Source: Myxococcaceae bacterium | Lineage (GTDB): Bacteria > Myxococcota > Myxococcia > Myxococcales > Myxococcaceae | Assembly (NCBI GenBank): GCA_016926755.1 | Contig: JAFGNZ010000025.1 | Coordinates: 1-64,000, forward strand | Direction of reading: 5' to 3' | Length of the DNA stretch: 64,000 bases | Shown: positions 1 to 64,000 of the stretch, in pieces | Layout of the letters: each line of letters opens with the position of its first letter | How positions within the stretch are numbered: the stretch's first letter is position 1 | The notes under the pieces: model-generated | Seen by the model: the letters and a program-made list of their open reading frames with translations, nothing else | The model's database searches: none | What the model was told of the DNA's origin: nothing | Translations under genes and position numbers: made by a program

Positions 1-2
1 CC

Positions 3-152
3 CGAAAGAAGCTGGAGGAGACGCAGGTGAGAGTGGGCCAGCGGGTGTGGCTGCCGTTCGTGCGAGCCCACCGGTACATGCGCTCGCACCAGTCGCTGGT
101 GGACTTCTCGCTCACCCAGTTGTACCGCGTCGCCGAGCGGCACCGGAGCTGA
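3..152 (+). CDS. C-terminal end of an unidentified protein (partial)
   Basis: This frame is open from the window edge to a TGA and encodes about 49 residues (RKKLEETQVRVG...YRVAERHRS). It is basic and has no motif I recognise. The competing ORF starting at base 47 runs antisense through the next gene and is a shadow. The gene begins outside the window, so its function cannot be judged. It converges with the membrane protein gene that follows. Confidence 0.35.
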   Translation, partial: RKKLEETQVRVGQRVWLPFVRAHRYMRSHQSLVDFSLTQLYRVAERHRS

Positions 153-232
153 GGCAGCGCCAGGCCCTCGATTCAGGACAGGTGTTCCTGGCGCGGCGCG
201 ACGTGTCAGCCAGCGTGTCAGCGAGCGCGGGC

Positions 233-1333
233 TCAGCTGGAGACGCGCGTGGGGGTGGGCTGAGACGCCTGCTCCGCCTCAGGCGCGGGAGGTGTCTCCT
301 CGCCCAGCGAGGCGAGCCGCCTCGCGAGCTCCGCCGCCTGTGCGCCCTTCGCGCTGGCCTCGGTGCCGGCCACGCCCACCAGGGACACGCGCGCGCGCTC
401 CAGCAGCGCCACCTGGGCGTGCAGCTGGGCCAGCAGCCGCTCCCGCTTGCGCGACAGGGTGTCCAGCCGGTTGAGCTCCTCACCCAGCGAGGAGGCGGCC
501 AACTCCAGCTGCCGCCGCGCCACCGCGTCCTCGGTGGCCGCCGCGCGGGCGCGCAGCTCCTTCACCTGCGCGTCCACGTCCCCATGCGCCACGGAGGCCA
601 GCTGCGCGTCCAGGCCCGCGTGGGCCTCGGCCAGGTTGAAGGCCTCGCGCGCCATCTTGCGCAGCACCTCTACCAGCTCGTTGCGCCCGGCGCCCGGCGC
701 CATCTTCAGCGCCACCGCCCGGCACTGCCGGTACAGCTTCAGCGCGCGCCCCACCTTGTCCTGGGCCTCGCCGCTCAGGGTGCTCTCCAGCGTGGCGCCC
801 CGAGACTCCACCGGATCCACGTGCAGCGTCAGGTGCGAGGCCAGCGTGCCCACGCTCCAGAAGAGGGCCACGGCGCTGAAGCCCACCAGCGCGCCCAGCA
901 GCCCGCCGTTGGGGAAGAAGCGCGCGTCCAGCACCTGCTGCACGTACATGCCCAGCGGTACCAGCGCGCCAGCGGCCACCGCGCCGGCGGCCACCTCGGA
1001 GCTCTTGCCGAACCGCTCCCCCCCCGGGCCCATGAAGGCCACCAGCGCCGCGGCGATGGCGCCCGAGAAGGCCTGGGGCACCGGGGCCGTGGCGTCGAAG
1101 AAGTAGGGGAGGGCGGGCAGCACCGCCAGCGCCAGCCGGAGCATCGCGCTGTAGCCCGTCGGGGGCCTGGCCGCGGCCAGCCCCGCCGCCACCACCGCGA
1201 AGCCCGGATCCACGGAGATGTGGAAGCGCTGGGCCAGCGCCGCCAGCACGCCGACGGCCGCTCCTCCCGCCAGCGCACGCAGCGTGCGCCCCTCGAAGTC
1301 CTCTCGGTGGAGCAGTTGCAGGGAGAAGGCCAT
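233..1333 (-). CDS. Membrane protein with C-terminal coiled coil, unknown function
   Basis: The product is about 366 residues. The N-terminal half has several hydrophobic Ala/Gly/Leu-rich stretches (about residues 20-175, probably five or six membrane segments). The C-terminal half is Glu/Arg/Ala-rich and heptad-like (about 190-340), predicting a cytoplasmic coiled coil, and ends in a Pro/Thr-rich tail. I chose the ATG at 1333 because a TAGGA sits about 10 nt upstream; an in-frame GTG at 1342 is possible. It lies 17 nt after the stop of the VWA gene on the same strand, so the two are probably one transcript and may act together at the inner membrane. I do not recognise the family. Confidence 0.75.
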   Translation of the reverse strand: MAFSLQLLHREDFEGRTLRALAGGAAVGVLAALAQRFHISVDPGFAVVAAGLAAARPPTGYSAMLRLALAVLPALPYFFDATAPVPQAFSGAIAAALVAFMGPGGERFGKSSEVAAGAVAAGALVPLGMYVQQVLDARFFPNGGLLGALVGFSAVALFWSVGTLASHLTLHVDPVESRGATLESTLSGEAQDKVGRALKLYRQCRAVALKMAPGAGRNELVEVLRKMAREAFNLAEAHAGLDAQLASVAHGDVDAQVKELRARAAATEDAVARRQLELAASSLGEELNRLDTLSRKRERLLAQLHAQVALLERARVSLVGVAGTEASAKGAQAAELARRLASLGEETPPAPEAEQASQPTPTRVSS

Positions 1334-1350
1334 GGCGTTCACGTCCTACG

Positions 1351-2760
1351 TCAGTATGCGTTGTTGTAGCCGAAGTTCTTCATCGTCTTCTTCTGAAGCT
1401 GCCGCGCCTCATCGCGCTGCGCGGCCCCGTCCTGGGCGTTCTCATAGGCTGCCTGGGTCCTGTCCAGCTCCGCAAGGTCCCCCGCCAGCGCCGAGGCGGA
1501 GGCGCCGAACAGCTTGCGCGCGTTGCCCATGAAGTCGAGCGCCGCCGTGCGGTTGCCCTTCTTCATCTCCTCGGCCGCCGCGCGCAGCTGCTGCGTGCCC
1601 AGCGCCCGCACCGCGTGCACGCGCACCTCCTTGTCCAGGTGGGCGCGCACCACGGCGAGCTCCTCGGTGGAGCGCGCGCTCAGCGCCACGCGGGCCTCGG
1701 CCCGCCGGTCCTGCTCCACGTCCACATAGCGGACGGTGGCCGCCAGCAGCTCCAGCGGCTGCTCGGAGGGCTCCGTCGCCAGCGTCAGCTTCACCACCAG
1801 CCGCGCGGACTGGCCGCCGGCCATGTCGTACAGCGGCACGCGCACGGTGGTGCCCTCGCGCGTGGCGTTCATTCCCATCACCTCCGCGTGCGTCACCTGC
1901 GGCGGCAGCTCCAGCCGCACCTCCACCCCCCGCGCCACGGTGCGGGTGGCCTGCTCCAGCTCGCGGGTGAAGACCTCGGCGAGCTGGTCGGAGCGGAGGA
2001 AGCCGGTGAAGCCGCCGCCCTGCTCGGCGATGCCCTGCATCAGGTTCTCGTTGAAGCCCTCGCCCACGCCCAGGCCGCTCACGGCGATGCCCTCGCCGCG
2101 CAGCCGGCGCGCCAGCCCCGTCAGCTCCTCCTCGCGGACCAGGCCCGTGGTGGGCTGCCCATCACTGATGAGGATGGCGCGGCTCACCCGGTACTGGCTC
2201 ACGTACGGGCGCAGCTGCTGGGCCGCCGCCTCCAGGCCGCCGCTGATGTTGGTGGAGCCCTCGTCCTGGATGCCGTCCACGAAGGCCAGCATCCGCGCGC
2301 GCACCTCCTCCGTCACCAGGGTGCTGGGGAAGGTGGTGACGTCCGTGCCGTAGTGCACCAGCGCCAGCCGATCCTCCGCCGTCAGCCGCTGGACGAACTC
2401 GCGCGCGGCGCTCCGGGCGTCCGTCAGCTTCGGCCCGCGCATGGAGCCGGAGCGGTCGATCACGAGCGCCACGTTCACCGGCACCCGGCGCTGCTCCTTC
2501 GGGGCGTGGGCCTTCACCTCCAGGACAGCGAAGGCCTCGCTGGGGCCGGACTGTACGTAGGCCCCGGACAGCTTGCCCTCCAGCGTCAGCGCGCCGGGGC
2601 CCGAGCTGATCAGCGGCAGCGTCATCGTGGGCTGCTGCTCGTCGGGCAGCACCACGGTGTGCGTGGTGTCGGTGGTGGGAGGCGGCTTGGGCAGGCCCAG
2701 CGCCAGGGCGCCGAGCGCGAGCAGTCCGGCGGCGGACAGCAGCAGGGTGGTGCGGTTCAT
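1351..2760 (-). CDS. VWA domain protein, membrane-anchored or exported
   Basis: About 469 residues. The N-terminus (MNRTTLLLSAAGLLALGALALG) is a signal or anchor helix without a lipobox Cys. A von Willebrand factor A domain follows at about residues 95-270 with an intact MIDAS (VIDRSGSMRG, later an SDG turn), so metal-dependent protein binding is expected. The rest is beta-rich, as in the YfbK/Ca-activated chloride channel-like VWA family, and the C-terminus is helical. Start ATG 2760 is preferred over GTG 2769 because GAGG precedes it at normal spacing. It is upstream of, and probably cotranscribed with, the membrane coiled-coil gene. Ligand unknown. Confidence 0.85.
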   Translation of the reverse strand: MNRTTLLLSAAGLLALGALALGLPKPPPTTDTTHTVVLPDEQQPTMTLPLISSGPGALTLEGKLSGAYVQSGPSEAFAVLEVKAHAPKEQRRVPVNVALVIDRSGSMRGPKLTDARSAAREFVQRLTAEDRLALVHYGTDVTTFPSTLVTEEVRARMLAFVDGIQDEGSTNISGGLEAAAQQLRPYVSQYRVSRAILISDGQPTTGLVREEELTGLARRLRGEGIAVSGLGVGEGFNENLMQGIAEQGGGFTGFLRSDQLAEVFTRELEQATRTVARGVEVRLELPPQVTHAEVMGMNATREGTTVRVPLYDMAGGQSARLVVKLTLATEPSEQPLELLAATVRYVDVEQDRRAEARVALSARSTEELAVVRAHLDKEVRVHAVRALGTQQLRAAAEEMKKGNRTAALDFMGNARKLFGASASALAGDLAELDRTQAAYENAQDGAAQRDEARQLQKKTMKNFGYNNAY

Positions 2761-2813
2761 GGGGGGCACCTCGAGAGCGGGATGCGAAGCAGGCTAGGAG
2801 CTTCTCTGCCTCG

Positions 2814-2920
2814 CCGCATCGGACAGCGGGAGGAGGGCCGCGGTTCCACCCACCTCTCCGCATCGGTCATCGGGAGGAGGGCCCCCGCGCTCCCGAGCCG
2901 CCGCTATCGGTCAAAGGGAG
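2814..2920. repeat. Three imperfect 43-44 bp tandem repeats
   Basis: CCGCATCGG occurs at 2814 and 2858 and CCGCTATCGG at 2901. Each is followed by CA-N-(C/A)GGGAGGAGG, giving a period of 44 then 43 bp. The third copy runs into the 3' end of the histidine kinase gene (stop at 2911-2913). The array fills the kinase/VWA intergenic gap. It may be an operator array or a slipped duplication of the coding end; function unknown. Confidence 0.6.
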
Positions 2921-5817
2921 GAGGACGAGGACGCGGGGCCTCGGCTCACCAGCTCCTGGACGATCTGCCGCAGCGCGGGCTCGTTGAAGGGCTTCTCCAG
3001 CTTCGGGTTGGGGATCGTCTCCAGGAACTCGCGCGCGTTGGCGGTGAAGGCGCCGCCGGACACGAAGATGAAGCGCCGCTCCAGCCCGGAGTGCGAGCGC
3101 CGCACCGCCTCATAGAGATCCTTGCCTCCCAGGTCCGGCATCATCACGTCGCACAGCACCGCGTCGAAGAGATCCGGCTCGGCCTGCAGCCGCTCCAGGG
3201 CCTGGCGCCCGCCCGCGGCCACCTCCACCTCGTGCTCCTTGAGGATGCGCCGCAGCACCTTGCCCACGCCGGGCTCGTCGTCCACCACCAGCACGCGCCC
3301 GCGCCGCTGCGCCACGGGCGTCGGCGTGAGCTGGCCCTGGGGCCTGGGGCGCGTGCGCGGCTCCAGGGAGGGCAGCACGACCCGGAAGGTGGTGCCCTTG
3401 CCCAGCTCGCTCTCGACGGTGATCTCCCCGCCCAGGTTGGTGATGATGCCGTGGCAGATGGACAGGCCCAGGCCCGTGCCCTCGCCCACCTTCCGCGTGG
3501 TGAAGAACGGGTCGAAGATGCGGCCCAGCGCCTCGCGGGGGATGCCCGAGCCGGTGTCCTGCACCTCGATGAGGACGCGCCCCGGATCCAGCCGCCGCGT
3601 GATGAGCCGGATGGCGTTGTTGTGGGCCTGGCCCTCGGGGATGGCCTGCGAGGCGTTCACCACCAGGTTGAGGAACACATGGGAGAGCCGGTTCTCGTTG
3701 GCCATCACCATGGGCACCGGCCCGAAGTCCTTGAAGAGCTGCGCGCGGTGGCGGATCTCGTTGGCCGCCATCAGCACCACCGACTCCAGCACCTGGTGCA
3801 CGTCCACGGGGGACAGCCGCTCCTCGTCCGGCCGCGAGAACGTCTTCAGCTGCCGGACGATCTGCCGCACGCGCTCGGCGCCCTCGTACGCCTCGCTGAG
3901 CACCTCCTGCCACTCCACCAGGTCCAGCTCCGCCCGGCTGCGCTGCCGCGGAGCGCCGGGAGTCCCCGAGGCCGGAGGCGCGCTGGCCTCCAGCGCGAGC
4001 TGGCTGCGCCGCATCTCCTCGGACAGGAAGCTCAGGTTGGAGATGACGAAGGCCAGCGGGTTGTTGATCTCGTGGGCGATGCCCTTGGCCAGCGTGCCCA
4101 CCGAGGCCAGCCGGTCCGCCAGCGTCAGCCGCGCCTGGAGGTGGCGCTGCTCGCTGACGTCCCGGGCGATGGAGACCACCGCGGGCGCCCCGTCGAAGAG
4201 CAGGGGCAGGGAGACGATCTCCGCCACGCGCGTCTTGCCGTCACGCCGCACCAGCCGCCGCTCGCCGGTGATCATCCCCTTGATGCCGCTGGGGTCCGGC
4301 GGCGGGCCCGGCACCTCCTCCATGTCGTCCTCGATGAACTGGGCGAGCACGCGGCCCACCAGCTGATCCGGCCGGTCGAACCCCAGCACCGACACGAGCG
4401 CCATGTTGGCGTAGACGATGCGCCCGTCCCGCTGGATGGCCGCCGCGTCCGGCACGCCCTCCAGGAGGATGCGGAAGCTGGCCTCGGACAGCTTGAGGGC
4501 CTCCTCCACCTCGCGCCGCTCGGTGATGTCCCGGGCGATGCCCTCCACCAGCACCGGGCGCCCGCTGGTGTCCAGCACCGGCGCCACCGTGTGCTCCAGC
4601 CACCGCGTCCGCCCGTCCCTGGCGGTGAAGCGCAGCACCACCGGCTTGGAGCCGAGCTGCTGAGGCGTCTCCAGCAGCTGGTTGAGCGCCGGCAGATCTC
4701 CCGGGTGCACCCGCTGCCGCCACAGCTCGGGCTCCGCGTAGTGCTCCTCCGGGCCGTAGCCCAGCCGGTCGCTCACCACCCGGCTGACGTAGAGGAAGGC
4801 GCGCGGGGCCTCCATCCGGTAGCGGTACTGGATGTCCGAGGCGTTCTCCGCCAGCTGCCGGTAGCGCGTCTCACGCTCGCGCAGCGCGCTCTCCGAGTGC
4901 CGGTGCTCCAGCTCCAGCGAGATGGCGTTGACCGCCGCGGACAGCAGATCCACCTCCAGCCGGTCCCACTCCCGCTCCTCCGCGCAGTTGTCGAAGCCGA
5001 TGAAGCCCGCCAGCGTGTCGTCCACCCGCAGCGGCAGCACCAGGACGGAGAGGATGCCCTGCGGCTCGAGGACGGCCCGCTCGGACGGGGGGAAGTCCTT
5101 CACCAGCCCGGACACCACCTCGCCGCGCCCCAGCAGCTCGCTCCAGCGCGCCAGCTCCAGCTCCGCCGGCACGTTCTGGAGCTGCGGGTTGGCGAGCTCG
5201 GACTTCACCCCCGGGGCGCACCACTCGGCGCGCTGACTGAAGAGCAGCTGCCCGGCGGGCCCCCGGTGCGCCTCGAAGAAGTAGACGCGGCTGGCGCCCG
5301 AGGCCCGGCCGATGGGCTCCAGCACCTCCTGGTAGAGGTTGCCGTCTTGCTGCGCCGCCAGCAGCCGCCGCTGCATCTCCACCAGCGCGTGGAGGTAGCG
5401 CTCGCGCCGGGCCACCGCCTCGGTGGCCTGCCGCCGCACGCTCACGTCGGTGAGCGTCCCGCAGAGGCCCTGCACGCCCCCGTCCTCGCCTGACAACGGC
5501 CGTGCCTGCATCTCCAGCCAGAGGTAGCTCCCGTCACGCTTGCGGTAGCGCACCTCGCCCCGCCAGTGCTCCTGGCGCCGCTCGAGCAGCGCCGGGAACA
5601 GCTCCTGGTGGCGCTGCCGCTCGTCCAGGTGGATGAACTCCAGCAGCTCGCGGCCCAGGCTCTCCTCGGGCGTGAAGCCCGTCAGCGCCGTCCACGCGGG
5701 ATTGAGGAACACCCAGCGCCCGTGGGGATCCGTCTGGAAGACCACTTCCTTGAGGCCTTCGATGATCTGCCGGTGGAGGCGCTCGCTAGGGCTGGACGCG
5801 GGGGTAGCCGGAGACAT
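2911..5817 (-). CDS. Hybrid sensor histidine kinase (PAS-GAF-PAS-PAS-HisKA-HATPase-REC)
   Basis: About 968 residues, with no membrane segment, so probably a cytosolic kinase. Order: PAS (about 10-135, ending in a PAC segment), GAF (about 145-300), two more PAS/PAC units (about 315-570), then HisKA with the phospho-accepting His in GIAHEINNPL (about 582). The HATPase has NLVVNASQAI and GTGLGLSICHG. A C-terminal receiver (about 840-960) has DDE, the phosphorylatable Asp in LCDVMMPD and a conserved Lys (EKPF). All catalytic positions look intact. There is no adjacent response regulator, so it may signal by phosphorelay to a distant partner. It is divergent from another soluble kinase at 6111. 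Confidence 0.93.
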   Translation of the reverse strand: MSPATPASSPSERLHRQIIEGLKEVVFQTDPHGRWVFLNPAWTALTGFTPEESLGRELLEFIHLDERQRHQELFPALLERRQEHWRGEVRYRKRDGSYLWLEMQARPLSGEDGGVQGLCGTLTDVSVRRQATEAVARRERYLHALVEMQRRLLAAQQDGNLYQEVLEPIGRASGASRVYFFEAHRGPAGQLLFSQRAEWCAPGVKSELANPQLQNVPAELELARWSELLGRGEVVSGLVKDFPPSERAVLEPQGILSVLVLPLRVDDTLAGFIGFDNCAEEREWDRLEVDLLSAAVNAISLELEHRHSESALRERETRYRQLAENASDIQYRYRMEAPRAFLYVSRVVSDRLGYGPEEHYAEPELWRQRVHPGDLPALNQLLETPQQLGSKPVVLRFTARDGRTRWLEHTVAPVLDTSGRPVLVEGIARDITERREVEEALKLSEASFRILLEGVPDAAAIQRDGRIVYANMALVSVLGFDRPDQLVGRVLAQFIEDDMEEVPGPPPDPSGIKGMITGERRLVRRDGKTRVAEIVSLPLLFDGAPAVVSIARDVSEQRHLQARLTLADRLASVGTLAKGIAHEINNPLAFVISNLSFLSEEMRRSQLALEASAPPASGTPGAPRQRSRAELDLVEWQEVLSEAYEGAERVRQIVRQLKTFSRPDEERLSPVDVHQVLESVVLMAANEIRHRAQLFKDFGPVPMVMANENRLSHVFLNLVVNASQAIPEGQAHNNAIRLITRRLDPGRVLIEVQDTGSGIPREALGRIFDPFFTTRKVGEGTGLGLSICHGIITNLGGEITVESELGKGTTFRVVLPSLEPRTRPRPQGQLTPTPVAQRRGRVLVVDDEPGVGKVLRRILKEHEVEVAAGGRQALERLQAEPDLFDAVLCDVMMPDLGGKDLYEAVRRSHSGLERRFIFVSGGAFTANAREFLETIPNPKLEKPFNEPALRQIVQELVSRGPASSSSSL

Positions 5818-6110
5818 CGCTTGAGAAGCCTCGCTGCGGGGGTCGGACCCCCATTATTCCACGGCTTCGGGGGCCGGTGCCGTGGAGTGACACGGTAGGG
5901 GTGAATGGAGGCGAAGCTCCCCGAAAATCCGAGGTACGACAAGTTGGGTCAGACACCACCCGTCAGCTCGCTGGAGGAGAGGCCGGTGGGGCGCTCGCCA
6001 TGTCGGACCGGGTAGGTGCCGGGCCTGCATCCCAGAGGGCAAGGTGGAGGTGGCTTCCGGAACCTCCGGTCTGTCGAGCAAGATGATGGGCCCCCCCGGG
6101 AGCCGTGCGA
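5818..6110. promoter_or_regulatory. Divergent promoter region between two histidine kinases, with inverted repeat
   Basis: These 293 bp hold no convincing gene. A perfect 7-bp inverted repeat CCACGGC/GCCGTGG (5859-5865 and 5879-5885) lies just upstream of the minus-strand kinase. A second hairpin-like GGGGTC/GACCCC lies around 5840-5852. These may be operators or RNA hairpins. No clear -35/-10 pair was identified. Confidence 0.35.
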
Positions 6111-7832
6111 ATGTCCTTGGATCGCGTCCCGTTGGCCTCGCTGGAAGCTGAAGCGCCAGAGCCGGAAGCAGACCCGGGTGCGCCAGCGCCGCGTGCCAGG
6201 CGGAGCCGCGCCCTGGAGGGGGACGTGATGCGGCGGCTGCTGCGCGTGCCGCTGCCGGCGCTGCTGATCACCGACACGAGCGGGCTCCTGCTGGACGCCA
6301 ATGACACCTTCCTGCGGCTGGCGGGCGTGGCGCGCGAGGAGCTGGAGGCGGGCCGGGTGCGCTGGGACGCGCTGGCGGCCCCGGAGACGCCCTCCGCGGG
6401 CGCGCAGGCGGTGGACGCGCTTCGCCGGCTGGGCACCGCCGGCCCGCTGGAGACGGAGTACATCCGGGCGGATGGCACGCGGGTGCCGGTGCTGCTGGCG
6501 GCGCTGGCGCTGGAGGCGCCCGAGCGCACGCTGGTGCTGGTGCAGGACCTCACGCCGCGCCGCCGGGCGGAGGAGGCGCTGCGCTTCCTCTCGGATGCCA
6601 GCCGCGAGCTGGCCGAGGTGCGGGCCGAGCCCGATGCCATCCTGGCGGGGGTGGCGCACCTGGCCGCCAGCTCGGTGGCCACCTGGTGCCTGGTGGACGT
6701 GCTGGAGGAGGACGGCACCTTCCGGCGGGTGGCCGCGGCGCACCGGGAGCCGGACCGCGAGCCGCTCCTGCACGAGGCGCCGCGCTACCCCTCCATCCAC
6801 GAGGCGGGCAGCGTGCTCTTCCAGGCGCTGGCTCGGGGCGAGTCCCGCCTCTACCCGGACTTCCTCCCGGAGCACGCCCAGCAGATGACGCGCACGCCGG
6901 AGCAGCTCGCGCTGCTCAAGCGGCTGGGCGCGCGCTCGGTGATGCTCATCCCCATGCGCTCGCGCGGGCGGGCGGTGGGGCTCTTCACCTTCGCCTCGTG
7001 TGATGCCGGGCGGCGCTACGGGCCGGAGGATCTGGAGATGGTGGAGGAGCTGGCCCGCCGGGTGGTGGCCGCGGTGGACAACGCCCGGTTCTACCGCCAG
7101 GCCCAGGACGCGGTGCACCTGCGGGACGAGTTCCTCGGCATCGCCAGCCACGAGCTGAAGACGCCGCTGACGCCGCTGCGGCTGAAGCTGCAGTCGCTCC
7201 AGCGCCAGGTGAGCGAGTCGATGCTGAACGGCACGCCGCTGCCGGCCGATCGCTTCTTCGACTCGCTGGACGTGGCGCTGCGCCAGGTGCGCAAGCTGAC
7301 GGATCTGGTGGACAACCTGCTGGACGTCTCGCGCATCAGCGCGGGGCGGCTGCGGCTGGAGCTGGAGGAGGTGGACCTGTCGTCGGTGGCGGCGGAGCTG
7401 CTCTCGCGCTTCGCGCCCTCGGCGGAGAAGCTCGGCTGTGTGTTGGAGCTGCACGCGCCGGAGCCGGTGTTCGGCCGCTGGGACAGGTTGCGGGTGGAGC
7501 AGGTGGTGACCAACCTGCTGTCCAACGCGCTCAAGTACGGCGCGGGCCGCCCGGTGGTGGTGCACGTGGAGGAGGACGGCGAGCGGGCCCGGCTGACGGT
7601 GAAGGACCACGGCATCGGCATCGCCGAGGAGGACCTGGGGCGCATCTTCGAGCGCTTCGAGCGCGCGGTGAGCGACCGGCACTACGGCGGCCTGGGGCTG
7701 GGGCTCTACATCACCCGGCAGATCGTCGAGGCCTTCGGGGGGGCGGTGCGAGTCACCAGCCAGGCTGGCAAGGGCTCCACCTTCACGCTGGAGCTCCCGC
7801 GCGGCCAGCTCCCCGTCCCCGCGGTGGGCTGA
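6111..7832 (+). CDS. Soluble sensor histidine kinase (PAS-GAF-HisKA-HATPase)
   Basis: About 573 residues, no membrane helix. A PAS domain (about 40-150) ends in LVQDLTPRRRAEEAL, then a GAF-like domain (about 155-325), HisKA with the phospho-His in GIASHELKTPLTPL (about 346) and HATPase with NLLSNALKYG, DHGIGI and GGLGLGLYI. It has no receiver domain, so a partner regulator must be elsewhere. ATG 6111 is used; a GTG two codons upstream (6105) is also possible. It converges on the membrane kinase at 7848 with only 15 nt between the stops. Its kinase core resembles that neighbour's, suggesting related lineages. The signal is unknown. Confidence 0.92.
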   Translation: MSLDRVPLASLEAEAPEPEADPGAPAPRARRSRALEGDVMRRLLRVPLPALLITDTSGLLLDANDTFLRLAGVAREELEAGRVRWDALAAPETPSAGAQAVDALRRLGTAGPLETEYIRADGTRVPVLLAALALEAPERTLVLVQDLTPRRRAEEALRFLSDASRELAEVRAEPDAILAGVAHLAASSVATWCLVDVLEEDGTFRRVAAAHREPDREPLLHEAPRYPSIHEAGSVLFQALARGESRLYPDFLPEHAQQMTRTPEQLALLKRLGARSVMLIPMRSRGRAVGLFTFASCDAGRRYGPEDLEMVEELARRVVAAVDNARFYRQAQDAVHLRDEFLGIASHELKTPLTPLRLKLQSLQRQVSESMLNGTPLPADRFFDSLDVALRQVRKLTDLVDNLLDVSRISAGRLRLELEEVDLSSVAAELLSRFAPSAEKLGCVLELHAPEPVFGRWDRLRVEQVVTNLLSNALKYGAGRPVVVHVEEDGERARLTVKDHGIGIAEEDLGRIFERFERAVSDRHYGGLGLGLYITRQIVEAFGGAVRVTSQAGKGSTFTLELPRGQLPVPAVG

Positions 7833-7850
7833 GGCCAGCGCCTCGGCTCA
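7830..7850. terminator. Hairpin spanning two convergent stop codons
   Basis: TGAG (including the plus-strand TGA at 7830) pairs with CTCA (including the complement of the minus-strand stop at 7848-7850). A nested GAGGC/GCCTC stem is also present. It has no T tract. The same arrangement recurs at 32093 and 34636. Confidence 0.4.
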
Positions 7851-10373
7851 GGCGGCTCGCCAGGAGCTCGACGCCGGGGGTGGCTCCGGGGGTGGGGAGG
7901 CCTGAGGCGTGGTGCGGGGCAGCCGGACGTGGAAGCAGCTGCCCTTCTGGGGGCCCGCGCTCTCCGCCCAGATGGCGCCGCCGTGGCGCTCGACGATCTC
8001 CCGGCAGATGAACAGGCCCAGGCCCAGCCCTCCGAAGTGCCGCGAGGTGGCGTTGGAGGCGCGGGAGAAGGGCCGGAACAGCCGCTCCAGGCTCTCGGGT
8101 GGGATGCCGATGCCCTCATCCTGTACCCGCAGCTCCACGTGCGAGGGGCTCACGCTGAACGAGATGCGCACGGTGCCGCCCTGCGGCGAGTAGCGCACCG
8201 CGTTGCTCAGCAGGTTGGTGATGACCTGGTCCAGCCGCGCCGCGTCCCAGCTGCCCTCCAGCGGGCCGGCGGGAGGCTCCAGCTCGAAGCGCAGGCCCTC
8301 CGCGCCGCGCAGCTCGAAGCGCTCGAGCACCTCCTGCACCACGGGCAGCAGGTCCACCAGCTTGCAGTTCAGATCGAAGCGCCCGGACTGGATGCGCGCG
8401 GTGTCCAGCAGATCATCCACCAGCCGCGCCAGCCGCTCCGTCTGCCGGCCCATGGAGCGCAGCGCCTTGAGCAGCCAGGCGCGATCGGGCGGCGCCTCGC
8501 TCTGCTCCACGCGCTGGAGGGTGAGGCTGGCGAAGCCCTTGAGGGGGGTGAGCGGGGTGCGCAGCTCGTGGCTGGCCACGCTGAGGAACTCCTCGCGGGC
8601 GCGCACCGCCTCGCGCAGCTCCGTCTGGGCCGCGCCGGTGCGGGCCGCCATCTCGTTGAAGCCGCGGGCCAGCTCCCCCAGCTCGTCGTCCTCCTCCACC
8701 TCCACGCGCCGATCGAGCTCTCCGGCGGCCAGCGCGGCGGTGGCCTCGCGCAGCGCCGTCAGCCGGCGGATGACATCCCTCGCGACGAACTGGGAGAGCG
8801 CCAGCCCCAGCAGCACGCCGAACACGAGCATCCCCACCACCGCCGCGCTCATCCGGGTGATGGCCGCGTAGGCCACCCCCAGCTCCTGCGTCACCACGAC
8901 GCTCCAGGGCGTGCCGGGCACCGCCGCCTCGGCGCCGAGGATGCGGCGGTCCACCGCGTCGAAGGCCTCGATCACCAGCGGGTCCTCTCCCGTCACCGCC
9001 TCGCGCAGCGGCTGGGGCAGGTGGGCCTGGCTCAGCGCGGAGGCGCCGGGGGCGCTGTCTCGGAGCACCTGGAGGCCGCGCTGATCCAGCACCTGCACGC
9101 GGAAGCGCCGGGCGGCGGGAGTGGAGGCGGAGGACAGCTGGGACAGCGACAGCAGGCCCACCAGCATCCCCCGGTGCTGGCCGTCGGCCTCGAAGGGCAG
9201 CGTCATCGCCACCTGGGGCTGCCGGCCCGAGCCGAGGAAGGGCCGGGAGACGGGCTCGTCCAGGGGCGGCAGCGGACCGAGCTCCCCCGCGCTGGCGGAG
9301 GAGGCCAGCACCGGGCCCTCCGCCGCGATGGCGAGGACGGCGCCGAACGACTGCTGCCGCGCGGCGAGGTTGCGCAGGTAGGGCTCGAGCCGGCTCCGGT
9401 CTCCTTCCGCGAAGGCCGCGCGGAAGCCGGGGGACTCCAGCAGCAGCAGCAGGGACTCGCGCGCGTCCTGCAGGTAGCGCCGCAGGAAGTCCGCCTCGCC
9501 GAAGGCCGTGCGCACGGTGTCCTCGCGCACCTGCTCCTCGATGGCGCGCTGGGCGAGGAAGGAGGCCAGCCCCCCCAGCGCCAGCAGCGGCACCAGCCCC
9601 GCGAAGGCCAGCCCCCGCAGCAGCTTCCAGCCCACGGTGCGTGGCGCGCGGGGAAGCCAGGCCACCGCCTCGGCGACGCACCCCAGGGTGAGGATGACGT
9701 ACACCGACATGCCCATCCAGAACTGGCCGCGGCCCAGCGCCCAGGCCAGCAGCGCGTACGGCATGGCCAGCACGCCCATTACCGCGCGGGGCAGCCACGG
9801 GCGCCAGCGCCCCAGCGGCAGCAGCAGCGCCACGCCCGCCGCCGTGAAGAGCAGGCCCGTCCCCCCCAGCGCCGGGGACAGGTGGGCATAGATGGCGGGA
9901 GGGAAGCGCTCGGGTGCTACCACCATCGTCAGGCCGAACCCCGCGCCGATGAAGCCCGCGAAGAAGCGGTACAGGGGCCAGCGGCGGAAGGCGGGGAAGG
10001 CCTCCAGCGCCAGGCCGATGAAGAGCAGCGGATACAGGAGGCTGCCGGTGAGGCTGCCGTTGAGGACATTGAGCACCCACCAGTACGCGGTGGTGGTGCC
10101 GATGAAGCCCGCGCGCCCCAGCACGTCCAGCCAGCGTGGCGCGCGGGGGTACAGCAGGGCCCCCATCAGCGCCAGGCTGCTGGCCAGGTACGTGATGCCC
10201 ATCTCCCGCACGTACGGGTACAGGGGCCGGAACGAGGCCACCCGGAACTCGTAGGGCACGTACGTCATCAGCACGCCGAACACGAGCCCGATGAGCGCCG
10301 CGGGCCAGGTGAGCGCCAGGGGTGGCGGGGAGGCATGCGCGGTGAGCGGGCCCGGCTGTGGAGGCGATGGCAT
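7848..10373 (-). CDS. Membrane sensor histidine kinase with 7-8 TM sensor, Cache-like loop and HAMP
   Basis: About 841 residues. The N-terminal 250 residues form about seven hydrophobic helices, a MASE-like membrane sensor. Another helix (GLVPLLALGGLASFLA) then starts a periplasmic dCache-like region (about 290-500), closed by a TM helix (AAVVGMLVFGVLLGLAL). HAMP follows (about 540-590, with DELGELARGFNEM), then HisKA with SVASHELRTPLTPL (about 601) and HATPase with NLLSNAVRYS, DEGIGI and GGLGLGLFI. There is no receiver. The double sensory region is unusual: a polytopic membrane unit plus an extracytoplasmic ligand domain. The ATG at 10373 has no obvious Shine-Dalgarno. Confidence 0.9.
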   Translation of the reverse strand: MPSPPQPGPLTAHASPPPLALTWPAALIGLVFGVLMTYVPYEFRVASFRPLYPYVREMGITYLASSLALMGALLYPRAPRWLDVLGRAGFIGTTTAYWWVLNVLNGSLTGSLLYPLLFIGLALEAFPAFRRWPLYRFFAGFIGAGFGLTMVVAPERFPPAIYAHLSPALGGTGLLFTAAGVALLLPLGRWRPWLPRAVMGVLAMPYALLAWALGRGQFWMGMSVYVILTLGCVAEAVAWLPRAPRTVGWKLLRGLAFAGLVPLLALGGLASFLAQRAIEEQVREDTVRTAFGEADFLRRYLQDARESLLLLLESPGFRAAFAEGDRSRLEPYLRNLAARQQSFGAVLAIAAEGPVLASSASAGELGPLPPLDEPVSRPFLGSGRQPQVAMTLPFEADGQHRGMLVGLLSLSQLSSASTPAARRFRVQVLDQRGLQVLRDSAPGASALSQAHLPQPLREAVTGEDPLVIEAFDAVDRRILGAEAAVPGTPWSVVVTQELGVAYAAITRMSAAVVGMLVFGVLLGLALSQFVARDVIRRLTALREATAALAAGELDRRVEVEEDDELGELARGFNEMAARTGAAQTELREAVRAREEFLSVASHELRTPLTPLKGFASLTLQRVEQSEAPPDRAWLLKALRSMGRQTERLARLVDDLLDTARIQSGRFDLNCKLVDLLPVVQEVLERFELRGAEGLRFELEPPAGPLEGSWDAARLDQVITNLLSNAVRYSPQGGTVRISFSVSPSHVELRVQDEGIGIPPESLERLFRPFSRASNATSRHFGGLGLGLFICREIVERHGGAIWAESAGPQKGSCFHVRLPRTTPQASPPPEPPPASSSWRAA

Positions 10374-10542
10374 TCACGGGAATTGACGCGCGCCGGGCGA
10401 GCTGGAATCCACTGCCCCTGGAGTCGATCGTTGAGGCTCCGACATCGCGGGCCTCCGAGATGTGTAGCTCACGCCACCGCGTGCCCAGCTGAACCCACAA
10501 GCACCGCTCGCCAGTGTCACCTGCGAGATATCCCGCGGGCCG

Positions 10543-11121
10543 TCACTCCTTCACGCGCACGGCGGAGAGCTCCTCGGCCAGCCCGTCGAGGAGCTGGACG
10601 CGGCGGGTGACGTCGAAGCCGGCGGCCTGGACGAGGGGGAAGGTGTCACGGTTGAGCCGGCACCCGCCGGTCATCCAGCACCAGGCGGGGTTGAGCCGGT
10701 CCTGGAGGCGGGCCAGCGTGGGGGAGGGGGCGCGCACGTGCTCGAGCATGCGCAGCTCCCCGCCGCGCCGGAGGACGCGGTGGATCTCCGAGAGCCCGCG
10801 CGCCGGATCCTCCACGCTGCAGAAGACGAGGCTGGAGATGACGAAGTCGAAGGACTCGTCCTTGAAGGGGAGCTCCTGCACGTTGCCCAGGACGAGCTGC
10901 ACCCCGGGGCGGCGCTTCCGGGCGCGCTCCAGGGCCTCGGAGTCGATGTCGAGCGCGGTGATGGAGGTGACGTCCTCGGGGTAGCCGGGCAGGGCCAGCC
11001 CGGTGCCGGTGCCGACCTCGAGGACGCTCCCGCGGACCTGGAGCACGAGCCGCTGGCGGGCCTCGGTGAGGCCCATCCACCCCAGCGGAGCCATCAGCGC
11101 GTCATAGAGGAGTGCCTTCAC
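10543..11121 (-). CDS. Class I SAM-dependent methyltransferase (UbiE/Methyltransf_11 type)
   Basis: About 192 residues. Motif I is VLEVGTGTGLALPGY, followed by the acidic end of beta-2 (ALDID) and the beta-4 region SFDFVISSLVFCSVEDP, the usual Rossmann methyltransferase order. Near the C-terminus, NPAWCWMTGGCRLNRDT is a Cys-containing segment found in METTL7/UbiE-like small-molecule methyltransferases. The substrate cannot be told. It starts with GTG and lies 30 nt after the Lgt-family gene on the same strand, suggesting cotranscription and perhaps a membrane or lipid substrate. Confidence 0.85.
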   Translation of the reverse strand: MKALLYDALMAPLGWMGLTEARQRLVLQVRGSVLEVGTGTGLALPGYPEDVTSITALDIDSEALERARKRRPGVQLVLGNVQELPFKDESFDFVISSLVFCSVEDPARGLSEIHRVLRRGGELRMLEHVRAPSPTLARLQDRLNPAWCWMTGGCRLNRDTFPLVQAAGFDVTRRVQLLDGLAEELSAVRVKE

Positions 11122-11151
11122 GAGGAGACCCCCAGCGGACTTCGGGCCTGG

Positions 11152-11967
11152 CTACCGCGATGTTCCTACCGCGCCTGTCGAGGTGGTCGATGCGCCCGGC
11201 TGTGAGGCGCGTTTCGTCACCAGCCCCCAGATGCCGTAGATGGCCAGGGCAATGCAGAAGTACTGGGCGGGGGTGAGCCCGAGGTAGCGCGCGTCGACGT
11301 AGCGGATGAACTCGTCGCCGGGGGGCGCGCGCAGGCTGTCGAAGAAGAAGCGGCCCGGGGCGTAGAGCAGGGCGAACAGGTGGAGGAGGCGGTTCTGGAG
11401 CTTGCCGCTGTTGCGCAGGGCGAAGAGGAGCCCGGTGATGGCGAACAGCAGGAGCGCATCGTACAGGCCGAGATCATGCCGAGGCCCGCCATAGGAGGCC
11501 GCGGGGAAGTTCACGGCCAGGAAGAAGTCGGTGCGCAGGCCCGGGTGATCATGGGCGACGAAGCAGCCGATCCGGGCCACGGCCCACCCGGGCGCCACGC
11601 CCAGGGCGAAGGCGTCCGCGTACTTCGAGAAGCTCACGCGGCGCATCCGGAAGAAGATGAAGGCGGCGATGATGCCGCCGAGCAGGCCACCGAACGAGGA
11701 CAGGCCATCCCAGACCTTGAGGATCTGGAACGGGCTCTTGGAGAGCTCCTCGGGGTGGTAGAAGAACAGGTGGAAGAGATGGCCCATCACCACGCCGATG
11801 CCCACGCCCCAGGGGGCGTAGTCATGGATCGGGTTGGGATCGAGCCCCTGCCGGGCCGCCTGCTTCACGACGATGCGCGCGGCCAGGAAGATGCCCAGCG
11901 CGACGAAGATGCCAAAGGGCTCGATGGGGCCGAGCTTCAGCGAATGCGGGTTGACGTAGGGAATCAA
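11152..11967 (-). CDS. Divergent prolipoprotein diacylglyceryl transferase (Lgt) family membrane protein
   Basis: About 271 residues with about seven hydrophobic helices in the Lgt arrangement. The Lgt signature GRxGNFxNxE appears here as ARIGCFVAHDHPG: the key Arg is kept, but the invariant Asn is Cys and the Glu is Asp. The upstream HGG motif reads SFGG, so the essential His is also lost. It is therefore an Lgt homologue unlikely to carry out the classical transfer to prolipoprotein Cys; a different acyl or glyceryl transfer is possible. Translation appears to start at TTG 11967, because GGAG lies about 7-8 nt upstream and the first residues (MIPYVNPHSL) match the family start. Genuine lipoproteins in the window imply a canonical Lgt elsewhere. 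Confidence 0.82.
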   Translation of the reverse strand: MIPYVNPHSLKLGPIEPFGIFVALGIFLAARIVVKQAARQGLDPNPIHDYAPWGVGIGVVMGHLFHLFFYHPEELSKSPFQILKVWDGLSSFGGLLGGIIAAFIFFRMRRVSFSKYADAFALGVAPGWAVARIGCFVAHDHPGLRTDFFLAVNFPAASYGGPRHDLGLYDALLLFAITGLLFALRNSGKLQNRLLHLFALLYAPGRFFFDSLRAPPGDEFIRYVDARYLGLTPAQYFCIALAIYGIWGLVTKRASQPGASTTSTGAVGTSR

Positions 11968-12311
11968 GCAAGCTCTCCAGCAGGCGGGGGAGTCCCCCTT
12001 ACCCTCATGCCACGAACCAGAGGAACAATTCGTGGCGCCAAATCATCCGCCGCCCCCAGGCCACCTGCCGGCCATGGCTCGGGCTCTTGAACACACGGGG
12101 GTTCTTTAGCCGACACCCCCTGTGTACGCCACCGGTCACTTTCGCACACCTTCTGGGGAATGGTTCCCGATTCCGGACGTTCCGCGAATGGGGGGATGAA
12201 CCTGTACGTCTCGGATTGGGGTCTACTAAGGGAAATCCGTGATTATTTGTCAGGGGCCCTCGGTCTGATTCCACAGTGGGCCGCTGGCAGTCCGAAGTGG
12301 GGGATGTGGAG
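11968..12311. promoter_or_regulatory. Divergent intergenic region with three inverted repeats
   Basis: These 344 bp separate the Lgt-family gene and the first subtilase and contain no credible gene. Visible structures are CCACGAA/TTCGTGG (12009-12033), a longer stem ACACA-GGGGGT/ACCCCC-TGTGT with one bulge (12091-12125), and GGGAA/TTCCC near 12160. The stretch 12220-12260 is locally AT-richer than its surroundings and is the likeliest promoter area for the subtilase. No T-rich terminator was seen. Confidence 0.35.
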
Positions 12312-13988
12312 ATGAAAGCCGTCATGAAGCCCGGTGTGCACTACACCGGGGAGATTCATGTGAAGCTGCGAGAGACCGCTCCGGTGGCGCGCCTGGCGAT
12401 GGCGCGAGCGCCGCGGCGTCGCACGCTCACGGCCATTGCCCGGTCCGCGGGGGTGCGCGCGGTGGGCTCGCTGGTGGATGCGCTGCCTGCGCAGGCACAC
12501 CCCCACCGCACCCGGCTCTCGGCCGAGCTGCCGCACGTGAAGCCGGGCGGCGAGCTGTCGCGCTGGCACACCGTGAGCCTGCCCGGCGGCGGCGCGAAGT
12601 CGAAGCGCTCGCGGCCACCCGAGCCTCTGCGCGTGGCGATGTCCCTGCGCGGCGGTGCGGCCCCCGCGGCGCCTGGCGGTCCCTCCACGGAGGACGTGTG
12701 GGGCGCGGTGCGCGCGCTGATGGAGCAGCCGGAGGTGGAGTACGCCGAGCCGGACGCGGTGATGGTGCACCCCACCGTGGAGCTGCCGGAGCCCCAGGGG
12801 AAGAACCTCCCGCGGGACTGGCACCTGCGCGCCATCCGCGTGCCGCAGGCGTGGCGGCTCTTCGAGAAGGCCGGCCAGCTCCCCGGTGAGGGCATCCTCA
12901 TCGGGCACCTGGACACCGGCTGGACGATGCACCCCGCGGTGCCCGGGCCGGACCGGCTCATGCCGGGCGTGGACCTGTGGGACAGGCACCGGCCGGACGC
13001 GAGGGATCCGCTCGAGACGGGTCTGGGCTTCTCTCCCGGGCATGGCACGGCGACGCTCTGCCTGCTGGCGTCCAACCACGACGACTACCTGGGCCTCGCC
13101 ACCCACGCCTCCGTGCTGCCGGTGCGCGTGTCGCCCTCGGTGGTGCACGTGGCCACCCACGCCATGGCGCTGGGCATCCTCCACTGCGTCGCCCAGGGCG
13201 CCCAGGTCCTCTCCATCAGCATGGGCGGGCTGCCCAGCCGGCTCTGGGCGGACGCGGTCAACCATGCCTACGAGCGGGGCGTGGTGCTCTGCGCGGCGGC
13301 GGGCAACCACTTCCCGCTCGGCCGCTCGCTGCGCACGCCCACGAGCGTGGTGTACCCGGCGCGCTTCAACCGCGTGCTCGCCGTGGCCGGCATCACCCAC
13401 GGGCTCAAGCGCTACCGCTTCAATGATCGCATGTCGGGCAACGACGGGCCGGAGGTGGACCTGTGCGCGCCGACCCCCGAGGTGATGTGGGCCAGCCCCC
13501 CCGAGGGCTATCGGCTGGGGGGCGGCACCTCCTCCGCCACGCCCCAGGTGGCCGGAGCCGCGGCGCTCTGGCTCTCCTACCACCGCCGGGCGCTCGAGGA
13601 CTTCTCGCCCACCGAGCGGGTGGAGGCCTGCCGCCGCGCGCTGCTGCAGAGCGCCGACGACGTGGGACCCTACCCGTATCATCCCAGGCCGGAAGAGCCG
13701 TCTCGCATGCACAACGAGTACTTCGGAGATGGCCGACTGAATGTGGAGGCAGCCCTGCGCATCAAGCCCATACGCGGTCTGCAGCCCCAGCCACGGGATG
13801 ACGTGAGCGGGTCATTGCTGAAGCTGCTGGGCGTCGGTCTCCCCGCCGCCCCCGCCGGTCCCCAGGTGGACGCGGACCAGATTGAACTGCTCTGGGCCAC
13901 GCACACCGCCGGCGTGCAACAGGCCGCCCAGGCCTCGAGTGCTCCCATCGTGTCCGAGAGGCTCCGGGCGCGGCTGGAGTTGCCATGA
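12312..13988 (+). CDS. Subtilisin-like S8 serine peptidase without signal peptide
   Basis: About 558 residues from ATG 12312, chosen because GGGGGA lies 7 nt upstream; the track's start at 12276 has no such site. The catalytic triad is complete: Asp in IGHLDTGWT (about 205), His in SPGHGTATL (about 245) and Ser in GGGTSSATPQVAGAA (about 412), with oxyanion Asn in CAAAGNHFP. The roughly 190-residue N-terminal region before the Asp has no signal peptide and could be a prodomain or substrate-binding module, so a cytoplasmic or unconventionally exported enzyme is inferred. It is followed 85 nt later by a second subtilase on the same strand. The C-terminal about 60 residues extend beyond the catalytic fold. 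Confidence 0.88.
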   Translation: MKAVMKPGVHYTGEIHVKLRETAPVARLAMARAPRRRTLTAIARSAGVRAVGSLVDALPAQAHPHRTRLSAELPHVKPGGELSRWHTVSLPGGGAKSKRSRPPEPLRVAMSLRGGAAPAAPGGPSTEDVWGAVRALMEQPEVEYAEPDAVMVHPTVELPEPQGKNLPRDWHLRAIRVPQAWRLFEKAGQLPGEGILIGHLDTGWTMHPAVPGPDRLMPGVDLWDRHRPDARDPLETGLGFSPGHGTATLCLLASNHDDYLGLATHASVLPVRVSPSVVHVATHAMALGILHCVAQGAQVLSISMGGLPSRLWADAVNHAYERGVVLCAAAGNHFPLGRSLRTPTSVVYPARFNRVLAVAGITHGLKRYRFNDRMSGNDGPEVDLCAPTPEVMWASPPEGYRLGGGTSSATPQVAGAAALWLSYHRRALEDFSPTERVEACRRALLQSADDVGPYPYHPRPEEPSRMHNEYFGDGRLNVEAALRIKPIRGLQPQPRDDVSGSLLKLLGVGLPAAPAGPQVDADQIELLWATHTAGVQQAAQASSAPIVSERLRARLELP

Positions 13989-14073
13989 AACCTCTGGAGT
14001 CCCCTCTCGTGATCTTCCCCGCGCAGTCCGCAGTCCCCATGCCGTCGCAGTCCCAGTAAGGAGTGAATCTTCC

Positions 14074-15465
14074 ATGAAGTCCTATCTTTTGGTTCCCAAG
14101 GAGAGCATCGAGACCCGGGCGCGCGTGGGGGTGAGGGGTACGACGCGGGGTGAGCGGCAGCTCCAGCGCTCCACGGCGCTGCGCTTCCCCAGCGCCCAGC
14201 TCGCCGCGGAGGCGTTGCAGCAGCTCGGGCTGCGCTCGGCGACCCTGCCCGGCGCGCGGCCCCCCAGCACCAAGAAGACGCGCCGCGGCAAGGGCGGCCA
14301 CGTCATCCAGGTCGCGGCGACACCCATCCCTGGCCCCGTGCAGGAGCTGACCGGCTCGGAGGCAGGCTCGTACCGCTACATGCCGCTCATCGGCGCGACG
14401 ATGGCGCACTTCTACTCGGACAAGGCCGAGCGCTCGGCGCGTGGAGAGCTCGCGCGAGACTTCGAGTTCATCCCGGACGTGGTGCCCCTGTCCTTCCCCG
14501 GCCCCATCGCCGGTGAGACGGGCCCGCGCAACCGCGGCATGGCCTCGCTGGCCGAGCGCGAGTGGCCCGCCGAGTGCGGCGTGCCCCTGGCCCATGCCCA
14601 GGGCATCCGCGGCGCCGGCGTGATGCTCGGCATCCTCGACACGGGCATCGACGCGGACCACCCCGAGCACGCCAGCAAGGTGATCCAGTTCCGCTACGTC
14701 TCGCTCTTCCCCAACTCGCCCCACACCCCGGCGCGAGACGTGCGCGGCTTTGATCCGGGTGGCCACGGCACCCACGTGGCCGGCATCGCCGCGGGCGTGC
14801 ATCACGGCGTGGCGCCGGAGGTGGACCTCTACGTCGCCTCGGTCATCGAGTCGGAGACCATCCGCACCAGCCTCGGCCGCGTGGCCGCGGGCATGGAGTG
14901 GCTGCTGCACCAGTTCTCCCGGCCGGAGAACTCCACGCGGCCCGCGGTGGTGAACATGTCGCTGGGCTTCCCGGTGGAGTGCCCGGCCGGCGTCAGCGAG
15001 GCCGACTACCGCCTCAACCTGCGCCTGCTGCGGACCCTGCTCCATCGGCTCCTGGAGAGCAACGTGCTGCCCGTCGTTGCAGCAGGCAACGATGGCCCCG
15101 GCAGGGTGGGCTACCCAGCAGGCTTTCCGGAGGCACTGGCCATTGGTGCAGTCGACTTTGACAGGAAAGTGGCCAGCTTCTCGGCCAGCGGCGTGGTGGA
15201 CAAGCGCTCCGTCCCGGATGTCATGGGTTACGGTGTTAACATCTATTCAAGCACCGAGCGGCGGTGCAACAACCAGGCGTTCTACGAACGAATGAGTGGC
15301 ACGAGCATGGCGGCCCCTTATGTTGCCGGTATTGCAGCACTGTATCGTTGCCGTGCGCCTGACTTGACGGCGGTCGAGGTGAAGGATTTGATTCTGGCGA
15401 ATACGGTCAAGCTCAAGCGCTCGTCGGTCCACAAGACGGGCAAGGGACTGGCCGTCTATCGCTGA
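14074..15465 (+). CDS. Second subtilisin-like S8 serine peptidase without signal peptide
   Basis: About 463 residues from ATG 14074, with AAGGAG 10 nt upstream; the longer ORF start at 13882 is rejected. The triad is Asp in GILDTGIDADHPE, His in DPGGHGTHVAGIAAG and Ser in MSGTSMAAPYVAGIAALY, with oxyanion Asn in VVAAGNDGPG, a textbook subtilase. About 160 residues precede the Asp and lack a signal peptide. From about 15,080 onward codon use shifts (more A/T third positions, such as TTT GAC AGG AAA), unlike the 5' part, hinting at recombination. It is flanked by another subtilase and a small propeptide-like ORF, probably as a three-gene operon. Confidence 0.9.
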   Translation: MKSYLLVPKESIETRARVGVRGTTRGERQLQRSTALRFPSAQLAAEALQQLGLRSATLPGARPPSTKKTRRGKGGHVIQVAATPIPGPVQELTGSEAGSYRYMPLIGATMAHFYSDKAERSARGELARDFEFIPDVVPLSFPGPIAGETGPRNRGMASLAEREWPAECGVPLAHAQGIRGAGVMLGILDTGIDADHPEHASKVIQFRYVSLFPNSPHTPARDVRGFDPGGHGTHVAGIAAGVHHGVAPEVDLYVASVIESETIRTSLGRVAAGMEWLLHQFSRPENSTRPAVVNMSLGFPVECPAGVSEADYRLNLRLLRTLLHRLLESNVLPVVAAGNDGPGRVGYPAGFPEALAIGAVDFDRKVASFSASGVVDKRSVPDVMGYGVNIYSSTERRCNNQAFYERMSGTSMAAPYVAGIAALYRCRAPDLTAVEVKDLILANTVKLKRSSVHKTGKGLAVYR

Positions 15466-15522
15466 CGACGGAGTGTCCGGGGCCGGCGCCATGGGAGCGC
15501 CGGGCCTGGGAAGGAGAAGGCC

Positions 15523-15936
15523 ATGAGCAGGAAGCAGAATGGACCGGACAAGGGCGGCCTGTACTCTTTGCGGGCAGTCCCCTCGGTTCGTAGCCTGCCG
15601 GGGAGGGGCGGTGAGGACGCGATGACACCGGACTGGATCGACGTCACCGTCATGCCGCGTGATGGCAGCGCTCCGCCGAGCCGTGCGCCGCGCGAGGTGG
15701 CACACAGCCGGGCGGCCGTCTACCAGGCAGGCCTGGAGGAGAGCGCGCGCTTTCGCGATGACCTCATGCGCTGGCTGAAGGCGCACAAGCTCCTGGGCGC
15801 GGTCCGATCGGTCAGCGAGCCGGGCGGCTCCCTGCCCGTGTTGACGCTCCGGTGCTCGCGGCGCGTGCTGGATCAGCTGCGGCGTGCTCCCGAGTTCGAA
15901 GCAGGGACGACCTTGTCCCTCGAGCTCCACTCGTAG
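15523..15936 (+). CDS. Small protein resembling a stand-alone subtilase propeptide (I9-like), hypothetical
   Basis: About 137 residues, starting 57 nt after the second subtilase with GGAGAAGG upstream of the ATG. After a basic, probably disordered N-terminus, the last 100 residues have a strand (WIDVTVMPRDG), a long helix (ARFRDDLMRWLKAHK), a strand pair (VRSVSEPGGSLPVLTLRCS), a helix (RRVLDQLRRAPEF) and a final strand. That is the beta-alpha-beta-beta-alpha-beta order of peptidase inhibitor I9 propeptides. I infer an in-trans inhibitor or folding chaperone for the neighbouring subtilases. It is a fold-pattern argument only; no family was recognised. Confidence 0.55.
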   Translation: MSRKQNGPDKGGLYSLRAVPSVRSLPGRGGEDAMTPDWIDVTVMPRDGSAPPSRAPREVAHSRAAVYQAGLEESARFRDDLMRWLKAHKLLGAVRSVSEPGGSLPVLTLRCSRRVLDQLRRAPEFEAGTTLSLELHS

Positions 15937-16238
15937 AGAGCAGACTCGACCCACCCTGCCCCAGGCCCTCCTCCCTCATGGAAGGACGGCCCTGAGCGGC
16001 GCTCTTGCGGGAGGCCGCTTCCCGGAAGTCCGCGGCCCTTGTGCGTTCTCGTCTCATGGAACCGACGACCTTCCTCCCGTCTTCCTGAACAACCTAGAAA
16101 CTCGTGATTGTCCCGGCAACTGGGGAGTGGCCGGGAAGTCCGAGTCTCCTGTTACTCATTAGACACCCGCGAGAGCCATTTGTTCTCCCGCGGTTGCAGG
16201 GCGCCTGCCTGCCTGCTCGGCCGAGGGCCGGGCGAGGG
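15937..16238. other. Convergent intergenic region with weak terminator-like stems
   Basis: These 302 bp lie between convergent genes and hold no credible gene. Two imperfect stems are visible: CCCGGC/GCCGGG near 16111-16134 and CCGCGAGA...TCTCCCGCGG near 16167-16192. Neither has a proper T tract. Confidence 0.35.
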
Positions 16239-16985
16239 CTAGAAGGCGAGGCCGCCGTCCACGTCAATGGTGCGGCCGTTGAAGTAGTCGCACTCGAGGA
16301 TGAACTTCACGGCGACCCAGATGTCCTCGGGCACGCCGATGCGGCCCACGGGGATGGAGGCCACCAGCGCATCCCGGGCCTTCTGGTTCATGCCCTGGGT
16401 CATCGGCGTCTCGATCATGCCGGGGGCCACGGCGCCCACGCGGATGCCGAAGGCGGCGAACTCCTTCGACCAGGTGACGGTGTTGGCGGCGAGCGCGGCC
16501 TTGGCGGAGACGTAGTTGGACTGGCCGCGGTTGCCGTGCCGGGCGATGGAGGACATGTTGACGATGACGCCGGGCTTCTGCTCCGCCTCCACCATCTTCG
16601 CCACCACCTCACGCACCATGAGGGTGGCGCCGGTCAGGTTGACGCCGATGACGGCGTTCCAGTCCGCGGTGCTCAGCTTCTTCACCTGGCCGGTAGCCTT
16701 ATCCTTCTTCACCAACAGGGCATCGCGGAGGATGCCGGCGTTGTTGATGAGGCCGTTGAGCCCGCCCATGGCCTGGTGCGCCCAGCTGACGAAGGAGACG
16801 CAGTCCTCCTCGTTGGACACGTCGAGCCTGCGGCGGTGGATGCCGGCGGGCAGCGCGGCGAGCTTCTCCTCGCTGATGTCGCCCACGGCCACCTGGGCGC
16901 CGGCCTCGAGGAGCCGCTGCGCGAAGTGGGCGCCCATGCCCTGGGCACCGCCCGTCACCACCACCTTCAGGTCCTTGAGCTGCAT
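16239..16985 (-). CDS. Short-chain dehydrogenase/reductase (FabG-like)
   Basis: About 248 residues from ATG 16985, with AGGAG 6 nt upstream; the track's longer start is rejected. Cofactor motif TGGAQGMG (residues 11-18), structural INNAGILRD, catalytic Ser in NMSSIARHG and YVSAK (about 157-161) are all intact. An Asp in VAVGDIS suggests NAD preference. The C-terminus has the usual GGLAF ending. It resembles 3-oxoacyl reductases or 3-hydroxyacyl-CoA dehydrogenases. A copy of the island operator lies about 110 bp upstream (17088-17112), tying it to the TetR-controlled lipid genes; a beta-oxidation-type or fatty-alcohol oxidation step is inferred, not shown. Confidence 0.9.
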   Translation of the reverse strand: MQLKDLKVVVTGGAQGMGAHFAQRLLEAGAQVAVGDISEEKLAALPAGIHRRRLDVSNEEDCVSFVSWAHQAMGGLNGLINNAGILRDALLVKKDKATGQVKKLSTADWNAVIGVNLTGATLMVREVVAKMVEAEQKPGVIVNMSSIARHGNRGQSNYVSAKAALAANTVTWSKEFAAFGIRVGAVAPGMIETPMTQGMNQKARDALVASIPVGRIGVPEDIWVAVKFILECDYFNGRTIDVDGGLAF

Positions 16986-17087
16986 GTGACTCTCCTGGGG
17001 AGTAAGGCGGCGCGGAGGGCCGGCCGCCGGAGAAAGTGGCGCGGAGGGTACGTCCAACACCCGGTGGCTGGCCAGTGGGGTTTCTCT

Positions 17088-17112
17088 GAAACCTGAATCG
17101 GCCTTCAACTTC
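17088..17112 (+). promoter_or_regulatory. Candidate TetR operator, site 1
   Basis: GAAACCTGAATCGGCCTTCAACTTC matches the sites at 18184 and 27447 almost base for base. The core is TGAA-N6-TTCA, a dyad as expected for a TetR dimer. It lies upstream of the SDR gene (start 16985). Confidence 0.65.
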
Positions 17113-17171
17113 CCATGAGCGGGGTTGCACCCTCCGCGCTCGCCGGGGCCAGGGCCGCCAGCGCCGCCGGC

Positions 17172-18122
17172 TCAGGGCTTGGGAGCGGAGGGCGCCGAGG
17201 CCGCACTCCGGGTGGCATGTGCGTACACGCTCCGGGAGATGTCCACGATGAGGGAGGTGGCCACCTTCTCGTCGGGGATGCCGCTGGTGAGCACGACGAG
17301 GACGTAGGGCGCCCGGCCTGGGGGATAGACGATGGCCGCGTCATGGAGGACGCCGGAGATCTGCCCCGTCTTGTGGGCCACGGGGGTGCCGGGAGGCAGG
17401 CCGGCGGGAATCTCGTCGTTCAGCTCCTGGGCCAGGAGGATGGCGCGCATGGCCTGGGTGGAGCGGGCCGAGGCCGCCTCCCCGCGCTCGATGGCGATCA
17501 GCAGCGTGGCGAGCTCCCTCGCGCTGGCGGTGTTGTTGAGCCCCTGCTGGTACGCCTTCCCGTCCTCCACCCCGCGCAGCACGGTCATCTTCCGCGCGCC
17601 CAGGGTGCGCAGGGTCTGGGTGACGCGCTGGGCGTCCACCAGCGCGATGATCAGGTTGGTGGCCAGGTTGCTGGAGCGGGTGATCATCCGCTCCAGCAGC
17701 TCTCGCGCCGGCACAGGCCTGCCGAGGCGCTCATAGAGCGCCGCGTCCTCATCCTCCTTGGCGTCGAGCGAGTACGGCGAGCCATCCACGATGGAGGCGA
17801 ACTGGTTGACGAGCGGGATGGGCTGGTCGAGCGACAGCTTGCCGGCGTCCACCTGGCGGAAGAACTCGATCATCACCGGGACCTTCATGGTGCTGGCGGC
17901 GTGGAAGGAGCGGTCGGCCTCCAGGGACACCGCGTCCTTCGCGTCGCCGAGATCCTGGTAGACCACCGCCACGGTGGCGCCCTTCACCTGGGCGATGCGC
18001 GCCTGGAGGGCGCCGCGGAGGGCTTCGGGGCCCGAGGGGGTGGCCATGAGCATGACGAGCAGCGCGGTCTGGAGCATGAGAGGATGGGCGGTGAGAGGGA
18101 GGGGGCGGCGCGGCGCGTCCAT
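17172..18122 (-). CDS. Exported class A beta-lactamase-fold serine hydrolase
   Basis: About 316 residues from ATG 18122 (other ATGs at 18137 and 18062 are possible; no start has a clear Shine-Dalgarno). A hydrophobic stretch LMLQTALLVMLMATPSG suggests a signal peptide. Penicillin-recognising motifs are SxxK (STMK), SxN (SSN) and KTG (HKTGQISG). The omega-loop Glu of true class A enzymes is not obvious; the corresponding segment reads GVEDGKAYQQGLNN. The fold is that of the Beta-lactamase2 family, so either weak beta-lactam hydrolysis or a peptidase/esterase role is possible. It is divergent from tetR, with operator site 2 in between, and sits inside the lipid island. Confidence 0.83.
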   Translation of the reverse strand: MDAPRRPLPLTAHPLMLQTALLVMLMATPSGPEALRGALQARIAQVKGATVAVVYQDLGDAKDAVSLEADRSFHAASTMKVPVMIEFFRQVDAGKLSLDQPIPLVNQFASIVDGSPYSLDAKEDEDAALYERLGRPVPARELLERMITRSSNLATNLIIALVDAQRVTQTLRTLGARKMTVLRGVEDGKAYQQGLNNTASARELATLLIAIERGEAASARSTQAMRAILLAQELNDEIPAGLPPGTPVAHKTGQISGVLHDAAIVYPPGRAPYVLVVLTSGIPDEKVATSLIVDISRSVYAHATRSAASAPSAPKP

Positions 18123-18183
18123 GACGCAGGAGGCCATGCGCGGAGGTTTTGACAAGCCCGTCAGCGCGGTGCTACCCGTAGCT

Positions 18184-18208
18184 GAAACATGAATCGCCCT
18201 TCAACTTC
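18184..18208 (+). promoter_or_regulatory. Candidate TetR operator, site 2, overlapping the tetR start codon
   Basis: GAAACATGAATCGCCCTTCAACTTC includes the ATG of tetR (18189), so bound repressor would block initiation of its own gene. The position between tetR and the divergent hydrolase gene fits autoregulation. Confidence 0.7.
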
Positions 18209-18896
18209 ATCCGCGCGCACGCTCCCCGTCACGCCCCGAGGCCAGAAGACGCGCCAGAAGTTGCTGCGAGCGGCCGAGGTCATCTTCGGAGAGAAGGGCT
18301 ATGAGCGCGCCTCCATCGCGGATATTACCCGCAAGAGCGGCGTGGCGCTGGGGACTTTCTACGTCTACTTCCCGGACAAGCAGTCCATCTTCGTGGAGGT
18401 GGTGGATGAGCTGGGCGAGCGCCTGCGGCGCCTCATCGCCGAGTCCGTCACGGGCCTCACCCACCGGCTCGACGTGGAGCGCGAGGGCCTGCGCGCCTTC
18501 TTCGAGTTCGCCCGCGAGCACCCCAACCTCTACCGCGTGGTCCGCCAGGCCGAGTTCGTGGACGAGGCCTGCTACCGCCGCTACTACGACCGCTTCGCCA
18601 AGGGCTATGTGCGCGGGCTCACCCAGGCCATGGAGGCCGGGGAGATCCGCCGCATGGATCCGGAGAGCCTGGCCTACTGCCTGATGGGCATCGGCGACTT
18701 CCTCGGCATGCGCTGGGTCATCTGGGAGGAGGATCCCGGCCTGGAGCGCGTGCTGGACACCGCGATGACGCTGATCCGCCACGGGCTGGACCTGCGCCCC
18801 GCGCCCCGGGCCGGCAAGGCGTCCTCCAAGCGCGCCCCCTCTTCCGCCAAGCGCGGCGCCCGCACCGCGCGCAACACCCTCCGGAGCATGGCATGA
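18189..18896 (+). CDS. TetR/AcrR family transcriptional regulator
   Basis: About 235 residues. The N-terminal TetR HTH is clear: KTRQKLLRAAEVIFGEKGYERASIADITRKSGVALGTFYVYFPDKQSIF (about 18-66). The all-helical ligand domain follows. A basic tail (KASSKRAPSSAKRGARTARNTLRSMA) extends beyond the typical 200 residues. The ligand is probably an acyl-CoA or fatty acid, by context. The proposed operator covers its start codon and recurs at the SDR, lipase and MFS promoters. Its stop overlaps the KASIII-like start by 4 nt (ATGA), so tetR heads a translationally coupled operon with the KASIII-like, ligase and MFS genes. Confidence 0.92.
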   Translation: MNRPSTSSARTLPVTPRGQKTRQKLLRAAEVIFGEKGYERASIADITRKSGVALGTFYVYFPDKQSIFVEVVDELGERLRRLIAESVTGLTHRLDVEREGLRAFFEFAREHPNLYRVVRQAEFVDEACYRRYYDRFAKGYVRGLTQAMEAGEIRRMDPESLAYCLMGIGDFLGMRWVIWEEDPGLERVLDTAMTLIRHGLDLRPAPRAGKASSKRAPSSAKRGARTARNTLRSMA

Positions 18897-19888
18897 GATA
18901 CGCGCAGATCCTCTCCACCGGTCGCTACGTCCCCGAGAAGGTCATCACCAACGGGGACATGGATCGCCTGCTCGGCGAGCCCGTGGGCGACTGGCTGGTG
19001 CAGAACGTGGGCATCCGCGAGCGGCACGTGATGGCGGAGGACCAGGCCACCTCGGACCTGTGCGTGGCCGCCGCGCGGCAGGCCCTGGAGCGCGCCGGCA
19101 CGAGCCCCGCGGAGCTGGACCTCGTCATCGTCGCCACGGACACCCCGGACTACCTCAGCCCGGCCACCTCCTCGGTGGTCCAGGCCAAGCTGGGGGCGGT
19201 GAACGCCGGCACGTATGATCTCAACTGCGCCTGCGCCGGCTGGGTGACGGCGCTGGACGTGGCCAGCAAGACCATCGCCGCGGACGAGAGCTACAAGCGC
19301 GTCCTCGTGCTGGGCGCGTACGGCATGACGCGCTACGTCAACTGGAAGGACAAGAAGACGTGCACGCTCTTCGCGGATGGCGCGGGCGCGGTGGTGCTGG
19401 GCGCGGGTGACAAGCCCGGCTTCATGGGCGCCAGGCTGCTGGCCAACGGCGAGTACCACGACGCGCTGGGCATCTACACCGGCGGCACGTCCCGCCCGGC
19501 CACCGCGGAGACGCTCGCGCTCACCGGCGGCAAGCCCGCGGTGCAGTTCGTCCGCAAGTTCCCCTCCACCTTCAACACCGAGCGCTGGCCCCAGCTGCTG
19601 GACATCCTGCTCAAGCGCGCCGGCCTCGAGCTGAAGGACGTGAGCCAGTTCGTCTTCACCCAGCTCAACCTGCGCACCATCGAGGCCACCATGAAGGTGC
19701 TCGGCCAGCCGATGGAGAAGGCGCACTACACCATGGACAAGTGGGGCTACACGGGCTCGGCCTGCATCCCCATGACGCTCGACGACGCGGTATTGCAGGG
19801 CAAGGTGCGGCGCGGAGACCTGGTGGCCTTCTGCGCCAGCGGCGGCGGGCTGTCCATGGCCTCGGCGCTCTACCGCTGGACGGCTTGA
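18893..19888 (+). CDS. KASIII (FabH)-like thiolase-fold protein with altered active site
   Basis: About 331 residues, the normal FabH length. The nucleophile Cys is kept in DLNCACAGW (about 112), and the C-terminal GGG loop is present. The FabH PHQANLRI motif reads FTQLNLRTI (catalytic His to Thr, about 254). The NTSAAS motif reads YTGSACIP (catalytic Asn to Tyr, about 283). A Cys-only enzyme could still form an acyl-thioester but should not perform standard decarboxylative condensation. Acyl transfer, thioester hydrolysis or non-decarboxylating condensation are options. It is coupled to tetR by ATGA overlap and followed by an acyl-CoA ligase that could supply its substrate. Confidence 0.87.
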   Translation: MRYAQILSTGRYVPEKVITNGDMDRLLGEPVGDWLVQNVGIRERHVMAEDQATSDLCVAAARQALERAGTSPAELDLVIVATDTPDYLSPATSSVVQAKLGAVNAGTYDLNCACAGWVTALDVASKTIAADESYKRVLVLGAYGMTRYVNWKDKKTCTLFADGAGAVVLGAGDKPGFMGARLLANGEYHDALGIYTGGTSRPATAETLALTGGKPAVQFVRKFPSTFNTERWPQLLDILLKRAGLELKDVSQFVFTQLNLRTIEATMKVLGQPMEKAHYTMDKWGYTGSACIPMTLDDAVLQGKVRRGDLVAFCASGGGLSMASALYRWTA

Positions 19889-19925
19889 GCCGCACGGAGC
19901 GGCACGTAGACCTGGAGGCAGGCGC

Positions 19926-21491
19926 ATGTTCATCGGCGATTGGATGGGGCGGGGTGCCCTGTACTGGCCGGAGCACATGGCGGTGGTGGATGTGGCCAAG
20001 GGGGACGCTGGCCGCTTCACCTACCGCGCGCTGAACGCTCGCGCCGAGGCGCTGGGCGGCTGGCTGCGCGACGTGGCCGGCGTGAAGCCCGGGGAGCGCG
20101 TGGGCCTGGTGGCCCACAACGGCGTGGAGTACCTGGATGCGCTCTTCGCCTGCGGGAAGATCGGCGCCATCTTCGTGCCCTACAACTGGCGCCTCCACGC
20201 CCAGGAGCTGACGGACCTGGTGCGCGACACCACGCCGCGCGTGCTGCTCTACGGTGACGACTTCCACGACAGCGTGGCCCAGGTGAAGGAGCGCCTCGGT
20301 GACGCGCTGCGCCTGGTCCACCTGGAGACGAAGGGCCTGCCGGGGAGCATGCCCTACGCGGAGACGCTGCTGCACCAGCCCGCCGCGCCGGTGGTGAACG
20401 CGCAGGTGGATGCCGAGGACATCCTCTGCCTGCTCTTCACCGGCGGCACCACCGGCCGCTCCAAGGGCGCCAAGGTGTCCTACCGCATGGTGGCGTGGAA
20501 CACGCTGAACACGCTGGTCCACGAGGTGCGGCCAGGGGACGTCACCATCACCCACACGCCCATGTTCCACACGGGCGGGCTGCTCGTGTACACGGTGCCG
20601 CTGCTCACCGCGGGCGGCACCGTCGTCATCATGCGCCGGTGGGATCCGGAGGAGCTGCTCACGCTCCTCGAGCGAGAGAAGGTGACGCTCTTCTTCGCGG
20701 TGCCCACGCAGTACCAGCAGCTCCACGACGCGCCGCGCTTCCGCGAGACGGACTTCTCCCGCGTGCGCTTCATGACGAGCGGCGGCGCGCCCATGCCCGT
20801 GCCCCTCATCCAGGCGTGGCAGGCCGTCCACTCGGTGCCCTTCAAGCAGGGCTTCGGGATGACGGAGTTCGGCCCCGGCCTCTTCAGCATGGGCCCCGAG
20901 TTCGCCATCTCCAAGGCGGGCTCCATCGGCCGGCCCAACTACTTCATCGACGCGAAGCTGGTGGACGACGACGGCCGCGAGGTGCCCGTGGGGGAGGTGG
21001 GCGAGCTGGTCCTCAAGGGCCCCTCCATGTGCTCCGGCTACTTCAACGACGAGGCCGCCACGAAGGAGGCGATCGACGCCCAGGGCTGGCTCCACACGGG
21101 AGATCTGGCCCGCCGGGACGCGGACGGCTTCTTCACCATCGCCGGGCGCAAGAAGGACATGTTCATCTCCGGCGGAGAGAACGTGTACCCGCTGGAGCTG
21201 GAGACGGCGCTCTACGAGCACCCCGCGGTGCAGCAGTGCGCGGTGGTGGGCGTGCCCGACGCGAAGTGGGGCGAGGTGGGGCGCGCCTTCGTGGTGCTCA
21301 AGCCGGACGCCGCCGCCGCCCCCGAGGAGCTGCTGGCGCACCTGAGGGAGCGGGTAGCGCGCTTCAAGGTGCCGAAGAAGGTGGAGCTGCTGGAGCGCAT
21401 GCCGGTGTCCGCCGCGGGGAAGATCCTCAAGCGGGAGCTGCGGCAGGCGGCCATCGCGGCGGACGCGCGCGGCCAGGAGCAGGGCCGATGA
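19926..21491 (+). CDS. AMP-forming acyl-CoA synthetase, copy 1 of 3
   Basis: About 521 residues. ANL-family motifs in order: P-loop LLFTGGTTGRSKGAKVS, A5 GFGMTEFGPG, A7 HTGDLARRD, A8 GRKKDMFISGGENVYPLE and the catalytic Lys in SAAGKILKREL near the end. It should activate a carboxylic acid to acyl-AMP and then acyl-CoA in the cytoplasm; medium- or long-chain fatty acid is inferred from the neighbouring lipase and barrel. It lies 37 nt after the KASIII-like gene, and its stop overlaps the MFS start (ATGA). Two further ligases are in the same island. Confidence 0.93.
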   Translation: MFIGDWMGRGALYWPEHMAVVDVAKGDAGRFTYRALNARAEALGGWLRDVAGVKPGERVGLVAHNGVEYLDALFACGKIGAIFVPYNWRLHAQELTDLVRDTTPRVLLYGDDFHDSVAQVKERLGDALRLVHLETKGLPGSMPYAETLLHQPAAPVVNAQVDAEDILCLLFTGGTTGRSKGAKVSYRMVAWNTLNTLVHEVRPGDVTITHTPMFHTGGLLVYTVPLLTAGGTVVIMRRWDPEELLTLLEREKVTLFFAVPTQYQQLHDAPRFRETDFSRVRFMTSGGAPMPVPLIQAWQAVHSVPFKQGFGMTEFGPGLFSMGPEFAISKAGSIGRPNYFIDAKLVDDDGREVPVGEVGELVLKGPSMCSGYFNDEAATKEAIDAQGWLHTGDLARRDADGFFTIAGRKKDMFISGGENVYPLELETALYEHPAVQQCAVVGVPDAKWGEVGRAFVVLKPDAAAAPEELLAHLRERVARFKVPKKVELLERMPVSAAGKILKRELRQAAIAADARGQEQGR

Positions 21492-22747
21492 CGGCGGAGG
21501 TGTCGGTGGCACCCGCGCAGCAGCTGCCCTGGTGGAGGGAGCCCACGAGGGCGCAGTGGAGCTCCTTCCTGGCCGCCTGGGTGGGGTGGATCCTCGACGC
21601 GTTCGACTTCACCATCTTCCTGCTGCTGATGCCGAGCATCACGAAGGAGTTCGGCGTCAGCGTCACCGCCACCGCGGGCGCCATCACCCTCACGCTCCTG
21701 GTGCGGCTGCTGGGCGGCCTGGTGGCGGGCGCGGCGGCGGACAGGTGGGGGCGCAAGCTGCCGTTGATGATCTCCATCCTCTGGTTCGCCCTGTGCGACG
21801 GGGCGGTGTACTTCGCGCCGACCTTCTTCTGGGTGCTGGTGCTGCGCACGCTCTTCGGCTTCGGCATGGGGGCGGAGTGGACGAGCGGCTCCACGCTGGC
21901 CATGGAGAACTGGCCCGAGCGCAGCCGCGGAATCGCCTCGGGGATCCTCCAGGGGGGCTTCGCCATCGGCTTCATCCTGGCCGGGATCGTCTGCGCCCTC
22001 GTGGCGCCGCGGTGGGGCTGGCGCGTGGTCTTCCTCATCGCCGCCGTCCCCGCGCTGCTGGTGCTGCCCATCCGCTTCTGGGTGATTGAGAGCCCCGAGT
22101 GGAAGAAGGCGGCGGCGAAGGTGAAGCAGCCGCTGGGCGAGCTGCTGCGGCGGGGGCTGCTGACGCGGCTCGCCTGGGCCTCCGCGGTGATCGCGTTCGG
22201 CTTCGGGGCCTACCAGGGGCTCACCGGCGTGTACTCCGTCATGCTGGTGAAGCAGTATGGCCTCACCCAGCAGGGCATCATGCCGCTCGTCATCCTCTTC
22301 AACCTCGGCACCATGATCGGAGCCGTGGCCTGCGGCGCGCTGGTGATGCGGCTGGGCCTGAGGTGGGCGGTGGCCATCCCGTCGCTCGGAGTGCTGCCCT
22401 TCCTCCCGCTCTATGTGGGGATGGTCCCCGGGGGATTGGCGCCGGGGGCCTTCCTGGGCGGCCTGCTGGGGGCGGCCTGCACCGGCATCGCCCCCCTGCT
22501 GCTCACCTCCTTGTTCCCACCCGACGTCCGCGGCAAGTGCGTGGGGCTCGTCTACCACGCGGGCTCCTTCGCCGGCGCCTTCGTCGCCATGGGCGTGGCC
22601 GCGCTCGCGGAGCATGGAGGCGTCACCTTCGCCCAGGCCATCGCGCTGGTGGTGGGCCTGAGCGAGATAGGCATCGTCGCCCTGATCTGGCTGCGCCCCA
22701 AATCCACCGAGGGCGAGGTGGGCGCCACGGCGCCCGCACTGCACTGA
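21488..22747 (+). CDS. MFS transporter (AAHS/sialate-symporter-like)
   Basis: About 419 residues with twelve hydrophobic segments. It opens with AWVGWILDAFDFTIFLLLMPSI, typical of acid:proton symporters (AAHS/NanT-like), and carries the loop 2-3 motif DRWGRKL and the duplicated motif around RLGLRW. It is translationally coupled to the ligase (4-nt overlap). By context it would import a carboxylic acid, or another lipid hydrolysis product, to be activated by the ligase encoded just upstream. The longer track ORF fuses it to a shadow frame; the start at 21488 is chosen because of the coupling. Confidence 0.9.
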   Translation: MTAEVSVAPAQQLPWWREPTRAQWSSFLAAWVGWILDAFDFTIFLLLMPSITKEFGVSVTATAGAITLTLLVRLLGGLVAGAAADRWGRKLPLMISILWFALCDGAVYFAPTFFWVLVLRTLFGFGMGAEWTSGSTLAMENWPERSRGIASGILQGGFAIGFILAGIVCALVAPRWGWRVVFLIAAVPALLVLPIRFWVIESPEWKKAAAKVKQPLGELLRRGLLTRLAWASAVIAFGFGAYQGLTGVYSVMLVKQYGLTQQGIMPLVILFNLGTMIGAVACGALVMRLGLRWAVAIPSLGVLPFLPLYVGMVPGGLAPGAFLGGLLGAACTGIAPLLLTSLFPPDVRGKCVGLVYHAGSFAGAFVAMGVAALAEHGGVTFAQAIALVVGLSEIGIVALIWLRPKSTEGEVGATAPALH

Positions 22748-22832
22748 AGTCATCCGTGGGAGGTTCGCGCCGGGGGGCCTCCCGCATCATGTCGTCCCGG
22801 CAGTTCCGCCGGAAGAAATGAGGAGTACCCGT

Positions 22833-23432
22833 ATGAAGAAGAAGCTGCTGTCCGCGGTGATGCTGTGCGCGCTGGGGTTCGTGGGCTGTGGAGGGGACGA
22901 CGACATCATCAAGCCTCCCCCGGTGCCGAAGTTCGACACGGCCGAAAACATTCGTAACTACCTCGACGGCAAGTCGCTGCTGATGGAGGGGGCCAACATC
23001 CCCAGTCACCCCAACGGCTTCAACGAGGATGTCGACTATGGCGCTTACACGCAGTGCTACCAGAAGGTGCAGATGAGCGTCTCTGGCGGCAACTTCAACG
23101 TGACCAGCACCCTGGGCACCGTGCGCAATGGCGCGTGTGATCACGACGCGGTCTCGGGGACCCAGAACTTCCTCTCGACGGCCGTCCTCATCGAGAACGT
23201 GAAGGCGGATGCCTCGTGCTTTGACATCTCGGTGAGCTACAACGGCTTCTCGCAGGTCGGGCGCGGCAAGATGAGTGAGGATGGCAAGACGCTCACCCTG
23301 GAGCTCTACTTCGGAGGCCAGGCCTCCGGTGCCACCTGTGAGGCCGGGGCGGTTGGCTCGCAGACCGTGACGCTCAACACGCAGGCGTTCACCGGCAACG
23401 CGCAGCAGGTCTACACCGTCTCCGCGCAGTGA
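22833..23432 (+). CDS. Small lipoprotein, unknown function
   Basis: About 199 residues from ATG 22833, with AGGAG 7 nt upstream. The signal MKKKLLSAVMLCALGFVGCGGDDD ends in a near-consensus lipobox (FVGC). An Asp pair soon follows at +4/+5; sorting signals in myxobacteria differ, so the final membrane is uncertain. The mature part has no recognised domain; it is Thr/Asn/Gly-rich and beta-like, with three or four Cys residues (TQCYQK, GACDH, DASCFD, ATCEAG) that may form disulfides. It precedes the outer-membrane barrel gene by 51 nt and may be its accessory subunit. Confidence 0.8.
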   Translation: MKKKLLSAVMLCALGFVGCGGDDDIIKPPPVPKFDTAENIRNYLDGKSLLMEGANIPSHPNGFNEDVDYGAYTQCYQKVQMSVSGGNFNVTSTLGTVRNGACDHDAVSGTQNFLSTAVLIENVKADASCFDISVSYNGFSQVGRGKMSEDGKTLTLELYFGGQASGATCEAGAVGSQTVTLNTQAFTGNAQQVYTVSAQ

Positions 23433-23483
23433 TGTGCCCGCGCGCCTCGCGCGCCCTGGCTTCTTCCCATTCGAGAGGGGTTT

Positions 23484-25145
23484 ATGACGTGGTGCTTGAA
23501 GGCTGAAGCAGGCAGGGCCCGGCGGGGAGGCGCGACGGCGCTCGCCCTGATGGTGGCCGGGCTCTCACTCTCCGCGAGCGCGGGTCCGACGACGGTGCCG
23601 GGCGCGTACTACGGGAAGTGGGAAGAGGAGAAGGATCGCGAGGAGGACGCGGAGCCGCGGGAGTTCACCTTCATCAACTACTTCTTCACGCGCGGCACGG
23701 TCACCAATCAGGTGGGGGATCCGAGCGGCCTCAAGGGTGTGTCGCTCGGGCCCATCGGCAACCCCGCGGGCAGCGCGGTGCGCGTGGAGGACCTGACCGC
23801 CTACTACATCGAGCAGCGCTGGATCCCGGTCATCGAGTACAGCCCGTGGTTCGTGGACGGGCTGGCCAGCTTCCGCGCCCAGTTCGAGGTGGACTTCCTC
23901 TGGGGGCGCGCGGCCAACACCATCCAGCCCAACGAGGGCGGCGGCTTCAACGCGGACCAGGTCAACATCCAGACCAAGAACGTCAACGTCGCCCTCTACC
24001 CGTTCCGCAACCCCAACACGCTCACGCTGCTCATCGGCGCCCAGCCCGTCTATGACACCTACTTCGACCCGACGCGCACGCCGCTCAATGACATCATCCG
24101 CACCGGCTACAAGCTCACCTTCCTGGGCAGCGACGCGACAGGCATCACCGTCTTCAGCAACTACTTCAAGGGGCTGGCGAAGCTGAGCTGGCTGCCCCTG
24201 GGGAATGCTCAGGTGGACAAGGGGACCACGGGAGATCCGCGCCTGAAGTACATCTGGTTGCTCACCGCGGACTACGCCTATCCGGTACAGCCAGGGACGA
24301 ACGTGGGTGTCTCCGGCTGGCTCCTGCGCGACGACACCCAGGGAGAGGCCTTCGCCTTCGAAGGGCTGGTGAGGAGCGGCCCGTCCTCCGCGGGCCTGAG
24401 CGGCTTCACCGGTACCGCGCGCTTCAACATCGAGCGGCCCACGGGCACGGCGTTCTGGCTGGGCGCCAACTTCCACCACAACATCGACTTCCGCACGGGG
24501 CCGCTCGGGGCCTCCGGCTTCCTCATGTACAACGGAGGTGCGTATCGCAGCAGAAGCGCGGACACGACCGGTAACCGCGAGGTGGAGATCAGCGGCCTGT
24601 CCGCCAACGCGGAGGTGCTCTACAACTGGGGCCGCACGCCCAACGACGTGGTGTCGCTCGAGGGCCTCTACACCACGGGCGACAAGGACCTGACTGACGG
24701 CCGGTACACGAGCGCCTTCACCCTCAACATGTACGGCCTGCCGGGCGCGGTGTGGTTCAACCACAAGACGCTGCTGCTGTTCCCCTTCACCAGCACGGCC
24801 AACAACTACACGGGCGCGGTGACGGACATCTCCAACCAGGGCTACGGCCTGCGCGCGGCCATCGCCACCGGCGCGATGGACCTCATCCCCAACAAGCTGA
24901 ACCTGAAGCTGGGCACGGCCCTGGCCACCAGCGACGTGACGCCGCCGCGCTGGAGGGAGGACGTGCCGCGCGGGCGCTTCATCGGCGCCGAGGTGAACGC
25001 GGAGCTGAAGTACCACATCCGCTACCTCATGACGGTGGGCCTGCACGCCGGCTACATGTTCAAGGGCAGCTTCTATGACGGGGCGGAGCGCGTGACGCGC
25101 AACCCCTGGGCCACCTTCACCACCTTCACCTGGTACGCGTTCTGA
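23484..25145 (+). CDS. Outer-membrane beta-barrel protein (porin-like)
   Basis: About 553 residues with a signal peptide (ALALMVAGLSLSASA). The mature chain is rich in alternating aromatic/polar strands and Asn/Gly turns, and it ends in FTTFTWYAF. A C-terminal Phe after alternating residues is the usual BAM recognition signal. It resembles DUF1302/alginate-export or FadL-like barrels in style, but I cannot assign a family. It lies between a lipoprotein and an esterase lipoprotein in the lipid island, so I infer a channel for hydrophobic substrate or fatty acids. The esterase gene starts 2 nt after its stop. Confidence 0.85.
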   Translation: MTWCLKAEAGRARRGGATALALMVAGLSLSASAGPTTVPGAYYGKWEEEKDREEDAEPREFTFINYFFTRGTVTNQVGDPSGLKGVSLGPIGNPAGSAVRVEDLTAYYIEQRWIPVIEYSPWFVDGLASFRAQFEVDFLWGRAANTIQPNEGGGFNADQVNIQTKNVNVALYPFRNPNTLTLLIGAQPVYDTYFDPTRTPLNDIIRTGYKLTFLGSDATGITVFSNYFKGLAKLSWLPLGNAQVDKGTTGDPRLKYIWLLTADYAYPVQPGTNVGVSGWLLRDDTQGEAFAFEGLVRSGPSSAGLSGFTGTARFNIERPTGTAFWLGANFHHNIDFRTGPLGASGFLMYNGGAYRSRSADTTGNREVEISGLSANAEVLYNWGRTPNDVVSLEGLYTTGDKDLTDGRYTSAFTLNMYGLPGAVWFNHKTLLLFPFTSTANNYTGAVTDISNQGYGLRAAIATGAMDLIPNKLNLKLGTALATSDVTPPRWREDVPRGRFIGAEVNAELKYHIRYLMTVGLHAGYMFKGSFYDGAERVTRNPWATFTTFTWYAF

Positions 25146-25147
25146 CC

Positions 25148-26203
25148 ATGACGACTCCTCGCGCCGCCACGGCCCTGCTGCTCTTCGCCGCGCTCGCCTC
25201 GGGTTGTGTCCGCTCCTACCGAGCCGAGCCGCCGCTCACCTTCCAGGACTTCCCCTACACCTCGCTCCAAGGGCCGGCGTGGCCGCTCAAGCGCCTGGCC
25301 CTGTCGAAGACGGCGCAGGCCCACCAGCTGGCCACTGTCCCGGAGGTGGCCTACGTGGAGCTCAACCCCGAGGGCCAGCGCACGCTCGTCTTCATCCACG
25401 GGCTGGGCTCGTACCTGAAGTTCTGGCGCTACCAGCTCGACACCTTCGCGGCGCAGGGCTACCGCGTCATCGCGGTGGACCTGCCCGGCTACGGCAAGTC
25501 CGACAAGCCGGCCACCTTCCCGTACACCATGGAGGCCATGGCGGACGCGGTGCGCGAGCTGGTGCTCGCGCTCGGAGTCGACCGGCCCGTGCTGGTGGGG
25601 CACTCGATGGGTGGGCAGACGGCGCTCTCCTACGCCATCCGCTACCCGGAGGAGCCCGCCGCGCTGGTGCTCACCTCGCCCGCCGGCTTCGAGAAGTTCA
25701 CCTGGAAGGAGAAGGCGTGGTTCAAGCGCGTCTTCAGCACCGTGCTCATCAAGTCCTCGCCCGAGTACGGCATCTGGGGCAGCGTGCGGCAGTCCAACTT
25801 CTCGCGCTGGCGCCCGGAGCTGGAGTGGCTCATCGAGGAGCGCGTGCGCGTCGTGTCCTCGCCGGAGTTCGACGCCTACGCCTACGCCAACGTGCGCACC
25901 GTGCACGGGCTGTCCCAGAACGACTTCGTGCGCGACAGCCTCGGCCACATCCAGGCGCCGACGATCATCGTCTTCGGTGAGGATGATCGGCTCATCCCCA
26001 ACCCCTTCCTGCACGGCGGGCGGGCCCGGGAGATCATGGAGTACGGGCACGCGGGCATCCGCGGCTCGCAGCTGGTGGGGCTGGAGCGCTGCGGCCACTC
26101 GGTGCAGCTCGACTGCCCCGAGGAGTACAACGCGGCCGTGAGCGCGTTCCTGGCGAAGCTGCCGGCCCCCGCGACGGAGCCGGCCCCCGCGCCAGTGCCG
26201 TGA
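25148..26203 (+). CDS. Alpha/beta hydrolase lipoprotein (esterase/lipase-like)
   Basis: About 351 residues. The signal ends in lipobox ALASGC, so the enzyme is lipid-anchored in the envelope. The fold shows the oxyanion motif FIHGLGSYLKFW, nucleophile GHSMGGQ (about 157), acid in FGEDDRLIPNP (about 278) and catalytic His in CGHSVQLD (about 317). It ends in a Pro/Ala-rich tail. It starts 2 nt after the barrel stop, so the two are translationally coupled. Together with the secreted lipase encoded convergently, it probably hydrolyses esters at the cell surface. The exact substrate is unknown. Confidence 0.9.
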   Translation: MTTPRAATALLLFAALASGCVRSYRAEPPLTFQDFPYTSLQGPAWPLKRLALSKTAQAHQLATVPEVAYVELNPEGQRTLVFIHGLGSYLKFWRYQLDTFAAQGYRVIAVDLPGYGKSDKPATFPYTMEAMADAVRELVLALGVDRPVLVGHSMGGQTALSYAIRYPEEPAALVLTSPAGFEKFTWKEKAWFKRVFSTVLIKSSPEYGIWGSVRQSNFSRWRPELEWLIEERVRVVSSPEFDAYAYANVRTVHGLSQNDFVRDSLGHIQAPTIIVFGEDDRLIPNPFLHGGRAREIMEYGHAGIRGSQLVGLERCGHSVQLDCPEEYNAAVSAFLAKLPAPATEPAPAPVP

Positions 26204-26209
26204 GGCGGA

Positions 26210-26229
26210 AGGGGAGCGGTGGCTCCCCT
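26210..26229. terminator. Bidirectional terminator-like hairpin
   Basis: AGGGGAGC-GGTG-GCTCCCCT is an 8-bp perfect stem with a 4-nt loop between the convergent esterase and lipase genes. It has no T tract, so termination is inferred from position. Confidence 0.5.
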
Positions 26230-26242
26230 CCGTGCCTCGCCG

Positions 26243-27271
26243 CTACGGGATGGTGTGGTTCCGCACCATGCTGTACTGGACGCTGCCGGTGAGGTCCTTC
26301 GAGTTGAAGTGTCCGTACGGGTACGCGGTGTACATCTTCTCTCCGGTCTGCCCGGGGATTCGCGCCGTGTACTCGTAGTAGACGATGCCGCCGTAGCCGA
26401 TGATCTCGTCCACCGTGGAGTGGATGGAGTAGCGGTAGGCCCCCTCATAGCGGCTGCTGGACATCAGGTTCTCCAGGTACGCCGAGCGGCCCGACACGCC
26501 GAAGCCATTCCACCACCCCGGGTACAGGCCGTTGGTGGAGCCGCAGGTGGGCGTGGTGGGCCCCGTCTGGTAGCAGCTCGTCAGGCCCCGGTTGGCCCCC
26601 GCGATGCCGACGAAGGTGTCCACCGATGAGGTGAGCGGCGGGCCCACGTAGTACTGGCCGCCCTCCAGCGCGTCCGTGGCGTAGCCACCGAGGATGGCCT
26701 TGCGCGCCAGCGTCACGCCCATCGAGTGCGCGATGATGTCCACCTTGGTCGCGCCGGTGTACGCCTTCACCGCCTCGATGAACTTGCGGATCTTCATCAC
26801 GTACGTCTTCGAGTGGTACTGCTGCGACGAGAGCGCCGCGCTCGCCGGGCCCCACGTCGTGGCGTACAGCTCGCTCGTCTTGTAGCCCTTGGACTGGAAG
26901 TACTCGATCGATGCGTTCCAGCCCGACTGGCCCGCGGTGCCCGTGCCGATCGCCTTGTCCGAGTTGCCGTGGATGAAGATGACCGGCTGGTTCACCACCG
27001 TGTCCGTGCTGCTCGCCTTGCCGCCGTAGCTGCCGCCGACCAGATCGTCACGCACCAGGTTGTACTGGGGCTCATAGCCGTTGGCCTGCAGCCACTGGCG
27101 GAAGTGCGAGGTGAAGCCCGCCGTGGAGACGGCCGCCGCCTCCTGCGTGGCGAGCGCTCCCGCCGGGGCCTCGGTGTTCACGTCGACAGGTTCGGTTCCG
27201 TCGCCGCAGCCGGCGGACAGGGGACCCAGGCACAGCGCACCCAGCAACGACAGGGAAGAGCCCAGACGCAT
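26243..27271 (-). CDS. Secreted or lipid-anchored class 2 lipase
   Basis: About 342 residues from ATG 27271, with AAGGAG 7 nt upstream; the longer track start is rejected. The signal ends in [11 protein letters not shown], a lipobox-like site, so a lipoprotein is likely. The Lipase_2 pattern is present: [13 protein letters not shown] oxyanion region, nucleophile in [13 protein letters not shown] and a late His in [11 protein letters not shown]. Family members hydrolyse acylglycerols or other esters. Operator copies at 27373-27391 and 27447-27471 lie in the divergent promoter shared with the MFS gene. It is the likely first step of the island's pathway. Confidence 0.88.
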
Positions 27272-27372
27272 CGCGTTTCTCCTTGAGACGGGGGATCGCC
27301 CACTCGCGGACGGAGCAGGCACGCGCCGGAGTAACGGATTTCCGCTGGAAAGGCTGTCAGTCAAATGGCCGC

Positions 27373-27391
27373 GAAGTTGAATCCTGATTCA
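27373..27391 (-). promoter_or_regulatory. Candidate TetR operator, site 3 (inverted orientation)
   Basis: Read on the minus strand this is TGAATCAGGATTCAACTTC, matching the operator core. It lies about 100 bp upstream of the lipase start at 27271. Confidence 0.6.
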
Positions 27392-27446
27392 CCCATGACG
27401 CACCGCGGGGTGGCTCCAGCTTCAACTTTCCCGGAATGACGCACCG

Positions 27447-27471
27447 GAAAGGTGAATCACCCTTCAACTTC
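27447..27471 (+). promoter_or_regulatory. Candidate TetR operator, site 4
   Basis: GAAAGGTGAATCACCCTTCAACTTC agrees with site 2 at nearly every position from TGAATC to the end. It lies about 125 bp upstream of the MHS transporter start. Confidence 0.65.
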
Positions 27472-27594
27472 ATTTGCTCGCGATGGAGCCTCTTTGGTAG
27501 GGATGCGGTCAACGCGAAGAGCCAACCTCCGCCCTCCGGCCGAGGCCCCTCCCGCGGAGCGCGCGTCAGCGGGCGGCGCGACGGAGGCAAGCAC

Positions 27595-28965
27595 ATGGAG
27601 CCCCACCCGGCCGGTACACCGGCGCCCTCGCAAAGCTCGCAGCACTCGATCCTGAAGGTGGCCGCGGCCAGCTTCATCGGCACGGCCATCGAGTGGTACG
27701 ACTTCTTCCTCTATGGCATGGCGGCGGCGCTCGTCTTCAACCGCCTGTTCTTCCCTTCGTTCGATCCGCTGACGGGCACGCTGGCCGCGTTCGCCACCTT
27801 CGCCGTCGGCTTCGTCGCCCGCCCGGTGGGTGGGGTGGTGTTCGGGCACTTCGGGGACAAGCTCGGCCGCAAGACGATGCTGAGCGCCACCTTGATGATC
27901 ATGGGCGCGGCGACGTTCCTGGTGGGGCTGCTGCCCACCTATGAGAGCATTGGCGCGTGGGCCCCCGCACTGCTCGTCTTCCTGCGGCTGCTCCAGGGCT
28001 TCGGGCTGGGCGGAGAGTGGGGCGGGGCGGTGCTGATGGCCGTGGAGCATGCGCCCGCGCACCGGCGCGGCTTCTATGGGAGCTGGCCGCAGATGGGCGC
28101 CCCCGCGGGCATGCTCGTGGCCACGGCCGTGCTCTCTGCCTTCTCCCGGATGCCCGAGGCGACGTTCCTCGCCTGGGGCTGGCGCATCCCGTTCCTGCTC
28201 AGCGCCGTGCTCATCGGCATCGGGGTATTCATCCGCCTGAGCGTGGCCGAGTCCCCCGTCTTCGAGCAGCGCAAGCGGGAAGCGCAGGAGTCTGGCCCCC
28301 CGGTGCTCGAGGTGCTGCGCAAGTACCCCCGGCAGATCCTCCTGGCCATGGGGGCGCGCTTCGCGGAGAACGGCTGCTACTACATCATCAGCACCTTCGT
28401 GCTGACCTATGGCACGGAGCGGCTCGGGCTCCCGCGCACCTCGGTGCTCAACGGTGTGCTCGCGGCCAACGTTGTCCACCTGCTGGCCATCCCGGTGTTC
28501 GGTGCCGCCTCGGACCGCTTCGGCCGCCGCCCGGTGTACCTGGCCGGCGCGGTCGGGTGTGGCCTGCTGGCCTTCCCCTTCTTCTGGCTCCTCGACACGA
28601 AAGAGGTGTTTCTCATCGGGCTGGCCATCTCGCTGGGCTTCATCGCCCACGCGGCCATGTATGGGCCCCAGGCCAGCTTCTTCTCCGAGCTGTTCGGCAC
28701 TCGCGTCCGCTACAGCGGCGCATCGCTCGGGTACCAGCTCGCCTCCGTGTTCGCGGGTGGGCTGTCCCCCGTCATCGCCACCGTCCTGCTCGCGAAGTCC
28801 GGCGGTCAGTCCTGGCCCATCTCCATCTACGTCATCGGGCTCTCCGTCATCACCCTCGCCTCGGTGTACCTCTCCGCGGAGACCTTCCGCGAGCGGCTGA
28901 CCGATGAGGCGCCCGCCGCGGCCCAGGCGGGCGCGGGGGGCTCGCAAGGCCGGGACGCGGCGTGA
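27595..28965 (+). CDS. MFS transporter of the metabolite:H+ symporter (MHS) type
   Basis: About 456 residues from ATG 27595, with GGAGG 7 nt upstream. The start ASFIGTAIEWYDFFLYGMAAALVFN is diagnostic of the MHS family (KgtP, ProP, ShiA, citrate carriers). FGHFGDKLGRKTML and SDRFGRRPVYL are the two conserved loop motifs. Twelve membrane segments are expected. It probably imports a short organic acid or related metabolite. Two acyl-CoA ligases follow on the same strand, so the transported acid may be activated at once. Its promoter carries the island operator. Confidence 0.93.
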   Translation: MEPHPAGTPAPSQSSQHSILKVAAASFIGTAIEWYDFFLYGMAAALVFNRLFFPSFDPLTGTLAAFATFAVGFVARPVGGVVFGHFGDKLGRKTMLSATLMIMGAATFLVGLLPTYESIGAWAPALLVFLRLLQGFGLGGEWGGAVLMAVEHAPAHRRGFYGSWPQMGAPAGMLVATAVLSAFSRMPEATFLAWGWRIPFLLSAVLIGIGVFIRLSVAESPVFEQRKREAQESGPPVLEVLRKYPRQILLAMGARFAENGCYYIISTFVLTYGTERLGLPRTSVLNGVLAANVVHLLAIPVFGAASDRFGRRPVYLAGAVGCGLLAFPFFWLLDTKEVFLIGLAISLGFIAHAAMYGPQASFFSELFGTRVRYSGASLGYQLASVFAGGLSPVIATVLLAKSGGQSWPISIYVIGLSVITLASVYLSAETFRERLTDEAPAAAQAGAGGSQGRDAA

Positions 28966-29026
28966 GCGCCCCGCGCTCCGGGTGAGGGGTTCAGGCTCGT
29001 GTCTTCCGCTCCGAGGTCAACGCACC

Positions 29027-30565
<1,539 letters not shown>

Positions 30566-30575
30566 GCCTGCCGCC

Positions 30576-32096
30576 ATGACGCCCATCGTCCACGACTGGC
30601 TGGCCCGACGCGCCTGGCTCTCGCCGGACCGCGTCGCGCTCATCGACACCTTGAGCGGCGGGCGGCGCATCACCTTCCGCGAGTGGAACGCCACCGCCAA
30701 CCGCACCGCCCGCCTGCTGCACGACACGCTCGGCGTGCGGCGAGGAGATCGCGTCGCGGTGCTGGCGATGAACTGCGTGGAGTACCTGGACCTGCTCTTC
30801 GCCTGCGCCAAGCTGGGCGCCATCCTCCAGCCGCTCAACTGGCGCCTCAGCCCCGAGGAGCTCAAGGGGCTGCTCGCGGACGCGGAGCCCCTCGTCCTCG
30901 TCTACGGCCCCGACTTCCAGGCCCAGGTGGACGCCGTGCGCCTCCACGCCTGCAGCGTGCGCCACGTGGTGCCGCTGGTGGACTCGCCTGGCCGGCTCGC
31001 CACGGACGTCCCCTTCGCCGCGAGGGACTCGCTGGCGGACACGCCCCCTCCGCCCCTGGAGCTGGAGGCGGGCGATCCGTGGGTGCTCTGCTACACGGGC
31101 GGCAGCACCGGGCTCCCCAAGGCCGCCATCCTCACCCACGGCTCCATCACCGCCAACGCGGCCAACACCGTGGTGAGCTGGGGCCTCACCGCGGAGGACG
31201 TGGCGCTGCTCAACGCGCCGCTTTTCCACACCGGCGGCCTCAACGTCTTCACCACGCCCCTGGTGTACGTGGGCGGCGCGTCCGTGGTGTGCCGCGGCTT
31301 CGACGTGGAGCAGGTGCTGGACCTGGTGGATCGCGGAGAGGTGAGCCTCGTCTTCGGCGTGCCCACCATGTTCATCGAGCTGCAGCGCCACCCGCGCTTC
31401 GACACGGTGGACTTCTCACGCCTCAAGCTGCTCATCAGCGGCGGGGCGCCATGCCCCGCGCCCGTCTTCGAGCGCTTCTTCGCCCGCGGCGTGGCCTTCA
31501 AGACGGGCTACGGCCTCACCGAGGCGGGGCCCAACAACTTCTGGCTGCCGCCTGGAGAGGTGCGGCGCAAGCCGGGGGCGGTGGGCGTGCCCCTCTTCCA
31601 CATCGAGGCCCGGCTGGAGGGGGACGGCGAGGTGGGCGAGCTGCTCCTGCGCGGGCCGCATGTCTGCGCGGGCTACTGGCGCCGGCCCGAGGAGACCGCC
31701 AGGGCCCTGGCCGGCGGCTGGCTGCACACGGGCGATCTGGCGGAGCGCGACGCGGACGGGTGCTACCGCATCGTCGGCCGCGTGAAGGATCTCATCATCT
31801 CCGGAGGGGAGAACATCTACCCCGCCGAGGTGGAGAGCGTGCTCGCCGGGCATCCGGAGGTGGCGGAGGTGGCCATCATCGGCGTGCCGGATCCGAAGTG
31901 GGGCGAGGTGCCTCGTGCGCTCGTCGTCCCGCGTCCCGGGGCCGCCCTCACCGCGGAGGCGCTGCTGGCGTATTGCCAGGGGAGGCTGGCCCGCTACAAG
32001 GCGCCGAAGACGGTGCGCTTCGTGGATGCCCTGCCGCGCACCGCCGCGGGCAAGGTGGATCGCCGCGAGCTGGCCGCGCGGCACGGCGCACCCTGA
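30576..32096 (+). CDS. AMP-forming acyl-CoA synthetase, copy 3 of 3
   Basis: About 506 residues from ATG 30576. Motifs: LCYTGGSTGLPKAAILTH, TGYGLTEAGPNNFW, HTGDLAERDADG, GRVKDLIISGGENIYPAEVE and Lys in TAAGKVDRREL. It is closer in sequence style to copy 1 (the shared MFIEL/TQYQQL and SGGAP blocks) than to copy 2, suggesting an older duplication. It follows copy 2 by 10 nt. The stop lies inside a palindromic hairpin shared with the convergent MCP stop. Confidence 0.93.
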   Translation: MTPIVHDWLARRAWLSPDRVALIDTLSGGRRITFREWNATANRTARLLHDTLGVRRGDRVAVLAMNCVEYLDLLFACAKLGAILQPLNWRLSPEELKGLLADAEPLVLVYGPDFQAQVDAVRLHACSVRHVVPLVDSPGRLATDVPFAARDSLADTPPPPLELEAGDPWVLCYTGGSTGLPKAAILTHGSITANAANTVVSWGLTAEDVALLNAPLFHTGGLNVFTTPLVYVGGASVVCRGFDVEQVLDLVDRGEVSLVFGVPTMFIELQRHPRFDTVDFSRLKLLISGGAPCPAPVFERFFARGVAFKTGYGLTEAGPNNFWLPPGEVRRKPGAVGVPLFHIEARLEGDGEVGELLLRGPHVCAGYWRRPEETARALAGGWLHTGDLAERDADGCYRIVGRVKDLIISGGENIYPAEVESVLAGHPEVAEVAIIGVPDPKWGEVPRALVVPRPGAALTAEALLAYCQGRLARYKAPKTVRFVDALPRTAAGKVDRRELAARHGAP

Positions 32097-32110
32097 GCCC
32101 CGCGGCTCAG
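32093..32110. terminator. Perfect hairpin joining two convergent stop codons
   Basis: CTGAGCC-CCGC-GGCTCAG is a 7-bp perfect stem. Its left arm contains the ligase TGA (32094) and its right arm the complement of the MCP stop. Nearly the same sequence occurs at 34636-34650. Confidence 0.55.
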
Positions 32111-33771
32111 GAGTCCTCTTTCTTCACGTCGGAGGAGAAGCGCGCGGCCAGCGCCCAGAGCTGCTGCGCCTGCGCGTGCAGGTCCACCACGGACTGGGCG
32201 ATCTGCTCCACGCCCGCCACCGACTCCAGCGCGTCGACGGAGATCGTCTTGAGGCGCTCGGCCAGGTGCTCACCGGAGGTGGACTGCCGGACGCCATCGG
32301 CGGCCAGCTGCCCCACGCGGGTGTGGATCTCCTGCGCCCCGGAGACGATGCGCGCCAGCGCCTGCCCCGTGGCAGAAGACAGCTGCAACCCTTCCTCCAC
32401 CAGCGTGGTGCCCTGCTGCATGAACGCCACCGCCGCCGCGGTGTCCTCCTGGTTCTTCTTCAGGAGCTGTTCGATCTGCTCCACCGCGTCGCGCGAGCGG
32501 TGCGCCAGCTTGCGCACCTCGTTGGCCACCACGCTGAACCCCTTGCCGTGCTCGCCAGCGCGGGCTGCCTCGATGGCCGTGTTCACCGCCAGGATGTTCG
32601 TCTCATTGGAGACGTCCTGGATGAGCCGGAGCATCTGCGCCACCACCGCGGCGGAGGCGCTCAGCCGCATCACCATCTGCTCCGAGCTCTGGACCACCTG
32701 GACGATCTCGGAGATCTTCCCCGCGGCGCGCTCCACCGTGTCGCCACCCTGCTCCGCCACGCGCCCATTGCTCGCGGCCGCCTCGGACGTGGTCAGCGCC
32801 TGCTCGGCGCCCTGGGAGGTGGCGCGGCTCATCTCCAGCATGGCCTGGGAGACCTGCTGGAGCTGAGTGCACTGCGCGCGCGAGGCCTGGGAGAGCAGCT
32901 CCGCGGACTGGCGGATCCGATCCACGTCCGCCACCGTGGAGATGGCCACGTCCACCAGGCCCTTCACCGTCTCCCGGATGCCCACCACCATGGCGTTGAA
33001 GGCCTGCCCCAGCCGGCCGATCTCATCCTCCGTGCTGACCGGCACCGTGATGTTGAGGTCTCCTCGCGCCACCTGGTGCGCCGCGTCCGCCAGCGCGCGC
33101 ACCGGCCGCACCGTGGACCAGGAGAGGGCCGTCCCCGCCGCCACCGCCAGCAGCAGCCCCGTACACACCACCAGCAGCAGGCGCCGATGGAGCGCCACCA
33201 TCTCCTTGTCCACGTCCTCCATGTACACGCCCGTGCCCAGCACCCACCCCCACGGGGAGAAGAGCTTCACGTAGGACTTCTTGGGCAGCGGCTGCGCCTC
33301 TCCGGGGCGCGTGGCCAGGTAGGAGATGAAGCCCTCTCCCTGCGTACGTGCCAGCACGACGATGTCCACGAAGACGGCCTTGCCGCTCGCGTCACGGTAG
33401 CCCGTCAGGTCCTTGCCCAGCATCGCGGGCAGGTGCGGATGCACCACCAGCCGCGTCGAGAGATCATTCACCCAGAAGTACTCGGAGTTCCCGTAGCGCA
33501 GCTGCTGGAGGAGCCGCGCCGCCTCGGCCTGGGCCTGCTCCGTCGTCAGCTCCCCCGCGCGCACGCGCGCCTCGCACACCTCCAGCACGCCGTACGCCGT
33601 CTCCACGGCATGTCGCAGCGAGCGCACCCGGTCCTCGTCCAGCTGTGCACGGACGCTCGGGAGCACGTACAGCGGCTGCAGGAGGAGCAGCGGCAGAGCC
33701 ACCGCTCCCATTGCGAGGTACAGCTTCGTGAGGAGGCTGCGACGTCTCAGTGCCAACACCATCGCCTCCAA
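32107..33771 (-). CDS. Methyl-accepting chemotaxis protein with sCache sensor
   Basis: About 554 residues. TM1 (about 13-37) is followed by a periplasmic single Cache domain (about 40-185), with YFWVNDLSTRLVVHPHLPAMLGKDL and WGWVLGTGVYMEDVD typical of sCache_2. TM2 is LLLVVCTGLLLAVAAGTALSW. A HAMP domain and a coiled signalling domain follow, with the hairpin NILAVNTAIEAARAGEHGKGFSVVANEVRKLAHRS. sCache_2 domains often bind small carboxylates, which would fit the acid-uptake island next door, but that is inference. No che genes are adjacent. Confidence 0.94.
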   Translation of the reverse strand: MEAMVLALRRRSLLTKLYLAMGAVALPLLLLQPLYVLPSVRAQLDEDRVRSLRHAVETAYGVLEVCEARVRAGELTTEQAQAEAARLLQQLRYGNSEYFWVNDLSTRLVVHPHLPAMLGKDLTGYRDASGKAVFVDIVVLARTQGEGFISYLATRPGEAQPLPKKSYVKLFSPWGWVLGTGVYMEDVDKEMVALHRRLLLVVCTGLLLAVAAGTALSWSTVRPVRALADAAHQVARGDLNITVPVSTEDEIGRLGQAFNAMVVGIRETVKGLVDVAISTVADVDRIRQSAELLSQASRAQCTQLQQVSQAMLEMSRATSQGAEQALTTSEAAASNGRVAEQGGDTVERAAGKISEIVQVVQSSEQMVMRLSASAAVVAQMLRLIQDVSNETNILAVNTAIEAARAGEHGKGFSVVANEVRKLAHRSRDAVEQIEQLLKKNQEDTAAAVAFMQQGTTLVEEGLQLSSATGQALARIVSGAQEIHTRVGQLAADGVRQSTSGEHLAERLKTISVDALESVAGVEQIAQSVVDLHAQAQQLWALAARFSSDVKKEDS

Positions 33772-34269
33772 GACTAGGGCACTCTGGCCCGGCGTGGGTG
33801 CCTGCCCGCCCTCTTGATGGTCATTGAGGGCCTGTGCGGATCCGCCCAGACGTAACAGGTTCCCTGAGGAAGTCCCCGTCTGTGGGCGCCGAAGAGAGAA
33901 CCTCCCAGGTTGGATTCTGATTCAGGACCTCCATGGAGTGAGCCTCGGTTCGCGCCGAGAGGCGCTCACGGATCCGGCGATGAGACAGGGCACCCCGGAT
34001 GGAAGCGGGTGGCCGCTCTGCTCGGAGCAGCCCCCTGGGCCCGAGGGAAAATGCGCGTGAAGCGCTGCGCTCCGTGGGTGTCCTACACCGTAGGCCTCTG
34101 CTGCAGGACCTCTGAGGTTCTCCCCCGAGTCGTGACGGCGCGGTGCGCCATCCTGCCGCGGTTCGCGACCTGCCAGGTGAAGACGCGCAGATCTACCCGG
34201 CAAGTTCTGTCTGTCTGCCTCCATACGTCCTAAGCCGTCAACCGCACCTTTCGGGTCGGGCAAGGAAGC
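33772..34269. other. Long divergent intergenic region upstream of the XRE gene
   Basis: I see no credible gene in these 498 bp; the small track ORFs here lack ribosome sites and recognisable sequence. Short palindromes CTCCATGGAG (near 33930) and CCTACACCGTAGG (near 34082) are present, as is TCTGATTCAGGA near 33915, which shares CTGATTCAGG with the palindrome at 35685. They could be operators for the XRE regulator. Confidence 0.3.
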
Positions 34270-34638
34270 ATGGACAAAAAACTCGCATCGACAATCGGCG
34301 CTGCGGCGCGTGCCGCCCGGATGCGCCTGGAGCTCACGCAAGCAGACGTGGCGGAGCGCATCGACGTGGCGACGGAGGTGTACGGTCGTCTCGAGCGCGG
34401 AGGGATGTTGCCCAGCGTGCAGACGCTGCTCAAGCTGTGCAACGAGCTGAACGTCTCCTCGGACGAGCTGCTGGGCCTGACACCGCACAGCGCCAGCCCC
34501 CGCGCGTCGTCGGTGGAGGCGCCCTCGCTGCCCACCGAGCGGCCGGAGATTCGTCGGCTGCTGCGCAGCATGCGGCAGCTGGACTCCTCTCACATCAAGC
34601 TGCTCGGGCTGGTCGCCAAGGCGCTGCTGCGGCGCTGA
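34270..34638 (+). CDS. XRE-family helix-turn-helix regulator
   Basis: About 122 residues, with AAGGA just upstream of the ATG. The N-terminal HTH_3 is clear: IGAAARAARMRLELTQADVAERIDVATEVYGRLERGGMLPSVQTLLKLCNELNVSSDELLGL (about 8-75). A short linker and a helical C-terminus (RRLLRSMRQLDSSHIKLLGLVAKALLRR) may dimerise or bind a partner. There is no obvious toxin beside it. It converges with the kinase-receiver fusion, and the stops lie inside a shared hairpin. Confidence 0.88.
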   Translation: MDKKLASTIGAAARAARMRLELTQADVAERIDVATEVYGRLERGGMLPSVQTLLKLCNELNVSSDELLGLTPHSASPRASSVEAPSLPTERPEIRRLLRSMRQLDSSHIKLLGLVAKALLRR

Positions 34639-34650
34639 GCCCGCGGCTCA
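34636..34650. terminator. Hairpin joining two convergent stop codons
   Basis: TGAGCC-CGC-GGCTCA is a 6-bp perfect stem. The arms contain the stops of the XRE gene (34636) and the kinase-receiver gene. It is the same design as at 32093. Confidence 0.5.
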
Positions 34651-35445
34651 CAGAACCATCAGGAGCCGCCCCAGCTCGTCCGGCTTCACCGGCTTGACCC
34701 GGTGATGGTCGAAGCCCGCCTGGAGCGCGCGGTGCCGGTCCTCGGGCCCTCCGTAGCCGGTGATGGCGACGAGCCGGATGTCCTCTCCCACCCGAGCCCG
34801 CAGCTCCTTCGCCACGCGGTAGCCGTCCAGCCCCGGCAGGCCCATGTCCACCAGGGCCAGCTCTGGTCGGGCCTCCATCGCCAGCGCCACTCCATCCAGT
34901 CCGTCCTGCGCCACCTGCACCTGGTGCCCCCACAGCTCCAGCAGGTCTCGGAGCGCCACCTGCTGGAGGGTGGCGCACAGGTCCAGCCGCTCGCGGCGCG
35001 GCTCCACCTTGCCGCGGGTGATGCGGCTGACGTCCAGCAGATCATTCACCAGCTCGTAGAGGGCCTCGGCCGAGGTGCGGATGAACTGGACCTGCTTCTC
35101 CTGCTCGGCGGAGAGCTGGCCGTTGAGCGGGTTGAGCAGCACCTTGGACAGGCCGAGGATGGAGTGCAGCGGCGTGCGGAACTCGTGGCTCACGTTGGCC
35201 ACCACGCGGCTCTTCACCTCCGCGGCGCGCTGGAGGCTCTCGGCCTTCTCGTCCAGGGCGGCGTGGAGGCTGCGCACGCCGAGGTTGGACTCCTCCAGGT
35301 CGCGGTTGAGGCGCTGCAGCTCGTCCGCGCGCCGCTGGAGCCATGAGGGCTGCTCCTGGAGAATGCGGCGGGCAGTGTGGGGAGCCCGAGTGTCCCTCCC
35401 AAGGGGGTCGTCAGTGCTCCGTGGGACGTGATAGGTAGTCCCCAT
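34648..35445 (-). CDS. Histidine kinase dimerisation domain fused to a truncated receiver (deletion fusion)
   Basis: About 265 residues from ATG 35445. An N-terminal coiled coil (about 20-75) leads into HisKA with the phospho-His in VANVSHEFRTPLHSILGLSKVLL. The sequence then jumps from the start of the post-HisKA segment (DLCATLQQVA) straight into the second part of a receiver (LRDLLELWGHQVQVAQDG). The HATPase domain and the acidic beta-1 of the receiver are missing. The receiver Asp (ALVDMGLPGLDGY) and Lys (VKPVKP) remain. A GCGCCACC/GGTGGCGC inverted repeat sits exactly at the joint (34953-34976). Autophosphorylation is impossible without an ATPase. It may be a decaying gene or a phosphotransfer decoy. 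Confidence 0.8.
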   Translation of the reverse strand: MGTTYHVPRSTDDPLGRDTRAPHTARRILQEQPSWLQRRADELQRLNRDLEESNLGVRSLHAALDEKAESLQRAAEVKSRVVANVSHEFRTPLHSILGLSKVLLNPLNGQLSAEQEKQVQFIRTSAEALYELVNDLLDVSRITRGKVEPRRERLDLCATLQQVALRDLLELWGHQVQVAQDGLDGVALAMEARPELALVDMGLPGLDGYRVAKELRARVGEDIRLVAITGYGGPEDRHRALQAGFDHHRVKPVKPDELGRLLMVL

Positions 35446-35640
35446 GCTCGACCTGGCCCCTGTGGGAGCCACTCCCCGCGAGAGTCTGGCCCCAGGCACG
35501 GTCTGCTCTCCTGGGCGAGCTGCTCCAGCGCGTTCTGGAGGCTTCAGAACGGACAGGGGGGGCCTACCGCACCCTGGAGCCAACGTGCTGGGAGGCCCGC
35601 TCCCGGGTCAACCCGACGCGTCTCCTGCCGAATCGACTTG

Positions 35641-35668
35641 TTGGAATTCCGTGCTCGTCCGGTTAAAT
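35641..35668 (+). promoter_or_regulatory. Possible sigma-70-type promoter for the lipoprotein gene
   Basis: TTGGAA (35641-35646) and TTAAAT (35663-35668) are separated by 16 nt, upstream of the ATG at 35725. The palindrome CCCTGATTCAGGG (35685-35697) lies just downstream and could be an operator. Confidence 0.35.
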
Positions 35669-35724
35669 TGAGATGGCGCGTATTCCCTGATTCAGGGGGC
35701 GCCTCAACGCCGAGAGGAAGGTCC

Positions 35725-36186
35725 ATGCTGCCGAGGAGGCTCGTCACCAGCGCGCTGGCGCTCCTGGTCCTGCTGGGGGGCTGCACGGGCGCCTCGGAGC
35801 AGCTCCGGTGGGAGGGCGCCGAGCCGGTGGAGGAGGGGGGCGGCGGCGGGGACTCCGTCAGTCCTCGCATCCTGGCCCTCATCGCGCGCGGGCAGTTCGC
35901 CGAGGCCCAGGTGCTCATCCACGAGTCGGTGAAGGGCGGGCTGATGTCCCAGGCCACCGCCACCGGGCTGCTGGCCCGCATCCAGCTGCTCAACACGAAG
36001 CTGGGGGAGATCCCGGCGCGCCTCCAGCGGGTGGCCAGCTTCCCCGCCGTGCTCAAGGACTACACCCTTCATCAGATCCTCCTCTTTCTGGAGCAGCGCG
36101 ACTACAGCGTCGCCACGCAGGCCCAGCTGATGACGGCCAAGAAGCTGATCGAGCAGAGCCCCCGGCTGATGGAGAAGATCCCATGA
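35725..36186 (+). CDS. Small lipoprotein, unknown function
   Basis: About 153 residues from ATG 35725, with GAGGAAGG upstream. The signal MLPRRLVTSALALLVLLGGC has a good lipobox (LGGC). A Gly-rich linker (EEGGGGGDS) precedes a helical domain (about 45-153) with TPR-like helix spacing (ALIARGQFAEAQVLIHESVKGG). There is no catalytic motif. Its stop overlaps the next start by 4 nt (ATGA), so the two proteins are made together and may interact: a surface or periplasmic lipoprotein and a soluble TPR-like partner. Confidence 0.78.
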   Translation: MLPRRLVTSALALLVLLGGCTGASEQLRWEGAEPVEEGGGGGDSVSPRILALIARGQFAEAQVLIHESVKGGLMSQATATGLLARIQLLNTKLGEIPARLQRVASFPAVLKDYTLHQILLFLEQRDYSVATQAQLMTAKKLIEQSPRLMEKIP

Positions 36187-36710
36187 GCCCGGAGGAGCTG
36201 CTGGCGCGGCTGCGGGCCGCGCGGGAGGCGGGAGGGGGCAAGCCAGGAGCGCTGGAGCGGCTGAGGCTCCATCGCGAGCTGGCCTCCGCGGCCCCGGCGT
36301 TCGTCCCCAACCTGCTGGAGCTTGGCAGGGGCCTGCAGCTGGCCGAGCCGGCCGCGGGCGAGGACACCTTCACCGAGGCGGAGGCCGTGCTGCGGCAGGC
36401 GGTGGAGGTGTCGGAGCGGAGCGCACGGGCGCTCGTGGAGCTGGCCTACTTCCTCCACATGGTTCGAGACGCCCCCCAGGAGACGGAGCCGCTGCTGGAG
36501 GAGGCGAGCGGCAAGGCCCTGAGGCTGCTGGAGGACGCCTGGACGGGCCTCGTCAACGTGCTGGTGGAGCAGGGCAAGCTCCAGCGGGCGCTCGAGGTGG
36601 GCGACAGGGCACGCCAGCTGTTCCCGGACTCGGTGCGCATCGCCATGGCCTCGGAGGCTGCGCGCAGCGCCGCGGTGCGGGAGGGGCTCCTGCCTCCCGA
36701 GTCGCAGTGA
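36183..36710 (+). CDS. TPR-like helical protein, unknown function
   Basis: About 175 residues, coupled to the upstream lipoprotein by ATGA overlap. No signal peptide. Helical pairs with TPR spacing are visible (EAEAVLRQAVEVSERSARALVELAYFLH; ALRLLEDAWTGLVNVLVEQGKLQRALEVGDRARQLFPDS), about three repeats. A scaffold role is likely. No family is recognised. Confidence 0.75.
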   Translation: MSPEELLARLRAAREAGGGKPGALERLRLHRELASAAPAFVPNLLELGRGLQLAEPAAGEDTFTEAEAVLRQAVEVSERSARALVELAYFLHMVRDAPQETEPLLEEASGKALRLLEDAWTGLVNVLVEQGKLQRALEVGDRARQLFPDSVRIAMASEAARSAAVREGLLPPESQ

Positions 36711-36757
36711 AGGGCTGTCGGGCCCGAGGCAGTGTCAGGAGCTCCGCGGGCACGCGC

Positions 36758-37515
36758 TCAGCAGAGCGGCTGGCGCACCCAGCTCGTCCACGTGCCCAGG
36801 TCCCTGAAGCCCATGCGCAGGTAGATGCCGTGTCCCATCTCGGTGGACTGGAGGACGGCGGCGGCGCGGCCTCGGGCATGGGCATCGACGAGCAGGCCCC
36901 GCATCACCTCCGAGGCCAGCCCCCGGCCGCGCGCATGCGGGACGGTGGCCACCAGGTAGATGCCCGTGGTGTCCTGGAGATCAAAGGCCAGGCCCCCGGC
37001 GATGAGCCGCCCGCCCTCGCGCACGCCTCGCGGGTGCAGGGAGGGGTGGGGCCGGGTGTACCACTCACTGAGGTGGAGGTGCGCGCGGAGGCCGAACGCC
37101 TCCGCGTTGAGGGAGGAGAGCTCCTCCTGGGTGTGGAGCGGCTCCAGGACGATGCGAGGGGCCACCGGTGGGGTGTCCACGAGGCTGAGGCCCATGGCGG
37201 GGACGAGCTCCCCGGGCTGGTAGCCGGCGCGGCTCAGGGCGTGCTCGGCGACGGCGTTGCCGGGGGGCACCTGCACCTGCCAGCGCTGGATGTGCTGGCC
37301 GCGGTAGAAGTCCTCGAGCGGCGCGAGCGCGGGCTCCAGCGCCTCGGCCTCCTCGAAGAGGATCTGCTGCTGGCGGGTGAGCTCGGGGTCATCAGGCAGG
37401 GAGTAGGCCCACACGCCGGGGAGGGTGAGCGCTCGCAGCGAGCCGTGGGCTGCCTGCAGCTGCCTGTAGGCGATGAGGTTGGCTCGCAAGCGCGAGGCGA
37501 GCTCTGCGTCCGTCA
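36758..37515 (-). CDS. GNAT-family N-acetyltransferase
   Basis: About 252 residues from GTG 37515 (a TTG at 37555 is also open; neither has a clear Shine-Dalgarno). The acetyl-CoA site is IYLVATVPHARGRGLASEVMRGLL, with the R-x-x-G-x-G/A loop, followed by ARGRAAAVLQST and the late GHGIYLRMGFRDLGTW, all in the C-terminal half. The N-terminal half (about 1-130) resembles a second, degenerate GNAT unit, giving a tandem architecture. Substrate unknown. Confidence 0.85.
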
Positions 37516-37619
37516 CGGGTGACAGGGTAGGCCGGGTCCGCCTCCCGGAGAACAAGCTGGCAGTGGAAAGTCCCCGCGCCCGGGGACAAGGGGGCTAGGT
37601 TGTTGAGGACGATCCCTCC

Positions 37620-40701
<3,082 letters not shown>

Positions 40702-40715
40702 GCCGGGAATCAGGA

Positions 40716-40740
40716 GCCCCTCTCCCGCCGGGAGAGGGGC
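40716..40740. repeat. Perfect GC-rich hairpin after gyrB
   Basis: GCCCCTCTCCC-GCC-GGGAGAGGGGC is an 11-bp perfect stem with a 3-nt loop, 14 nt after the gyrB stop. It has no T tract. It looks like a dispersed REP-type intergenic element and may also stop gyrB transcription. Confidence 0.55.
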
Positions 40741-40801
40741 GAGGGGAGGGACGAAGCTTGATTACCGAGATCGAGGTCAAGAACTCAAGACCCTCCGGGA
40801 C

Positions 40802-41785
40802 GTGAAGATCCCGCTCGCGCCCGGCATCACGGTGATGGTGGGCGCGAACAACAGCGGCAAGTCCAACGTGCTCGCCGTGCTCAAGCTGCTGAGGGAGTTC
40901 GAAAGGCAGGGCTCTGGGGCTGCGATTGCTGCGCTCGGAGGAGCAGAGTCGATTCTGAGTCGCGGCGCGACGGAGGGATTACGCGTCTCGGTGTCGTCGA
41001 ACTTGGAAGGATACGCTTTCAAGAGCCATCTTGCCTACTCTCGTGGCGAGGAGATGATCAGCCGGGGAGAAGGTCCCCCAGAGCTATCATCCATCGCGGA
41101 TCGGCAGTTTCTCGGGCGATTGTTGGGCAAGCACGCGAAGCTGATGGCCGCAACATCTGTCCACGATCTTTCCGTAGCGGCACTCCGCGCACCATCCATC
41201 ATCCAACGAGGGGCAGTATTGGGACCTGACGGGCGGGACGTGGCTGCGGTACTCGACAACATGGCGGGAGAGGCCCCTGCACGTCGTGATGCCATCGACG
41301 AGACTGTTCGACGTGCTGCTCATGAAGTGAAGCGCATCGTCACACGGCCAGGTCCAGAGCCGGGGACCAAGGTGCTGGGCGTTGAGGAGAAGGATGGGCG
41401 TGTCTATGGAGCTGAGGACATGTCGGATGGTCTCCTCCTCTTCATTGGCCTGGCGGTCGCCGCGCAACTGAGGGCGGACGCACAAGGCGTTCTTGCCATC
41501 GAAGCGCCTGAGCGTGGCATTCATCCACGGCGCTTGCGCGATCTCGTGGATCACCTGCTCCGGCTGACGAATGCTGGCATCCAGGTGGTCCTGACGACGC
41601 ACTCACCGACGCTGCTCGATGAGTTCCGTGACTCGCCCGAGAGTGTGCTCATCTTCGACCGGGACGAGAAGGGAACTCACATCACCCGGCTGTCAGACCG
41701 CCCCGACTGGGCCAAGGAACTCAAGGGTTCTCCCTTGGGTGAGCTCTGGTACTCGGGTGTTCTCGGGGGCTTGCCAGGCCGATGA
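40802..41785 (+). CDS. AAA-family ATPase (SMC/OLD-like), with apparent 5' frameshift
   Basis: About 327 residues from GTG 40802. Walker A is VGANNSGKSN. The C-terminal ABC-like part has a signature-like region DMSDGLLLF, Walker B-like GVLAIEAPERGIHPR and the switch His in VLTTHSPTLL, as in AAA_15/AAA_21 ATPases. The family start MITEIEVKNFKTLRD is present but out of frame: TTG 40758 (GGAGG 8 nt upstream) reads MITEIEVKN, then AAC-TC-AAG lacks one T of the expected TTC at about 40785. Translation from GTG would lose the first strand. Codon use is less GC-rich than gyrB. It is coupled (ATGA) to the next ORF, as in two-gene defence modules. Confidence 0.8.
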   Translation: MKIPLAPGITVMVGANNSGKSNVLAVLKLLREFERQGSGAAIAALGGAESILSRGATEGLRVSVSSNLEGYAFKSHLAYSRGEEMISRGEGPPELSSIADRQFLGRLLGKHAKLMAATSVHDLSVAALRAPSIIQRGAVLGPDGRDVAAVLDNMAGEAPARRDAIDETVRRAAHEVKRIVTRPGPEPGTKVLGVEEKDGRVYGAEDMSDGLLLFIGLAVAAQLRADAQGVLAIEAPERGIHPRRLRDLVDHLLRLTNAGIQVVLTTHSPTLLDEFRDSPESVLIFDRDEKGTHITRLSDRPDWAKELKGSPLGELWYSGVLGGLPGR

Positions 41786-42222
41786 AGCTTGCGTTCTGCG
41801 TCGAGGACGACACCGACGAGGACGTGTTCCGTGTGCTGCTCTCACGGATCCTGGCTACTGAAGTCGTCCCGAGTGAAACGCAGTACCGCATCCCCGAGCT
41901 GCGCGCGGCTGCTCAAGTAAGTGAACCGCTCTCCTGGCCTCGCCATGGGCTGCCCGCCTTGCGCTACCTCTTCGCAGTGCCTGTGCAGGCTCTGGAGACG
42001 TGGCTGCTTCTCGCGCGTGGACATGACTTCAAGGGTGAGGGCGAGGCCCTGGGTCACGATCCGTCTGGACGAGCAAAGCTCAAGCGCCTGCTCTACGGGA
42101 TGGAGCACCCGGACCGGGACACCATGAGAAGCGCCGCGCTCCCCATCGCAGAGGCGCTCGATGTGGCCGCCTTGGCGAAGGCGAGCCCGAGCTTCGCCGA
42201 CTTCCTCACCCAGCTTCGATGA
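41782..42222 (+). CDS. Small TOPRIM/DUF4276-like protein, partner of the ATPase
   Basis: About 146 residues, overlapping the ATPase stop by 4 nt. The start LAFCVEDDTDEDVFRVLLSRIL resembles the Glu-containing first TOPRIM motif. A later VQALETWLLLARG and the ending ALPIAEALDVAALAKASPSFADFLTQL resemble the E-x-W-L-L and C-terminal parts of DUF4276/RloB-like proteins. The central Asp-x-Asp segment expected between them is missing, so it may be internally deleted. With the ATPase it would form an OLD/PARIS-like pair, but both members look damaged. It overlaps the convergent gene by 17 bp. Confidence 0.6.
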   Translation: MKLAFCVEDDTDEDVFRVLLSRILATEVVPSETQYRIPELRAAAQVSEPLSWPRHGLPALRYLFAVPVQALETWLLLARGHDFKGEGEALGHDPSGRAKLKRLLYGMEHPDRDTMRSAALPIAEALDVAALAKASPSFADFLTQLR

Positions 42223-42772
42223 GCCGCGCGAGTGCCTCGTCCGTGATGCGGCCTGCCTCCACGAGCGGGTAGCTACGCTCCGTGTAGAGGTCCCGCACGT
42301 TCGCATCGAACTCGCGCCTCAGGAGCTCCGCCGCCAGCCGTGTCGCGCCGCTTGGACTGCTGCGAGCCGCTGCCATGGCGAATCGGGTCGACTCGGGGCC
42401 TCCCACTTCACGGGACATGCTTAGCGCTGCCTCCTTTGCGGCCTCTTTTCCGAGCACTCGCGCGATTTCATCGACGGCCTGGCGCAGGCGCAGGCGGCAG
42501 CGCTGCACTTCGTCCTCTCGGGAGGCGAGCTGTTGCTTCGTCTGTGCGAGGAAGTGCTCGACGGCTTCCTGGCCTGCCGGCACGTCCACCGTCGTCAGCG
42601 TTCCCAGCCTGGCCAGCAGGAACCGGTAGCGCGGGGGCTGGTTGCCTTCCGAGGGAACGAAGGACACCTTCTGCACGCGGTGTCCGGCGGACAGGTGCGA
42701 CTTGAGGAGGCGGAAGAAGGCATCGCCCTCGGCCTCGGTCCGTACCTGTTCAAGGTATTCAGTGAACCCCAT
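42206..42772 (-). CDS. Hypothetical helical protein
   Basis: About 188 residues from ATG 42772 (MGFTEYLEQVRTEAEGDAFFRLLK); the track start at 42988 runs through an inverted repeat and is unlikely. The middle is beta-like (YRFLLARLGTLTTVDVPAG), then a long helix (LAQTKQQLASREDEVQRCRLRLRQAVDEIARVLG) predicts a coiled coil. There is no known motif. Codon use is less GC-biased than the housekeeping genes, as in the neighbouring ATPase pair, so it may belong to the same accessory patch. It converges with the TOPRIM-like ORF. Confidence 0.62.
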   Translation of the reverse strand: MGFTEYLEQVRTEAEGDAFFRLLKSHLSAGHRVQKVSFVPSEGNQPPRYRFLLARLGTLTTVDVPAGQEAVEHFLAQTKQQLASREDEVQRCRLRLRQAVDEIARVLGKEAAKEAALSMSREVGGPESTRFAMAAARSSPSGATRLAAELLRREFDANVRDLYTERSYPLVEAGRITDEALARLIEAG

Positions 42773-42870
42773 TCCCCGAAGTATGGCGATCTCCGGGCGG
42801 CACTGCACGGATGGAAGCAAGTCGCTGGAATGCAGCTGACACCCGCCGGTGCGGGAGCGATGGGTCACTC

Positions 42871-42919
42871 TTCGGAAATGTCGGGGGTTCTGAGCCTCAA
42901 AAGTCCCGACATCTTCGAA
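42871..42919. repeat. Large inverted repeat between divergent genes
   Basis: TTCGGAAATGTCGGG (42871-42885) and CCCGACATCTTCGAA (42905-42919) match at 13 of 15 positions, with ATGTCGGG/CCCGACAT perfect and a 19-nt spacer. It may be an operator for the PaiB-like gene and the 42772 gene, or a mobile repeat unit. Confidence 0.6.
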
Positions 42920-42999
42920 CAGTGAGCCATGGGACCGGAACCGGGCAGAGTCGCTGCCGGGGTTGACGACGCGGGAGGCTTGGGGCACGTCCGTGTCCC

Positions 43000-43641
43000 A
43001 TGTACCTCCCGCGTTCTTTTCAGGAGCAGGACCCCGAGCGCCTCCTTGCCTTCATGAGGCGCTACAACTTCGCCACGCTCGTCACCGTAGAGGACGGCGT
43101 CCCGTTCGCCTCCCACCTGCCGTTCCTCGTCGAGCCCGGCACCGAGGGCTCCAGCGGGGGCTCCAGCGGGCGGCTGCTCGCGCACATGGCGCGCGCCAAT
43201 CCGCAGTGGCGCGCCTTCTCCCAGGACCGGGACGTCCTCGTCATCTTCGAGGGGCCGCACACCTATGTGTCCCCGTCCTGGTACGTCACCGAGCCCAACG
43301 TCCCCACGTGGAACTACGCCGTCGTCCACGCCTACGGACGGCCTCGCGTCATCGAGGAGCCCGAGGAGTGCCTGCGCATCCTCCGGGACTCGGTCTCCAC
43401 GTACGAGGCCGGCTTCGAGAAGCCCTGGACCCTCGACCGGGTCGGTGACCACGCCCAGCGGCTGCTCCCCGGCATTACCGCCTTCGAGCTCCGCCTCTCG
43501 CGCGTCGAGGGCAAGTTCAAGCTGAACCAGAACCGCGCTCCCGAGGATCGCCGCGCCGTCATGGAGCTCCTGGAGCGCAGCGAGGATCCCGCGCAGCGCG
43601 CCGTCGGCGTGCTGATGCGCGAGCGCGACGACCGGAGGTGA
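43000..43641 (+). CDS. PaiB-type FMN-binding negative transcriptional regulator-like protein
   Basis: About 213 residues, full length for the family. The start MYLPRSFQEQDPERLLAFMRRYNFATLVTVEDGVPFASHLPFLVE is characteristic. The split-barrel flavin fold continues with LLAHMARANPQWRAF, LVIFEGPHTYVSPSWY and VPTWNYAVVHAYG, and ends with HQNR-like KLNQNRAPEDRRAV. In Bacillus PaiB represses protease and sporulation genes; in most genomes the role is unknown and flavin-dependent chemistry is possible. It is divergent from the hypothetical gene at 42772, with an inverted repeat between. Confidence 0.9.
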   Translation: MYLPRSFQEQDPERLLAFMRRYNFATLVTVEDGVPFASHLPFLVEPGTEGSSGGSSGRLLAHMARANPQWRAFSQDRDVLVIFEGPHTYVSPSWYVTEPNVPTWNYAVVHAYGRPRVIEEPEECLRILRDSVSTYEAGFEKPWTLDRVGDHAQRLLPGITAFELRLSRVEGKFKLNQNRAPEDRRAVMELLERSEDPAQRAVGVLMRERDDRR

Positions 43642-43781
43642 CGCGCGCCGTCGCGGTAGCGTGAGACGAACGGACAAAACATTGATTCTCCCGGACATGG
43701 CTCCGTGGGCTGCTGCATCGCTACTTACTGGCCCCGAAGTCGTCACCCGTTTCGTTCCACCCACCCCCCGGGAGCCGTCCC

Positions 43782-45437
43782 ATGAGAAAGCTGATCAACA
43801 ACCCCTGGAAGCCGCTGCGCGCGGCCATTCTGAGCCTCGCCCTCGTCGCCGCCGGCTGCGAAGGAGATCAGGGCCTCGCCGGAGCGCAGGGAGAGCAGGG
43901 CCCCAAGGGCGATCCGGGCGCCTCCGCCACCGTCGATCCCTCGCTCAACGCCGTGGACAAGGCCTTCGCCGGCATCGGCGGCAAGACGGCCATCCAGAAC
44001 CTGCAGGGCTTCGAGCTGGAGATCTCCGGCCAGCGCTGGGCCCCCGGCGAGAGCTTCACGCCGGACGCGGAGCTGCTGCAGGGCAGCACCTACGATGGGA
44101 CCCGCGTCCGCTATGACGTGAGCAACAACCGGCTCTCCATCAACCACAAGCGCACCCTCAGGATCTTCGGCTTCAACACCCCGCAGGACTACACCGAGAT
44201 CATCAACGGCAACCGGGGCCACGTGGCCGGCATCGAGCACCTCTTCGGCATGCCCACCGGGGACCTGCTCCCGGACCGCACCGCCGCCATCCGCCGGCAG
44301 ACGAGGCTGCTCAACCCGCACCTCATCCTCAAGGACATCGCGGCCGACCCGGGCATCGCCCGCGATGGCGGCGCGGCGCTCCTCGACGGCAGCGTCCACA
44401 ACCTGCTGGTGGTGAACGACGCCGTGCACCCCCTCACCCTCTACGTGAACGCGCAGACGGGGAAGCTCTCCAAGCTCGTCACCGTGGAGAGCGATCACCT
44501 GCACCGCGACATCCCCATCGAGGTCTTCTACGTGGGCTGGGAGTCCGTGAACGGCGGGCCGCTCTTCCCCAAGAACGTCTACCTCGCCGCCAACGGCCAC
44601 GTGCTGCACATCGAGACGCGCAAGTCGGTGACGGCCAACCCAGCCTTCGCGGAGTCGCTCTTCACCTTCCCCACGGGGGCCTCGCCCGTCGAGAACGCGG
44701 AGGACGCGGCGCGCGGCGCGGCCAACCACCAGTTCCACATGACCTTCGCCTCCTTCGGCCTCCCGCTGGACAGCCTGCTGACCGCCGTGGTGCCGACGCA
44801 GCTGTCCCCGGGCGTCTACTTCCTGGGCGGCAGCAGCCACAACTCGCTGGCCATCGAGCAGGAAAACGGCATCGTCATCGTCGAGGCACCGCTCTACCCG
44901 GAGCGCAGCGCGGCCATCATCGACTGGGCGAAGAGCTTCGCGGAGTTCGACGGCAAGCCCATCACCCACGTGCTCGCCACCCACCACCACGATGACCACG
45001 CGGCGGGCCTGCGCACCTTCGTGGCAGAGGGCGCCAACGTGGTGCTGCACGAGAGCATCACCTCCTACTTCCGGCAGATCTTCACCAACCCGTCCACCAT
45101 CCGGAAGGACCGGCTCGCCGAGAGCCCCAGGGCGGCGACCTTCATGACCGTGCCCGCGGGTGGCGCGCTCCTGCTCGATGATCCGACGAACCCCGTCACC
45201 GCGTACAGCTTCAACACCACTCACGCCCGGGACATGCTGATGTTCTACGTGGGCGGCAACGCGAAGGTCGTCTTCTCCTCGGATCTCTTCAACCCGGGCC
45301 AGGGCGGCATCGGCGACGGCCCCAAGGAGCTCTACAAGGCCATCACCCAGACGCACAACCTGGACGTCACCACCGTCGCGGGTGGGCATGGCGCCACGGG
45401 CCCCCTCGCGGATCTGCAGCAGGCTGCCGGCATGTAG
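43782..45437 (+). CDS. Metallo-beta-lactamase-fold hydrolase, lipoprotein with collagen-like linker
   Basis: About 551 residues. The signal MRKLINNPWKPLRAAILSLALVAAGC is followed by a short collagen-like segment (GLAGAQGEQGPKGDPGAS, Gly-X-Y triplets) after the lipid anchor. About 300 residues of beta-rich, unassigned sequence precede the MBL domain, whose metal motif is ATHHHDDHAAG (about 401), with later metal residues in NTTHARDML, SSDLFNPG and a final GGHGATGP. The catalytic metal set appears complete. The substrate is unknown; quenching of signals, esters or lactones are options. Surface display on a Gly-X-Y spacer is inferred. Confidence 0.87.
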   Translation: MRKLINNPWKPLRAAILSLALVAAGCEGDQGLAGAQGEQGPKGDPGASATVDPSLNAVDKAFAGIGGKTAIQNLQGFELEISGQRWAPGESFTPDAELLQGSTYDGTRVRYDVSNNRLSINHKRTLRIFGFNTPQDYTEIINGNRGHVAGIEHLFGMPTGDLLPDRTAAIRRQTRLLNPHLILKDIAADPGIARDGGAALLDGSVHNLLVVNDAVHPLTLYVNAQTGKLSKLVTVESDHLHRDIPIEVFYVGWESVNGGPLFPKNVYLAANGHVLHIETRKSVTANPAFAESLFTFPTGASPVENAEDAARGAANHQFHMTFASFGLPLDSLLTAVVPTQLSPGVYFLGGSSHNSLAIEQENGIVIVEAPLYPERSAAIIDWAKSFAEFDGKPITHVLATHHHDDHAAGLRTFVAEGANVVLHESITSYFRQIFTNPSTIRKDRLAESPRAATFMTVPAGGALLLDDPTNPVTAYSFNTTHARDMLMFYVGGNAKVVFSSDLFNPGQGGIGDGPKELYKAITQTHNLDVTTVAGGHGATGPLADLQQAAGM

Positions 45438-45599
45438 TGCACGCCGCCTGAATCCCCCGTGGCGTAAGAGCCCCACATGAAACCCTTCCGCTCGGGCCTG
45501 GGAAGGGGCAACGGCGGCCCCGGTCCCTGGGAGGTTCCTCCCGGTGAGCCGGGGCCGGTTCGTCTCGGGTGGGGAGCGCGTGGTAGCCTGGACCTCACG

Positions 45600-46712
45600 A
45601 TGCGGCACTCGCAACCCATTGGCATGGATGTGCTCGCTGACGTGCTCTCCGCCACTCGCATTGGGGGCACGGTGTTCTGCCGCTCCGAGCTGCCGGCGCC
45701 GTGGGGCATGCTCTTCGAGCCGGCCTCTCGTGCAGGGCTCCACATCGTCGCGCGCGGCTCGTGCTGGCTGCGCATGAAGGGCCGGAGCGAGCCGCTGCAC
45801 CTGGCGCAAGGGGACGTCGTCCTGCTGCCGCACGGCGCGGGGCACAGCCTCACCAGCGCGCCGAACGTCCAGGCCCTGCCCTTCCCGAAGCTGCTGGGGC
45901 GCTGCCAGGTTACCCATGGCCCCAACGGCATGAGCTTGAGCCTGGAGGGCAAGGGTCCCTCCACCCTGCTGCTGTGCGGCTCCTACTGCTTCGAGCACGA
46001 CAGCGTCCACCCGCTGCTGTCGCTGCTGCCCCCCCTCATCCACCTCCGCTCGGAGGCGGGGCTCATGCCCGGGCCGCTCGAGGCGGTGCTCCGCCTGCTC
46101 GTGGCCGAGTACGTCCAGCCCGGCCCCGGCACCGCCACCGTTACCGCGCGCCTGGTGGATGTGCTCTTCATCCACATCATCCGCGCCTGGCTGGAGCAGC
46201 AGCCCGAGGGGAGCGCTGGGTGGCTGGGCGCCGTGAGGGATGCCCAGGTGGGAAGGGCGCTGGCGCTGATGCATGGGGAGCCGCGGCGCGACTGGACGGT
46301 GGAGTCGCTCGCCGTAGAGGTGGCCTGCTCTCGCGCCACCTTCGCGCGGCGCTTCCGGGAGCTGGTGGGGGAGCCGCCCCTGGTGTACCTCACGCGCCTG
46401 CGGATGGATGTCGCCGCGCGCCTGCTGCGAGACGGCGAGCAGTCCCTGGCCACCATCGCGGCGCACGTGGGCTATGCCTCCGAGTTCGCCTTCAACCGCA
46501 CCTTCCACCGCGTGCGCGGCGTGCCGCCTGGGCGCTACCGTGAGCAGGCCCGTGAGGCCGCGGAAGCGCCCGCCGCCAGCGGGGGAGCGGGGATGGCCGC
46601 ACTGGCGCCCCCGTACTCCTTCCCGCCCGTCGCGCCTCAGGCGGTGGGGCGGGGTCGGCGCGCGCTCGGGGCGCGGGGCAGGGCCGCGCGCAGCGCTCCT
46701 CGCGCGGAGTGA
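45600..46712 (+). CDS. AraC-family transcriptional regulator with cupin domain
   Basis: About 370 residues from ATG 45600 (MRHSQPIGMDVLADVLSATRIGG); ATG 45624 is also plausible, and the track start at 45477 is not supported. The N-terminal cupin_6 region (GLHIVARGSCWLRM...LAQGDVVLLPHGAGH) is followed by the two AraC HTHs (DWTVESLAVEVACSRATFARRFRELVG and SLATIAAHVGYASEFAFNRTFHRVRGVPPGRYR). A Pro/Ala/Arg-rich tail of about 55 residues follows. It is probably an effector-controlled activator of an oxidoreductase or MBL gene; the MBL gene is just upstream, in the same orientation. Confidence 0.9.
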   Translation: MRHSQPIGMDVLADVLSATRIGGTVFCRSELPAPWGMLFEPASRAGLHIVARGSCWLRMKGRSEPLHLAQGDVVLLPHGAGHSLTSAPNVQALPFPKLLGRCQVTHGPNGMSLSLEGKGPSTLLLCGSYCFEHDSVHPLLSLLPPLIHLRSEAGLMPGPLEAVLRLLVAEYVQPGPGTATVTARLVDVLFIHIIRAWLEQQPEGSAGWLGAVRDAQVGRALALMHGEPRRDWTVESLAVEVACSRATFARRFRELVGEPPLVYLTRLRMDVAARLLRDGEQSLATIAAHVGYASEFAFNRTFHRVRGVPPGRYREQAREAAEAPAASGGAGMAALAPPYSFPPVAPQAVGRGRRALGARGRAARSAPRAE

Positions 46713-46728
46713 GTGGCGGCCGGGCGAC

Positions 46729-47913
46729 CTACTTCACGCCGGCCGCGCGGCGCATCAGCGCTCCTCGGAGCCGGTTCAGGGGCTTGCGGGCCGTGAGCGT
46801 CAAGGAGGCTAGGTCCGTGGGGTACCGGGTGAGGCACTCGTAGCCCTCGCGCGTCACCAGCACCGTGTCCGAGTGGCGGATGCCGCCGATGCCCTCCAGG
46901 TAGATGCCGGGCTCGATGCTGATCAGCATGTTCTCCTGGAGCACTTCCGTGCTCCCCTCGGCGACCCAGGGGGCCTCGTGGTTGCCCAGCCCGAAGCCAT
47001 GCCCCGTGCGGTGCAGCAGCCGGCTGCCATGGCCCTCCTGCTGGAGGAAGGCGCGGGTGGCGCCGTCGAGCTCGGCGCAGCTCACCCCGGGGCGCACCAG
47101 CGCGAAGGCCCGCCGCCGGGCCTCCATCATCGCCGCGAACGCCGCCTTCTCTTCCGCGCGCGGAGGGGCCAGGAAGTAGGTGCGCTCGCACTCGGCGGCG
47201 TACCCGTTGACGCGCAGGAAGCCCAGGGCGATGTGCGGGCCGTCCTCCAGCCGATCCGCCAGCGTGGGGACGCCGTGGGGCTGCGCGCTCAAGGGCGCCG
47301 GCCAGCTCCCCACCAGCGCGCTGCTCGTCAGCAGATCGTACCCGACCTCCCGCATGATCCGCAGCTGCACCGCGCGGCCCTGGGCGATGAGCTCCAGCTC
47401 GGAGACGCCGTGGTAGGAGGCCTCCAGGAGCTTGCGCACCGCGAGGGCCGTGTAGCGCGCGGTGTCCCGGATCATCTGGATCTCGGCCGGTGATTTCACC
47501 ACGCGCAGCGCTTCGACCAAAGGGAGGGCCCGCGGAGAGAGCCCAGAGAGCCGGCCAGAAATCTCCTGAGAGAGCGAGGGTTCGATGCCCACCCGGGGGC
47601 TGCCCGCGAGCAGCTCCAGCAGCCGGTCCGCCCAGCCCTGCCCGGCGGGCGCGGGGTAGTCCCAGTAGTGGTGGACCTCCTCCACGTTCGGCGCGGCGCT
47701 CAGGTGTTGCTGCTCGAGCGCGGGCACCAGCAGCACGATGGGCGCCGTGGGCCGGATGAGGATGAAGAAGGGTCGCTCCAGCGGCTTGTAGGAGACGCCG
47801 GTGAGGTAATAGATGCTGTCCTCGCTCGAGACGAGGAACGTCTCCAACCCGGCCTCGGCCACGCGCTGGCGCAGGCGTGCCATGCGGCTCACGTATTCGT
47901 CACGGGCGATCAC
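46729..47913 (-). CDS. M24-fold (aminopeptidase P/creatinase-like) protein with altered metal site
   Basis: About 394 residues from GTG 47913. It has a creatinase-type N-terminal domain (about 1-140: FLVSSEDSIYYLTGVSYKPLERPFF) and a pita-bread M24 domain. His is kept in HRTGHGFGLGNHEAP and Glu in ISIEPGIYLEG. The first Asp position reads IALGFLRVNGY (Asp to Ala), SDxTRT reads AECERT (Asp to Glu), and the last Glu position (RxEDT) reads RHSDT. So two or three of five metal ligands are lost. As in creatinase, a metal-independent hydrolysis of a small C-N bond is more likely than proline peptidase activity. It is divergent from the sRNA gene. Confidence 0.85.
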   Translation of the reverse strand: MIARDEYVSRMARLRQRVAEAGLETFLVSSEDSIYYLTGVSYKPLERPFFILIRPTAPIVLLVPALEQQHLSAAPNVEEVHHYWDYPAPAGQGWADRLLELLAGSPRVGIEPSLSQEISGRLSGLSPRALPLVEALRVVKSPAEIQMIRDTARYTALAVRKLLEASYHGVSELELIAQGRAVQLRIMREVGYDLLTSSALVGSWPAPLSAQPHGVPTLADRLEDGPHIALGFLRVNGYAAECERTYFLAPPRAEEKAAFAAMMEARRRAFALVRPGVSCAELDGATRAFLQQEGHGSRLLHRTGHGFGLGNHEAPWVAEGSTEVLQENMLISIEPGIYLEGIGGIRHSDTVLVTREGYECLTRYPTDLASLTLTARKPLNRLRGALMRRAAGVK

Positions 47914-47977
47914 TCGCGCCTGTCTTAGCCCGAACGCCCACCCGGGCCCACCTGCCGTACGCCCATCCGGAAAGGCC

Positions 47978-47991
47978 GGTGTCAGACCCGC
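47978..47991 (+). promoter_or_regulatory. Possible sigma-54-like promoter for the sRNA
   Basis: GG (47978-47979) and GC (47990-47991) are separated by exactly 10 nt, the sigma-54 spacing. The flanking bases (GGTGTCAGACCCGC) match the full consensus poorly. A start about 12 nt after the GC would fall near 48003. Confidence 0.3.
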
Positions 47992-48002
47992 CCATTAGCG
48001 TA

Positions 48003-48094
48003 GGCGGTGTTGGGCGACCCGGTTCTCCTCACCCCTCCGTGCCGGGTCGCAGGCCGCACTCGGGTCTCCTCATCCGGGTGCGGCCTTCTTTTTG
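48003..48094 (+). ncRNA. Candidate small regulatory RNA with two anti-SD loops (Pxr-like)
   Basis: Two strong hairpins lie in tandem: GCGACCCGG/CCGGGTCGC (48014-48050, 9 bp, loop 19 nt), then GGCCGCACTCGG/CCGGGTGCGGCC (48052-48085, 12 bp with one G-U). The second is followed by TTCTTTTT. Both loops contain the identical octamer TCTCCTCA, complementary to Shine-Dalgarno sequences, and the first also has CCCCTCC. No ORF fits. A transcript of about 90 nt is inferred; its 5' end is a guess. Pxr, the Myxococcus developmental sRNA, is a stem-loop RNA of this kind in an intergenic region; the M24-to-STPK setting fits my memory of its locus, but I could not compare sequences. Confidence 0.68.
48052..48093 (+). 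terminator. Intrinsic terminator of the sRNA
   Basis: A 12-bp GC-rich stem with a 10-nt loop is followed at once by TTCTTTTT. It is the best intrinsic terminator I see in the window. A nearby CTTTTTG...CCAAAAAG could also stop minus-strand transcription. Confidence 0.8.
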
Positions 48095-48195
48095 TGCCCC
48101 AAAAAGACCCGTGGGCCCGGTGCCTGTCTCGGCTCCGCGCCCACGTGCCTTTCCCGTCCTTGTCGAGCTGACCGAGGGGGATGCCCTCGGGGCCT

Positions 48196-48488
48196 TTACG
48201 GAAGGAACCGGGTGACCGCCGCCCACTTGGAGGACGTGCCGGCCTTCATGTTCAGCAGGGCGGTAACGCCAATCACGCCCGCCATGCACACCAGGTTGAT
48301 CATACCCATGATGTCGCTGGCTTTCATCGTCCTCGCGGCCTTCTCTGGCGTCTCCTCGGTGGGGGTGGCACCTCTCTCGACAGGGACGCGGCCTTCCGGC
48401 GCCTGGCGGGCGAGGTAGGCCCCGCTGACGATGTTGGCGGCCCCAGCGCCACTGTGGCACCCAGCAGCACATCCTTGAGGGTAGGCAT
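48196..48488 (-). pseudogene. Small membrane protein, interrupted by an apparent single-base frameshift
   Basis: The start MPTLKDVLLGATVALG (ATG 48488) and the continuation AANIVSGAYLARQAPEG...KASDIMGMINLVCMAGVIGVTALLNMKAGTSSKW...RFLP lie in different frames. Adding one C to the run at 48441-48444 (one G on the coding strand) would join them into a 97-residue protein with two hydrophobic helices and a charged Pro/Glu linker. The track's 115-residue ORF has an unnatural N-terminus in the other frame. It follows the STPK gene on the same strand and may be its partner. Either a real frameshift or a sequencing error. Confidence 0.55.
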
Positions 48489-48598
48489 CTGCCCTCGCGC
48501 CGGGAGCGCGCCGGGTGAACACATGGAGCTGAGGGGGGCGCATGCCAGGGCCTCGGGAGGAGGGACCGGGGCTCGGCGGGTCGCTCGCCGGCGCGGCG

Positions 48599-51367
48599 CT
48601 AGCGATCGAAGCGGGTGTTGCGGATGTATTCCTCGCGCTCCTTGCGCGTCATGTTCGTCACGTCCACCAGATCCACCTCGAGCGCGCCCTCGTTGTCGCT
48701 CACCCTCATGTCCGGGAAGGTGCAGCGCAGCATCTCCATGCCGTTGAGCTGGTAGCGCTTGCCCGTCTCGAAGATGCGGTAGGTGGGGCGGGTGGTGGGG
48801 TTGGTGCCGGGCTCGAAGCACAGCGCGCGGCGGATGCGGCCCCTGCCGTCCTTGCGCAGCTCGGCGAAGTCGTCGCGCACGGTGAAGAGGTAGGTGGACT
48901 TCGGGTTGAGGCCGTGCAGCCAGACCTGGTGCTCGCGCTTGAGCCAGACGGCGTGCTTCTGCGCGTCGAAGGTGAGGTAGCGCGGCGGCTTCCACTTGGA
49001 CTCGCTGAGCTGGACGCGGACGGTGCCGCGGTTGTCGCTCAGCGGCGTCTCGTCCAGGGCGAAGACGTGCATCCGCCGGGCGCCCCGGATGACGCGGGTG
49101 GCGCCGGTGAGCAGGCCGAAGGAGTCGTCCGCGGGCAGCTCTCCCTCCAGGAAGTAGACGAGCGTGTTGGAGGTGGGACCGCCCGCCGCGTACGCCGCGC
49201 CACCCTCCGTGTTCACGGCGTAGGAGGTGCCCGGGTTCAGCTCGATGCTGGCCGTGGTGTACTCGGGGATGGGCAGGGCGTTGTAGATCGTGCGCAGCAC
49301 CAGCAGCCGCGTCGGGTAGACCACCTCGTTGTAGTCGAGCTCCTCCTCGGGCTTGATGGCGGACTCCGCCCCATCTCCCTCCGCGGCGCCCGTGCCCGCA
49401 TCGGCGCGCGTGGCGAGGGGGGCGACGGGCAGGGCAGGCTCGTCCGGCGTGTCGCTGGGCTTGAGCTCCGCGTGCATGGCCGGATCATTGCGGCCGCTCG
49501 GGGTGAAGCGCTTCGTCCAGGCCAGGTGGCCCGGCAGGGTGAGGACCAGGGTGTTGGCCTCGTCGACGATGAAGCCGTCGACGAACAGCGGCGTCTTGCC
49601 CCGGACGTCCCGGTTGTTGAGCTTCACCGTGGCGCCGGAGGGCGTGGAGGTGACCCAGATCGTCGTGGCGGGCGGGGGCGCCTCGGGCGGGGGGGGGCGC
49701 AGCACCACGTAGAGGACCATGATGGCCACCACCGCGAAGATGCCCAGGCTGATGTTGCGCACCAGCTTCTGCCGCCGGGCCGCGAGCTCCTCCTCCTTGC
49801 GCGCCTTGTCGGCGCGGACGGCGGCCAGCGGATCCGCGCCCCGGGCGGGTTGGGTGAGGGCGGGGGTCTCGATGGGCGTGTGGTGAGCAGCGGCCGCGGA
49901 CCGACTGCTCAAGGTGCTGTCCTCGAGCTGAGCGTCCACGGGCGAGATGAGCGAGGGGAGGCCCTCGGCGGGCGTCGAGTCCTCACGAGAGGCGCGGCGG
50001 GGCGGCGCGTCCGGCAGCGGGGGGCCGGAGCGCTCACCGCCCAGCGCCCTGCGCACGCCCGAGGTGGGCACTCCCCCGGGGTGGGTGACGCGCCTGCCGT
50101 TGCCCTGGCTGGTCACCCGCCGGAGGCCCGTGGTCGCCACCCGGGCTCCGGTCGAGTTGGGCGTGCGTGGGCCTCCGTCGCTGGGGGGCCTGGCCCCTCC
50201 GCCGCTGGGAGGGCGCTGGCCTTCATTGCCGCGCCCCGAGCCCGAGGGCGTCCGGCTGCCACCGCCCGGGGTGCGCGGGGTCCCCGGCGAGGAGAGGCGA
50301 GGACGGCCCAGGGTGAGGTTGGGGTCGGGGGCCTGCCACGCGGCGAGCTGCTCCGCGAAGGTGGGCGGCAGCTCCACCCTGCGGCCCTCGGCGCTCAGCT
50401 CCTCGGTGAACAGGTGCGCCACCAGCTGAGACAGGAGCGAGGGGGTGAAGCCCGGGTTCTCCCGGTAGAGCAGCCCCACCAGCGCCTCGCTGAGCGCCTT
50501 GGCCGTCTGGAAGCGGTCCTCGCGCCGGATGGCCAGGGCCTTGGCGATGATGTCTTCCAGCTCCGGGCTGATGGCGGGGTTCACCTGGGAGGGGGGCGTG
50601 TAGTCGCCCACCATGATGCGCGGCAGGACGGCGACGAACTCGCCCTCATACGGGCGACGGCCGCACACCGCCTCGTAGAGCATCACGCCCGCGGCGTACA
50701 CGTCCGTGCGCGCGTCCAGGTCCTGCCGCCCCTGGGCCTGCTCGGGGGAGAAGTACGGGTACTTGCCCTTCACCACGCCCGGCGACGTCTTCTGCTCCAC
50801 CAGGCTGGTGGCCTTGGCGATGCCGAAGTCGATGACCTTGACCTCACCCTCATAGGAGATGAGGACGTTGTCCGGCGACACGTCGCGGTGGACCAGGCCC
50901 AGCGGCAGCCCGTCCTCGCCCACCTGGCGGTGCGCGTAGTCCAGCCCATCGCACAGCTTGCTGATGACGTGCAGCGCCAGGGGGATGGGGAAGAAGGCGA
51001 CCCCCGTCTTGATCGCGCGGCGCAGCACCTTGGACAGCGGCTGGCCGTGAACGAACTCCAGGGCGATGAAGTACTGGCCGTCCACCTCGCCGAAGTCGAA
51101 GAGCTGGGCGATGTTGCCGTGCGTGAGGCTCATGGCCACCCGCGCCTCGCTGATGAACATCTGGACGAAGTCGTGATCGTCGGCGAAGTGGGGGAGGATC
51201 TGCTTGATGACGCAAGGCTTCGTCACGCCCGCCGCGCCCGTCATTCGCGCGCGGAACGTGACAGCCATGCCGCCTGCCGCGAGCCTGGAGAGCAGGACGT
51301 ACTTGCCAAATTGCTGTGGGCCGGATTCCGCCAAGGGTGCAGAGAGGGGGTTGGTGCCGCCGAGCAT
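48599..51367 (-). CDS. Membrane-anchored Ser/Thr protein kinase with PEGA domain
   Basis: About 922 residues. The kinase domain (about 20-290) has a G-loop-like LAAGGMAVTFRA, Lys in CVIKQIL, HRDVSPDNVL, DFGIA and SPEQAQG, so it should be active. A Pro/Arg/Gly-rich, basic linker (about 330-480) is followed by a single TM helix (ISLGIFAVVAIMVLYVVL, about 535-555) and a PEGA domain (TIWVTSTPSGATVKLNNRDVRGKTPL, about 568-635). A further beta-rich extracytoplasmic region of about 280 residues completes the protein. The outside part may sense cell-wall or other ligands. It is upstream of the frameshifted membrane gene on the same strand and faces the sRNA locus. Confidence 0.93.
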   Translation of the reverse strand: MLGGTNPLSAPLAESGPQQFGKYVLLSRLAAGGMAVTFRARMTGAAGVTKPCVIKQILPHFADDHDFVQMFISEARVAMSLTHGNIAQLFDFGEVDGQYFIALEFVHGQPLSKVLRRAIKTGVAFFPIPLALHVISKLCDGLDYAHRQVGEDGLPLGLVHRDVSPDNVLISYEGEVKVIDFGIAKATSLVEQKTSPGVVKGKYPYFSPEQAQGRQDLDARTDVYAAGVMLYEAVCGRRPYEGEFVAVLPRIMVGDYTPPSQVNPAISPELEDIIAKALAIRREDRFQTAKALSEALVGLLYRENPGFTPSLLSQLVAHLFTEELSAEGRRVELPPTFAEQLAAWQAPDPNLTLGRPRLSSPGTPRTPGGGSRTPSGSGRGNEGQRPPSGGGARPPSDGGPRTPNSTGARVATTGLRRVTSQGNGRRVTHPGGVPTSGVRRALGGERSGPPLPDAPPRRASREDSTPAEGLPSLISPVDAQLEDSTLSSRSAAAAHHTPIETPALTQPARGADPLAAVRADKARKEEELAARRQKLVRNISLGIFAVVAIMVLYVVLRPPPPEAPPPATTIWVTSTPSGATVKLNNRDVRGKTPLFVDGFIVDEANTLVLTLPGHLAWTKRFTPSGRNDPAMHAELKPSDTPDEPALPVAPLATRADAGTGAAEGDGAESAIKPEEELDYNEVVYPTRLLVLRTIYNALPIPEYTTASIELNPGTSYAVNTEGGAAYAAGGPTSNTLVYFLEGELPADDSFGLLTGATRVIRGARRMHVFALDETPLSDNRGTVRVQLSESKWKPPRYLTFDAQKHAVWLKREHQVWLHGLNPKSTYLFTVRDDFAELRKDGRGRIRRALCFEPGTNPTTRPTYRIFETGKRYQLNGMEMLRCTFPDMRVSDNEGALEVDLVDVTNMTRKEREEYIRNTRFDR

Positions 51368-51759
51368 ACCCCGGTTCCTGTCAGAAATCCGGAAGTTGCC
51401 AGATCAATCCGATCCCGGGTGGAGCTGCCTTGCCTGCTCAGAAAGTAGGGAACCGAAGCGGTGACATGGAATGCGTCAGGATAGGGGCTGATATCCCACC
51501 TGCGCTCTCGGGAGCTGCCTGCGCCTCGGCTCCGTAACGGCCAGAAGGTGATCGGGAGAAGCCGGGCGTTGCGGGCCGGGTGGAGGGGCCGGGGGGTTGA
51601 CCATGACCCGGGTTTGCTTCCTCAATAGGCCTCACACTTGTTCATGGAGTTCGTGCGGCGCACGGCCCTTGGCCGGTTATCTAGGCGCGCGGGACCGGAC
51701 GGATTCCGGGAGCGGGAGGACACGGCCGGTGCCTCCCGAGAGGACTCGAGGCGAGCCAC
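51368..51759. other. Divergent intergenic region between STPK and outer-membrane gene
   Basis: These 392 bp contain no credible gene. TTGACC (near 51597) and a TTATCT (near 51676) are possible promoter elements for the plus-strand gene but are not properly spaced to each other. No strong hairpin was seen. Confidence 0.3.
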
Positions 51760-52983
51760 ATGAGACACCCGCTGAGCTCCCTGCCGCGCCTGGTGGGGTT
51801 GGCGCTCATTCTGGCCCTGTGGCCGGGCGGAGCGAGCGCCGAGAATGACTCCACCTCTCCCGCGTCGGGTGGGGCGCCGGGCACCTCCGATGCGCCCCAG
51901 GCTGCCCCGGAGGTGGCGCGGGTCCCCGTGGCCTCCGAGGGGCTCGTGGGGGGGCTGCCCCCCCTGGTTCCGCGGGAGGGCTTGCGGCCGCGCCCCTCCT
52001 TCGAGGTGCTGCCGGTGGTGGCCTCGGTGGTGCCCGGGCTGCTGTTCCACGGGCTGGGGCCGCTCACGGCGGGGGATACGCGGACGGCGGGGCGGCTCTT
52101 CGCGCTGGAGGGCACGGGGCTGGGGCTGCTGCTGGGGGCGGGCGTGCCCATCGCGCTGACGGGGGCCTCCCGGCGCGTCATCGGCCCGCTGTACGGGGTG
52201 GCGCTGGCGGGCGTGAGCCTCTTCTCGGTGTCCGCCATGGCCAACATCTACTCGGCGGTGTCCCCGGCCTTCACCCCCGGGGTGGCCGCGCCGCGACTGC
52301 CGCCGCTGGAGCTGGAGTGGGGCTACCAGCACGTGCATGATCCGAACTTCGACTACCGCCACTTCCTGGCGCTGGGGGCCACGGCGCGCCTGTCCTCGGC
52401 GAAGCTGGAGGCGGCCGTGCGGCTGTCCCCGAACGAGGGCAACACCCGGGTGCGGCTGGGGGGCGCGTACCGGCTGATCGGAGAGCCCGAGCAGGCTCGG
52501 GGCTCGGCGGACGGCACGGCGTTGGACCTGGAGGGCGGGGTGCTCTACCACCGCTACCCCACGGAGGGCTTCCTGCTGACCGGTGGCGAGGTGGGCCTCC
52601 GGGGCCGGTACGCCATGGCGCGGCTGAGCCCGAGGCTGGAGGGCTCCTTCGCCGAGGTGAGCGTGGGCCTGGCCTTCCAGGGCTACAGCTTCTTCGGCCC
52701 CGCCTCCGAGGACGCGCTGCACCAGCAGCTGCTCTTCACCTTCGGCTACGGCGTGTACCTGGGGCGCGCGGGCCCGCTGCGCGGCGAGGCGCTCCTCTAT
52801 TACGACCACCGCAAGGATGACTACCCCGGCGGGGTGAAGGCCGGGGCGGGCGTGCCCGGGTACTTCGGCCTGCGGGGCCGCGTGCTGCTCAGCGAGCGCT
52901 GGGGCGTGTCCGCGGAGGTGCAGGCGGGGGCGGCCTACGTGGCGCGGCTGTCGGCGGTGTACGCGATCGGAGGTGAGCCGTGA
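51760..52983 (+). CDS. Predicted outer-membrane/envelope protein, unknown
   Basis: About 407 residues with a signal peptide (LVGLALILALWPGGASA). A low-complexity Ser/Ala/Pro linker (about 27-60) leads to two hydrophobic stretches (VLPVVASVVPGLLFHGLG, GTGLGLLLGAGVPIAL) and then a beta-rich C-terminal half with alternating strands (ELEWGYQHVHDPNFDYRHFLALGATARL...LLYYDHRKDD). It looks like a small barrel anchored by a helical region. Its stop overlaps the metallophosphoesterase start (GTGA), so the two are cotranslated. No family recognised. Confidence 0.75.
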   Translation: MRHPLSSLPRLVGLALILALWPGGASAENDSTSPASGGAPGTSDAPQAAPEVARVPVASEGLVGGLPPLVPREGLRPRPSFEVLPVVASVVPGLLFHGLGPLTAGDTRTAGRLFALEGTGLGLLLGAGVPIALTGASRRVIGPLYGVALAGVSLFSVSAMANIYSAVSPAFTPGVAAPRLPPLELEWGYQHVHDPNFDYRHFLALGATARLSSAKLEAAVRLSPNEGNTRVRLGGAYRLIGEPEQARGSADGTALDLEGGVLYHRYPTEGFLLTGGEVGLRGRYAMARLSPRLEGSFAEVSVGLAFQGYSFFGPASEDALHQQLLFTFGYGVYLGRAGPLRGEALLYYDHRKDDYPGGVKAGAGVPGYFGLRGRVLLSERWGVSAEVQAGAAYVARLSAVYAIGGEP

Positions 52984-54074
52984 GGGGCGTGTGGATGCTG
53001 CTGGCGCTGGTGCCGTTGGCCGGGTGCGTGCGGCCCGCGGAGGGGCGCGCGTTGACGGATCTGCAGGTGGGCCAGGCCGCGGGCGGTGGGCTCTCGGTGG
53101 TGGTGGAGGAGGGGCTGGCGGCGGTGCGGAGCCTGGAGCCCGGTGGGCTGACGCTGTGGGGCAACGCGCCGGCCTTCCGCGTGCGGGCCACCGCGGCGGC
53201 CGAGGCGCCCGAGTGGTGGACGCTCGTGGTGCGCAACGCCATGCCGGACGCGGTGCTGACGGCGGAGGCGGGCGGCGAGCCGCTGGAGGTGGAGGATGGG
53301 CCTTCGGTGCTACCGACGGTGAAGACGTGGCGCGTGCGCCTGGTGCGTGGCGCAGAGGCGCGCCTCACGGTGGCGCCGCCGGACTGGGAGACGCCGCGGC
53401 CGTTCCGCTTCGCGGCGCTGGCGGACGTGCAGGAGGCGCTGCCGCGCGTGGGAGACATCTACGCGCGGATGAACGAGGACACCTCCCTGGCCTTCATCTT
53501 CTTCTCGGGGGACCTGACCGAGCAGGGCAGCCGCGAGCAGCTGGAGGAGTTCCAGCACCGGCTGGAGGACTCGCGCATCCCGCTGTTCGCCACGCTGGGC
53601 AACCACGAGACGTTCAGCGGGGAGGTGGCGTACCACGAGTACTTCGGGCGCGGCAGCCAGCACTTCACCTTCCAGGGGATCCACTTCACGCAGCTGGACA
53701 CGGGCAACGGCACGGTGGATCCGGTGGCGGAGGAGATGCTCGACGGGTGGCTGGAGCAGGGGCGCGACGGGGTGCACGTGGTGGGCATGCACATCGCTCC
53801 GCTGGATCCGGTGGGGCTGCGCAACGGCTCGTTCTCCAGCCGCAACGAGGCGGCGGCGCTGGTGGGCAAGCTGGCGCGGGGCGGGGTGGATCTGACGATC
53901 TACGGCCACGTCCACTCGTACTACGCGTTCTCCAACGCGGGCATCCCCGCCTTCATCTCCGGCGGCGGTGGCGCCATCCCCGAGAGGTTCGATGGGGTGG
54001 GCCGGCACTACCTCACGGTGGACGTGGATCCGTCCAAGGGAGTGCCGGAGGTGGCGGTGGTGCGCGTAGACTGA
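52980..54074 (+). CDS. Metallophosphoesterase lipoprotein
   Basis: About 364 residues. The signal MRGVWMLLALVPLAGC has a lipobox (PLAGC). About 120 residues of unassigned sequence precede the calcineurin-like domain: FAALADVQ (motif I, normally DxH, here DVQ), FFSGDLTEQG (GDxx), ATLGNHETF (GNHE), VVGMHIAPLD (His) and IYGHVHSYYAF (GHxH). All other metal ligands are present. Motif I with Gln instead of His occurs in some extracellular phosphoesterases, but it may change metal use or specificity. It is coupled to the upstream envelope gene. Confidence 0.9.
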   Translation: MRGVWMLLALVPLAGCVRPAEGRALTDLQVGQAAGGGLSVVVEEGLAAVRSLEPGGLTLWGNAPAFRVRATAAAEAPEWWTLVVRNAMPDAVLTAEAGGEPLEVEDGPSVLPTVKTWRVRLVRGAEARLTVAPPDWETPRPFRFAALADVQEALPRVGDIYARMNEDTSLAFIFFSGDLTEQGSREQLEEFQHRLEDSRIPLFATLGNHETFSGEVAYHEYFGRGSQHFTFQGIHFTQLDTGNGTVDPVAEEMLDGWLEQGRDGVHVVGMHIAPLDPVGLRNGSFSSRNEAAALVGKLARGGVDLTIYGHVHSYYAFSNAGIPAFISGGGGAIPERFDGVGRHYLTVDVDPSKGVPEVAVVRVD

Positions 54075-54174
54075 GCCAGATCGCATCACCCAGCGCCCGT
54101 GCACCATCGAGGTGGGACCGGAGGCGTTCGTGCCCTACCAGGACTTCACGTTGGACATCCGCTGGGCAGCGTGA
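54070..54174 (+). pseudogene. Possible relic of a C-terminal coding segment
   Basis: A start-less frame after the phosphoesterase reads ...RPCTIEVGPEAFVPYQDFTLDIRWAA-stop. The composition looks like a genuine protein end, not random high-GC reading. It overlaps nothing else and has no start codon or ribosome site. It may be the remnant of a deleted gene; low confidence. Confidence 0.25.
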
Positions 54175-54297
54175 GCGCGCCGCTGACGGGCGGAGGAGAG
54201 GAGCGCGCCGGAGCCGATTTGTCGGCCTCGGAGACGAGCCTCTTGAAATGGGACTGAACATCTGTGCAGATGGCGGCCCCTACCTCGGAGGTCAGCC

Positions 54298-54813
54298 ATG
54301 TTCGATCCGTCTGGAAGTGATCCCATCTCCCCCGCGCTGCAGGATCTGCTGAAGCTGTTCGGCGAGGAGCTCGCCACGGTGAAGTTCCCGGACCTCGACC
54401 GCAAGGTGCTGGAGGAGGCGGCGGCGCGGGTGAAGGAGAAAGCGGTGGAGCTGGCGCATGCGCAGGCAGCGCTCGAGGCCGCGCGCCAGGCGCTGTACGA
54501 GAGCCAGGAGGCGCTGCTGCAGAAGGGCCAGCGGGCCCTGGCCTACGCGCGCATCTTCGCCGAGGAGAACGCGGAGCTGAGCGCGAAGCTGGAGGCCATC
54601 GGCCTGCCGCGTCCGGTGCGCAAGGCCCCGCGCGTGGAGGGCGCCACGGCGCTGGAGGCGCCCGCCGCGCAGGGGGAGGAGAGCGCGCCGCGTCGCCGGG
54701 GCCGTCCGCCGAAGGCCCGGACGAGCGCGCCGCTGTTCGCGGAAGGGGCCTCGCCCGAGCTGATCGCCGCCGTGGAGGCCGAGTCCTCCAACGGCACGCT
54801 GCACACGGCCTGA
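54298..54813 (+). CDS. Coiled-coil protein with AT-hook motif, hypothetical
   Basis: About 171 residues. The N-terminal two thirds are charged and heptad-like (KVLEEAAARVKEKAVELAHAQAALEAARQALYESQEALLQ), predicting a long coiled coil. A flexible linker precedes RRRGRPPKARTS, a classic AT-hook (GRP core in a basic context), so minor-groove DNA binding is likely. A short acidic C-terminus follows. It has GGAG before the ATG. It may be a small nucleoid-associated or regulatory protein, similar in spirit to CarD-associated factors. Partner unknown. Confidence 0.72.
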   Translation: MFDPSGSDPISPALQDLLKLFGEELATVKFPDLDRKVLEEAAARVKEKAVELAHAQAALEAARQALYESQEALLQKGQRALAYARIFAEENAELSAKLEAIGLPRPVRKAPRVEGATALEAPAAQGEESAPRRRGRPPKARTSAPLFAEGASPELIAAVEAESSNGTLHTA

Positions 54814-54969
54814 GTGCTCGTGGCGGTGGGGGGCTCGCGTTGGGGAGCGGACAGGGCAGGACGCTGATCCCGGACACTCCTCACCCCCCGCCACGTTGCC
54901 ACCGCAAAGGTGCATACACACCGTCATGGCTCCGGGTGGGGGTTGCCTTGGGGAAACAGGAGCCAGAGC

Positions 54970-56067
54970 ATGAAGACGCGCGTGTCCACCGAATCGTTGG
55001 AGGCCTCGGAGTGGTCCATCGCCTCGCCGGGTACCGCCTCTGTCTTCCAGTGGGACTACGACAGTGGGAGGAACCGGCTGCTCGCGCTCTATGAGAAGGG
55101 CAAGGCGAGGCAGTGGGACGCGAACGCGCGGTTGGACTGGTCGCGGCAGGTGGATCCGGACAACCCGCTCGGCTTTCCGGACTTCTACGTGGTGCTCCAC
55201 GGCACGGAGCTCTGGGAGCGGATGGACGAGCGGGCGCGCGGGGAGGTGCGGCGCCACCTGGACAGCTGGCGCTTCTCGCAGTTCCTGCACGGAGAGCAGG
55301 GCGCGCTGCTGTGCGCGGCCCGCATCATCCAGACGGTGCCGGATCTGGACGCGAAGTTCTACGCCTCCACGCAGGTGTTCGACGAGGCGCGCCACGTGGA
55401 GGTGTTCTCGCGCTACCTCCGCGAGAAGCTGGGGATGACGTACCCGATCAACCCGAGCCTGAAGACGCTGCTGGAGCAGGCGCTCGGGGACGCGCGGTGG
55501 GATTTGACGTACCTGGCCATGCAGGTGCTCATCGAGGGGCTGGCGCTGGCGGCCTTCGGGTTGATCCGGGACTTCGCCACCGAGCCGCTGGGGCGCTCGC
55601 TGACGGCGTACGTGATGCAGGACGAGGCGCGGCACGTGGCCTTCGGGCGGCTGGCGCTCAAGGATCTGTACCCGCGCCTGACGGAGCGGGAGCGTGATGC
55701 GCGGGAGGAGTTCGCCGTGGAGGCCTGCTACCTGATGCGGGATCGCTTCCTGGGGCAGGAGGTGTTCGAGAGGCTGGGGCTGGACGTGGCGGCGTGCGTG
55801 GAGCACATGCGGACGTCTGAGCTGATGCGGGAGTATCAGAAGATGTTGTTCTCCCGCATCGTTCCCACGCTGAAGGATGTGGGGCTGTGGGGGCCGCGCC
55901 TGCGCGGGGCCTTCGCGGACATGGGCGTGCTGGATTTCGGGGAGCTGGACACGGAGGCGCAGGGCCGGGCGGACGAGGACGTGGCGGCGGAGCTGGAGCG
56001 GCTGCGCGAGGCGCGAGGCGACTACGTGGCGAGCGTCACCGCCGCGGCCCAGGGGTCGGCGCAGTGA
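54970..56067 (+). CDS. Ferritin-like diiron protein
   Basis: About 365 residues from ATG 54970, with AGGAG 7 nt upstream. Two DEARH segments (VFDEARHVEVFSRYL and MQDEARHVAFGRLAL) and additional Glu residues in FLHGEQGALL and LIEGLALAAFG make a diiron four-helix bundle, as in AurF/ferritin-like oxygenases and RNR-R2-like proteins. It is probably an N-oxygenase or related O2-activating enzyme; the substrate cannot be read. It overlaps the convergent glycosyltransferase gene by 32 bp at the 3' ends. It is not ferritin itself, judging by length. Confidence 0.88.
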   Translation: MKTRVSTESLEASEWSIASPGTASVFQWDYDSGRNRLLALYEKGKARQWDANARLDWSRQVDPDNPLGFPDFYVVLHGTELWERMDERARGEVRRHLDSWRFSQFLHGEQGALLCAARIIQTVPDLDAKFYASTQVFDEARHVEVFSRYLREKLGMTYPINPSLKTLLEQALGDARWDLTYLAMQVLIEGLALAAFGLIRDFATEPLGRSLTAYVMQDEARHVAFGRLALKDLYPRLTERERDAREEFAVEACYLMRDRFLGQEVFERLGLDVAACVEHMRTSELMREYQKMLFSRIVPTLKDVGLWGPRLRGAFADMGVLDFGELDTEAQGRADEDVAAELERLREARGDYVASVTAAAQGSAQ

Positions 56068-57340
56068 AGCCGCGAGGCAGTGGGAGCGCCTCCGCCTGGG
56101 TGGCCAGTTCGGGGGCCGCGGCCCTGCGCGCCCGCCACGCCGTCCACAGCAGCAGCGCGGTGAAGACGAGCGCATAGGGGCGCCAGAGCAGGGCGTGGCG
56201 TGCGGCGTCCGTGCCGAGCAGGGTGTCCGAGGTGAGCACTCCGGTGAGGCCCGCCAGCACCAGCAGCGCGAGGCCTCCGCGTGTCCTTGCCTCCGCCGTG
56301 GCGAGGAGCAGCGGCCACGCCATGACGAAGTTCGCCCGCCACGCCAGCGGGGAGAGCAGCGTCACTCCGAGGCAGCAGAGGGCGAGCAGCTCGACTGGGC
56401 CGGCTCTGCTCCAGGCCACCACGGCCACGAAGAGGAGCACCGCGAGCCCCTGGGCCAGGGTGAGCGCGGAGCCGGAGGGCACAGTATCCTCGGGCAGCGC
56501 GAGGGAGAGCAGCAGCGTGGGCAGCCCCTGGGGGTTGTGCCCGAGCGCCCATGGCGGCGTGGTGCGAGCGAGGGTGTCCAGCCAGGCCCGTCCCTGGGTG
56601 AGCAGCCCGTCGAGCCCGTAGCGAGCCAGGGAAGGCACCGCGAGCAGGAGCCCCACCCCGACGCTGGCGGCGAGCACTCGCCAGTGTCGGCGCGTCAGCA
56701 GGAAGAGGGCGAGCAGCGCCGCGGGGGGCTTGAGGAGGACGGCGACGGCGAAGGCAGTGGCGGGTCCCCAGGTTCGGCCGCGCTCGGCGCCCACGGCCGC
56801 GAGGGCGAGCAGGAGCAGCATCACCCCATCCACCTGTGCGTAGAAGAGCTCGAGGTGGAGCGCGGGCAGCAGCGCCAGCGTGGCGAGCACGGGGGCCCAG
56901 GGCCAGGGGGCGCGCTCGCCGGGGCCAGGCGTGGCGCGTGAGGCGTAGCGAGCCAGGACACCCAGCGCGGCGACAGAGCCCAGGTTCCACAGGGCCGCCG
57001 CGGCTCGTGCGGGCAGCAGCGTGAAGGGGAGGAACAGCGGCGCGGTGAGGGGCGCGTACTTGAACGGCATGAAGCCGTCGCTGGCGGGATAGAGCTCCGC
57101 GCCTGCCAGGAAGCGCTCGGCGGCGAGCAGGTAGACGCGGAAGTCGAGGCCGCGCCGCGGGTGTTGCCCCAGCACCACCGCGAGCACCGCGAGCACCACC
57201 AGGAGCGCCAGGAAGGCCCGCTCCGGAGCCGAGGAGAGGGGCCGGGTCTCATATGAGGTGGCGGGCTCGGCGGAGGCCACGCCGTCTCGAGCGCTCGTCA
57301 GCGGTCCCTCCGGAGCTTCGCTGGGCGTCGGGGCGGCCAT
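56036..57340 (-). CDS. GT87-like polytopic glycosyltransferase/mannosyltransferase
   Basis: About 434 residues from ATG 57340; the longer track start is rejected. Ten or more membrane helices follow a short cytoplasmic N-terminus. The first loop has GLDFRVYLLAAERFLAGAELYP, with the Asp/Glu pair expected for a polyprenyl-phosphate-sugar-using GT-C enzyme, and GFMPFKYAPLTAPLFLP is the PF09594 (GT87) hallmark. It should transfer a sugar to a lipid or glycan on the outer face of the inner membrane. Acceptor unknown. It is 47 nt downstream of the flavoprotein gene on the same strand, so cotranscription is likely. Confidence 0.85.
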   Translation of the reverse strand: MAAPTPSEAPEGPLTSARDGVASAEPATSYETRPLSSAPERAFLALLVVLAVLAVVLGQHPRRGLDFRVYLLAAERFLAGAELYPASDGFMPFKYAPLTAPLFLPFTLLPARAAAALWNLGSVAALGVLARYASRATPGPGERAPWPWAPVLATLALLPALHLELFYAQVDGVMLLLLALAAVGAERGRTWGPATAFAVAVLLKPPAALLALFLLTRRHWRVLAASVGVGLLLAVPSLARYGLDGLLTQGRAWLDTLARTTPPWALGHNPQGLPTLLLSLALPEDTVPSGSALTLAQGLAVLLFVAVVAWSRAGPVELLALCCLGVTLLSPLAWRANFVMAWPLLLATAEARTRGGLALLVLAGLTGVLTSDTLLGTDAARHALLWRPYALVFTALLLWTAWRARRAAAPELATQAEALPLPRGFTAPTPGPRR

Positions 57341-57387
57341 GGACGGAGCATGCTCCAGGAGGCCGGGGGAGAGTTCAAGCCCGCCCT

Positions 57388-58785
57388 TCAGAGGCCATAG
57401 GCCTCCAGGAGGCGCAGCCACACTTCGCTCACCGTGGGGAAGGACGGCACGGCGTGCCAGAGCGTATCCAGGGGCACCTCGCCCGCCACGGCGATGGTGG
57501 CGGCGTGCAGCAGCTCGCCCACCTCCGGGCCCGTGAACGTCGCGCCCACGATGACCCGGCGTGACTCGTCCACCACCAGCTTCGCCGTTCCGCCCAACTG
57601 CTGCCCGAGCAGGGCCGTGCCTGCCACATCCCCCAGCGCGTACTGCACCACGCGCAGGCGCAGCCCCTGGGCGCGGGCCTGGGCCTCGGTGAGGCCCACG
57701 GACGCCACCTGCGGGTGGGTGAAGATGACCTGCGGCGTGGCTTTGGAGTCCGCCCAGGCCCGCACGTCCTTGCCCGCGATGTGGTCTCCCGCGAGCCGCG
57801 CCTGGTACTTGCCCATGTGCGTGAGCAGGTTGCGACCGTTCACGTCTCCGCAGGCGTAGAGCCATCCGCCGTCCACGCCCTTCGCGCGGAGCTGGTCGTC
57901 CACCTCTACCGGCTTGCCGGGTGTCAGCCCGACGGTCTCCAGGCCCAGCTCCTCGGTGCGCGCCATGCGGCCCATGGCCACGAGCAGCTCGTCCGCGCGG
58001 AGCGTCTCCCCCGTGGAGAGCGTCACCGTCACCTCGCCCTGTCCTCCGGGCCGCTGGACGCGGGTAGCCTGTGTGCCCAGGTGCACGGTGACGCCACTGT
58101 CGCTCAGCGCTTTCTTGATCTCCTCAGAGACGAAGGGCTCGTATCGCGAGAGCAGTCTCGGGCCGCGCTGCACGAGCGTCACCTCCGAGCCGAGTGAGCG
58201 CCACGCTTGAGCCAGCTCCACGGCCACCACGCCACCGCCGAGCACCACCAGCCTTTGTGGCACCTCCTTCGCCGCCGTGCCGCCGCGGTTGTCCCAGGGC
58301 CGCGCCTCCTTCAGTCCGGGGATGTCCGGCAGGCGGGGATGGCTGCCGGTGGCGAGTACCACCGCCTTGCGCGCCGTCAGCTCGCGAGTCCTGCCATTGC
58401 CCTCCACGCGCACGGTGCGGGGGCCGCTCAGGCGCCCGTGACCGCGTACGACGTGGATGTTCGCGCCCTCGGCCCACGCAACCTGCGAGTCATCCTTATA
58501 GCCTTGGACCATGTCATCGCGGCGCTTCAACACCTCGCGCGCGTCGAGAGGGCCCATCACCGCCTCGCGAAGTCCGGGGGTGTGGCGCGCGAGCCACTGG
58601 GCCTCGGTGGGTCGCAGGAGCGCCTTGCTGGGGATGCAGGCCCAGTAGGAGCACTCTCCACCGAGCAGCTCGCGCTCCACGAGCGCCACCGAGAGCCTGG
58701 GGTCCTTCGCCGCGGCTGCGCGCGCCGCCACGTTCTCGCCCGCGGGCCCCCCTCCAATGACCACGACATCGAAAGCTTCCGGCAT
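57388..58785 (-). CDS. FAD-dependent pyridine nucleotide-disulfide oxidoreductase
   Basis: About 465 residues from ATG 58785. The FAD site is DVVVIGGGPAGENVAARAA; the redox disulfide is GGECSYWACIPSKALLRP (C-x4-C); a second Rossmann motif is LVVLGGGVVAVELAQ; FAD site 2 is LYACGDVNGR; and the dimerisation domain has FTHPQVASVGLTEAQ. The catalytic His-Glu pair is in HAVPSFPTVSEVW. It resembles mercuric, mycothione or dihydrolipoyl dehydrogenase-type reductases. No MerR or lipoyl gene is near, so the thiol substrate is unknown. Confidence 0.9.
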   Translation of the reverse strand: MPEAFDVVVIGGGPAGENVAARAAAAKDPRLSVALVERELLGGECSYWACIPSKALLRPTEAQWLARHTPGLREAVMGPLDAREVLKRRDDMVQGYKDDSQVAWAEGANIHVVRGHGRLSGPRTVRVEGNGRTRELTARKAVVLATGSHPRLPDIPGLKEARPWDNRGGTAAKEVPQRLVVLGGGVVAVELAQAWRSLGSEVTLVQRGPRLLSRYEPFVSEEIKKALSDSGVTVHLGTQATRVQRPGGQGEVTVTLSTGETLRADELLVAMGRMARTEELGLETVGLTPGKPVEVDDQLRAKGVDGGWLYACGDVNGRNLLTHMGKYQARLAGDHIAGKDVRAWADSKATPQVIFTHPQVASVGLTEAQARAQGLRLRVVQYALGDVAGTALLGQQLGGTAKLVVDESRRVIVGATFTGPEVGELLHAATIAVAGEVPLDTLWHAVPSFPTVSEVWLRLLEAYGL

Positions 58786-59227
58786 GAGTTCCCCCGTGTC
58801 TCTCCTCCTGACTACGCCGTCGGCGGGATTGCGCCAGGGTGCGGTGGAGCATTTGAAGTGAGGGAGACAGAAGCCTCGTACTGGAGGCACGGCTTCTGTC
58901 AGCCGCAAGGCGGAGGTGCCGTCCGGCGTTGACTCGCGCGAGGTGCGGTGGCACCTTGCGCTCATTGGATCGCGCGCCCCACTTCGCGCGGCGGGAGGTG
59001 TGCCATGGGGACTGTGCTGAACGGTGTCTCGGGTCGCTCCACGCTGTCGCTCGCCTGATCGGGCGCGCTCCGCTCCCTCGCTGATGTCGAGACGAACGGG
59101 CCTGCCGCCTCCGGTGCGCGGGCGCCAGCTCGGAGCTCTGTCGAGCTGACTCGGCCGACGTGTGCCTCACGTGCTCCAACGCGGAGCCGTGGGGACTCGC
59201 GCGGCCGCACGGGAACCGTTCGTCCTC
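58786..59227. other. Divergent intergenic region with two hairpins
   Basis: These 442 bp hold no credible gene. A perfect 10-bp stem GACAGAAGCC/GGCTTCTGTC (58866-58900, loop 15 nt) and AGGTGC/GCACCT (58941-58956) are visible. They may be operators or leader hairpins for the flavoprotein or rbfA transcripts. No T tract. Confidence 0.35.
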
Positions 59228-59680
59228 ATGACTTCTTCCAAGCATCGCCGTAGCCGCGCCTCCCGAAGGGGCGCGGGTTCTTCCCTGCTGTCTTCCGAAG
59301 TCGAGTCCATCCCCGCGCGTCACCTGCGCGTGCAGTCCACCCTGTTCCAGGAGGTGTCCCGCCTCTTCCGCGGAGAACTGTCGGATCCATTGCTCGAGGG
59401 CGTCTCGGTGACGTCGCTCGAGCTGTCGCCGGACGGGCGCAACGCCCGTATCGGCTTCACCCTCCCTCCCGAGCTCGCGGACACCGGGCCCGCCCCGGTC
59501 GAGGAGGCCCTCTCGCGCGCCAGCGGCTTCATCCGCTCACAGCTCGCGCTCGGGCTGGACCTCAAGCGCGTGCCGCACCTGCGCTTCGTCTACGTGGGCG
59601 TGGCGCCACGCGGGCTCGCGGGCCCTGAACCCGGGGAGCATCCCTGGGACGAGGAGTACGAGGAAGGGGGTGAGTCATGA
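59228..59680 (+). CDS. rbfA: Ribosome-binding factor A (RbfA)-like protein
   Basis: About 150 residues from ATG 59228. After a basic N-terminus (about 30 residues) comes the RbfA KH-like pattern: RVQSTLFQEVSRLFRGELSDPLLEGVSVTSLELSPDGRNARIGFTL...VEEALSRASGFIRSQLALGLDLKRVPHLRFVYV. RbfA assists 30S maturation at the 5' end of 16S rRNA. The usual neighbours (infB, truB, nusA) are absent; instead the stop overlaps rtcB (ATGA). It may be a second RbfA paralogue devoted to an RNA-repair operon. The acidic tail EEYEEGGES is unusual. Confidence 0.75.
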   Translation: MTSSKHRRSRASRRGAGSSLLSSEVESIPARHLRVQSTLFQEVSRLFRGELSDPLLEGVSVTSLELSPDGRNARIGFTLPPELADTGPAPVEEALSRASGFIRSQLALGLDLKRVPHLRFVYVGVAPRGLAGPEPGEHPWDEEYEEGGES

Positions 59681-60834
59681 TGCCCCGCATCCTCACGAGC
59701 CCCCCTGGGGCTGTGCCCATCCTGGCCTGGGCCCGCGCGGTGCCGGCGGGCGCGGTGAAGCAGCTCCAGCACATCGCGAGCCAGCCCTACGTCGTCGAGC
59801 ACATCGCCGTCATGCCGGATGTCCACATGTCCGAGGGAGTCGCGGTGGGCACCGTCTTCGCCACCGAGCGCTTCATCGTCCCCGGAGCGCTCGGGGGGGA
59901 TCTCGGCTGCGGAGTGAGCGCGGTGCGCTTCGGCTTCCCTGCCGCCTCGCTCGACACGGCGGAGCTGACGCGCATCCTCGCCGCGTTCGCCCGCGCCATT
60001 CCGGTGGGAGACGCGGTGCACCGGGGACGCGGAGTGCCACTGCCACCCGAGCTCGAAGCCGAACGCCTCTCCACCCACCGCCTCCAGCGCGAGTGGGAGC
60101 GGCTGGCGCCGAGGCACCTCGGGACGCTTGGGGGCGGCAACCACTTCCTGGAGCTGGACCGTGACGCCGGGGGGGAGCTCTGGCTGCTCCTCCACACAGG
60201 CTCCCGGGGAGTGGGAGCCGCCATCGCCGCGCACCACCTGCGCGTGGCCCAGGCCCACGGAGAGGGCACGCTGCCCGGCCTGCGCACGGACACCCCCGAG
60301 GGCGCCGCCTGCCTGGCGGACACCGAGCTGGCGTGCCGGTTCGCCCGAGCCAACCGTGACGCGCTGCTCCAGCGTGCGGTGGAGGTGCTCACCGAGGCGC
60401 TCGGGCAGGGGCCGGAGCCGGGCTCGAGGGTGGACGTGCACCACAACCACGTCTCCGCCGAGCCCCACTTCGGCCGCACGCTGCTCATCCACCGCAAGGG
60501 AGCGGTGGGGCTTGCCTCGGGCCAGCGAGGCCTCATCCCCGGCAGCATGGGGACGGCCTCGTACCTCGTCGCAGGCAAGGGGGAGCCCCGGGCCTTCGGC
60601 TCCTGCTCGCATGGCGCCGGCCGGGTGATGACGCGCAAGGAGGCTCGGGCGCGCATCCGTCCGGCGGCGCTGGAGCACGCCTTGCGGCGCGTGGTGTTCG
60701 ACACGGGACGCACGGCGTCACTGGTCGAGGAGGCGCCGGCCGCCTACCGGGACATCACCGAGGTGCTCGAGGACGAGGAGGCGCTCGTGGCGCCGCTGCT
60801 GCGCCTCACGCCCATCGCCGTTCTCAAGGGCTGA
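59677..60834 (+). CDS. rtcB: RtcB-family tRNA/RNA-splicing ligase
   Basis: About 385 residues. Metal and active-site positions are present: Asp/Cys in GALGGDLGCGV, GGGNHF, LLHTGSRGVG, HHNHV and the guanylylated His in SCSHGAGR. The C-terminal DITEVLEDEEALVAPLLRLTPIAVLKG is typical. The length is near the short E. coli form (408). RtcB joins 2',3'-cyclic phosphate and 5'-OH RNA ends. It is translationally coupled to an RbfA-like gene, and tRNA-Gln lies 150 bp downstream, so repair of damaged tRNA or rRNA is a reasonable inference. No rtcA or rtcR is present. Confidence 0.93.
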   Translation: MMPRILTSPPGAVPILAWARAVPAGAVKQLQHIASQPYVVEHIAVMPDVHMSEGVAVGTVFATERFIVPGALGGDLGCGVSAVRFGFPAASLDTAELTRILAAFARAIPVGDAVHRGRGVPLPPELEAERLSTHRLQREWERLAPRHLGTLGGGNHFLELDRDAGGELWLLLHTGSRGVGAAIAAHHLRVAQAHGEGTLPGLRTDTPEGAACLADTELACRFARANRDALLQRAVEVLTEALGQGPEPGSRVDVHHNHVSAEPHFGRTLLIHRKGAVGLASGQRGLIPGSMGTASYLVAGKGEPRAFGSCSHGAGRVMTRKEARARIRPAALEHALRRVVFDTGRTASLVEEAPAAYRDITEVLEDEEALVAPLLRLTPIAVLKG

Positions 60835-60986
60835 GAGAGGGGCGGGCGGGCGGGGGTGTGCTCCAATGAACGCCTTGTGAGAGAGCGGGGTCAGCCCCCA
60901 CACTCCCGTCCGTCGTGATCCATGCGAGAGAAGTTCCCGCCCTGACGGGGATGGCCTACAATCCCGTCCGGAAAACGAGAACTTGC

Positions 60987-61060
60987 TGGGGCGTCGTCTA
61001 ATGGCAGGACGTCAGACTTTGAATCTGATTATCAAGGTTCGAATCCTTGCGCCCCAGCCA
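60987..61060 (+). tRNA. tRNA-Gln (UUG)
   Basis: A 74-nt cloverleaf. Acceptor TGGGGCG pairs with CGCCCCA, discriminator G, encoded CCA (61058-61060). Anticodon stem TCAGA/TCTGA with loop CTTTGAA gives anticodon TTG. The T arm has GGTTCGAATCC. The starting U of the acceptor is typical of bacterial tRNA-Gln. Confidence 0.96.
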
Positions 61061-61111
61061 CCTCGCTCTCGGGCGGTGTGTCGCTACCGCTTGTGACGCG
61101 CGCAAAGGACG

Positions 61112-61648
61112 GTGGTGCCGATGCCGCAGAAGGTCCTCCTCCTGGCCTCCGTGGGGAACGTCTCCCCCACGTTGCTGAAGGAGCTGGAGGAGCCGCTCAC
61201 CACGCACATGGGCCTCTCGGTCGTGGTGAGCAAGGTGGCCCTGCAGCGTCCGGACTACGCCTTCAACAAGGATCGCGCGCAGTACCACTGCAACGCCATC
61301 ATGCGCCGGCTGGTGACGCTCCTGGAGCCCGGGCAGTCGCTGGTGTTGGGCGTGACGGACGTGGACCTGTTCGTGCCGGACTCGGCCTTCGTCCTGGGCG
61401 AAGCGGATCGCGAGTCCCGGAGCGCGGTGGTGAGCCTGCTGCGGCTGCGCCCGGGGGCGGACGCGGACCAGCTCCGGCGCCGCGTGCAGGTGGAGGCGGT
61501 ACACCAGGCGGGACACCTGCAGGGGCTGTCCTACTGCGAGGATCCGCGCTGCGTGATGTTCCTGGCCCAGACGCCCCTGGACTGCGACCGCAAGCAGCTG
61601 GGGCTCTGTAACGTGTGCCGCAACGAGCTGGCGAAGCTCACCCGGTAG
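61112..61648 (+). CDS. Archaemetzincin-like protein with HQxxH active site (probable pseudoprotease)
   Basis: About 178 residues. It starts at GTG 61112 (AAGGA 4 nt upstream) or, less likely, ATG 61121. The archaemetzincin core HExxHxxGxxHC...CxM...CxxC is clear in layout: VEAVHQAGHLQGLSYCEDPRCVMFL...DCDRKQLGLCNVCRNEL. The catalytic Glu is Gln (HQAGH), and the third zinc His is Tyr (LSYC). The structural Cys4 site is complete. So the fold and structural zinc are kept but peptide hydrolysis should be lost. Upstream it follows tRNA-Gln by 51 nt and may share its promoter region. Function unknown. Confidence 0.85.
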   Translation: MVPMPQKVLLLASVGNVSPTLLKELEEPLTTHMGLSVVVSKVALQRPDYAFNKDRAQYHCNAIMRRLVTLLEPGQSLVLGVTDVDLFVPDSAFVLGEADRESRSAVVSLLRLRPGADADQLRRRVQVEAVHQAGHLQGLSYCEDPRCVMFLAQTPLDCDRKQLGLCNVCRNELAKLTR

Positions 61649-61749
61649 GCCTCGCTCCGCAGGGGCATTGAATGAGGCGCGCGGTTTGACGTCGATGGGG
61701 CATACCCCCAGAGTACGGGCGCCACGTTGAAGAGCGGAGCAGGGAGACT

Positions 61750-62718
61750 ATGAAGCGCATGAGTCGGATTGTCGGTGCATGGGTGCTGGCCGCGGGCCTC
61801 GCGGCGTGTGAGCCCATCGAGATCGATGATGGCGGCGGCGGTGGCGGTGGCGGTGGCGTGCTGTTCACCAAGGGCTTCGCCTTCGTGCGCGAGAACGACC
61901 AGAACGTCTACGTGGTGGACGACCTGGGCGATGCCAACAGCCCGAAGCGGCTCACCACGGCGGGCGGGGCCTCCTACCCGGCGGTGTCGCGCAACGGACG
62001 CAGCGTCGTCTTCGTGCAGCAGACAGGCTCCACCTTCGAGCTGCGCACGGTGCCCACGGATGGCAGCGCCCAGCCCTCCACGGTGTTCGCCTCCGGCGGG
62101 GCGACGTGCCCCAACTGCACCGACTTCCGCTACCCCACCTTCAACCCGGCGGGCAACGTCATCGTCTTCGCGTTCATCAACAACTCGAGCAACTTCGGGT
62201 TGGGGAGGGTGAACGCGGACGGCAGCGGCTTCCAGGCGCTCACCAATGATCCCGCCACCTCCTTCGGCGCGCCCTCCTTCTACCCGGACGGGCAGAGCGT
62301 GCTCGCGCCCGCGGGCAGCAGCAGCACCCAGCTCACCCGGCTGGAGCGGGTGAGCCTCAGCGGCGGCAGCAACCCGGTGGCCCCCAACCTGGGCAACGAG
62401 GTGCTGTGGGCGCTGAACCGGGCCGCGGTGTCACCGGATGGCCAGAAGGTGGCGCTGGACGGGCAGCTGTCCTCGGGCGGCTCGCGCATCTTCGTGGGGC
62501 CGCTGAACCCCTTCGGCCAGCTCCAGCGCGTGACCGAGCACCCGGGGGAGGCGGGCGCGAAGGACACCTTCCCGAGCTGGATGAACACCAACCAGGTGGG
62601 CTTCCTCTCCAATGCGGGGAGCACCCCGAACATCTACCGCGTCAACCTCGACGCCGCGGTGGGGCCGGGCACGCTGCTCATCCCCAGCGCCGCCGAGCCC
62701 TCCTATGGAGGCCAGTGA
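61750..62718 (+). CDS. TolB-like PD40 beta-propeller lipoprotein
   Basis: About 322 residues. The signal MKRMSRIVGAWVLAAGLAAC ends in a lipobox (LAAC). A run of nine Gly (DDGGGGGGGGGV) acts as a flexible spacer. The rest contains four or five PD40-type repeats (SYPAVSRNGRSVVFVQQ; RYPTFNPAGNVIVFAF; FGAPSFYPDGQSVLAP; NRAAVSPDGQKVALDGQ), a TolB-like propeller used as a binding scaffold. No catalytic residues. It is probably surface- or periplasm-exposed. An ankyrin protein gene follows in the same direction. Confidence 0.85.
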   Translation: MKRMSRIVGAWVLAAGLAACEPIEIDDGGGGGGGGGVLFTKGFAFVRENDQNVYVVDDLGDANSPKRLTTAGGASYPAVSRNGRSVVFVQQTGSTFELRTVPTDGSAQPSTVFASGGATCPNCTDFRYPTFNPAGNVIVFAFINNSSNFGLGRVNADGSGFQALTNDPATSFGAPSFYPDGQSVLAPAGSSSTQLTRLERVSLSGGSNPVAPNLGNEVLWALNRAAVSPDGQKVALDGQLSSGGSRIFVGPLNPFGQLQRVTEHPGEAGAKDTFPSWMNTNQVGFLSNAGSTPNIYRVNLDAAVGPGTLLIPSAAEPSYGGQ

Positions 62719-62784
62719 GCAGGCGAGCGCGGCCGCTGGCGCGCGGTGGCGGAAGGCGCGATGCTCCGGGCCTGGAGGTAGCCG

Positions 62785-63261
62785 ATGTCTCTCTTCGATG
62801 CCGTGAAGGCCGGTGATGCAGCGCGCGTGGAGGCATTGCTCGACGCGGGGGAGGACCCCAACCCCATCGGTGAGGGCGGGCGCACGGCGCTCATGGCGGC
62901 CGCGGAGGGGGGGAACCTGAGGCTCGTCCGCGCGCTGCTGGCCGCGGGCGCCGAGCCGATCCTGACGGACGATGTGGGGGAGACGGCGCTGGTGATCGCC
63001 GCCGCCCATGGCCACCCGGAGGTGTGCCAGTTGCTGATGCCCCACGCCCGCGAGGACGAGGCGGATCTGGCGCGGCAGCTGCTGAAGGGCTCCGGCAACC
63101 TCATGGAGATTCCGCCGGGCCCGCCCGAGGAGCAGCCCGCCCCGAGCGAGACGCGCCGCAAGCTCGCCTCGGCGGGGGCCTACGTCTCCAGCAAGCTCGG
63201 TGACGACGGGCCCATGAAGCGCCTGGGCCGGCTGCTGCGCTCGGAGAAGGGGCGCAAGTAG
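62785..63261 (+). CDS. Ankyrin-repeat protein
   Basis: About 158 residues. Three ankyrin repeats in the first 90 residues (SLFDAVKAGDAARVEALLDAGEDPN; GRTALMAAAEGGNLRLVRALLAAGAEPI; GETALVIAAAHGHPEVCQLLMPHA) are followed by a Pro/Glu/Ser-rich and then basic C-terminus (GRLLRSEKGRK). It has no signal peptide, so a cytosolic protein-binding adaptor is likely. The start ATG has GGAGGT upstream. Confidence 0.88.
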   Translation: MSLFDAVKAGDAARVEALLDAGEDPNPIGEGGRTALMAAAEGGNLRLVRALLAAGAEPILTDDVGETALVIAAAHGHPEVCQLLMPHAREDEADLARQLLKGSGNLMEIPPGPPEEQPAPSETRRKLASAGAYVSSKLGDDGPMKRLGRLLRSEKGRK

Positions 63262-63389
63262 GGCGCACCGGGGCACGCGCGATATGCGCGCCCCCGCCCT
63301 GCGTTCTCCTCTTGCTGGGGGTGTGCGGCTCCGGTGCCACGGGAGCGTGTGCGCAGGCCCCCTCACTGGAATTCCAGGAGGAAGTCGCC

Positions 63390-64000
63390 ATGCATGCTCG
63401 AGTTGTTCGCCAGTGCCTGTCCCTGGGCGTCCTGATGCTGCTGGCGGGCTGTGCCACGGCGCGTCATCAGGAGGCGCTGTATGAGAAGGCACACCGGCAC
63501 GTGTATGCGCAGCCCATCGAGCAGGTGTGGCCTCAGGTGGTAGCGCTCGTGGCGACGGAGGGCTACCCGCCTCGGAAGGGGGAGCAGGAGTTCATCCTCG
63601 TCACCGAGTGGCGCCAGGACACGCAGGAGTCCCGCGTGGTCAGCTCCGCCTCCCGAATCTATGCCGAGGGCCTGCGCATCGACCGCAACACCAGCAGGGT
63701 GCGCATCTTCCGGCAGACGATCTTCACCGGGAACAAGGGCGCCATGAGCGCCCGCGACAACGGCCTCGCCAACAGCCTGACGGTGGGCGCCGCGGGAGAC
63801 ATCGCGACGTTCGCCGAGGATCCCATCGCGCTGAACCACATGCTGGGAACCTCGGCGGACCACACGCCGCTCACCCGCGGCCCCAGCCAGCTCAACCGCA
63901 GCTTCAGCCGGGACGGCCAGCTGGAGTGGAAGCTGCTCCAGCGCGTGAATCACGAGGCGGCCAACGCCATCGAGGCGAGCGTCACCGCCCAGGAGCAGCA
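63390..64000 (+). CDS. Lipoprotein, unknown function (runs off window end)
   Basis: At least 203 residues from ATG 63390, with AGGAGGAAG upstream. This gene is not in the ORF track because it has no stop in the window. The signal MHARVVRQCLSLGVLMLLAGC has a good lipobox. The mature part (YEKAHRHVYAQPIEQVWPQVVALVATEGYPPRKG...) looks like a periplasmic alpha/beta domain and ends in a helical stretch with Ala/Glu. No family recognised. The 3' end lies beyond base 64,000. Confidence 0.82.
   Translation, partial: MHARVVRQCLSLGVLMLLAGCATARHQEALYEKAHRHVYAQPIEQVWPQVVALVATEGYPPRKGEQEFILVTEWRQDTQESRVVSSASRIYAEGLRIDRNTSRVRIFRQTIFTGNKGAMSARDNGLANSLTVGAAGDIATFAEDPIALNHMLGTSADHTPLTRGPSQLNRSFSRDGQLEWKLLQRVNHEAANAIEASVTAQEQ

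Follow-up and report, generated by a model that had tools for sequence, protein, structure and literature searches.

The myxobacterial DNA analysed here, a stretch of 64,000 nucleotides referred to as the window, contains an operon coding, in this order, for a TetR-family regulator, a KASIII-like protein, an AMP-forming acyl-CoA ligase, an MFS transporter, a predicted small lipoprotein, an outer-membrane beta-barrel and a hydrolase lipoprotein, with spacings of -4, 37, -4, 70, 51 and 2 bp (Table 1). The KASIII-like protein is the subject of this analysis and is referred to as the CTY protein, after the Cys, Thr and Tyr residues described below. Lipobox and signal calls, as well as the catalytic residues of neighbouring proteins, were read by eye. 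The barrel shares 31-35% identity with Bacteroidota barrels encoded at the same place, and its long-stranded model, which is of low confidence (pLDDT 60.6), is similar to AlgE and OprD-type channels. A gene for a class A beta-lactamase-like serine hydrolase (17172-18155, minus strand), with an ASTMK motif recognised by eye, separates the divergent SDR gene from the TetR gene; in several relatives the SDR gene apparently adjoins the operon. Past the operon, the interval 26243-32096 contains a lipase-like gene on the opposite strand, a second MFS-like transporter gene and two more genes for AMP-forming acyl-CoA ligases, which suggests that they belong to a larger island for catabolising acids or lipids. 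The window also holds an adjacent pair of subtilisin-like protease genes, identified by eye, at 12276-13988 and 13882-15465, both on the plus strand.

Table 1. Genes of the operon, the nearby SDR gene and selected codons of the CTY gene (window positions).
Feature	Position	Strand	Remarks
FabG-like SDR, divergent, upstream of the operon	16239..16985	-	Conserved nearby in 36/68 long loci
TetR-family regulator	18189..18896	+	First operon gene; PF00440; overlaps the CTY gene
KASIII-like protein, CTY clade	18893..19888	+	331 aa; start shares 4 bp with the TetR stop
Asp83 codon	19139..19141	+	Invariant; Yersinia FabH has Thr there
Asn111 codon	19223..19225	+	98%; three residues ahead of the nucleophile Cys114
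Cys114 codon	19232..19234	+	Invariant nucleophile
Asn228 to Trp232 codons	19574..19588	+	Both residues invariant, unlike FabH
Thr256 codon	19658..19660	+	Position of the FabH catalytic His; invariant
Tyr286 codon	19748..19750	+	Position of the FabH catalytic Asn; invariant
Cys291 codon	19763..19765	+	98%; Tyr286 +5, like the ChlB3 His296-Asp301 spacing (PMC9573744), from which equivalence is inferred
AMP-forming acyl-CoA ligase	19926..21491	+	Closest in solved structures: a fatty-acyl-CoA synthase, a feruloyl-CoA synthetase; conserved partner
MFS transporter	21488..22747	+	Shares 4 bp with the ligase gene
Small lipoprotein, predicted	22818..23432	+	Lipobox by eye
Outer-membrane beta-barrel	23484..25145	+	Counterparts in Bacteroidota at the same place; low-confidence model, similar to AlgE and OprD-type channels
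Alpha/beta-hydrolase, probable secreted esterase	25148..26203	+	Ser-Asp-His residues and lipobox by eye

Fold and active site of the CTY protein

The CTY protein matches both KASIII halves in Pfam (PF08545 and PF08541), and its best matches in a sequence search of solved structures are FabHs. Structure prediction, which the preliminary description had proposed as a check, bears out the KASIII fold with confidence: the AlphaFold2 model built from 64 family members reaches a pLDDT of 96.3 and a pTM of 0.94, and its best solved matches are all KASIII-fold enzymes, mostly FabHs, with TM scores of about 0.9 and sequence identities to solved FabHs of roughly 30-36%. Thiolase_N and Thiolase_C were not found in the Pfam search, which gives KASIII domains only, and NCBIfam thiolase matches are weak and far under the cut-off. 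The preliminary description had also claimed that the protein keeps the Cys of FabH without the His and Asn, and this is confirmed by alignment to solved FabHs and to the FabH of the same genome (L002). The nucleophile Cys114 is retained in the motif ACAG, Thr256 in FTQLNLRTIE occupies the position of the catalytic His in the HQAN motif of FabH, and Tyr286 in GYTGSACIP occupies that of the catalytic Asn in GNTSAAS. The placement of Thr256 and Tyr286 is secure, since this stretch aligns to FabH free of gaps. All 126 distinct CTY homologues have C-T-Y and the FabHs in the same data have C-H-N, a pattern that is far beyond chance. Asp83, Pro85, Tyr143, Met145, Gly193, Asn228, Trp232 and Gly288 are equally fixed, counted over the 125 full-scoring members, and all are different in the FabH of this genome. 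In the CTY alignment, no other position clearly provides a His or Asn; the candidates are His278 (90% or more), Asn111 and Asn228. A pseudogene or random drift was also considered; decay of the gene is excluded because Cys114, Thr256 and Tyr286 are invariant in the 126 distinct homologues.

In FabH, the enolate of decarboxylated malonyl-ACP is stabilised by the His and the Asn, and since both are lost, a decarboxylative condensation of the FabH kind is unlikely in the CTY protein. An ordinary priming FabH with compensating residues would agree with the 36% identity to Neisseria FabH seen when folds were compared and with NCBIfam NF006829, which labels the protein beta-ketoacyl-ACP synthase 3. 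However, the catalytic pair is replaced in all members, the curated cut-off of TIGR00747 fabH is missed (246.1 vs 292.1 bits), as it is by seven diverse family members, and the host, a myxobacterium with a 9.6-Mb genome, encodes a separate canonical C-H-N FabH (the above L002), about 40% identical to the CTY protein. In a tree of 93 proteins, which includes only nine outsiders, the CTY homologues also form a single clade (SH-aLRT 99), separate from FabH on this limited sample. We therefore regard a compensated FabH as extremely unlikely. A profile search of 195 genomes of the phylum gives full-length CTY matches at 378 bits or more and FabHs at 307 or less, and we are highly confident that the CTY family is real, distinct, constrained and other than ordinary FabH.

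Counted with one genome per species, CTY homologues span about 13 bacterial phyla plus the Asgard archaea. Besides Myxococcota, relatives occur in Chloroflexota, Acidobacteriota, Bacteroidota, Ignavibacteriota, Balneolota, Bdellovibrionota and Gemmatimonadota, and further in Fidelibacterota, Pseudomonadota, Thermodesulfobacteriota, Elusimicrobiota and Bipolaricaulota. Two Asgard matches lie on records titled chromosomes (CP070658.1 and CP070760.1), so contamination is unlikely for these. Distant members were collected by a scan with two peptide patterns, one of which includes Tyr286; at least 32 of the 81 rows do not have the Trp demanded by that pattern and were retrieved by the other. Thr256 is absent from both patterns, and pattern-free searches agree on C-T-Y. 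In a bin labelled Thalassovita (Pseudomonadota; L119), the CTY gene and its cassette cluster with Bacteroidota and are thus either transferred or mis-binned. Both of the Asgard members checked score over the NCBI beta-ketoacyl-ACP synthase 3 cut-off. Under this automatic name the CTY gene could be taken as a sign that archaea make fatty acids in the bacterial manner, and NCBI naming, in Asgard archaea as elsewhere, could mislead lipid reconstructions. The CTY protein probably carries a wrong name in databases and is an enzyme of another, uncharacterised kind.

Conserved gene company and the proposed reaction

The genes accompanying the CTY gene recur across lineages. Among the 68 loci of 12 kb or more, a ligase is found in 54, a hydrolase in 53 and an SDR in 36; neighbours were called by similarity to a small reference protein set in loci of limited length, and these counts are lower bounds. 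The link to the adjacent ligase drawn in the preliminary description is strongly supported, given that the ligase recurs across phyla. The importer varies with lineage, being an MFS transporter in myxobacteria, a sodium:solute symporter or TonB receptor in Bacteroidota and a Liv-type ABC transporter in Asgard archaea and Chloroflexota. This conserved company suggests that an acid or ester is imported and then turned into a CoA thioester. On a cold-seep plasmid of Chloroflexota (L169; CP069395.1, 39527-58519), where the CTY gene is annotated 'ketoacyl-ACP synthase III', the whole module is present: an SDR, a hydrolase and an ABC transporter are encoded along with an acetyl-CoA hydrolase/transferase, and a thiolase gene is added together with one for its ChsH2-type OB-fold partner. 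Here the acetyl-CoA hydrolase/transferase stands in for the ligase and is an alternative route to the CoA thioester. A canonical thiolase gene was found near the CTY gene in only five of 96 loci (L066, L072, L074, L104 and L112), and in the same set an acyl-CoA dehydrogenase gene is near one and an enoyl-CoA hydratase gene near two. A full beta-oxidation cluster was ruled out, the dehydrogenase and the hydratase being nearly missing around the CTY gene.

Some loci contain a second KASIII-like gene, of the PRK06840 type (L112:12038-13072, L085, L092, L094, L111, L117 and L148). Where readable, the encoded proteins have the Cys, no His at column 256, a His at 286 and an Asp at 291; they look like a second non-canonical KASIII family, and may act in one pathway with the CTY proteins at shared loci. 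Inactive partners of the thiolase fold, such as PqsB and chain-length factors, exist, and together with these neighbours they would fit a CTY protein that has no activity of its own and serves a structural or regulatory role beside another protein, such as the PRK06840-type one. However, Cys114 is invariant, and in the neighbour comparison most CTY loci show no second KASIII-like gene; we consider such a role very unlikely.

We tentatively propose that the CTY protein uses its Cys to act on a CoA thioester without decarboxylation, most likely by thiolysis of a beta-ketoacyl-CoA, in a pathway for the uptake, activation and degradation of an ester or acid. The sequence and its conservation, the fold prediction, the operon and the recurring neighbours are the observations; the direction of this pathway, its substrate and every catalytic step are proposals, and the steps would run as follows. 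The surface hydrolase would release an acid from an ester, and the acid would enter through the outer-membrane channel and the inner transporter. Next, the acyl-CoA ligase would convert the acid to a CoA thioester, and the SDR would oxidise a 3-hydroxyacyl-CoA to the 3-oxoacyl-CoA. Subsequently, Cys114 of the CTY protein would attack the 3-oxo group and split the substrate into acetyl-CoA and an acyl-enzyme, from which CoA would take over the acyl group. The hydroxyls of Thr256 and Tyr286 would assume the enolate-stabilising hydrogen bonds, and Asp83 or Cys291 may be the proton shuttle. To our knowledge, no Claisen or retro-Claisen enzyme of this fold has dispensed with active-site His altogether, and we know of no citable precedent for a Thr/Tyr version; a site in the thiolase superfamily that lacks the usual His would mean that hydroxyl donors can support the chemistry of this fold. 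Against thiolysis, six loci, namely the five with a canonical thiolase and the plasmid, hold both a CTY gene and a thiolase, and about half of the long loci yielded no SDR. The CTY protein may perform a different step at these six loci, which weaken the idea that it is the sole thiolase of the pathway.

Alternatively, the protein could be a KASIII-like acyltransferase or thioesterase, in which the ligase's acyl-CoA acylates Cys114 and the acyl group passes to water, a carrier protein, an alcohol or an amine. CerJ and ChlB3 would be the models, and Tyr286 and Cys291 would take the parts of His296 and Asp301. The 30 residues between Phe266 and His296 of ChlB3 equal the Thr256-Tyr286 spacing, and Asp301 lies at +5 like Cys291 (PMC9573744), a correspondence read from spacing; the PRK06840-type proteins, which combine the Cys and a column 256 lacking His with the His/Asp pair of columns 286 and 291, also occur near the CTY gene in several loci. 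However, CerJ needs its His (H295N abolishes activity), the CTY protein is without a His/Asp pair at these sites, and it is hard to see where an acyl acceptor would belong among an importer, a CoA ligase and an SDR. Such an acyl transfer seems somewhat unlikely, though only slightly less probable than thiolysis. The preliminary description had suggested this kind of activity; the loss of His and Asn, and with it probably of decarboxylative condensation, is well supported, and the acyltransferase or thioesterase activity itself has the probability just given. Thiolase-like cleavage is at least as likely as acyl transfer because acid import and a CoA ligase are combined with an SDR of the 3-oxoacyl reductase type, usually with no thiolase nearby. 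The conserved operon would represent a carbon-acquisition pathway, for which we found no name, in Chloroflexota, Bacteroidota, Acidobacteriota, Myxococcota and Asgard archaea. More broadly, we see an even chance that these proteins form a new KASIII-fold enzyme class with a Cys-Thr-Tyr (plus Asp83/Cys291) site, acting in non-decarboxylative C-C cleavage or acyl transfer within a widespread, undescribed uptake-and-catabolism pathway of many bacterial phyla and Asgard archaea, and mis-annotated throughout as FabH.

Comparison with known systems

No paper describing the CTY family was found in literature searches limited to open-licence papers. The closest systems are compared individually. With FabH, the CTY protein has the fold, the length and the Cys nucleophile in common; in contrast to FabH, it has the invariant Thr/Tyr in place of His/Asn along with other fixed changes, and its cassette serves uptake and CoA activation rather than containing fatty-acid synthesis genes. 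In the solved-structure search with the CTY query, FabH scores 206 bits and entries such as 3row, 3-oxoacyl-[ACP] synthase III entries that we take to be OleA, score about 65. OleA uses a Glu117-Pro intersubunit general base, whereas the CTY protein has Ser89-Pro90 (TDTPDYLSPAT) at the position inferred to correspond. OleA itself was ruled out by the missing Glu-Pro motif and these scores. A biosynthetic, OleA-like non-decarboxylative Claisen condensation, in which the protein couples two acyl-CoAs, the product is reduced by the SDR and the remaining genes serve its tailoring or export, would account for the four superfamilies that the CTY locus shares with OleABCD, namely a thiolase-fold protein, hydrolase, AMP-ligase and SDR (PMC7064751). 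This likeness is at the superfamily level only: the partners match generic ligases, hydrolases and FabG-type SDRs and no named Ole proteins, and the importers (Liv-ABC with binding proteins, TonB receptors) favour uptake, leaving the condensation improbable. ChlB3 resembles the CTY protein in keeping the Cys and, as judged from spacing, in apparently having a non-His residue at the FabH His position. However, ChlB3 and CerJ require a His/Asp pair (PMC9573744), for which the CTY protein has Tyr286 and Cys291. The PRK06840 / NF005308 '3-oxoacyl-ACP synthase' family is likewise non-canonical and KASIII-like, with no His at column 256, but differs in having His 286 and Asp 291 and is about 22-25% identical to the CTY protein. 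Thiolases, the counterparts of the reaction that we favour, share that proposed reaction and a nucleophilic Cys, whereas the CTY sequence is of the KASIII type, with no thiolase acid/base residue mapped. Since it departs from FabH in triad and score, from CerJ and ChlB3 in the His/Asp pair and from OleA in the Glu-Pro motif, the CTY protein is filed as a variant of the KASIII-like kind, outside every characterised family.
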